Program-made: the position numbers and the translations under genes
Shown: positions 1 to 35,301 of the stretch, piece after piece
How the letters are laid out: each line of letters begins with the position of its first letter
Position numbering within the stretch: the stretch's first letter is position 1
DNA from: Clostridiaceae bacterium
Lineage (GTDB): Bacteria; Bacillota; Clostridia; Peptostreptococcales; Peptostreptococcaceae
Direction: 5' to 3'
Assembly (NCBI GenBank): GCA_902362365.1
Contig: CABIVQ010000031.1
Coordinates: forward strand, 1-35,301
Length of the DNA: 35,301 nucleotides
Notes under the pieces: model-generated
The model's input: the letters and a program-made list of their open reading frames with translations, nothing else
The model's database searches: none
What the model was told of the DNA's origin: nothing

Positions 1-83
1 AGTGTCTTGGATATAGGACACCTGCAGAGGTATTTGATGCAACATGAATATAAAGTGTTGCACTTATATTGACAATCTATCAT
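1..83 (+). mobile_element. Right end of an IS30-family insertion sequence (partial)
   Basis: The window opens inside the 3' end of a transposase reading frame. About 10 bases after its stop comes GTGTTGCACTTATATTGACA, running on to about base 83. The GTGTTGCA...TTGACAATCTA pattern just after the stop resembles terminal inverted repeats that I recall for IS30-type elements. The left end lies outside the window, so the inverted repeat cannot be confirmed by pairing and the exact boundary (about 78-83) is a guess. Confidence 0.6.
3..47 (+). CDS. IS30-family transposase, last 14 codons
   Basis: The third plus frame from base 3 reads CLGYRTPAEVFDAT and stops with TGA at 45-47. The pattern K-C-L-G-x-[RK]-T-P-x-E-V-F at the extreme C-terminus is the hallmark of IS30-family DDE transposases, so this is the tail of such a gene. 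Only 14 codons are visible, so nothing can be said about whether the enzyme is intact. It points away from the neighbouring minus-strand genes. Confidence 0.65.
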   Translation, partial: CLGYRTPAEVFDAT

Positions 84-173
84 AAAAAAAAAAATTTATA
101 CAATATTCAGATGAAAGTATTAAATACTTTATAACCTAAATATTATATAAATCATTTTAGAATATTCTCATTT

Positions 174-392
174 TTAACAACATCCACAGTCATCATCAAA
201 ATTATTATTTAATAAGAATAAAACAAATATAATTAATACAATCCAAATTAAAGAATTATTTTGTTCAAAAAATCCACAGCAATTATTTCCACCAAGCGCT
301 AAGAAAATTACAAAACCAAATATTAAAAAAAGAATCATTGGGTTATCGTCAATAAAGTCAAACCCTCTAACAAAATCACTTAATTGGCTCAT
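174..392 (-). CDS. Small membrane protein with Cys-rich C-terminus, unknown function
   Basis: The 72-residue product has two hydrophobic segments (about residues 19-36 and 48-61) separated by a short loop with a Cys pair (NNCCGFF). It ends in an acidic, cysteine-tipped tail, DDDCGCC. The start ATG is preceded by AGGAGGG at good spacing, which supports a real gene. The Cys-rich end suggests metal or disulfide chemistry, or a spore-associated role, but this is inference. I do not recognise the family. It stands alone between the IS30 end and the nucleoid-protein gene. Confidence 0.7.
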   Translation of the reverse strand: MSQLSDFVRGFDFIDDNPMILFLIFGFVIFLALGGNNCCGFFEQNNSLIWIVLIIFVLFLLNNNFDDDCGCC

Positions 393-510
393 ATCTTTCC
401 CTCCTAAGTTATGTATTAACTCCTCTAATCTTAATATATGATTATATTTTTACTTAAGTGCTTGTCTTCTATTATTACTCATTCTTATAACCTAAAATTT
501 TTAGATAATT

Positions 511-1515
511 CTATTTTTCTTCGTAGAAGTTAACATTTTTTATAACTATATCTATTGATCCATTTTCATTTTGTCTTACACTATATTTCATTGGATCCTC
601 AAAGTCTGATAAGTTTCCTTTTATATCAAACCCATTATCCGTTCTTATGCTTCTTTTCTTAAGCTTTTTTTCAACCCATTTTTTATCTATATTGAAGCTT
701 TCTTCTAATCCCTTATCTTCCATATGCTCTTTGAAGCTTTCCTTAAGCTCTTCATCTTTTATATTATTTTCAATAAAGTCTTGTACATTAATTTCTTGTT
801 TTTCTTTTAATGTATAATTTAACATACTCCTTACATCTTCTGCTTTCTTTATATCGCTACTTAATGCATTCGTAATCCAATTTTCAGCAGTGTTTTTAAA
901 TACCTTAGTTTTATATTTATCATCATCTATTTTTTCTGCATGTAAAAATTCAGATACAAATTTAGATTCGCTACCTTCTTTTTCTGCATCCTTATCTAAT
1001 ACTTTTAAATGATATTCATCATTTATTCCATTTGCCCCTACTATTGCTGCTTGTTTTTGTCTTCCTGTCTCAGGTATACCTATTTCATTACTTACCATTT
1101 GTATATTAAACTTTTCATCTAAAAGCTCAATAGAATGAGTATATAACCTCTTATAATCTAATTTTACTATACCTACATATTTTTCATCTTTTACAGTATA
1201 TAAACAGATTGCTAAATCACAAGACTCTATTTCCGCATTTATTTTCATTACTTCAAATAAGTATGCAGCTATCTCTTTTGAATTTTGTAAAAATGTATCT
1301 TCATCATATATTATTTGCTCGCAACAGTTTTTTATTAAGTTGTCATTATAATTTTTAAAAGCAGCCTTTCTTAAGTCATCATCTTTAGCTACTCTATTCA
1401 TAACTTTTTGGAAAAATTTATCTACTTCAGGGCTTACTCTTCCCTCATAATCATTTAATATTGGAGTGTCATTCTCTTTATCTAAAACGTGTATTATAAA
1501 CTTATGTATTATCAT
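511..1515 (-). CDS. 37-kDa nucleoid-associated protein (NdpA/YejK-like)
   Basis: The 334-residue protein has the size and layout of the NA37/NdpA (YejK) nucleoid-associated family. It begins with the typical I-x-K-F-I-I-H-V-L-D start and has a central stretch with GIPETGRQKQAAIVGANGIN. A charged C-terminal part follows with MEDKGLEESFNIDKKWVEKK. Family members bind DNA without strong sequence preference and are thought to help organise the chromosome or act near replication. In Firmicutes the role is not established. The ATG is preceded by GAGGTGAG. It lies 18 bases downstream of the pseudouridine synthase stop on the same strand, so the two are probably co-transcribed. No membrane segment is present. 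Confidence 0.8.
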   Translation of the reverse strand: MIIHKFIIHVLDKENDTPILNDYEGRVSPEVDKFFQKVMNRVAKDDDLRKAAFKNYNDNLIKNCCEQIIYDEDTFLQNSKEIAAYLFEVMKINAEIESCDLAICLYTVKDEKYVGIVKLDYKRLYTHSIELLDEKFNIQMVSNEIGIPETGRQKQAAIVGANGINDEYHLKVLDKDAEKEGSESKFVSEFLHAEKIDDDKYKTKVFKNTAENWITNALSSDIKKAEDVRSMLNYTLKEKQEINVQDFIENNIKDEELKESFKEHMEDKGLEESFNIDKKWVEKKLKKRSIRTDNGFDIKGNLSDFEDPMKYSVRQNENGSIDIVIKNVNFYEEK

Positions 1516-1533
1516 ACTCTCACCTCTATTTTA

Positions 1534-2454
1534 TTATCTTAATTTTTCTATTAATTTTTTCATATCCTCTGGAATATTAGCCTTAAACTCTAAACACTCT
1601 TTAGTTCTTGGTTGCATAAATTCTAAACTATATGCATGTAATGCTTGTCTATCTATTAGACTTTCATCTACATGTCCATAAAGCTCATCTCCAATTATAC
1701 CATGACCTATATAGTTCATATGTACTCTTATTTGATGAGTTCTTCCAGTTTCTAATTTAACTTCTAAAACGGTTGCATCATTTAATCTTTCTAAAACTTT
1801 ATAGTGAGTTACTGATGGTTGTCCTTTTTCATCAACTATTCTTTTTATACTATCTTCTGTTGGTCTATATATAGGTTTATTAATAGTGCCTTCATCATCT
1901 TTCACTATCCCTTTTACTACAGTTATGTATTTTTTAACAACTTTATCATCACTCATATCTTTAGATAAGACATGATGAGCATAAGCATTTTTAGCTACTA
2001 TAACAAGTCCAGATGTATTCATATCTAACCTATTTACAAATCTCACTTTTACTTTTTCATCTTTTTTAATTATATAATCAGTTACCCCATTTGCGACTGT
2101 TTTATCATAGTGACTTTTTGTTGGATGCACTACCATAAAAGGGGGCTTATTTACCATGATTATATCAAAATCATCATATATTATATCTAAATTTAAATCT
2201 TGTGGCTCAAAGTTAGCTATATCTTCATCTATTTTAACCTCTATCAAATCGCCCTTTACTACCTTTACACTAGGCTTTTTAAATTCTCCATTTACTGATA
2301 CAGTTTTTTCTCTTTTCATTTTCGATAAAGATCTAACTGAAAAATTCAATTTATCTAATAAAACTTCCTTTAAAGTTGAATCATCTTCATTCATATATGA
2401 TATAAGATTATACTTTTGTCCTTCTTTTTTAAACAAATCTGCACCTACTCTCAA
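1534..2454 (-). CDS. RluA-family 23S rRNA/tRNA pseudouridine synthase
   Basis: The protein converts uridine to pseudouridine in structured RNA. An S4-like RNA-binding region (about residues 25-85, with LSKMKREKTVSVNGE) is followed by the catalytic RluA domain. This contains NKPPFMVVHP, NRLDMNTSGLVIVAK with catalytic Asp144, and the substrate-binding ETGRTHQIRVHM motif. Length and order match RluD-like enzymes. Where many relatives have HRLD this one has NRLD, a variant also known in Firmicute paralogues, so the exact target cannot be assigned. The longest frame begins with TTG at 2454, which has no good ribosome site. A TTG six codons in (2436) follows AGGTG and may be the real start. The nucleoid-protein gene follows it. 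Confidence 0.9.
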   Translation of the reverse strand: MRVGADLFKKEGQKYNLISYMNEDDSTLKEVLLDKLNFSVRSLSKMKREKTVSVNGEFKKPSVKVVKGDLIEVKIDEDIANFEPQDLNLDIIYDDFDIIMVNKPPFMVVHPTKSHYDKTVANGVTDYIIKKDEKVKVRFVNRLDMNTSGLVIVAKNAYAHHVLSKDMSDDKVVKKYITVVKGIVKDDEGTINKPIYRPTEDSIKRIVDEKGQPSVTHYKVLERLNDATVLEVKLETGRTHQIRVHMNYIGHGIIGDELYGHVDESLIDRQALHAYSLEFMQPRTKECLEFKANIPEDMKKLIEKLR

Positions 2455-2590
2455 ATTTTATAACATTATATATTTTACACTATTTTATTATTTTAGATAA
2501 TACATTTTCAAATTTATTTAAACAAATAGATTGTATTGAATTTCACTAAATTAAAATAATAACTAAAAGCTTATAAAAAAATATATACAA

Positions 2591-2642
2591 AGCAATAAAT
2601 AAAAGATAGATTGAAAAAACAATCTATCTTTTATTTATTGCT
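2591..2642 (-). terminator. Long perfect rho-independent terminator of the MFS gene
   Basis: A 23-bp perfect stem (2591-2613 with 2620-2642) encloses a six-base loop. In the minus direction it is followed by TTGTATATATTTTTTT. The stop codon and last codons of the MFS gene lie inside the right arm. This is much longer than the 9-12 bp of other terminators here. Confidence 0.8.
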
Positions 2643-3791
2643 TAATTTTATTTTTAAAGCTATACCAAAAGCTATTAGTGAGCTAATCCCACCAATAATA
2701 AATGGTAGTTTATTTCCATAATCAAATATAAATCCTGAAATTAATGACCCACTTACCATACCTAATGCTTTAAATGAACCTTGAATTCCCATAACTTCAC
2801 CATAGTTATCCTTAGCTAATTTTGAAACTATACTTTGTTGTATTGGTGTAACTATAGCACTTGAGGCTATAAATATAGCTAAAAATAACAATGCTATATA
2901 ACTATTATTAATTAAACTAAATAAAATTATAGAAACACCAGTAATACCTAAAGCTACTACCATTGTTTTTCTTTCTTCAAAATGTTTACTCAAATAAGGA
3001 TTGATTACTACATTCATGAATAATGCTATAATTCCAGCTACTGCCATAACAATTCCATTTACACTAGTTGATACATTTGCAACATATTCTAAAAAGTAAT
3101 TTATTGTTGAACTATAAGCAGTTGTAGCAATTGTAATTAAAACCATTACAATCATCATTACACCTATAGAAGATTTTAAGTCTATTAAGCTTTTGTTTAA
3201 TTTTAAATGACCTAAATAAACTTTATATTTATCATTTTTTTCTGTTATAGTTTCTTTTATAAATACAGCAACTAGTAATGCAATTAACATCGATGCTAAA
3301 AATTGAGTGAAAAATGCATATTTATATCCACTCATTCCTACAAATCCTCCAACTAAAGCTCCAAATGAGGCTCCTATAGAATTTGCCGCCGTATTATAAG
3401 AAAGGTATTTTATTCTATCTTCTTTAGTAGATACATCACTTATGTATGCTGTTGATACTGTAATATATCCTACTGATAATCCACCTGCTAAAACTCTAAA
3501 TAAAAGAATCATAATCTCATTCGATGAAAATCCAAACCCTAACTGACTTATACCATACCCTATCATTCCAACTATAAGTATTTTCCTCCTACCTTGAGCA
3601 TCAGATATTGACCCCCAAATAGGAGACATAACAAACTGAGCTATAGCCATTGATGAGTAAAATACTCCAAATGTATAAGTAGGCAAACCTAGTACATTTA
3701 TAAGTGTAGGTGTAACTGGATGAGCTATATTAAAAGTAGCCATAGTCAAAAAATTTAAAAATAATATTTTTATAATCCTCTTGTTGTCCAT
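2631..3791 (-). CDS. MFS transporter, probable drug/metabolite exporter (DHA1-like)
   Basis: The 386-residue protein has about 12 hydrophobic segments, the usual length for a 12-helix major facilitator exporter. The loop between helices 2 and 3 carries the MFS signature as GSISDAQGRRKILIVG (about residues 61-76). A proline- and glycine-containing helix 5 (NSIGASFGALVGGFVG) resembles motif C of proton-coupled antiporters. Substrate is unknown; proton-driven efflux of small molecules is the family's usual job. The start is ATG with AAAAGGAG upstream. The gene is apparently monocistronic, ending in the 23-bp stem terminator. The XRE regulator upstream is on the same strand but separated by its own terminator, so a regulatory link is not shown. 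Confidence 0.85.
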   Translation of the reverse strand: MDNKRIIKILFLNFLTMATFNIAHPVTPTLINVLGLPTYTFGVFYSSMAIAQFVMSPIWGSISDAQGRRKILIVGMIGYGISQLGFGFSSNEIMILLFRVLAGGLSVGYITVSTAYISDVSTKEDRIKYLSYNTAANSIGASFGALVGGFVGMSGYKYAFFTQFLASMLIALLVAVFIKETITEKNDKYKVYLGHLKLNKSLIDLKSSIGVMMIVMVLITIATTAYSSTINYFLEYVANVSTSVNGIVMAVAGIIALFMNVVINPYLSKHFEERKTMVVALGITGVSIILFSLINNSYIALLFLAIFIASSAIVTPIQQSIVSKLAKDNYGEVMGIQGSFKALGMVSGSLISGFIFDYGNKLPFIIGGISSLIAFGIALKIKLSNK

Positions 3792-3935
3792 AAATTCTCC
3801 TTTTATCGTTATTTAATTTATTTTTAATATACCCTAAATTCCTATTATATACTTTATATAAATATAAAAATTCGCTTCTCTAATATCGACAACGACTTCA
3901 TCTGTTGCTTAAGTTTAATAGTTGACATTATAAAA

Positions 3936-3978
3936 TAGTGTAGTTATCTAAATTACATATAATTTGATAAACTACACT
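3936..3978 (-). terminator. Probable terminator of the XRE regulator gene
   Basis: TAGTGTAGTTATC (3936-3948) pairs with GATAAACTACACTA (3965-3978), with one bulged base and a 16-base AT-rich loop. The stem lies just downstream of the regulator's stop at 3994. No long T-run follows, so it could instead stabilise the 3' end. Confidence 0.45.
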
Positions 3979-3993
3979 ACTATACTATAAATA

Positions 3994-4437
3994 TTATTTT
4001 TTAACACTACTTTTTAAATACTTTCCTATCGGCTCTATTATAAATCCAAGCCCTAAACCTATAAAGCCTGCCATTGACCACATATAGTTACCAGTTATAG
4101 TACCCAGTATCATTCCTATTATCGTACAACCAATCATTAAATCAACCGACAAGTCATCTTTTTCTGTATTATTTTCTTTACAGTAATTTATTTCATCAGT
4201 ATTTGAATAATTTACTTCTATTTTATTATCATATACTTTATCCTCTCTCAATACTAGATCGTCTATGGTCGTATTAAATATATCTCTAAGTAATATAAGA
4301 TTATCTATATCTAGATACGCTTTACCGGACTCCCATTTAGATATAGCTTGACGAGATATATTTAGTTTCTCAGCTAGTTGTTCTTGAGATAAATTATATT
4401 CTTTTCTAAGCTTTTTTAAGTTTTCTCCTAAATTCAA
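3994..4437 (-). CDS. XRE-family transcriptional regulator with C-terminal membrane segment
   Basis: The N-terminal 60 residues form a Cro/CI-type helix-turn-helix (LKKLRKEYNLSQEQLAEKLN, then ISRQAISKWESGKAYLDI), which binds DNA, usually as a dimer. An acidic Asn-rich linker follows. A hydrophobic C-terminal region (about residues 95-135) forms two closely spaced membrane segments, suggesting a membrane-tethered regulator. The longest frame starts at a GTG at 4446, but that codon is part of the AAGAGGTG ribosome site. The TTG at 4435-4437 has the right spacing and was chosen, giving 147 residues. The target is unknown. A cell-envelope stimulus is inferred only from the membrane part. Confidence 0.82.
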   Translation of the reverse strand: MNLGENLKKLRKEYNLSQEQLAEKLNISRQAISKWESGKAYLDIDNLILLRDIFNTTIDDLVLREDKVYDNKIEVNYSNTDEINYCKENNTEKDDLSVDLMIGCTIIGMILGTITGNYMWSMAGFIGLGLGFIIEPIGKYLKSSVKK

Positions 4438-4547
4438 TATACGCACCTCTTTTCAATAAAAATTATATATTGTCATCAAAATTTAATCTATAATGTAATA
4501 GTTGCTTTTTGTAAACTCATAGTTGCATATATTGATATTACTTTATT

Positions 4548-4706
4548 TTATAATATATTATACCCTTTACAAACATCTACCCACTTCTCACAATTTGAAT
4601 ATCTGTTTAATTCATCACAAGTAAGCTCTATAGATGAATTACTGCTTCCCGCTGCAGGGAATACTGTTTCAAATCTTTTCATAGATTCATCTAGGTAAAC
4701 TTTCAC
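4548..4706 (-). pseudogene. Short coding remnant, unrecognised
   Basis: The 4438-4839 stretch has no long gene, but the minus strand here has an open frame that reads like protein. It runs ...VYLDESMKRFETVFPAAGSS, then NSSIELTCDELNRYSNCEKW, then VDVCKGYNIL and a TAA at 4548-4550. The frame is closed upstream by a stop at 4719-4721 and has only a GTG (4704-4706) or an internal ATG (4680-4682) as possible start, without a clear ribosome site. The composition (Trp, Cys pair, Pro-Ala-Ala-Gly) is unlike random AT-rich frames. It is most simply the 3' end of a decayed gene; a real 52-residue protein is possible. The rest of the gap (4707-4839) shows nothing I can name. Confidence 0.4.
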
Positions 4707-4839
4707 ATCTATTTTTAATTAATTATTCTTAAAATTATTAACGATTATACCATATTTAAGTTATTTTTATTTAAGGGCATGATTATATAATATAAATTTT
4801 TATCATAAAAATAAAACTACTTAGATTTTTATGTAGATT

Positions 4840-4965
4840 TTATGAATTTTTACTTATATATATTTTTAAAGCTTTTATTAATAATATCATTGTATATATG
4901 CCTAATCCAAATACTCCTAGCATAATAGCAAGATTAATAAATCCAAAAATACTAAACATAGCCAT
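4840..4965 (-). CDS. 41-residue single-span membrane peptide at the end of the ABC operon
   Basis: A very short frame reads MAMFSIFGFINLAIMLGVFG, then LGIYTMILLIKALKIYISKN and S before TAA. It has one or two hydrophobic stretches and a basic C-terminal tail. A GGAGG ribosome site at 4974-4978 sits eight bases before the ATG, the main evidence that it is translated. It starts 21 bases after the stop of the 98-residue membrane protein on the same strand, so it is likely the last gene of the ABC exporter operon. Small membrane peptides of this shape can modulate transporters or be type-I-like toxins. No antitoxin RNA is evident, so an accessory transporter subunit is the better guess. Confidence 0.6.
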   Translation of the reverse strand: MAMFSIFGFINLAIMLGVFGLGIYTMILLIKALKIYISKNS

Positions 4966-4986
4966 TTGACACACCTCCATTTAAAC

Positions 4987-5283
4987 TTATATTCTAACAC
5001 TGAAAAAAGTACATATTATCAGTAGTATTATTGAAAATATTGATATATTTTTTCCAGTCCTTGCTCCAAAATCATTTATATACTTACGTCCTATAACTAA
5101 TGCTTGTACTAAAAATATTAATATATAAAACACTGTATAATGTAACCCTTGATTTCCATCTGACCAAGTTTTTAATCCAATATTATTAAAAAGTATATCA
5201 CCATAGCATACTCCACATTTAAATGTTATACATAAAAATACACCTATAATACTCAGTATTAATGATAGACTTCCTATACCCAC
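4987..5283 (-). CDS. 98-residue membrane protein in ABC exporter operon, unknown function
   Basis: Three hydrophobic segments are visible (about residues 2-20, 46-64 and 77-95). The loop after the first contains Cys residues (CITFKCGVCYG) and the sequence LKTWSDGNQGLHYT. The frame starts with GTG at 5283; the AAAAAAGA before it is a weak ribosome site, and an upstream ATG is in another frame. Spacing to the fused permease gene is 39 bases on the same strand, which places it in the exporter operon. I do not recognise the family. An accessory or immunity-type membrane subunit fits the context but is inference. Confidence 0.65.
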   Translation of the reverse strand: MGIGSLSLILSIIGVFLCITFKCGVCYGDILFNNIGLKTWSDGNQGLHYTVFYILIFLVQALVIGRKYINDFGARTGKNISIFSIILLIICTFFSVRI

Positions 5284-5322
5284 TCTTTTTTAATCATAAT
5301 TCTCTCCAATTTTAATACATAT

Positions 5323-6585
5323 CTATTTATTACTATCTATATTCATATAATCAATCGCATAAGATATTGCTGATCTACCTACTGTTGTAAATGAATTTAG
5401 TAATGGTATATTGACTGTAAATTGCTCTTCAATATTTACTTCAACATTATTCAAATCAAAAAAATCTCCATCTAATTTTAGACCTTTCGGATGTAAAAAA
5501 GTAATATATCCTTCACCAAATGGCTCAATTCCTTCGTGTATAAGTCTATTATTATTTAAATCTCCTTCATAAGGATTTAAGGTAACATATTTTACATATG
5601 TTGAGCTTCCATCTTCAAAAACTAATTCATTTCCAAATTCAAGTTTTGCATCTTCTATTCTATATGTAAATTTACTTCTATTAATAATCTTAATTTTAAC
5701 TAAAGTGCCTTCTTTTATTTCTCTATATCCATCTACATTCATTTCTACTTCCATTGCATTATACTTTTCATAGTCTTCTACATATACCATTTTTCCATAT
5801 GAAACTTTATTACCATATATATATACTAAAAATAAAACTAATATTGATAATGATATTCTAATAAATGTATTTTTATTTACTATTTTTTTATTTCCCACTA
5901 TTCTAAGAGATACATACATAGATAATAAAAATATTAATATTGATACAAAGCTTATTGTAAATAAATTAATATATGTTGTATTTAAATTTTCTATGATATA
6001 CTCAAATAAATCATTTAATAGACCTATTGATGGACCTGTAGAAATAATACCCAATATAGTCTCCTCATGGCTATTATTCCAAACAAGCATGGATAATATA
6101 TTTAGAATTGTAAATACAAATGATGCAAATATTAATAAAATCCCTACTACATAAAATTTAGATTTCTGATATCCAAATTTTAAAATTATAGGTAATACAA
6201 TCGAAACTATAATTAAAAATACAATATTAGACATTAATACATCATTTAATACTGGACCTCTATAGAATATTCCACCTAATAATGTAGTTATTATCGAATT
6301 CATTATAGTAGTAATAATTATTAAAACAAAGCTCATCACATATTTAGAATAAACAACCTTTTCTTTATTAGTTGGCATACTTAATATAAAATCACCAGAA
6401 TTATTTTCATTATCACATCTAAAAGTATTCATTAATATTAAATAACTTAAAATAATATTAGCTGTCGAGTATGATATTTGATTTAAAATTGTGTACATAA
6501 ATAACAAAATAAATAAATATTCTAATAGAAATTTTTTATTTGATGTAATAGTCGCAATTATATCCTTTTTTATTAAATTGAACAC
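5323..6585 (-). CDS. ABC-2 type permease fused to a C-terminal extracytoplasmic domain
   Basis: Residues 1 to about 230 are a six-helix ABC-2 permease of the type with NLIKKDI at the N-terminus and SMPTNKEKVVYSKY in the first cytoplasmic loop. Residues about 245-265 add another membrane helix. Residues about 270-420 form a soluble beta-rich domain (GTLVKIKIINRSKFTYRIED) predicted to face outwards. The two halves align in order with the two separate upstream proteins (7158-7793 and 6587-7165), so this gene looks like a fused duplicate of that pair. It probably pairs with the ATPase at 7814-8668. The start is GTG with AGGGGGAG upstream, one base past the preceding stop. Substrate is unknown. 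Confidence 0.85.
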   Translation of the reverse strand: MFNLIKKDIIATITSNKKFLLEYLFILLFMYTILNQISYSTANIILSYLILMNTFRCDNENNSGDFILSMPTNKEKVVYSKYVMSFVLIIITTIMNSIITTLLGGIFYRGPVLNDVLMSNIVFLIIVSIVLPIILKFGYQKSKFYVVGILLIFASFVFTILNILSMLVWNNSHEETILGIISTGPSIGLLNDLFEYIIENLNTTYINLFTISFVSILIFLLSMYVSLRIVGNKKIVNKNTFIRISLSILVLFLVYIYGNKVSYGKMVYVEDYEKYNAMEVEMNVDGYREIKEGTLVKIKIINRSKFTYRIEDAKLEFGNELVFEDGSSTYVKYVTLNPYEGDLNNNRLIHEGIEPFGEGYITFLHPKGLKLDGDFFDLNNVEVNIEEQFTVNIPLLNSFTTVGRSAISYAIDYMNIDSNK

Positions 6586-6586
6586 A

Positions 6587-7165
6587 TTACTCCCCCTTTA
6601 ATATTTCTCCTATATTACTATCTAGACGCTGCATGAAATCGTCTATTTCTTCTGAACCAACAATTGTATAAGAACCCTCTCCAATAGGTAAACTTTTAGT
6701 GAATTTTCCACTATATTCATACATTGTATAATCTAAATCAAAAAACTCTTCATTCATATACATTGCTTTTGGTAATAAAAATTCTATAAAACCTTCTTCT
6801 TTGGGTCCTAATCCATCCCAAGTAAGGTCATGTTCACCATCAAAATGATTTTTTGGAATCATATTTAATATAACTGCTTTTCTAAGATTTGTTGACTCTC
6901 CATTTTCATCTCTTTCACAAGACCAAAAAGTTATACTAGCATCTTCTAATCTATATGTATAATTACTTGCATTTTTTAGCTTCATTTTTATAATCGTTCC
7001 CTCATCTACCTTCTCATAACTATCTATTCTAAGATGAGTATACATAGGATTTGTAATTTTATAATCTTCAATAGTAATTCTATCTTTAAAAACTAACTTA
7101 TTTACTCCAATAAAAGCTACCATTACTGCTATAATTGAAATACTTATTTTCATAAACTTATTCAT
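6587..7165 (-). CDS. Membrane-anchored extracytoplasmic domain protein of ABC exporter operon
   Basis: The 192-residue protein has an N-terminal hydrophobic anchor (about residues 5-25, MKISISIIAVMVAFIGVNKL) followed by a soluble domain with GTIIKMKLKNASNYTYRLED. It has no lipobox Cys. The sequence matches the C-terminal half of the fused permease at 5323-6585 along its whole length. Its ATG overlaps the end of the upstream permease gene by eight bases, in a different frame. An AGGGGGGAT run nine bases before the ATG can act as its ribosome site. The role is likely external sensing, substrate capture or assembly of the exporter, inferred from the fusion. No catalytic motif is visible. Confidence 0.75.
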   Translation of the reverse strand: MNKFMKISISIIAVMVAFIGVNKLVFKDRITIEDYKITNPMYTHLRIDSYEKVDEGTIIKMKLKNASNYTYRLEDASITFWSCERDENGESTNLRKAVILNMIPKNHFDGEHDLTWDGLGPKEEGFIEFLLPKAMYMNEEFFDLDYTMYEYSGKFTKSLPIGEGSYTIVGSEEIDDFMQRLDSNIGEILKGE

Positions 7166-7793
7166 ATCTTTTATCCCCCCTGTCGTGATTTACAATCCAT
7201 AGAGATAAAAGCATCGATAGTAAAAAAACAATTATAGCTCCAAAACTCAAGCTATATAGATTTAATATACCATCATCTGTATTTATTGTTGAATCTCCTA
7301 CTAGCATTAAAAATACACTTACTTGAATGTATATTACAAAAATTATAATGTACCCAAAACCTATACTCCACTTACTATACTTAAACTTAAAAAATACAGG
7401 CAACATTATTGACACTATTAATAAGAATAATATCAATGAAATTAAAACACCATTTAATACCGGTCCTCTATAAAGCTTTCCACCCATAATTTCATAAACT
7501 ATGTTATTTATAGTAGTAGTAATAATTATAATGCCTAAACTTAATATGTACCTTGAATAAACTACATCTTCTTTATTAATTGGCATACTCATCATAAACC
7601 TATTTGTATTATTTTCTTTGTCATATGAAAAGGTATTTGTTAGAATAATAAAGCTAAAAAATACATTTGCAGAGTAATAGGAAAATGGATTTAAAATTAT
7701 ATGAAAAACAAACAATGTTGCAATATATCTTAATAAAAGCTGTTTATCAGATCTTAAAGTAACTATAATATCTTTTTTTATTAAATCAAACAT
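7158..7793 (-). CDS. ABC-2 type permease, short form
   Basis: The 211-residue, six-helix membrane protein starts FDLIKKDIIVTLRSDKQLLL and carries SMPINKEDVVYSRY in its cytoplasmic loop, nearly the same as the N-terminal half of the fused permease at 5323-6585. It is expected to form the transmembrane path with that paralogue, driven by the ATPase encoded just upstream. The ATG has AAGGGGGA before it. Its frame ends (DRGDKRYE) eight bases inside the next gene. Loss of one G from the six-G run at 7175-7180 would join the two frames into one protein like the fused paralogue. Confidence 0.82.
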   Translation of the reverse strand: MFDLIKKDIIVTLRSDKQLLLRYIATLFVFHIILNPFSYYSANVFFSFIILTNTFSYDKENNTNRFMMSMPINKEDVVYSRYILSLGIIIITTTINNIVYEIMGGKLYRGPVLNGVLISLILFLLIVSIMLPVFFKFKYSKWSIGFGYIIIFVIYIQVSVFLMLVGDSTINTDDGILNLYSLSFGAIIVFLLSMLLSLWIVNHDRGDKRYE

Positions 7794-7813
7794 TATTTTC
7801 CCCCTTATCCCAC

Positions 7814-8668
7814 CTACAATATCATAGTATAGTAATACATAAAATCTTCTATATTAGGTATTTTTATATTCTCTTGTGCTATATTTTGAATCATTCTTTT
7901 ATAATCATCTTCATCCTCTATTTTGATTAAAGCTTCACTATAGTATTTCTGATAATTTATACCTATAATTTTATCTAATACTTGTATGTCCTCTTTACTA
8001 CCTCTTATCACTCTATACTCTTCTCTCAAGCTCTCCTTATCCTTACTAAAAACAACTTCTCCATTATTAATAAAGGTAATATAATCTGCAATTCTATCTA
8101 ACTCCTCAGTATTATGAGTACATATAAGAACACTTGTATCTTCCTCTTCTATAAATTCTTGCAGATACATAAGCACTTCTTTCCTAACAACTGGGTCAAG
8201 ACCTGCTGTTGGCTCATCTAGTATTAGTAGCTTGGCATTATGGCTTAATGCATTTGCCAGCATAAGTTTTGCAGACTGACCTTTTGATAAGTTTTTTATC
8301 TTTAGTTTTTCATTTATATCAAATTTTGTTAAATACTCATCAAACTTAGCCTTATTAAAGTCTTTATAAAAATATTTTGATATATTTTTAAAGTCTCTTA
8401 TGGTTACGTGAGGATAAAAATTTAAGCTATCATATACAAATCCAATTTTATTTTTTATTTCCTCTGGTGAATCTTTCATACTTTTCCCAAATATTTTTAT
8501 ATCTCCGCTATCATAATCTACTAAGTCCATTATAAGTTTTATTAATGTTGTTTTTCCTGAACCATTAGGTCCAATTAACCCCATAATATATCCTTCTGGT
8601 AATTCTATATTTATATTTTTTAATTTAAAACTTCCTAAGCCTTTATTTAAATTCTCAATCTTAAGCAT
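7814..8668 (-). CDS. ABC transporter ATP-binding protein (YtrB/BcrA-like)
   Basis: This is the ATPase of the exporter. It has Walker A GLIGPNGSGKTTL near residue 35, a signature loop LSKGQSAKL (LSKGQ instead of LSGGQ), Walker B LLILDEPTAGLD and the switch histidine in CTHN. A C-terminal extension of about 70 residues (KEDIQVLDKIIGINYQKYYS) is typical of the antibiotic/lantibiotic-export subfamily. The longest frame begins at 8683 without a ribosome site. The ATG at 8666-8668 follows GAGGGGTGAG and is the better start, giving 284 residues. It begins 4 bases after the regulator's stop and is followed 20 bases later by the first permease. Regulation by the adjacent GntR protein is likely. Confidence 0.92.
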   Translation of the reverse strand: MLKIENLNKGLGSFKLKNINIELPEGYIMGLIGPNGSGKTTLIKLIMDLVDYDSGDIKIFGKSMKDSPEEIKNKIGFVYDSLNFYPHVTIRDFKNISKYFYKDFNKAKFDEYLTKFDINEKLKIKNLSKGQSAKLMLANALSHNAKLLILDEPTAGLDPVVRKEVLMYLQEFIEEEDTSVLICTHNTEELDRIADYITFINNGEVVFSKDKESLREEYRVIRGSKEDIQVLDKIIGINYQKYYSEALIKIEDEDDYKRMIQNIAQENIKIPNIEDFMYYYTMIL

Positions 8669-8672
8669 AAAC

Positions 8673-9044
8673 TCACCCCTCATATAAACAATTAAATATT
8701 TCTATAATTTCTTCTTTAGATATTTCTATAATCTTTGATATTTCTATAATTTCTTCGATTTTATCCTCTATTTCCTTCATCTTTTCTTCGAAAATAATCT
8801 CCTTATTAAATCCAGCAACAAACGTCCCTTTACCAGGAACTATATCAATAAATCCTTGCTTTTGTAATTCTTCATATGCTCTTTTCGTTGTAATCACACT
8901 TATATTTAAATCCTTAGCTAATGCCCTTATTGATGGAAGTAAATCACCTGGTTTTAGCTCGTTTGAAATTATAGATTCTTTAATTTGATTTACAATTTGA
9001 CCGTATATTGTAGTATCTGATGAATTACTAATTATAATTTTCAT
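8673..9044 (-). CDS. GntR-family (YtrA subfamily) transcriptional regulator
   Basis: The 123-residue protein has a winged helix (about residues 12-78): YGQIVNQIKESIISNELKPG, LPSIRALAKDLNIS and TTKRAYEELQKQGFIDIVPG. Only a short C-terminal helix follows, with no ligand domain, as in YtrA-type regulators that control adjacent ABC operons. The frame can be extended to a TTG at 9065, but the ATG at 9042-9044 has AAAGGAG at proper spacing and was chosen. The last 40 residues are a low-complexity EIIEISK helix built from repeats in the DNA. It is first in the exporter operon and probably represses it through the GTATA repeats just upstream. The inducer is unknown; relatives respond to cell-wall-active antibiotics. 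Confidence 0.88.
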   Translation of the reverse strand: MKIIISNSSDTTIYGQIVNQIKESIISNELKPGDLLPSIRALAKDLNISVITTKRAYEELQKQGFIDIVPGKGTFVAGFNKEIIFEEKMKEIEDKIEEIIEISKIIEISKEEIIEIFNCLYEG

Positions 9045-9074
9045 AGTTACTCCTTTCCTCTTCAAAGTACTAGC

Positions 9075-9104
9075 TGTATATACTCAGTGTATACTGTATA
9101 TACA
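9075..9104 (-). promoter_or_regulatory. Probable operator of the GntR regulator, overlapping the promoter
   Basis: Within 30 bases there are three GTATA-type units: TGTATATAC (9075-9083), GTGTATAC (9087-9094) and TGTATATACA (9095-9104). The outer arms TGTATA and TATACA form an inverted repeat. The block lies 31-60 bases before the regulator's ATG, where an autoregulatory site is expected. A weak promoter (TTGCGT at 9109-9114 with TACACT 17 bases on) would overlap it. Assignment is by position and symmetry only. Confidence 0.55.
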
Positions 9105-9153
9105 ATTTACGCAATATAATTATTTTACAACATATGTTAATTTATTATCTTTT

Positions 9154-9181
9154 TTGAACCATGTCTAAATTATGTTATAAT
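9154..9181 (+). promoter_or_regulatory. Sigma-A-type promoter of the NAD kinase gene
   Basis: TTGAAC (9154-9159), a 16-base spacer and TATAAT (9176-9181) lie 23 bases before the NAD kinase ATG. This is one of the best consensus promoters in the window, and it diverges from the GntR operon. Confidence 0.7.
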
Positions 9182-9204
9182 ACAAAGTATAAAGAGGTGG
9201 AAAG

Positions 9205-10005
9205 ATGAAAAGAATTATAACTATAAACTCAAATCAAGTAAATAAGTCTATTAAGACTAGAGATTTATTACGAGAAAAACTTATCGATGCTGGATTTAAT
9301 GTATGCTATGATTTTCATCCAAACACAGAACTTATTATATCAATAGGCGGTGATGGCTCTTTTTTAAAGACTGTCCACGATTTTGATTTTCCAGAGGTAC
9401 CTATTGTCGGAATAAATACTGGTCATCTTGGCTTCTTTCCTGAAATCTCTCCTGATGAGATAGACAAGTTTATAGAAGCTTACTTGAATAATGATTATAT
9501 TGTTGAAGAAGTCCCAGTTATTCAGGCTAGCGTATGTACTAATAAAAGTTGCTGTGATGTTTTTGCTATTAATGAAGTTGTTGTAAAAGGAGATAAATCA
9601 AGAACTATACATCTTAATCTAAAGGTTAATGATAGACATATACAAAATTTTAGTGGTGATGGTATGATAGTGTCTACTCCAACTGGATCTACAGCTTATA
9701 ATTATGCTGCTGGTGGCAGTATTGTAGATACTAGTATAGAATTAATGCAGTTAACTCCACTCTATCCAATAAACACTAATGCTTATAGGTGTTTTACATC
9801 TAGTATTATATTTTCAATCGACTCTATTATAAAAATTGCACCAGAGTATAGATTTGAAGATTCTATACTCATTGTAGTAGATGGGGTTGAACACAGATTT
9901 AGACAAATCTCAGATATCCAAATTTTTTCATCTGACATGAAAATCAGTCTACTTAGAATGGCTAACTATGAATTCTGGAGTAGAGTATCTGAGAAATTTT
10001 TATAA
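9205..10005 (+). CDS. nadK: NAD kinase
   Basis: The enzyme phosphorylates NAD to NADP, the source of NADPH for biosynthesis, in the cytoplasm. The family's GGDG motif is at residues 48-51 (ISIGGDGSFL). It is followed by the NE motif in AINEVVVKGD and the glycine-rich SGDGMIVSTPTGSTAYNYAA segment near residue 150. At 266 residues it has the usual length of the Firmicute enzyme. The ATG is preceded by AAGAGGTGG. A phosphodiesterase gene follows 20 bases later on the same strand, and the two probably form an operon ending at the stem at 10610-10644. Confidence 0.95.
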   Translation: MKRIITINSNQVNKSIKTRDLLREKLIDAGFNVCYDFHPNTELIISIGGDGSFLKTVHDFDFPEVPIVGINTGHLGFFPEISPDEIDKFIEAYLNNDYIVEEVPVIQASVCTNKSCCDVFAINEVVVKGDKSRTIHLNLKVNDRHIQNFSGDGMIVSTPTGSTAYNYAAGGSIVDTSIELMQLTPLYPINTNAYRCFTSSIIFSIDSIIKIAPEYRFEDSILIVVDGVEHRFRQISDIQIFSSDMKISLLRMANYEFWSRVSEKFL

Positions 10006-10025
10006 AAGACATAGGAGGTTTTACA

Positions 10026-10589
10026 ATGAAAATAGGTGTAATGAGCGATACACATGGAAGTTTAGAGTATTTTGAAAAGGCTATAAAAACGTTATCAGAT
10101 TGTGATGTACTTCTTCATGGTGGAGATATACTCTATCATGGACCTAGAAATGATTTACCTAAAGACTATAACCCTAAGGCTGTTATTGAGAAAATAAATA
10201 ATTTAGATAATATACTTATAACTAAAGGTAACTGTGAAGCTGATGTAGACCAAATGGTAATAAAACATCCTATTCAAAGTCCTTATGTTATGAGCCAATT
10301 TGGAGAAATAAGGATTTTACTGACACATGGATATACAGACTCTAAAGAGGATACTATAGAAAAAGCTAAGAGTATGGGTGCAGATATATTAATTCTTGGA
10401 CATACTCATGTGAAGGAACTATTCTTTGATGAATCTTTAATAGTATTAAATCCAGGAAGTACATCTATCCCAAAAGATGGTACTCATTCGGTTGCTACAA
10501 TTGAAATAATTGAATCAGATACTGAAGATGAGTTAGATTTAGACTTTAACTTTATAAATTTAAATACAGGCGAAATTATAGAATTATAA
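10026..10589 (+). CDS. YfcE-type metallophosphoesterase (phosphodiesterase)
   Basis: The 187-residue protein is a compact calcineurin-like phosphoesterase. All the metal-ligand motifs are present: SDTHG with Asp8 and His10, HGGDI, KGNCE, LTHGY and GHTHV, followed by LNPGSTSIP. This set defines the YfcE/MJ0936 group, which hydrolyses phosphodiesters in vitro with a dinuclear metal centre; the natural substrate is usually unknown. Start ATG is preceded by AGGAGG. It follows the NAD kinase gene by 20 bases, which suggests co-expression but not necessarily a shared pathway. Confidence 0.9.
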   Translation: MKIGVMSDTHGSLEYFEKAIKTLSDCDVLLHGGDILYHGPRNDLPKDYNPKAVIEKINNLDNILITKGNCEADVDQMVIKHPIQSPYVMSQFGEIRILLTHGYTDSKEDTIEKAKSMGADILILGHTHVKELFFDESLIVLNPGSTSIPKDGTHSVATIEIIESDTEDELDLDFNFINLNTGEIIEL

Positions 10590-10609
10590 TTTTAATACAA
10601 ATAAAATAA

Positions 10610-10644
10610 GCAACCTCAATATAAATAATCTATTTTGAGGTTGC
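10610..10644. terminator. Bidirectional terminator between yfcE-like and pepT genes
   Basis: GCAACCTCAA (10610-10619) and TTGAGGTTGC (10635-10644) form a perfect 10-bp stem. It lies between the ends of two convergent genes and is flanked by T-rich sequence on both strands, so it can end transcription from either side. Confidence 0.8.
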
Positions 10645-10657
10645 CATTATTTTGATT

Positions 10658-11881
10658 TTATCGTTTAGTATAGTTTTCAGCTATTTTTATAATTAATTTA
10701 GAGCATTTTTCCATTGAATCTATTGATACACATTCATTTTTACTATGGAAGTTTATACCTCCAGTAAATATGTTAGGACAAGGTAATCCCTCATAAGATA
10801 ACCTTGAACCATCAGTTCCCCCTCTTATAGGTATTATATTAGGAGTTATCCCTACTTCTTCCATGGACTTTTTAGCTATATCAACAATAAACATAACTGG
10901 CTCTACTTTTTCTTTCATGTTATAGTATTGGTCTTTTAAATCTAAACTTATTCTGTTATCATATTTTTCATTTAATTTTTCTATAACTTCTGTCATATAT
11001 GCTTTTCTAGATTCAAACTTATCTCTATCATGATCTCTTATAATATAAATCATCATAGCTTCTTCTACACTCCCATTCATATCATTTAGATGATAAAAAC
11101 CTTTATAATGTTCTGTTGTTTCAGGTCTCTCATTTGCTGGAAATGAATCTGCTATTTCACAGGCAATATGTAAAGCATTAATCATCTTATTTTTTGCTGA
11201 ACCTGGATGAACGTTTCTTCCTTGTATTTTTATTGTAGCTCCAGCAGCATTAAAGTTCTCATACTCAAGTTCTCCTTCAACACCACCATCTATTGTATAT
11301 GCATATTTTGCACCAAATTTTTCTACATTAAATAAATCTGCACCTCTTCCAATTTCTTCGTCAGGTGTAAATCCTATCTTTATATCTCCATGTTTAACTT
11401 CTGGATGATTGCTTAAATATTCTACTGCAGTCATAATAGCAGTTATACCAGCTTTATCATCTGCTCCTAATAAAGTCGTTCCATCAGTTACAATTATATC
11501 ATGGCCTTTTAATTCACTTAATTCTGGATAATCCTTTATATATGTTATAACATTAAGTTCTTCATTTAAAATTATATCTTCCCCATTATAATTTTTTATA
11601 ACTCTTGGTTTAACATCTTTTCCTGTAATATCTGGTGCTGTATCTAAGTGAGATATGAATCCTATTGTATCTACACCTTCAGTATTACCTTTTAATGTAG
11701 CCATTACATAGCTATTTTCACCTACATTAGCATCCTCTAATCCTAGTTTCTTTAATTCTTCAACTAAGTAATTTGCAAATACTCTTTGTCCTTCTGTAGA
11801 AGGGCAAGCAAAGTTATTTGGATCTGCTGTTGTATCAAATTTAACATACTTTAAAAATCTCTCTGTAATCTTTTCCTTCAT
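10658..11881 (-). CDS. pepT: Peptidase T (tripeptide aminopeptidase)
   Basis: This cytoplasmic M20-family dizinc enzyme removes the N-terminal residue of tripeptides. Zinc and catalytic motifs are in place: ISHLDTAPD with His78 and Asp80, LGADDKAG with the bridging Asp, the catalytic pair in TPDEEIGRG, IDGG and FHSKNEC near the C-terminus. The dimerisation domain with GRNVHPGSAKNKM lies in the middle. Length (407) matches the family. The ATG has GAAGGAG upstream. It is preceded by the AI-2E-type permease gene on the same strand, 64 bases away, and ends in the shared bidirectional stem. Confidence 0.95.
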   Translation of the reverse strand: MKEKITERFLKYVKFDTTADPNNFACPSTEGQRVFANYLVEELKKLGLEDANVGENSYVMATLKGNTEGVDTIGFISHLDTAPDITGKDVKPRVIKNYNGEDIILNEELNVITYIKDYPELSELKGHDIIVTDGTTLLGADDKAGITAIMTAVEYLSNHPEVKHGDIKIGFTPDEEIGRGADLFNVEKFGAKYAYTIDGGVEGELEYENFNAAGATIKIQGRNVHPGSAKNKMINALHIACEIADSFPANERPETTEHYKGFYHLNDMNGSVEEAMMIYIIRDHDRDKFESRKAYMTEVIEKLNEKYDNRISLDLKDQYYNMKEKVEPVMFIVDIAKKSMEEVGITPNIIPIRGGTDGSRLSYEGLPCPNIFTGGINFHSKNECVSIDSMEKCSKLIIKIAENYTKR

Positions 11882-11945
11882 ATAAGCTCCTTCTTTCTTA
11901 TGTAATTAAATTTAGGTATACTTTAAATTTATTATTTACCACTAA

Positions 11946-12998
11946 TTAAAGAATTTCAACTTTTTTCAAAATATCGTGCATAGCCACTAATCCTAAACAA
12001 AATATTATTCCAATTATCCCCTTAACCTGTACTCCTATAAAAATAGCAATAACTGTGGATAAAGGATTCAAACCAATATGCGCAGATACTAGTTTTGGCT
12101 CAAGTATTTGCCTTACTACTGATAATCCTAGAAATACAATACTTATTGATATCGAAACAAAGTAATTCTCAATAATAAGATTATATACTATTATAGGAAC
12201 AAAAATTACAACTATGCCTAGGAATGGTACTAAGTCTAGCAATCCTCCTATTATACCTAGTATAAACCCATAGGATACTCCAAATAATTCAAAACTACCC
12301 CAAATAACTAAAAAGGTTATACTCATAAGTATCACATATGCCTTTATATATCCTAAAATAGATATCCTAACTTCTTTTTTTATATTTTTCACCTTGCTTT
12401 TTGCACTATCTGTAAACATACTATAAAAACCATCTTCAATTTTATCTAAATCTTGTGCAATAAAATAAGTAGATATAAATAAAGTTATTATTAGTATAAT
12501 TATGTAAGGTATAGATGTTGCAAAATTTATTATATTGCTTAAAAAACTCTTAGATATTTCAATTAAATCTGCACTGTATTTTCCTATAACTTCTTCGACA
12601 TTAAAACTTGATATTTCTTTAAAGTTTTCTAAGTATTGGCTTGCTTGATTGAGTAATATTTCAATTATATTATTAATATCACTATAATTTGTATCTATAT
12701 GATTTAAAAAGGTTATTATCTGTCTAGTACCTGATATGATTAATATAGTAGCTATAGTAATTGCTATTGCTACACCTAAAAAACTAAGTATTAATGTGGA
12801 TATACCCTTATTTATATGTAACTTGTCTTTAAGTTTTTGAGATATTGGATTTATAATTAATGCTATGACTAGTCCAATAAAAAAAGGTGCTATATATGGA
12901 AATGTTTTATATATAAATATAAAACACAAACTGTATATAATAAAAAAAACAGCATTGTTTTTTAATTTTTTCAAAAATTCTTTGTTTAATACTGCCAC
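11946..12998 (-). CDS. AI-2E-family transporter / PerM-like permease
   Basis: The 350-residue integral membrane protein has about seven to eight hydrophobic segments. It shows the family pattern: an N-terminal helix pair (APFFIGLVIALIINPISQKL), a central soluble helical part, and a C-terminal block with GLLDLVPFLGIVVIFVPII. The end is VVRQILEPKLVSAHIGLNPL followed by two helices. Members are linked to export of autoinducer-2 or, in some cases, sodium/proton exchange, so the substrate cannot be named. The start is GTG at 12998 with AGGGGATGAG before it. An ATG inside that ribosome site is out of frame. The gene appears to be its own unit downstream of the CNNM gene's terminator. Confidence 0.88.
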   Translation of the reverse strand: MAVLNKEFLKKLKNNAVFFIIYSLCFIFIYKTFPYIAPFFIGLVIALIINPISQKLKDKLHINKGISTLILSFLGVAIAITIATILIISGTRQIITFLNHIDTNYSDINNIIEILLNQASQYLENFKEISSFNVEEVIGKYSADLIEISKSFLSNIINFATSIPYIIILIITLFISTYFIAQDLDKIEDGFYSMFTDSAKSKVKNIKKEVRISILGYIKAYVILMSITFLVIWGSFELFGVSYGFILGIIGGLLDLVPFLGIVVIFVPIIVYNLIIENYFVSISISIVFLGLSVVRQILEPKLVSAHIGLNPLSTVIAIFIGVQVKGIIGIIFCLGLVAMHDILKKVEIL

Positions 12999-13052
12999 TT
13001 ACTCATCCCCTTTATTTAATTATATACCCAATTATATTATAGTATACAAATA

Positions 13053-13077
13053 AAAACACTGCAGGTCGCAGTGTTTT
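13053..13077 (-). terminator. Terminator of the CNNM/CorC gene
   Basis: AAAACACTGC (13053-13062) pairs perfectly with GCAGTGTTTT (13068-13077) around a five-base loop, directly after the stop at 13080. In the minus direction it ends in TTTTTATTTG. Confidence 0.85.
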
Positions 13078-13079
13078 AT

Positions 13080-14336
13080 TTATGTGAATATTCTTATTTT
13101 CATTATTCTGTTTTTATCAAGACTTTCTATACATAGCCTTATATTATCTACTTCAACAACTTCATTTTCTTCTGGAATACGTCCTAAATGGCCTATTATA
13201 AAGCCTCCTATAGAATCAAATTCTTCTGATTCTAATTTAGTTCCAATCATTTCATTTACATCAGTTATTTTAGTACTTCCTTCAACTATATACTCATCTT
13301 CTTTTATCACTTGTATTTCATCATCTTCTTCATCATACTCATCATCTATATCACCAACAATTACTTCAACTAAATCTTCTACTGTTATTAGACCTGCTGT
13401 AGCACCATACTCATCTACTACAATTGCCATTTGACATTTTTCTTTTTTCATCTCTTCTAATAGTTGAGTAATTTTTTTAAATTCATATGTGAAAAATGCT
13501 TCTCTTACATACTCTTTTATATTAAAGTTTTCAATTTCTTCATCTTCTAAGAAGACTACATCCTTTATATTAAGAATCCCTATTATATTATCTATAGATT
13601 CTTCATATACAGGTAATCTACTTAACTTTTCATTTTTAAATAAATCCATGATTTCTTCATAAGTATCTTCTGAATTTATAGCTACAATATCTAATCTTTG
13701 AATCATTGCCTCTTTAGCTTGCATATCACCAAATTGGAATACATTATTGATTATTTCTCTTTCTTCAATTTCAAGTACTCCTTCTTCATGACTTACATTT
13801 ACCATAGTTTTAAGTTCTTCTTCAGTTATATATGGTTGAATGCCTTTATCTTGAACTCCAAGAACCTTAAATATAACCCAAGTTATTATGTTAAATACCC
13901 ATACTACAGGTTTTAAAAATACTATGGTAGCCTTAATTGGCTTAGAAACTATAAGCGCCACCTTTTCAGTATTGTTAGCTGCTATAGTTTTTGGAGTAAT
14001 TTCTCCAAATATTAGTACTAATATTGTCATAACTGCAGTTGCTATAGGTACACCACTTTCTCCATATAAAGACATAAATAATGATGTTGATATAGATGTT
14101 GCTGCTATATTTACAACATTATTTCCTACTAATATAGATGTTAAAAGATTATTTGGATTATCTATTAAAGATCCTACTAATTTAGCGCCTTTAACACCTT
14201 CTTCTTTCATGTACCTTATTCTAATTTTACTTAAAGACATTAAAGCAGTTTCTGATGCAGAGAAAAAACCTGAACCTACTAATAATATCCCTAATAATAC
14301 TATTTGAATCAAATTACTACTACTGGTCGAATCCAA
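13080..14336 (-). CDS. CNNM/CorC-HlyC family membrane protein with CBS domains
   Basis: A DUF21 membrane domain comes first (about residues 8-195). It starts with LLGILLVGSGFFSASETALM and includes the conserved GEITPKTIA. A pair of CBS domains follows (about 215-335, with MIQRLDIVAI and MAIVVDEYGATAGLITVEDL). The CorC_HlyC domain closes the protein. Bacterial relatives export magnesium or protect against metal stress; 'hemolysin' in older names is not supported by function. The frame opens at a TTG (14334-14336) with AGGAG about 11 bases upstream. No other in-frame start has a better site. The gene runs alone to its terminator and is divergent from the siroheme reductase gene. Confidence 0.92.
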   Translation of the reverse strand: MDSTSSSNLIQIVLLGILLVGSGFFSASETALMSLSKIRIRYMKEEGVKGAKLVGSLIDNPNNLLTSILVGNNVVNIAATSISTSLFMSLYGESGVPIATAVMTILVLIFGEITPKTIAANNTEKVALIVSKPIKATIVFLKPVVWVFNIITWVIFKVLGVQDKGIQPYITEEELKTMVNVSHEEGVLEIEEREIINNVFQFGDMQAKEAMIQRLDIVAINSEDTYEEIMDLFKNEKLSRLPVYEESIDNIIGILNIKDVVFLEDEEIENFNIKEYVREAFFTYEFKKITQLLEEMKKEKCQMAIVVDEYGATAGLITVEDLVEVIVGDIDDEYDEEDDEIQVIKEDEYIVEGSTKITDVNEMIGTKLESEEFDSIGGFIIGHLGRIPEENEVVEVDNIRLCIESLDKNRIMKIRIFT

Positions 14337-14517
14337 CCTTTACCACACTCCTAATTTTTTGTTTTTTAATGTTCAGTATAATGTTAGTATTAATTATAAC
14401 ACAAGTACATATTTTTTGGAAACAGTACAATTCATATAAGTTTATCCCATAATATTATGCCCTCATATTAACAATAATTATTTATATCAATAAATTTAAT
14501 ACCGTTTTTCATTTATA

Positions 14518-14533
14518 ATTACATATATGTGAT
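14518..14533. promoter_or_regulatory. Near-perfect palindrome in the divergent CNNM/reductase gap
   Basis: ATTACATATATGTGAT is symmetric except for one base pair and lies about 90 bases before the reductase ATG. It could be an operator, but I cannot link it to a named regulator; the arms face the wrong way for a Crp site. The rest of the 287-base gap is AT-rich without other clear signals. Confidence 0.25.
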
Positions 14534-14623
14534 TTAAGTTTAAATTATTATTTTATTTATAAAATTTTAATAACTACTAATAATAATTTATATAAATTTA
14601 AATTTGCATATGGAGGTAATTTA

Positions 14624-15298
14624 ATGAAAGATTTACTAGATAAAGGCGCTGTTTTACAACGTGATAAAGAAACTTATGCTATTGCTCCTCATGTTCCTGC
14701 AGGGTTAATAACATCTAACCAACTTAGAAAATTAGCTGATGTAGCCGATAAATATAATGTCAGCGCTATAAAAATTACTGCAGCTCAACGTATAGCTTTA
14801 GTTGGATTAAAAGAAGAAGATATCGATAGTGTATGGAATGATTTAGGTATGAAACCAGGAGCTGCAATAGGCTTATGTGTAAGAAGTATTAAAACTTGTC
14901 CAGGAACTACTTTTTGTAAAAGAGGATTTAGAGATTCTGTAAAAATGGGATTAGCCTTAGATGATAGATATCATGGTATGAATCTTCCTAATAAATTAAA
15001 AATTGGAGTTAGTGGATGTCCAAACAGTTGCTCGGATAATCATACCCGTGATATCGGCTTAATGGGTATGCCTAAAGGTTGGACTATTTTTGCTGGTGGT
15101 AAAGGTGGAACAATGCCTAGACTTGGTAATAGATTAATAATGAATGTACCCGATGATAAAGTTTTAGAAATGGTAGATAAAATAGTTAAAGTATATGCTG
15201 AAAATGCAAGTGGAAAAGAAAGATTAGGTGCTTATATTGATAGAATTGGATTAGATGAATTCAAATCTATATTGAATTTAGACAGCTTTCTACAATAA
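14624..15298 (+). CDS. Small stand-alone siroheme/[4Fe-4S] sulfite or nitrite reductase-like protein
   Basis: The 224-residue protein contains one ferredoxin-like half (about residues 1-75) and one siroheme/[4Fe-4S] domain. Cluster ligands are complete: C92-x5-C98 in TCPGTTFC and C132-x3-C136 in GCPNSCSDN. These bind the coupled cluster and siroheme that reduce sulfite or nitrite by six electrons. Usual enzymes have two such repeats and 500 or more residues. This is the short form known as low-molecular-weight sulfite reductase in anaerobes. No electron-donor subunit or siroheme synthesis gene is adjacent, so the physiological partner and substrate are unknown. GGAGG precedes the ATG. It is monocistronic, with the small-RNA-like units downstream. 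Confidence 0.88.
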   Translation: MKDLLDKGAVLQRDKETYAIAPHVPAGLITSNQLRKLADVADKYNVSAIKITAAQRIALVGLKEEDIDSVWNDLGMKPGAAIGLCVRSIKTCPGTTFCKRGFRDSVKMGLALDDRYHGMNLPNKLKIGVSGCPNSCSDNHTRDIGLMGMPKGWTIFAGGKGGTMPRLGNRLIMNVPDDKVLEMVDKIVKVYAENASGKERLGAYIDRIGLDEFKSILNLDSFLQ

Positions 15299-15363
15299 TT
15301 AATTACTTTTTATTTTTTTTTACATTCTATGTCACATTTTTTAGATTCTGCATATAATATATC

Positions 15364-15391
15364 AAGAGAAAATTAAAAAAGATTTTCTCTT
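15364..15391 (+). other. Ten-base-pair hairpin downstream of the reductase gene
   Basis: AAGAGAAAAT (15364-15373) pairs perfectly with ATTTTCTCTT (15382-15391). No T-run follows (AAAATAAAA instead), so it is a poor terminator. A TATAAT at 15353-15358, preceded 17 bases earlier by TGTCAC, would start a transcript almost exactly at the hairpin's left arm. It may therefore be the 5' stem of the downstream small RNA or a 3' stabiliser of the reductase mRNA. Confidence 0.4.
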
Positions 15392-15436
15392 AAAATAAAA
15401 TAGCATGAATATCAAAACTCCTGTTAATATTCTAAA

Positions 15437-15515
15437 ATGAGCGGTTATTAAAAAAATTTCTTTCCCTAAAATTTAAGCCACCTATTCTCCCCCCTTGTAT
15501 AGGTGGCTTTTTTTT
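15437..15515 (+). ncRNA. Candidate small RNA A with C-rich anti-Shine-Dalgarno loops
   Basis: The unit starts at ATGAGCGG (15437-15444), has a single-stranded TTCCCTAA (15462-15469), and ends in a terminator with a 13-base loop containing six Cs (15489-15494). The order of elements repeats in unit B just downstream. The 5' end is not fixed; it may begin near 15365 behind the TATAAT at 15353. No protein frame or ribosome site fits. C-rich loops in terminators are typical of regulatory RNAs that block ribosome sites, such as Listeria LhrC and Staphylococcus RsaE. Any relation is by architecture only. Confidence 0.5.
15477..15515 (+). terminator. Terminator of candidate small RNA A
   Basis: GCCACCTAT (15477-15485) and ATAGGTGGC (15499-15507) form a perfect 9-bp stem, followed by eight Ts (15508-15515). 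The T-run is on the plus strand only, so it does not serve the minus-strand sbcC operon. Confidence 0.85.
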
Positions 15516-15558
15516 ATGTAAATGTGTATATAAATTTGTTATTTGTAAATACTTATAT

Positions 15559-15645
15559 ATGAGAGCGGAAATTATATATCTCTCCCCCTAATAAGTATAT
15601 ATAATATTGGCATCTACAACTCCCCCTTGTAGATGCCCTTTTTTT
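15559..15645 (+). ncRNA. Candidate small RNA B with C-rich anti-Shine-Dalgarno loops
   Basis: This second copy of the architecture in unit A has ATGAGAGCGG (15559-15568), then TCCCCCTAA (15583-15591). It ends in a terminator whose seven-base loop is CTCCCCC. GAGAG (15561-15565) can pair with CTCTC (15580-15584), exposing the five Cs next to it. A weak promoter (TTGTTA at 15536-15541 plus AT-rich TATATAT) precedes it; it may instead come from read-through of unit A. It ends 17 bases from the convergent sbcC stop. Confidence 0.5.
15609..15645 (+). terminator. Terminator of candidate small RNA B
   Basis: GGCATCTACAA (15609-15619) pairs perfectly with TTGTAGATGCC (15627-15637), loop CTCCCCC, followed by C and seven Ts. 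It may also weakly stop the convergent sbcC transcript, but the minus side lacks a T-run. Confidence 0.85.
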
Positions 15646-15662
15646 ATAGAAACTTTTTAAAT

Positions 15663-18600
15663 TTAACTATATTCAATTTTCACCTTAGATCCTGATCCTG
15701 CTTCACTTGATGTAACCAGTAATTTGATTGGTACCCTATTTTTCAATTCTTCAACATGACTTATTATACCTACACTTAATTTATCACTATGTAGCCTCTC
15801 GAGAGATTCCATAACAATATCTAAAAGCTCAGCGTCCAAAGATCCGAATCCTTCATCTAAGAAGAAGAATTCCAACGGAGCACTTCCCTTTAATTGAATT
15901 TGAGATGATAACGCAAGAGCTAATGATAATGAAGTCAAGAATGTTTCTCCTCCTGAAAGAGTATCTACACTCCTTCTTTCTCCCCCATTAAAATTATCTC
16001 TCATAACAAAGTTTAACTTTTGATCTATCTCTAGAGCATATCTTCCCTTTGTTATAGCTTCTAATCGTTTAGATGCTTCAAGAGCTATATATTTTAACTG
16101 ATTCGTTGCAACATATTCAACAAATCTATTACCTTGTATTGTTTTATCTAAATCATCTAGTAAATCTACTTTATGTTGAACTTTTCTCATATCTTTAGTA
16201 AGCTCTTTTATTTTTTCTAAAGAATCTTTTAAACTATTTAATATATTTTGTTTTGCTCCAATCTCTTTAGAAATTTCTCCAATCTCTACTCTTAAAACAT
16301 AAATATTATTTTTTAATTCATCAAATTCTTCCTTCTTAATTCTTCTCCCTGCTAGCTTTTGTTTTAAATCATCAATTTTATAAGTTAATAATTTTTGTTC
16401 TTCTTCATATTCTAAAATTTCTTCAGCTAATCTTTTCTTATGATCATATTCTAATAATGCTCTCTTTACAGCATAAATACTTTCAAATTTATTATCATTT
16501 AATAGTTGATTCAACGTTTGTTCTTGTATTTTATGGTGATCTTTTGCAGTATTTAATCTTCCTTCTATGCTTTTTTTGTCGCCTAGGCATTTTTCATACT
16601 CTATTCTTTGCCCTTCTAACTTATGCTTTAATTCATCTTCTAACCTTGTTATCTTTTCTGCATATGCTTCTAATTTACTTAGTAACTCCTTAGCAGATTC
16701 TCCTTTAGTTATAGATATAAAATCTCTATATTTCTCATCTCTAAATCTACATTTTTCAGAATATAACTCTCTCGCTTTTATAAGCTCTAATTCTATTTTA
16801 TGTATCTTATCATCTAATGCCTTAATTTCTAAGTCAGACTTTTCTTTTATAGCTATTATTTCTGAGTACTCTCTATTTAAATCTTCTATAATTTTTTCAT
16901 TGTGATTTATTTCATCTACTTTTGCACTTAGATTAGAAACCTTTACTATAGATTTTAATCCTAAATACTCATCCTTTAGTTTCTTATACTTTATATCTAT
17001 TTCTTCTAAGTATAACTTCATTTCTTTTATAGATTTTTTATAGCTATTTAATTCTTCTAATATCTTAATTTCATCCTTTTCAATTTTGCTTTTATCTTCT
17101 TTTAATTTACTTATTTTTTGTTCTAAAGATTCTTTTTCATCATTCCATTTTTGAACACTATTTTTTAATAACTCTAAAACTCTATTCTCTGATTCTAATT
17201 TAGATAAAATTTCATTAGATTTTAATTCCCCAATTTTACTATGAAGTTCATTTAATTCCTTTAATTTTATTTTCTCAGCTGAAATATACTCACCATTTTT
17301 TAAGTTTAAATCTTCAAGATTTAAGCGATAAAGTTTATCTACACCATTTAACTTTTCTAACTTACCTTTAAGAAAATCTATCTCATCATCCTTACTTAAA
17401 ATTTCAATCTTTTCATGATGTCTTGAACCACATACTGGACATGGCATATCTTCCTTTAATTCTCTTCTAAGTTCTAATGCTAGATTTAAATATTTTAATT
17501 TGTCTATTTCTTTTTCTAAATCACTAATTTCTTTTTTATTAACCTCTAGCTTTTCACTTAATACAGCCATTTCTCTGCTATTGTTGTATTTTTTTTCTAG
17601 AATAACACTTACTTCATCTTGTAGAGTGCTTATTTTAATTTCGCTTTCTTTAACTGAATTTGATTTACTTCTTAATTCTGCAATATATTCTGTCTTAGAT
17701 AATATTTCTTCATTACTACCTGGGCATTTTTTCATTAATGATTCATGAGAGCTAATTAAATCCTCTAACTTTGAAGTTATACTTACCCTATCTCTCTCTA
17801 TATATTTACTCTTTAAACTTAACTCTTCAGTTTCTTTTGATAAATTATTCAATTTATCTAGATTTTGCGACTTTTCTTCACTTAATTTCATATACTCTTT
17901 TTCATAATCATAAGCTAAAAATATTTTTTGTTTAAGATCTGCACTTATTTTTAACTTAACTAACTTTTCTTCTTTATCCTTTAAATTCTTAATTATTACA
18001 TCTCTATTACTTTCTATATCTTTTCTATAAATTTCAGATGTTTTCTTTTCTTTACTTAACTGAATGCCTCTTTCTTTCATTTCTTTTATTTCTTCATTTA
18101 TAATGTTTAATTCTTCTTCTATTTTTAATGCATTATTAAGTTTTTCTTTATGCTCCATAAGTCTTGGCATTTTTTCATCCTTGATCTTATAGGCCTCTTC
18201 ATATCTGTTCTTAGTTAATATAAGCTCTTGATTTAAAATTCCTAAATTTCGTTCTAATTCTTCTACTTTTAAAGAATCATCCTGTATTTTCTTTTCTAAC
18301 TCTTGAACTACATATATATTAGGATTAACTCTCTCAGCATTTTCTGCATTTTCTAACTGAACTTTTTTATCTTTAATGTCATTTTGCTTTAAATCTAATT
18401 CTTTTTTTCTAATTTCATATTTTTCTAACTTAGTTTGTTCTTCAAAAACTTCTTTGCTTTCCTCATATTTTTTTTGTGCTAAATCTAATTTCTCATGTTC
18501 TTCTTTTTCTCTTAATTTTAATACATCTAATTCCTTTGAAGTATTTTCATATACTTCTACACTAACACCTTCAAATTGGTTCATTTTAACATTTAAATCT

Positions 18601-19193
18601 CTTAATTCAAGATTTTGCTCATTTTTTCTTTTTCTAACCTTTTCTATAAGTCCTCTTCCATACTTTTCAAGGTTAAATATTCTTTCGAGCATATCTCTTC
18701 TATCAGAACCCGTAAGCTTTAAAAACTCATTAAATTTACCTTGAGGTAAAACAACAGATCTTGTAAAATCATTTGCTGTTAAACCTACAACTTGAGTTAT
18801 TTTATCATTTACATCCTTAGCTTTATCAGCTAGTATAATTTCAGTTCCATCATTTTGCTTTTCTATTAGTCTAGCATAAGTAGTTTTAGTTCCTCCAACC
18901 TTGCTTCGACCTATTATTCTACTTACTTCATATCTTCTTTTTGCATTTTTACTTCCTATTTCAAATTCATAATTTACTACTGCTTCCTTACAAGCACTAT
19001 TTATAAATTCTTTTGTATTTCTAGATATATTTCCATACATGGCTATAGTTATAGCATCTAAGATTGTAGATTTACCACTTCCCGTATTGCCAAATATACC
19101 AAATAGTCCTCTTTCTATTAGCTTATCAAACTCTATTGTTTGCTCATCTATATAACTATTTAATCCACTTACTGTTAGCTTAATTGGTCTCAT
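15663..19193 (-). CDS. sbcC: SbcC, ATPase subunit of the SbcCD nuclease (Rad50-like)
   Basis: SbcC is the SMC-like ATPase that, with SbcD, opens hairpins and trims blocked DNA ends. Walker A is at residues 35-43 (GNTGSGKST). Two long coiled-coil arms follow, meeting at the zinc hook CPVCG (Cys585 and Cys588), almost exactly mid-protein. Near the C-terminus come the signature TLSGGETFL and Walker B FFFLDEGFGSLD. Length (1176) is normal. Many weak frames on the other strand are shadows of the Lys/Glu-rich coiled coil. Its ATG overlaps the end of sbcD by 14 bases, and it is the last gene of the seven-gene DNA-end-processing run. Confidence 0.96.
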   Translation of the reverse strand: MRPIKLTVSGLNSYIDEQTIEFDKLIERGLFGIFGNTGSGKSTILDAITIAMYGNISRNTKEFINSACKEAVVNYEFEIGSKNAKRRYEVSRIIGRSKVGGTKTTYARLIEKQNDGTEIILADKAKDVNDKITQVVGLTANDFTRSVVLPQGKFNEFLKLTGSDRRDMLERIFNLEKYGRGLIEKVRKRKNEQNLELRDLNVKMNQFEGVSVEVYENTSKELDVLKLREKEEHEKLDLAQKKYEESKEVFEEQTKLEKYEIRKKELDLKQNDIKDKKVQLENAENAERVNPNIYVVQELEKKIQDDSLKVEELERNLGILNQELILTKNRYEEAYKIKDEKMPRLMEHKEKLNNALKIEEELNIINEEIKEMKERGIQLSKEKKTSEIYRKDIESNRDVIIKNLKDKEEKLVKLKISADLKQKIFLAYDYEKEYMKLSEEKSQNLDKLNNLSKETEELSLKSKYIERDRVSITSKLEDLISSHESLMKKCPGSNEEILSKTEYIAELRSKSNSVKESEIKISTLQDEVSVILEKKYNNSREMAVLSEKLEVNKKEISDLEKEIDKLKYLNLALELRRELKEDMPCPVCGSRHHEKIEILSKDDEIDFLKGKLEKLNGVDKLYRLNLEDLNLKNGEYISAEKIKLKELNELHSKIGELKSNEILSKLESENRVLELLKNSVQKWNDEKESLEQKISKLKEDKSKIEKDEIKILEELNSYKKSIKEMKLYLEEIDIKYKKLKDEYLGLKSIVKVSNLSAKVDEINHNEKIIEDLNREYSEIIAIKEKSDLEIKALDDKIHKIELELIKARELYSEKCRFRDEKYRDFISITKGESAKELLSKLEAYAEKITRLEDELKHKLEGQRIEYEKCLGDKKSIEGRLNTAKDHHKIQEQTLNQLLNDNKFESIYAVKRALLEYDHKKRLAEEILEYEEEQKLLTYKIDDLKQKLAGRRIKKEEFDELKNNIYVLRVEIGEISKEIGAKQNILNSLKDSLEKIKELTKDMRKVQHKVDLLDDLDKTIQGNRFVEYVATNQLKYIALEASKRLEAITKGRYALEIDQKLNFVMRDNFNGGERRSVDTLSGGETFLTSLSLALALSSQIQLKGSAPLEFFFLDEGFGSLDAELLDIVMESLERLHSDKLSVGIISHVEELKNRVPIKLLVTSSEAGSGSKVKIEYS

Positions 19194-20394
19194 CTTCTAA
19201 ATCACCTTCTTCGCTTATTATATCTAAGAATAAATCCATAAGTTCTCCACGAGGGTCAAGTCCTGTACTAAATTGATAAAACTCTTTAAATAATTCCCCC
19301 ATGGATTTTTCATTTATATCTATTTCTTCTTCATTATATTCAGAAGTTATAATCGGCCTAATTTCTATAATATCATCTAGTAATTCCTTCATTTTTTTTA
19401 TTTCTGATTGACTTATTACATGTTCTGTTTTTATTTCAAAATAAGACCATATATTTCTATCTCGATTATCCTCACAAATTTTAATAGCTTCTTCTATGCC
19501 ATTGCATTTAAAGACTTCTATTGATTTATAATTTTTAAAATATATGCTTTGAATTATTGGACTTTCTCCAGCTTTTAAATCAACTATATTTGCTCCCTTT
19601 GCATAGCTTCTCTCATCCTTACTATATTGTAATGGTGAACCAGAGTAATAAGCATTCAATCTATGTGATGCTTTTTGTGGTTTATGTAAATGTCCTAATG
19701 CTATATACTGTGCTTTAGTAGGTAAGTCTTTCTTTTCTACTAATAAACTACCTCCAAGTTGTATAGGTCTTTCTGAATCTGTACCCTCTCCTCCTACAAC
19801 GAAAATATGAGATACAGCTATGTTTATTGTATCTTCTTCAAAATTTTCTTCTAGTTCTCTGAATAATTCTCCAACCCTCTCTGAGTAAGTTTTCTGTGCT
19901 TCTTCATCATTACTAGGATTTCCAATTGCCTCATTTAGTCTTTTTTCACTTGGATAAGGAAGTGTAATTATAGTTGCCTTCTCACCTTTAATTTCTACTT
20001 TTAAGCAACCTTCCTTTGCTTCTAGAATTTCAAACCCCTCATATTTTGCTTTTTCTGTAGAACTTAAAGGATATCCTAATACTATTATCCCTTGCTCATG
20101 TGCAAGAGGTGTAATTGCAGCTAGCCTTTCTGGATTGTCATGGTTTCCAGAAATAATTAGCACACATCTTTCACCATTATTTGCTAGCCTTGATACAGTT
20201 TTATAAAATAATTTTTCTGCTTGAGCAGGGGGATTAGATGTATCATATATATCTCCTGCTATTATAATCATATCTATATCATTATCATTTACTAGCTTTA
20301 CAAAATCATCGCAAAACTGTTCCTGCTCTTCAAGCCTTGAGTGGCCATCTAGGCTTTTGCCTAGATGCCAATCTGATGTATGAATAAATTTCAT
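19180..20394 (-). CDS. sbcD: SbcD, nuclease subunit of SbcCD (Mre11-like)
   Basis: This manganese-dependent 3'-5' exonuclease and endonuclease partners SbcC. The metallophosphoesterase motifs are complete: SDWHLG with Asp8 and His10, AGDIYDT, SGNHDNPERL, VSHIFV and LGHLHKPQ. A C-terminal capping and SbcC-binding region takes up residues about 280-404. Length (404) is typical. A GGAGG sits before the ATG, which lies 25 bases after the addA stop. The 14-base overlap with sbcC indicates translational coupling. Confidence 0.96.
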   Translation of the reverse strand: MKFIHTSDWHLGKSLDGHSRLEEQEQFCDDFVKLVNDNDIDMIIIAGDIYDTSNPPAQAEKLFYKTVSRLANNGERCVLIISGNHDNPERLAAITPLAHEQGIIVLGYPLSSTEKAKYEGFEILEAKEGCLKVEIKGEKATIITLPYPSEKRLNEAIGNPSNDEEAQKTYSERVGELFRELEENFEEDTINIAVSHIFVVGGEGTDSERPIQLGGSLLVEKKDLPTKAQYIALGHLHKPQKASHRLNAYYSGSPLQYSKDERSYAKGANIVDLKAGESPIIQSIYFKNYKSIEVFKCNGIEEAIKICEDNRDRNIWSYFEIKTEHVISQSEIKKMKELLDDIIEIRPIITSEYNEEEIDINEKSMGELFKEFYQFSTGLDPRGELMDLFLDIISEEGDLEDETN

Positions 20395-20419
20395 ATTAAT
20401 CCTCCTTCAACTTTATACT

Positions 20420-23400
20420 TTAATAATATAAAGCTTCATCTATACCAAATAAGTAAATACATTTCTCTTTAACATTCTTACCAGTAAGCCTTTCTAAAGC
20501 TTCTGAGTATAATTCTAATTGTTTTTTATATTTATTTACTACATCTACTTTATTTTCTTCATTTACAAAGTCTGTTTTATAATCAACTAATACTATTTCT
20601 CCATTTTCTTCAAAATAAGCATCTATTATACCTCTCAGCATTAATGTTTCTTTATCATAAACATTATTGTCTTCATGTAATAAATCTTCATAAATGTATA
20701 CATCCGCCATTCTTACTTGAGTATAAATAGCTTGTTCTCTTTTTATAAAATCAGAGTTAAGCATCCTTTGTCCTATACTTGATTTAAAGAATTTATATAT
20801 CTTAAATGGATTTATAACTACTGACTGTTTTTCACTTATTATTCCTTTTTTAATAAATCCCTCTATTTGCTCTTTTATCTCGTATATATTATTTACCTTA
20901 TCTAAATCTAGTACTTGCATTATTAAATGAACTATAGTACCTCTCTCAGCACCACTTATTTTACTTTTTTCTTGAGTTTCTTGAATAAATAGTGGTTTTT
21001 TTAATACTGTTCTTTGATTAAATAAACTTTGAGAGAAATCTTCCTCATGAGTATTTTGTATTTTCTTAATTTCTGTAACTGATATACTTGCTGGTTTAGT
21101 CACACTAAATTTGTATGGATACTCATAATTTAACTTTTCCTTTATGTCTTCATAATAATCTGTACTTGCCTCGTTTAGATCTATATTTTCTAATATTTCT
21201 TCGATACTATCTTCTACGACCTCTCCTTTCGTTTCCAGAAGAATATCTTCCTTGTTCCAAAGCTTTGCATTCCACTTTGATGGATGATCTTCTATGTGTG
21301 TTACATTTACGTTAATACTTTCTCTTACATTTTCTAAATCTCTATGCTTTAATACAGATGGCATTATCCAATCTAAGAAATTTTTACCTTTTAATATATC
21401 ATATTGAGATATTGTTTTTGAACCATCTAAGTTAGATGACCATTTCTTTACACTATCCTCTATTTTTTTAGTTGACCCTGTTATTATTAGCTTTTCTTTT
21501 GGTCTAGTAAATGCAACATATAATACCCTCATTTCTTCTGATAAATTTTCTATATTTATTTTGTTTTTCAAGGCTTCCTTAGCTATACTAGGGAAGGAGA
21601 TTCTTCTTTCAAAGTCTACAAGTTGAGGTCCATATCCTAATGAGTGATGATAAAGTATATTTTTCTTAAAATCCTGAGTATTAAAGTTTTTGCCCATACC
21701 ACTACAAATGACTACAGGGAACTCTAGTCCTTTACTTTTATGTATACTCATTATTCTAACTACATCAGCATTTTCACCAAGAGTTTTGGCACTTCCCATA
21801 TCTGTATTAGATTTTTTTAATTTACTTATAAAGTTTATAAAATTAAATATTCCTTTGAAACTTGTTTCTTCAAATTGCTTTGCTCTTTCGAATAAGATTT
21901 TCAAGTTTGCTTGTCTTTGACTTCCTCCAGGCAATGCACCTACATATGCATAGTAACCTGTTTTAGTGTATAAATACCATAAAAATTCATCTGTACTCAT
22001 GTATAAAGACTTTTCCTTAAAATCTCTTAATTTTGCCAAGAAAATCTGAGCTTTCCTTATATTACTGTCTTCTGGCATTATAGAAGTATCTATTATCTTA
22101 TTAACATCCATTCCTTTACTAGAATCAGTGTAATTTATATCTTGATTTTCAGGTTCAATATTAATTTGTCCAAACTCATTAAAATCACTAAAGAAACTAA
22201 ATTCACTAATATCTCTAATAGAATCTATATCTTCTAATTCTGAGTATGCTTGTCTTAATTCTATACTCACTTCATTGTTATCTTCATCTTCAAAACCATC
22301 TACACTTACTTCTAACACTCTTTCATAAGCAAAGTCCTCTAAAGCTTCATAGAAACTTTTCTCTTTATCTTCTAATCTTATATCTATAAGCTCTTCTGGA
22401 GTAAAACCAAACATAGGGGATTTTAATACTGCTAGCAGCGGAATATCTTGAAGAGGATTATCTATAATTTGAAGAAGTGACATTATAGTCTTTATTTCTA
22501 TAGTATCAAAGTATCCTACTCCAATATCAGCGTAAGTAGGTATGTCCATATTCATAAGTTCATCTGCAAAAACTGGTGCCCATGCTGAAGTTGCTCTAAG
22601 AAGTATTACTATATCTTTAAATTTAACTTCTCTATATGCATCTAGTTTTTTATCATAAACCATTTGAACTTTGCCATCTTCTTTTGGTGTCATCAAGTCC
22701 TTTATTATTTTCCCAACCATCCTTGCTTCAAGTTGAATATTATCAATTTCCTCTTCATCTTGTCTTTCTTCAGAATTTTCTTCTAAGTCTTCTACTTTAC
22801 TTTTTTGAATTATATGTATTTCAGTAGGTCCTCCCACTATAGCATTTTCATTATCATTTTCTTTAAAAGTGGCACCTAAGTTTAATCTTTCCTTTTCTGT
22901 ATACTCTATTTCACCTATATTTTTACTCATTATATTTTCGAAAATATAATTGGCAGAGTCTAATACCTCCGCTCTACTTCTAAAATTCTTATATAGCATT
23001 ATTTTTCTATATAAACTACCTTCCGTTATTCCATACGTTTCATATTTTTCTTGAAAAATTTCTGGCTTTGCTTGTCTAAATCTATATATACTTTGTTTAA
23101 CATCTCCAACCATAAATCTATTTGGAGTTTCTATTTTGGCAATAGTACTTAGTAATACTTCTTGTACTAAATTACTATCTTGATACTCATCTATAAATAT
23201 TTCATAAAACTTGTCTCTATATGCTAAAGCTACATCTGATGGTATAGAATTTCCATGCTCATCAGTTAGTATCTTTCCATCTTCATCTCGCTCTGTTAAT
23301 ATTCTTAATGCGAAATGTTCTATATCATTAAAATCTATAATTCCTTTTTCTCTTTTTCTTTTAGAATATTCTTCTTCAAACTTTACTATTGTACTAGATA

Positions 23401-24439
23401 TAGACTTTACTATAGGATAAAGATATTTTATTTCTTCTTTTATACTATCTGAATCCTTGTAAAAACTACTTTGTATAATATCCTCTAGAGATTTTTTAGC
23501 TTTATCTCTTATACTTTTTGCCTTATCTTTTGCTTCTTTTATATATATAGGTGCATCTTTGGGTATTCTTTTTACACCTTTTACATAATTTTCAAAGCAC
23601 ATAGATGACATTGCTCTATAAGCTTCATCCCACGATGTACTACAAGCATTTAATAAATCTTTCACTCTTAAATACTCTAATTTTAATTTATCTGTAAAAG
23701 TTTCTAGCTCTATTATATCTTCTACTTCTTCTAAAGCTTTTTTCATACTAACTTCTATACCACTTACTTCTATTCTTACAGTATCTAATATAGATTTAGC
23801 CCATGCTGAATTTTTAAATTTAAAGTCTTCATCTATATTAAAATCTTCTGCAGATTTAATTAACCATTCTTCTGGATAAGGAGATGCCATTGCAAAAGAG
23901 TATATACTAAGAATGATATTTTGCAGTTCATTATCTCCTCTTTTTTCTGCATAACTTTCTACTAAATTTAAAAACCCTTGATCTTTAGATTTATAAAGTT
24001 CTTCAAATACGTCTTCTAAAGCTTCACTCTTAAGTATTGTACATTCTGTCGTGTCTCCTATTCTAAAGTTAGGATCTAAATTTATTTTATGGAAGTTTGA
24101 TTTTATAACTTCTAAACAAAATGAGTGTATTGTTGTTATACTTGCTTTATTTAGTAATATAAGTTGGTTTTGTAAATGAGTATTTTCAGGATTTTTATCT
24201 AGGGCTTTACCTATAGCATCTCCTACCCTTTCTCGCATCTCTGATGCAGCTGCATTAGTAAATGTAACTACAAGTAATTTATCTATATCAATTGGATTTT
24301 CTTTTTCAGTTATCATCTGTATTATACGCTCAACAAGTACTGCCGTTTTTCCCGATCCTGCAGCAGCTGCTACTAGTAGATTAGAATTTCTACTATCTAT
24401 AACTGATTGCTGTTCTACTGTCCATTTAGGAGAACTCAT
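20420..24439 (-). CDS. addA: AddA, helicase-nuclease subunit of AddAB
   Basis: AddA is the 3'-5' motor and one of two nucleases of the complex that resects double-strand breaks for RecA and degrades linear DNA. The protein shows the Q-motif WTVEQQ, Walker A at residues 25-32 (AAAGSGKT), Walker B in IFIDEYQDSN, the motif V region IMSIHKSKGLEFPVVI, and motif VI LYVAFTRPKEKL. A C-terminal PD-(D/E)XK nuclease is present with RGIIDAYF and VLVDYKTDF. At 1339 residues it is slightly longer than the Bacillus protein. Its ATG overlaps the addB stop by one base (TAATG), with AAGGGAGAG before it, so the two are translationally coupled. Confidence 0.96.
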   Translation of the reverse strand: MSSPKWTVEQQSVIDSRNSNLLVAAAAGSGKTAVLVERIIQMITEKENPIDIDKLLVVTFTNAAASEMRERVGDAIGKALDKNPENTHLQNQLILLNKASITTIHSFCLEVIKSNFHKINLDPNFRIGDTTECTILKSEALEDVFEELYKSKDQGFLNLVESYAEKRGDNELQNIILSIYSFAMASPYPEEWLIKSAEDFNIDEDFKFKNSAWAKSILDTVRIEVSGIEVSMKKALEEVEDIIELETFTDKLKLEYLRVKDLLNACSTSWDEAYRAMSSMCFENYVKGVKRIPKDAPIYIKEAKDKAKSIRDKAKKSLEDIIQSSFYKDSDSIKEEIKYLYPIVKSISSTIVKFEEEYSKRKREKGIIDFNDIEHFALRILTERDEDGKILTDEHGNSIPSDVALAYRDKFYEIFIDEYQDSNLVQEVLLSTIAKIETPNRFMVGDVKQSIYRFRQAKPEIFQEKYETYGITEGSLYRKIMLYKNFRSRAEVLDSANYIFENIMSKNIGEIEYTEKERLNLGATFKENDNENAIVGGPTEIHIIQKSKVEDLEENSEERQDEEEIDNIQLEARMVGKIIKDLMTPKEDGKVQMVYDKKLDAYREVKFKDIVILLRATSAWAPVFADELMNMDIPTYADIGVGYFDTIEIKTIMSLLQIIDNPLQDIPLLAVLKSPMFGFTPEELIDIRLEDKEKSFYEALEDFAYERVLEVSVDGFEDEDNNEVSIELRQAYSELEDIDSIRDISEFSFFSDFNEFGQINIEPENQDINYTDSSKGMDVNKIIDTSIMPEDSNIRKAQIFLAKLRDFKEKSLYMSTDEFLWYLYTKTGYYAYVGALPGGSQRQANLKILFERAKQFEETSFKGIFNFINFISKLKKSNTDMGSAKTLGENADVVRIMSIHKSKGLEFPVVICSGMGKNFNTQDFKKNILYHHSLGYGPQLVDFERRISFPSIAKEALKNKINIENLSEEMRVLYVAFTRPKEKLIITGSTKKIEDSVKKWSSNLDGSKTISQYDILKGKNFLDWIMPSVLKHRDLENVRESINVNVTHIEDHPSKWNAKLWNKEDILLETKGEVVEDSIEEILENIDLNEASTDYYEDIKEKLNYEYPYKFSVTKPASISVTEIKKIQNTHEEDFSQSLFNQRTVLKKPLFIQETQEKSKISGAERGTIVHLIMQVLDLDKVNNIYEIKEQIEGFIKKGIISEKQSVVINPFKIYKFFKSSIGQRMLNSDFIKREQAIYTQVRMADVYIYEDLLHEDNNVYDKETLMLRGIIDAYFEENGEIVLVDYKTDFVNEENKVDVVNKYKKQLELYSEALERLTGKNVKEKCIYLFGIDEALYY

Positions 24440-27400
24440 TACTTTATCTCTCCCTTCATTAACTTAATAACTTCATCATTATCTTTATTATTTAAAATTC
24501 TATATTTATTTTCCTTCATTGTAGTGTCAAACTGACAAATAGCTGAATAACTACAGAAGTCACAAGAAGTTCCATTTTTATTTTTATATGGGTCTATATT
24601 AATATTTCCACTAACCATTTCCCCACATAAATTTTTGACTGTACTTTTTACATAATTTCTAAGTACATCAAATTCTTCATAACTTACACCATTAGTATTT
24701 TTACCTATACCTCCATCCTTAGTTAGGTTAGCAGGTATTACTAAAGATGACTTTCTTTCTCCATCTGCCAAAGACTTATCCATCTCTTTTATGATATGAG
24801 CATCTTTTATTATTAAACCTTTCATCCTCATATCTTTAAGTATAGCCTCTCTAACTTCTTCATCATCTTTATCTTCGTTAAATTTAGCTATAGGATTATC
24901 AATTCTACAATATAAAATTGCTGCTGGATTTAAATTACCATCTCCTCTATTTGCACTTTCAAGTATTGCATCTAAATAAACTAATAATTGTAATTGAAGA
25001 CCGTAATACACATCACTTAAACTTATAGATTTATTTCCAGACTTATAATCTACTATTCTTATATACTTATCTTCATTTTCTTCAAATTCATCTACTCTAT
25101 CGATTTTTCCTATTAAGTTTATTTCATCACCATTATCTAAAACTAATTTTATTGGTGGATATTTTCCATTAAATCCAAACTCAACTTCATAATCAATTGG
25201 TTCAAATGACCCTTGCTTTATTTGCTCTGCAATCACATTTAGTGCAGCAACTAGCATATTTTTTAATCTAAATGCTAGATACTTATATCTTTCAGAACTA
25301 TTCAGTATATACCCAGGTATTTTATCGACTATTTCATCAACTAATATAGATACTTTATCTTGTATATATTTAATATCTACATCCTTCCACTGTAAGTTAT
25401 CTTTTGAAAGAGATTTTGAAAAGTTTTCTAGTATATTATGTATAAAGTTTCCTAAGTCAGGAGCTGTAAAAGAGTACTCTTTTCTTTCCTTTGCCTTTAG
25501 TCCATATTGAATAAAATATGCAAATGGGCATTGTGCGTACTTTTCAACTCTAGACACACTTAATAAACTATTTTGGTATAGTTTTTTAATCTTTTCTTCT
25601 TCTACCTTGCTTACTTGATTTGTATAATTAAGTCCTGATATAACTTTTTTAGATATATAGCTATATTCATTATCTTGAATAAAATATCTATATACATCTA
25701 ACCAAATATCTTTTATCTCTTTTCTATCTTCAAAATCTTTTATTGCATTTATTAGATTATTAAATGTAGGTGCTTTAACTGTTATTTTTCTTAATATTTC
25801 TTCATTAGTCATATCTTCTTCATCTATTAGATAACTTATATTGCTTATATTGGGGAAGATTTTCTTTAATCTAGATACTATAACAGATGGCCTTAAAGTT
25901 TTTCCTTCATGATCTGATATAGGATAAGTAACTATTAAATTTTCACTAGTAGATGTAAGAGCTTTATATACTAAAAACTGCTCTTCAAATGTTTTAGTTT
26001 TACTATCTATATCAACTTCTACACCTTTTTCTCCTAAACTTTCTCTATCATTATCACTTAATAAACCATTATCTTTTGCTATAAGTGGAAAAATACCATC
26101 AGTTGTACCTATTAAATAAAGGTATTTAGTATTTGAATTTTTCATCCTATCTACACTACTTACAAGAACTTGGTCAATACTTGGTGGAACTAATCCTAAT
26201 TCATATTCATCAAATCCTAAACTTATAAGTCTTATAAATTCTTCTAAGGATTTTTTTTCATCTCCCATAATCTCAACCATTTGATCAAGAATATCTACTA
26301 CTATATCCCAAACTTGAGAGTACTGATTTGCAATATCTAGTTCACCCTTATCTTTAAAATTAAAGATTAATTTTTCAATAGTATTAGGCATGTCTATATC
26401 TAATAAAAATTCATATACATATTGGCATAACTCTTGAACTGTTTTTTTACCAACCAGCTTATTTTGAAGCTTAATTATTGGTGATATTACTCTACTCTTT
26501 ATTTCGTTTATTCTCTCTTTTAAAGATATCTCATAATCACTTTCTTCTATATTATAATTGCCATTTATTCTATAATTCCATTTTTCTTCAAACCATTTCT
26601 TTCCTCTTATTCCATTGGCAAGCACATAGTTTTCAAGTAAACTTATGTCATCATTATCAATTCCTATAAGACCACTTTTTAAGTATCTAAACATAGTCTC
26701 ATAGCTATATCTTCTATTTTTCATTTCTAGTGCAGATATAATTAAAACTATTATTGGATTACTTTTAGCTTCTCTTTTTTTATCTATAAAGTTTGGTATG
26801 TTATACTCATTAAAAATAGAGTGAACTAAAAAATCATATCTATTTAAGTCTCTAGTTGCTATCGTTATATCTTTATACCTAACTTTTTTATCCCTTACTA
26901 GGTGTACTATTTCTCTTGCTATTTCTTCTACTTCAGAATATGAGTTATTAAATTCTTTTATATGTATATTCTTAGTTTCTTCTTCATAAACTTTATATGG
27001 ATAAGCACTATAATATCGTTCTAAATGATGTAATTCTTTATTACCTTTAAACCTCTGTATAGTCCCATTATTTAAGTTTATTGGCTTGTCTATTTTTACG
27101 CCTTCTTCTAATGCTAACCTACTTAGTCTCTCGTAAGTAAATTTAGTTCTTGAGAAAGAATCTGTTTTGTTATATGAGAAGTTTGCTACACTATCTACTG
27201 TAAGAGACATGTTTACTTCTTTGGCCTTGTGCAATATACTTCTTAATACTCTATACTGATTAGGTGTAAAACCAGTAAACTCATCTATATAAATATAACA
27301 TCCATCAAAATATGAACAAGCTTCAATTTTATCAGCTAGTAAATTAAGCATATCTTGAGAATCTACATATTTTTCATGTAATTTATTTTCAAAGGCCTCA

Positions 27401-27894
27401 TATATTTTACTTATATCTTTTAACTTTAATCCTAAAGTTTCATTTTCAACGTCAGAACTTATATGTTCTAGCATCTCTGGAGTTACATTATATTGTTTAA
27501 ATTCAGCTATCATTTCCGATACAGAAGTTATAAATCCTGGTTGTGTTGCTGATTTTGAAAATATATTTAATTCTTTCGCTACACTTTCTATTGCATTACT
27601 CGTAATCATAGCTTTCCCACTAGCATTTACATTGACATTCGTTAATCCGCCTACATGAGAAAAGACTATATTACTCATAGTCTTAAAACTCAATACTCTT
27701 GTTCTTAAAAACTTATCTTTTTCACTGCCTGAGAATAAGTTACTCATTCTTCTTTCCATTTCAAAGGTATATTGTTCTGGAACTAGCATTATTATCGGCG
27801 TTATTTCATTCTCTTGAGCTTTTTTCTTTATCTCTTCTAGTATATATGTAGATTTTCCGCTGCCTCCTCTACCTAATATAAACTTAAGTCCCAT
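24439..27894 (-). CDS. addB: AddB, helicase-fold/nuclease subunit of AddAB with iron-sulfur site
   Basis: This partner of AddA scans for Chi and cuts the 5'-ended strand. It begins with a P-loop (LGRGGSGKST, residues 7-16), has a degenerate helicase middle, and ends in a PD-(D/E)XK nuclease with DYK at 949-951. The four iron-sulfur cysteines are present: Cys789 (AQCPFAYF) and Cys1111, Cys1114, Cys1120 (CDFCSYSAIC). The 1151 residues match the family. GTAGGAGGT precedes the ATG. It lies 14 bases after the small nuclease gene's stop, so the canonical pair is placed downstream of the split AddAB-like trio in one run. Confidence 0.96.
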   Translation of the reverse strand: MGLKFILGRGGSGKSTYILEEIKKKAQENEITPIIMLVPEQYTFEMERRMSNLFSGSEKDKFLRTRVLSFKTMSNIVFSHVGGLTNVNVNASGKAMITSNAIESVAKELNIFSKSATQPGFITSVSEMIAEFKQYNVTPEMLEHISSDVENETLGLKLKDISKIYEAFENKLHEKYVDSQDMLNLLADKIEACSYFDGCYIYIDEFTGFTPNQYRVLRSILHKAKEVNMSLTVDSVANFSYNKTDSFSRTKFTYERLSRLALEEGVKIDKPINLNNGTIQRFKGNKELHHLERYYSAYPYKVYEEETKNIHIKEFNNSYSEVEEIAREIVHLVRDKKVRYKDITIATRDLNRYDFLVHSIFNEYNIPNFIDKKREAKSNPIIVLIISALEMKNRRYSYETMFRYLKSGLIGIDNDDISLLENYVLANGIRGKKWFEEKWNYRINGNYNIEESDYEISLKERINEIKSRVISPIIKLQNKLVGKKTVQELCQYVYEFLLDIDMPNTIEKLIFNFKDKGELDIANQYSQVWDIVVDILDQMVEIMGDEKKSLEEFIRLISLGFDEYELGLVPPSIDQVLVSSVDRMKNSNTKYLYLIGTTDGIFPLIAKDNGLLSDNDRESLGEKGVEVDIDSKTKTFEEQFLVYKALTSTSENLIVTYPISDHEGKTLRPSVIVSRLKKIFPNISNISYLIDEEDMTNEEILRKITVKAPTFNNLINAIKDFEDRKEIKDIWLDVYRYFIQDNEYSYISKKVISGLNYTNQVSKVEEEKIKKLYQNSLLSVSRVEKYAQCPFAYFIQYGLKAKERKEYSFTAPDLGNFIHNILENFSKSLSKDNLQWKDVDIKYIQDKVSILVDEIVDKIPGYILNSSERYKYLAFRLKNMLVAALNVIAEQIKQGSFEPIDYEVEFGFNGKYPPIKLVLDNGDEINLIGKIDRVDEFEENEDKYIRIVDYKSGNKSISLSDVYYGLQLQLLVYLDAILESANRGDGNLNPAAILYCRIDNPIAKFNEDKDDEEVREAILKDMRMKGLIIKDAHIIKEMDKSLADGERKSSLVIPANLTKDGGIGKNTNGVSYEEFDVLRNYVKSTVKNLCGEMVSGNINIDPYKNKNGTSCDFCSYSAICQFDTTMKENKYRILNNKDNDEVIKLMKGEIK

Positions 27895-27908
27895 GTTTAC
27901 CTCCTACA

Positions 27909-28631
27909 TTAGTTATTGCAAAGCTTATTAAATTCACAATAACTGCAATGTTTTTCATTCTTTTCTATATTTATATCACCATCAGATCCTTCGTATCTTG
28001 TTCTTTTTATAAGATCTATATATTCATTTATTTTTTTCTTATAATTTTCATGTTTTTCATCACTATAAGTTATAGTTATAGGTTCTTCATCAAACTCTGG
28101 CTGATAGTAATTCATTCTTATATCTTCAGTTTTTACATCTATATTTAATAACTTCGGTATAACTTCTTTTGCTAACACAAGATACACCATCGTTTGCATT
28201 CTTGCTTCTACATTTTTATAAATTATTTGTTTCGATTCAGTTTTCCAATCCCATATATCTATGGTATTTTTTCCTATCACAACTAAATCATACTTTGCTT
28301 GTATTTCATTACCATTTAATATGCATCTTACTTCATATTCTGATATATATTCTTTTTCATTAACTACTGGTATTATTTTTTTTATTCGCTCCATCCATTT
28401 ATTAAACTTTTCATTTTCAATTTTCCCTAATGGAATATTACTGAAATATCTTTCACATAATAAGTGAAACTCTCGTCCTAATTTTAAACTTTGATAATAT
28501 TCTTCTGATGTAAAGTCATCATATTTCCAATTTATATTATCAATATATTTATACTTAAATTTAATGGGACATGATTTATATGTATTTATAGAATTTTGGC
28601 TATAGCGAAAATGTTTTAAATTATTATTCAC
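27909..28631 (-). CDS. Small iron-sulfur PD-(D/E)XK nuclease, AddB C-terminal/Cas4-like
   Basis: The 240-residue protein is a free-standing nuclease domain with all expected residues: His56 (GREFHLLCERY), Asp115 (AKYDLVV) and Asp128-x-Lys130 (WDWKTES). Four cysteines bracket the domain: Cys21 (YKSCPIKF) and Cys229, Cys232, Cys238 (CSYCEFNKLC). The C-x2-C-x5-C spacing is identical to AddB of this window, implying a [4Fe-4S] cluster. No CRISPR array or cas gene is nearby, so an AddB-like role fits better than Cas4. The start is GTG at 28631, five bases after the helicase stop. It likely supplies the nuclease missing from the two upstream proteins. Confidence 0.85.
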   Translation of the reverse strand: MNNNLKHFRYSQNSINTYKSCPIKFKYKYIDNINWKYDDFTSEEYYQSLKLGREFHLLCERYFSNIPLGKIENEKFNKWMERIKKIIPVVNEKEYISEYEVRCILNGNEIQAKYDLVVIGKNTIDIWDWKTESKQIIYKNVEARMQTMVYLVLAKEVIPKLLNIDVKTEDIRMNYYQPEFDEEPITITYSDEKHENYKKKINEYIDLIKRTRYEGSDGDINIEKNEKHCSYCEFNKLCNN

Positions 28632-28636
28632 TTAAA

Positions 28637-30844
28637 TCACTTCCCTCTTTTTTGATTTATATGTTGGCTTAGTCTTAGTAAATAAATACACGGATTTTGT
28701 TTTTTCTTTATATTACCTACATCATTTTCATCCTTATAATCGCTAAAAGACATTATTAACATTTCTTTTGCTCTAGTTATACCAACATATAACAATCTTA
28801 TTTTCTCATTTATCACATCAATTTTAGTTTGGTATTCATAATTAATTCCATTATACCCATATACAATAGAATCAATTTCTTTTTTTATAATTGCTTCAGG
28901 ATTTTTGTATTTTTCCTTTAAGTACCATTTATCGCATTGAAATTTTTGATTTATATTATCCGGGAAATTAAAATCAGTTAATCCTAATAAGAATACACAA
29001 TCCCATTCTAAACCTTTTGATTTATGGTAATTACATAAAGTTATACTTCCAGGAGTAGGCTCATACCCATTTATTTCATATACAACTTCTATTATATGGG
29101 AAAATACCTTATTTTTAGTATCTACTATGATATCGTATACATCTTGTAATTTCATATACATATTTTCTGATACTAAAAACTTAACATAAAAAGATACGTA
29201 ATGAACTATAGCACTGTCTTCATTTTCTAGCTTTAATTTTTCTCCTATAAATAATATAAACGTATCTAACCTTACAATAGGATATTCTAAAATTTCTTTT
29301 ATAGCATTTACTCCATATTTGAATCCTTTGTATACATCACTATCTAAATCTATGATTAAATTATTTTGTATATCTTTATTATAAATAAGCTCTTCTGTCG
29401 TATAATTTTTTAACATCTCGATAAAATCTTTTTTACCTTGATTATTATCAGTATGTATAAAAACTTTATCTAATACAGTAATAAGCTTATTAATATCATC
29501 ACAACTTAAAATAAAATCTATTATGTACGCTATACTATTTAAAGTTTTTCTTTTATTCGATGAATTTGGTCCTAACTCCTCAAACTCCAAACCTTCTTTT
29601 TCTAGTTCTCTACCTACTTGAATTACATGATCATTAAAAGGTACTAAGATACCTATACTTTTATCTGGGTACTTTTTCTTAATATTTTTTGTAAACCTAA
29701 TAGTTTTACTTATTTCATCCTTCCAAGTTTCATATTTTATTGCATTGATATTATATGTACTAGGTTCTGGATTTTCTTTATAACCTTTATTTTTAGGTAC
29801 CGTTCTTACCTTCATATCTTCTAAAGCTTCTCTACATTCAATTTGATCAAAATCCTTAGTTACATATACTACTAATTCATTCGCTAAATCCAATATATCC
29901 TTAGAACTTCTATTTGACATATCCATTCTATAGCAATAATCAGCATTCTCAATAAACTCTTTAAAATACTTTGGATCTGCAGAAGAAAAAGTTCCTGTTA
30001 TACTTTGATTTATATCTCCAACTCTAACTAAGTTATTATTCTTTTCGCATATTAATTTAATTATCTTACCTTGTATCTCATTTGAATCTTGGCATTCATC
30101 TTCAAAAATATATTTATACTTATTTTGAAATTTACTTTTTAAATCTTCATCAATAGTTAATGCCTTATATCCTAATACTAAGATATCATCATAGTCTAAC
30201 ATTCCTTGCTGCTTTAATTTTCTATCATATTCTTTATAAATCGGAAGTACAATTCTAAGCATTCCTTTATAATCACTAGATATATTATCTTCTAACTTAT
30301 CTGGAGTTATATCTTTATATTTTAATTCACTTATAGCTTTTCCTATTAAATCATAAAAACCTCTATCCCAATTTTCTAGGCTTATATCTCTCCAACGCTC
30401 ACTTTTTTGCTCTTTTAAGAAAAAATTAAATATTCTTTCTCCGCCATTAATTCTATATTTATTTATACATTCAGTAAGTATAATACTTTTTTGTAGATCA
30501 TCAGCTATATTAAACTCTTCATTTAACATTATTATTTCTGGTTTTTCTTTTATTATCTTAACAGCTAAACTATGTATAGTCATAACTTCATATGAGCTAT
30601 TTTCTTTTATGTTTTTATCCTCTAATATTTTTTTTATTCTTCCTTTAAAGTTATTAACAGCGCTATTCATATAAGTAAGAATCAGAATTTTCCCCTTATC
30701 ATTTAAATTTTCTTCTAATAGTTTTGCAACCAAATTTGTAACAATAAAAGTTTTTCCTGCACCAGGTACTGCTGGAACTGCCATAGTTCCCGAAGTATAA
30801 TTTATTATGGGTATTTGATCTTCTCTATAGTTGATTTTACTCAT
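28637..30844 (-). CDS. UvrD/AddA-like superfamily 1 helicase without nuclease domain
   Basis: A complete SF1A motor of 735 residues. It has the Q-motif YREDQIPI with Gln10, Walker A at residues 25-32 (AVPGAGKT), and motif Ia ILILTYMNSAVNNF. Motif II is FEDECQDS with Asp249-Glu250, motif III is VRVGDINQSI, motif V is LCNYHKSKGLEWDCVFLLG and motif VI is LLYVGITRAKEML. It lacks the C-terminal nuclease of AddA and ends at UvrD length. The P-loop variant and Walker A position mirror AddA. Its ATG overlaps the stop of the AddB-like gene by eight bases. AAGGGGGGA lies before the ATG. It is probably the motor of the split AddAB-like trio. A PcrA/UvrD repair helicase is less likely given the neighbours. 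Confidence 0.85.
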   Translation of the reverse strand: MSKINYREDQIPIINYTSGTMAVPAVPGAGKTFIVTNLVAKLLEENLNDKGKILILTYMNSAVNNFKGRIKKILEDKNIKENSSYEVMTIHSLAVKIIKEKPEIIMLNEEFNIADDLQKSIILTECINKYRINGGERIFNFFLKEQKSERWRDISLENWDRGFYDLIGKAISELKYKDITPDKLEDNISSDYKGMLRIVLPIYKEYDRKLKQQGMLDYDDILVLGYKALTIDEDLKSKFQNKYKYIFEDECQDSNEIQGKIIKLICEKNNNLVRVGDINQSITGTFSSADPKYFKEFIENADYCYRMDMSNRSSKDILDLANELVVYVTKDFDQIECREALEDMKVRTVPKNKGYKENPEPSTYNINAIKYETWKDEISKTIRFTKNIKKKYPDKSIGILVPFNDHVIQVGRELEKEGLEFEELGPNSSNKRKTLNSIAYIIDFILSCDDINKLITVLDKVFIHTDNNQGKKDFIEMLKNYTTEELIYNKDIQNNLIIDLDSDVYKGFKYGVNAIKEILEYPIVRLDTFILFIGEKLKLENEDSAIVHYVSFYVKFLVSENMYMKLQDVYDIIVDTKNKVFSHIIEVVYEINGYEPTPGSITLCNYHKSKGLEWDCVFLLGLTDFNFPDNINQKFQCDKWYLKEKYKNPEAIIKKEIDSIVYGYNGINYEYQTKIDVINEKIRLLYVGITRAKEMLIMSFSDYKDENDVGNIKKKQNPCIYLLRLSQHINQKRGK

Positions 30845-32747
30845 AAGATTTTCCCCCCTTATCTAAAAGCTTTAGTAAGAGGCTATACAATATACTTTCT
30901 TGCATATATCCATTTACCGTATAGTCACTCTTATATGCATATACCTTTTCAGCATTTTCTAATAAGCAATATATCATATTATATAAATAGTACTTTTTAA
31001 AACGTTCTTCCATTTCATCTGTATATATTCTAGTTTCTTCATAAGACTTCCTAAGTACTATCACATTGCTTATATCCTTTTCTATTTTCATATTCCATGT
31101 ATTGCTACCTATATCAATCCATAATTGAATACTCCTATTTAAGCTCGATGAAATATAAGAATACGGTGTTGATATTATTATTTTATTAGATTCTTTTAAA
31201 TCTTGTATTTCCTTAGCTACATAATAGTCTTTAATAGTACTTTTAAGCACTTCTATAAATATTTTTTCCTTAGATTTATTTTCATCCAAGCTTAATAAAT
31301 TTATATTTTCAGTAAAGACTTCACTCTCCTGTATAATTTTCCTACATATCCTTATATTTGATTTTCCATTTTTTAATATAAGCATCTTATCTACATAAAA
31401 TCTCATTAAAAATTCATATATTTTTATACTTTCTAATTTATATCTATGTATATATTCAATTAATTCTTTATACTCTTCATTACTATCTTTATTTCTATAA
31501 ATTTTAAATGCCTGTATTCTATTTACATTCAGTACAGTTTCTATGAAACTTATAAATTCTTCTTCCTTTATTAAATCTTCATAATCATAAAATATACATG
31601 TAGCTACTACTAAAGCATTTGCAAAAGGATAGTCTACTATTTTATTATCTATTTTTGTATTTACTACACCTATGTTATATCTTTCTAATACATTCTTAAC
31701 TTGATAATCTAAAATAGTATTATTTATGGGTGAAATTATAACAATATCTTTCGGAGCTACACCTTTATTTACTAACTCTATAACTTTATTTATAACTTCT
31801 TCAATCATTTCACTGTATAATTGACTAGACTGATTTAATTCTATATCATACTTTTGCAAATATAAATCTGATATATCTATATTATTATACAAATCTTCGG
31901 CATTATTTCTTTCAACTAAAGTAAATTTTTTTATTATTTTCTCATCTATATATTCCATATCTATATTATTAAATGATGAGTAATCTCTAGTTTTATTGAA
32001 GCAAACGTAACTCTCTTTAGCAAAAGAAGATATTACGTCTATAAAATCCACCTCAGCATTACTACAACTCTCTAAACTATCTACAATAATATAATCTATA
32101 TCTTTTTTTAGGTTATTTATATAAGTTTCATCAGATAATAAATATTTATTATATAAGTAGATACAAAGAGGGCTATCTAGCATCGATCTTGATATAAGGC
32201 TATCTACATAATGAGTTATAATTTCTGTCATTTGAGAATAAGAAAACTTTAAAAGTCTATCCTTATTTTTTTTCGATAAATATAGCCTTTCCCCTATAGT
32301 TTCAAATTCTATTAAACTTAACGCTGCTTTATTTATATTTGTATTAATACTATTTACTATACCTTTATTAGTACTAGTTATATCATCAAAGTAACCATGA
32401 GAGTTCCTTTTTATTTTTACATCTGTACTTATAATATAATCACTTAAACTATTTGATATAAATATTGGAGCAATTGTATTACTTTTTATTTTTTCTTCCT
32501 TTTCAACGATAATAGGCCAATACTTTATTAGCTCTTTTTTTACAAAGCTTATATATGTAGTTATTTTTAATTCCTCGCTGTATTCTAGGCTTATTTCTCT
32601 CTCATATATTAATTTATTTATGTTATTTTGAACTAGTAAAATTATATTTTTTGATCTATTATTATTTAACTTTATTAATTTTAAATATGTATCTAAAACT
32701 TTTTTATTTTTTTCATTTTGACTCTTTACATTATATAAAAGTTTCAT
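30837..32747 (-). CDS. AddB-like helicase-fold protein with lost P-loop
   Basis: At first sight this 636-residue protein is unrecognisable, but it aligns with the N-terminal two thirds of AddB in this window. NIILLVQNNINKLIYEREI matches PIIMLVPEQYTFEMERRM. LYSEMIEEVINKVIELVNKG followed by APKDIVIISP matches SYSEVEEIAREIVHLVRDKK followed by VRYKDITIATR. YIIVDSLES takes the Walker B place of YIYIDEF. Where AddB has GRGGSGKST this protein has VKSQNEKNK, so ATP binding by the P-loop is not expected. There is no nuclease domain or Cys set. It probably acts as the scaffold or DNA-scanning half of a complex with the next two gene products. AAAAGGTGA precedes the ATG. Confidence 0.7.
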   Translation of the reverse strand: MKLLYNVKSQNEKNKKVLDTYLKLIKLNNNRSKNIILLVQNNINKLIYEREISLEYSEELKITTYISFVKKELIKYWPIIVEKEEKIKSNTIAPIFISNSLSDYIISTDVKIKRNSHGYFDDITSTNKGIVNSINTNINKAALSLIEFETIGERLYLSKKNKDRLLKFSYSQMTEIITHYVDSLISRSMLDSPLCIYLYNKYLLSDETYINNLKKDIDYIIVDSLESCSNAEVDFIDVISSFAKESYVCFNKTRDYSSFNNIDMEYIDEKIIKKFTLVERNNAEDLYNNIDISDLYLQKYDIELNQSSQLYSEMIEEVINKVIELVNKGVAPKDIVIISPINNTILDYQVKNVLERYNIGVVNTKIDNKIVDYPFANALVVATCIFYDYEDLIKEEEFISFIETVLNVNRIQAFKIYRNKDSNEEYKELIEYIHRYKLESIKIYEFLMRFYVDKMLILKNGKSNIRICRKIIQESEVFTENINLLSLDENKSKEKIFIEVLKSTIKDYYVAKEIQDLKESNKIIISTPYSYISSSLNRSIQLWIDIGSNTWNMKIEKDISNVIVLRKSYEETRIYTDEMEERFKKYYLYNMIYCLLENAEKVYAYKSDYTVNGYMQESILYSLLLKLLDKGGKSYE

Positions 32748-32850
32748 ATTATCACCTTTTCTTAAATAGAATTCCTCCTATTTGTTAAAATTAATTTATG
32801 AGTATATTTTTACATATATCTATTTATTTTATTAAAATACTTCAATATTA

Positions 32851-32859
32851 ATTATAACA
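32851..32859 (-). promoter_or_regulatory. Probable extended -10 promoter of the DNA-end-processing operon
   Basis: On the minus strand TGTTATAAT forms an extended -10 element about 90 bases before the AddB-like gene. The -35 region falls in the T-run of the upstream terminator and is not consensus. No other promoter-like site is seen inside the seven-gene run. Confidence 0.45.
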
Positions 32860-32880
32860 TATAAATTTTTACAAAAAAAA

Positions 32881-32915
32881 TACTATCAAATTATTGAAGT
32901 CAACCTTTGATAGTA
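32881..32915 (-). terminator. Terminator after the 60-residue gene
   Basis: TACTATCAAA (32881-32890) pairs perfectly with TTTGATAGTA (32906-32915). In the minus direction eight Ts follow. It separates the two small genes downstream of the rRNA operon from the nuclease operon. Confidence 0.88.
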
Positions 32916-32923
32916 TGATAGAT

Positions 32924-33106
32924 TTATTTAATTTTCATTAGAGCTATATCTTCTTTGTTCACTTCTAAGTCTGATAAAACAAAGTTCTCCATTTGTATAT
33001 TTTCAAATTTATATCCATTATCATCAATATTATACTTCTCACAAGTAAACATTACCGGTGAAATGTCATCGTATCTATCTAAATATTTCATTTGTACTTC
33101 ATACAT
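32924..33106 (-). CDS. 60-residue protein, unknown function
   Basis: A short acidic, soluble product: MYEVQMKYLDRYDDISPVMF, TCEKYNIDDNGYKFENIQME and NFVLSDLEVNKEDIALMKIK. GGTGATT lies before the ATG and a strong terminator follows the stop, which supports expression. No membrane segment, Cys pair or known motif is visible. It lies 47 bases after the 148-residue membrane protein on the same strand and is probably co-transcribed with it. I do not recognise the family. Confidence 0.6.
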   Translation of the reverse strand: MYEVQMKYLDRYDDISPVMFTCEKYNIDDNGYKFENIQMENFVLSDLEVNKEDIALMKIK

Positions 33107-33153
33107 ATAATCACCACGCCTTATACTTTTTGTCTATATTATAATTATTAAAT

Positions 33154-33600
33154 TTAAACCTTAAATTTATTCATTATTTTTTTAGTAATACTACCCAAAA
33201 GTACAAGCGAAATATTTATTATCATTAATACGATTGGATAGGCAATAGTTATATCTTCAAAAAATATCCTTACTAAAGACATGGTTGGCATAAAATACGG
33301 TGTAATTAACCAAAGAGCTGATTGTGAATTACCTAATATTAAGTCTGTATATAATGCAAAGAATAGTAAAAATAATCCCATACCGCACCCTATAAGTCCT
33401 ACTACTATCGCTTCTCTTATATTAAGGTCATTAGTGATCCCGATATAAAAGTTAACCCCAAAATATCCAACTAAAAATATAAACCCTATTGAAAGAGTAA
33501 TATAATTTAAGGGTACTATTGTAAAGTATACACTTGAGACTATACATATAATTAAGGTTATGAAAAATATTTTTTCTCCAGTATGAAATATTTTTTCCAT
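33154..33600 (-). CDS. Four-helix membrane protein, unknown function
   Basis: The 148 residues contain four or five hydrophobic segments (about 12-30, 33-52, 64-84 and 118-138, perhaps one at 95-105) with short loops and a basic C-terminal end (KKIMNKFKV). GAGGTGATAG precedes the ATG, a strong ribosome site. It is the first gene after the 5S rRNA, about 90 bases away on the same strand. It could be reached by read-through from the rRNA operon or by an AT-rich promoter in that gap that I could not fix. The family is not recognised. Confidence 0.65.
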   Translation of the reverse strand: MEKIFHTGEKIFFITLIICIVSSVYFTIVPLNYITLSIGFIFLVGYFGVNFYIGITNDLNIREAIVVGLIGCGMGLFLLFFALYTDLILGNSQSALWLITPYFMPTMSLVRIFFEDITIAYPIVLMIINISLVLLGSITKKIMNKFKV

Positions 33601-33689
33601 ACTATCACCTCAAAAGTAATTTATTGTATTATATTTATAATTTACTTAAAATGTTCTTAAGTTATATTTGTATATAATAAAAAAAGATT

Positions 33690-33808
<119 letters not shown>

Positions 33809-33816
33809 ATCTTATT

Positions 33817-33890
33817 TGGAGCGGGTGAAGGGGATCGAACCCTCACAGCCGGCTTGGAAGGCCGGAACTCTACCATTGAGCTACACCCGC
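33817..33890 (-). tRNA. tRNA-Gly (anticodon UCC)
   Basis: The minus strand folds into a complete cloverleaf. The acceptor arm is GCGGGTG with CACCCGC. The D-arm has TAGCTCAATGGTAGAG. The anticodon loop CTTCCAA has TCC complementary to 33856-33858, and the T-loop contains GGTTCGATCC. CCA is encoded (33817-33819). It sits between 23S and 5S, only about eight bases from the 5S 5' end, so it is processed from the rRNA precursor. Confidence 0.97.
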
Positions 33891-33951
33891 ATATATTTAG
33901 AGTTAATACTCTAAAAACTGCATATCATTTGTGTTTTAATCATTTAAATTT

Positions 33952-35301
<1,350 letters not shown>

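Follow-up and report, generated by a model that had tools for sequence, protein, structure and literature searches.

Three adjoining genes in a stretch of DNA from a Clostridiaceae bacterium (the window, meaning the whole 35,301 nucleotides analysed, contig CABIVQ010000031.1) are best read as encoding the three subunits of a single ATP-driven DNA-end-resection enzyme, in which the modules of AddAB have been split and halved; the probability of this reading is put at about 0.68. The observations on which it draws are gene content, gene order, predicted folds, motifs and distribution. The trio, X636, H735 and N240 (relatives of which are called X, H and N), was confirmed in the window at the head of a minus-strand run, X636-H735-N240-addB-addA-sbcD-like-sbcC-like, in which the gaps between neighbours are all 25 bases or less (Table 1). 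Upstream of X lies a 148-residue protein (window positions 33154-33600) that matches no Pfam family and is hydrophobic by eye; homologues with 42-61% identity are found in 13 of 25 related loci. Positions 33690-35301 hold a 5S rRNA, a tRNA-Gly and the 3' part of a 23S rRNA, in the same direction as the operon, and the contigs of several relatives end within a few kb upstream of X. Control of the operon through a LexA box was considered and rejected: the sole match to the LexA-box pattern falls in rRNA, with 0.9 matches expected by chance.

Table 1. Genes of the minus-strand run in the window, from upstream to downstream.
Gene	Positions	Strand	Assignment and context
X636	30837..32747	-	AddB/RecC-like inactive SF1 helicase-fold subunit
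H735	28637..30844	-	UvrD-family SF1A helicase motor, no nuclease domain
N240	27909..28631	-	Stand-alone Fe-S PD-(D/E)XK nuclease, AddB/AdnA type
addB, normal AddB subunit	24439..27894	-	TIGR02773 over cut-off; starts 14 bases downstream of N240
addA, normal AddA subunit	20420..24439	-	TIGR02785 over cut-off
sbcD-like nuclease gene	19180..20394	-	Metallophos, SbcD_C; 25 bases after addA
sbcC-like ATPase gene	15663..19193	-	AAA_23, SbcC_Walker_B; overlaps sbcD

X636 had been described in the initial annotation as an AddB-like scaffold without a P-loop. The missing P-loop was borne out: the Walker B motif is also degenerate (IVDSLES), and the predicted fold is that of an SF1 helicase. The likeness to AddB was found in part, in that the fold resembles the inactive-helicase half of AddB but UvrD/PcrA structures score above AddB in the structural match. 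By sequence X636 was ruled out as an AddB, with BLASTP against AddB not significant and no match up to E 1 to the AddB sequence family (TIGR02773, PF21445), ADDB_N being likewise absent; the profile comparison with AddB that the annotation had suggested gave a match of only 28% probability, set beside the structural likeness. Among named X proteins the nearest, at 74%, comes from Romboutsia, and the source organism is on this ground probably related to that genus. A protein search with the alignment of P-loop-bearing X proteins returned 13 matches, 11 of them strong, with Anaerosolibacter the sole genus named. At the start of the X gene, all seven loci of one clade (L068-L074) lack an ATG, GTG or TTG at normal spacing after the GGAGG ribosome site and have in-frame ATT, ATC or ATA codons, read by eye, at the start position, which suggests a rare start codon. 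X is split across two reading frames, by sequencing error or decay, in L019, L108 and L109 (Faecalimicrobium dakarense and two other genomes).

The motor motifs of H735 are intact (PGAGKT, DECQD, GDINQSI, HKSKG and YVGITRA), the UvrD N and C domains are matched strongly, and the core SF1A motif residues of H are invariant in 15/15 aligned rows, the window included; no nuclease domain and no PDDEXK match was found in the protein. Members of the UvrD family are 3'-to-5' helicases, and by family membership H735 would share this polarity. The earlier description of H735 as an AddA/UvrD-like motor lacking a nuclease thus stands for the UvrD motor and the missing nuclease but not for the affinity to AddA, whose model is outscored by those of PcrA, Rep and GajB: H735 scores 122 bits with addA_Gpos (cut-off 708) and 93.5 bits with RecB (cut-off 696), falls well under the AddA, RecB, PcrA and Rep cut-offs, and has its top NCBIfam score with PcrA and its top PADLOC score with GajB. 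This ranking speaks for an alternative without an AddAB-like complex: H735 and N240 would be separate repair enzymes, working together with RecJ at gaps or stalled forks, for instance, and the part of X636 would be purely regulatory. The available text of one source does place RecJ and UvrD at stalled forks (PMC10653904). We nevertheless judge this alternative quite unlikely, since AddAB, as set out in the available part of PMC4824097, is built on the same plan of inactive helicase fold, active motor and Fe-S nuclease, and since the three genes keep close company across genomes, as described below.

N240 was identified as the AddB-type Fe-S nuclease that it had been taken for: its predicted fold, a PF12705-type Fe-S nuclease fold, is like those of the AdnA and AddB nucleases, and it carries D115, D128-x-K130 and the cysteines C21, C229, C232 and C238. 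Across relatives, the Fe-S triad is kept in 32/38 addB-linked, 31/31 recJ-linked and 18/18 other loci (N of at least 200 residues), and the N-terminal cysteine, detected by pattern, in 32/38, 23/31 and 17/18, respectively.

A scan of species genomes gave 25 loci, with X and H in 25/25, N in 24/25 and addB in 22/25, contig ends explaining the missing ones. Wider samples were defined relative to G001, a Peptostreptococcaceae genome, and here the counts of genomes with X were 65 of 297 for the order (E <=1e-3; the matches in two of these, G102 and G130, are other UvrD proteins), 27 of 391 for the class (E 1e-8; 8/27 with low scores only, 33-45 bits, G503 and G441 among the eight) and 28 of 398 for the phylum (E 1e-20), which by inference is Bacillota. 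All four of the low-score matches inspected (G102, G130, G503 and G441) were rejected as UvrD/PcrA-like proteins. X was also present in 10/10 genomes of one set, a set picked for known X that therefore gives no frequency estimate. Gene order was read in 93 loci with X (L026-L040 being left out), and 88 of them have the order X-H-N; of the five not counted, three lie at contig ends (L009, L013 and L068), one has the same order with over-long overlapping ORFs (L110) and one has a lone X (L111). The neighbourhood survey proposed in the initial annotation has in this way upheld the co-occurrence of the three genes, and the constancy of the X-H-N order in nearly all loci argues against separate enzymes. 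A lone X without adjoining H or N fits the separate-enzyme alternative better; L111, on the Ilyobacter polytropus plasmid NC_014633, encodes a P-loop X annotated as UvrD-helicase domain-containing, with no H or N within about 7 kb of it.

Downstream of N, the loci with X fall into several layouts. addB follows directly in 38/93 loci, at -53 to +59 bases, and the three Clostridioides loci L006, L010 and L023, with the trio immediately upstream of addBA, have this arrangement. A RecJ-like gene follows in 31/93 loci, at -133 to +109 bases in 29 of them and at 675 and 751 bases in two; two of these genes were identified as RecJ by DHH, DHHA1 and RecJ_OB, the others by similarity. Neither addB nor recJ lies within reach in 24/93, some of which are at contig ends. 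The recJ form extends to the Rhodothermota, where the Salinibacter ruber M8 plasmid pSR56 encodes a hypothetical protein (X, with P-loop), an ATP-dependent helicase, a PD-(D/E)XK nuclease and recJ. Individual loci show further features: in L071 only, X and H are 1.4 kb apart (7833-9265), with small ORFs in either direction in between, a 230-residue calcineurin-like phosphoesterase abuts X on the upstream side in L075 and L077, and an SprT-like gene stands behind N in L044 and L045.

The layouts differ in the P-loop of X, which by pattern is present in 0/38 addB-linked loci (29 of the 38 having an alignable X N terminus), in 30/30 recJ-linked loci with that N terminus and in 20/24 of the others; of the four without it, three (L009, L013 and L014) belong to the window's clade and lie at contig ends, and the fourth is L103. 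In a tree of H a branch with an SH-aLRT of 100 separates the addB-linked loci from the rest, so that loss of the P-loop needs one change. When the tree was rooted with PcrA-like proteins, the addB-linked clade was nested inside P-loop loci and recJ linkage appeared in two distant parts; both trees were quick, and long branches (L112, L088, L106 and the outgroup) leave the root unsure. Because the addBA clade nests among P-loop loci, the P-loop form, free or recJ-linked, is in these trees probably ancestral and the window form derived.

The absence of the P-loop throughout the addBA-linked clade, through one change on the tree, and the close spacing of N and addB in 38/38 such loci would both suit a trio that has become an accessory of AddAB there, its products joining or modulating the AddAB complex. 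This is held to be very unlikely: the trio is present in many genomes that gave no AddB match, and the motor and nuclease residues beside addBA are mostly intact (Walker A of H in 38/38, DExQD in 38/38, the motif VI pattern in 37/38; D-x-K of N in 37/38). Moreover, the loss of the P-loop and the linkage to addBA map to a single branch, and a connection between them is therefore indistinguishable from coincidence. In six addB-linked loci (L053, L054, L078, L079, L080 and L081) N has no Fe-S cysteines and H retains its Walker motifs; X in the same loci is diverged, with X-model scores of 65-240 bits or less, and this state is, as judged from these sequences, a further stage of drift beside addBA.

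A split second AddAB-like machine directly upstream of addBA was what the initial annotation had seen in the trio. This applies to the window's clade, with trio and AddAB coexisting in 38/38 addB-linked loci, but elsewhere the trio is often present where AddA and AddB were not found. Among 23 order and class genomes with a P-loop trio and no addB linkage seen (in one, G470, the trio meets a contig end after H, which hides linkage, and addB lies near the start of another contig), 10 had AddB and AddA that each exceeded the cut-off, 2 had weak and divergent versions of them, and in 11 neither was found. RecB was over cut-off in none of 15 genomes tested, including the 11 without an AddAB match. 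The trio's own N is the sole PDDEXK_1 frame in 6/11 of these AddAB-less genomes (G243, G207, G143, G136, G480 and G090), and the remaining 5/11 have extra PDDEXK_1 frames of 169-597 residues, none of them AddA- or AddB-sized. Nearly all bases lie in one contig in seven genomes without an AddB match (G841, G889, G718, G243, G239, G563 and G090), which argues against assembly gaps as the cause of the absence there. Two genomes without an AddAB match (G563 C1:922719 and G612 C1:214655) each have a UvrD-type frame of some 1600 residues that gave no PDDEXK_1 match, perhaps a further large helicase fusion.

The same pattern was found in the phylum sample, where outside the window's clade the trio is seldom with AddB: AddB was matched in 4/28 X-positive genomes (G001, G815 weakly, G939 and G1005) against 247/370 X-negative ones (p 5e-8, kinship ignored), and in 3/27 X-positive genomes when the centre genome was taken out (p 1e-8, kinship ignored); 123/370 X-negative genomes also had no AddB match. 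In the class sample the association was weak, AddB being absent in 3/10 trio genomes against 29/381 others (p 0.04, kinship ignored). The AddB searches of the class and phylum scored at most two candidates per genome and absences there are provisional; in 49 X-positive genomes (23 and 26) all candidates were scored. Apparently, then, the trio is resident where AddAB is missing, and is a second machine beside addBA in the window's clade, Clostridioides included.

The trio with RecJ might alternatively serve mainly in defence, degrading invading plasmid or phage DNA in the manner of Gabija or of the cyanobacterial Argonaute-associated Cas4-like set. H735 does match GajB models; Gabija was rejected as an identity, there being no adjoining GajA and the window neighbours being addBA and sbcDC. 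Indeed a Pfam scan of eight window proteins found no GajA, and the 20 neighbouring proteins scanned in six relatives that lack linkage to addB included no known defence type; cas and ago genes were absent both from the window neighbours and from those same 20 proteins. A search of 50,697 phage records with one P-loop X gave no match, no relative came up in two pattern scans of IMG/VR, and X was present in 2 of 72,556 plasmid records, so that carriage by phages, in IMG/VR or commonly by plasmids was rejected. The scarcity of AddB with X is likewise not what would be expected of a defence system, and a mainly defensive role is considered unlikely. Of the roles raised in the initial annotation, the neighbourhoods scanned favour repair over degradation of invading DNA.

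The preferred reading, a three-subunit resection enzyme, can be set against the workings of AddAB. There, according to the available part of PMC4824097, the duplex is opened by a single SF1A motor and the 3' strand is scanned by an inactive helicase fold; of the two nucleases, that of AddB digests the 5' strand, and that of AddA goes on cleaving the 3' strand until Chi is reached. For the trio we infer assembly of the complex, polarity, strand choice, product and role in resection. H735 would be the single 3'-to-5' motor that unwinds the duplex; X636 would act as a motor-dead scaffold and 3'-strand channel, like the N-terminal halves of AddB and RecC; and N240, placed like the AddB or AdnA nuclease, would cut the 5'-ended strand and leave 3' single strands for RecA. 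Because the trio is without an AddA-type nuclease, resection would proceed without destruction of both strands, and Chi would not be needed to spare the 3' strand. RecJ, where encoded alongside, could extend the loss of the 5' strand. In the widespread and probably ancestral form, X carries a P-loop and recJ often accompanies the trio; in the window's lineage, the trio stands upstream of addBA, with the P-loop of X lost.

A possible place for such an enzyme is found in Clostridioides difficile. In strain 630 delta-erm, a 7.25-kb addAB deletion was reported to confer 1000-fold sensitivity to UV and metronidazole, with SOS filamentation intact, from which the authors infer another exonuclease and suggest RecJ (PMC6344619, in its available part). 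Judging from its size, the deletion should spare the trio. The 1000-fold sensitivity means that the trio cannot fully replace AddAB in C. difficile; X-H-N is a named candidate for the nuclease behind the SOS proficiency of such deletions. On a wider view, for which we put the odds at about even, X-H-N (with RecJ in the ancestral four-gene form) would be a further class of resection machinery beside RecBCD, AddAB and AdnAB, with a single motor, a dead helicase as scaffold and one Fe-S nuclease for the 5' strand, each on a polypeptide of its own, behaving as if permanently Chi-switched; it would take the place of AddAB across a wide range of Bacillota and act as a backup in Clostridioides and kin, making SOS-inducing single strands without AddAB.

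The preparation of broken ends in bacteria without RecBCD or AddAB is an open question, and a 2005 survey, in its available part, inferred still-unknown presynaptic systems (PMC1193525); the fixed X-H-N operon beside recJ or addBA provides a named candidate. A predicted operon of UvrD and Cas4-like genes that are not fused, found for the most part in Clostridiales, has been described before, with repair rather than defence suggested (Hudaiberdiev et al. 2017, PMC5704561); that operon probably includes the H-N pair, and the section of the paper on these loci makes no mention of X, RecJ or AddAB exclusion. Within the open-licence full-text literature searched, the trio's subunit plan and distribution appear undescribed, helicase-nucleases themselves being known.

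The fold of N240 is shared with the Cas4 and ACE1 nucleases. In cyanobacteria, ACE1 (an Argonaute-associated Cas4-like nuclease) goes with UvrD and RecJcy, a set for which the available part of the account names no X-like subunit, whereas the trio's scanned neighbours are without Argonaute. RecBCD differs in its RecD motor, no RecD-like motor being present in the trio. AdnA and AdnB are each a motor-nuclease fusion with a nuclease domain; the trio's one nuclease, in contrast, has its own ORF, in the window and in the 88 order-assessed loci. Unlike AddAB, the trio consists of three polypeptides rather than two, has no AddA-type nuclease domain and is often found where AddB is not, with H far under the AddA cut-off and X without an ADDB_N match. 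Like AddAB, so far as the available sources describe it, it combines one active SF1A motor, one inactive helicase-fold subunit and an AddB-type Fe-S PD-(D/E)XK nuclease, a P-loop being retained by the inactive subunit in most relatives of X beyond the window's clade. The trio may thus be seen as a natural dissection of AddAB, with motor, nuclease and inactive scaffold as separable subunits and, in one lineage, a scaffold without a P-loop.
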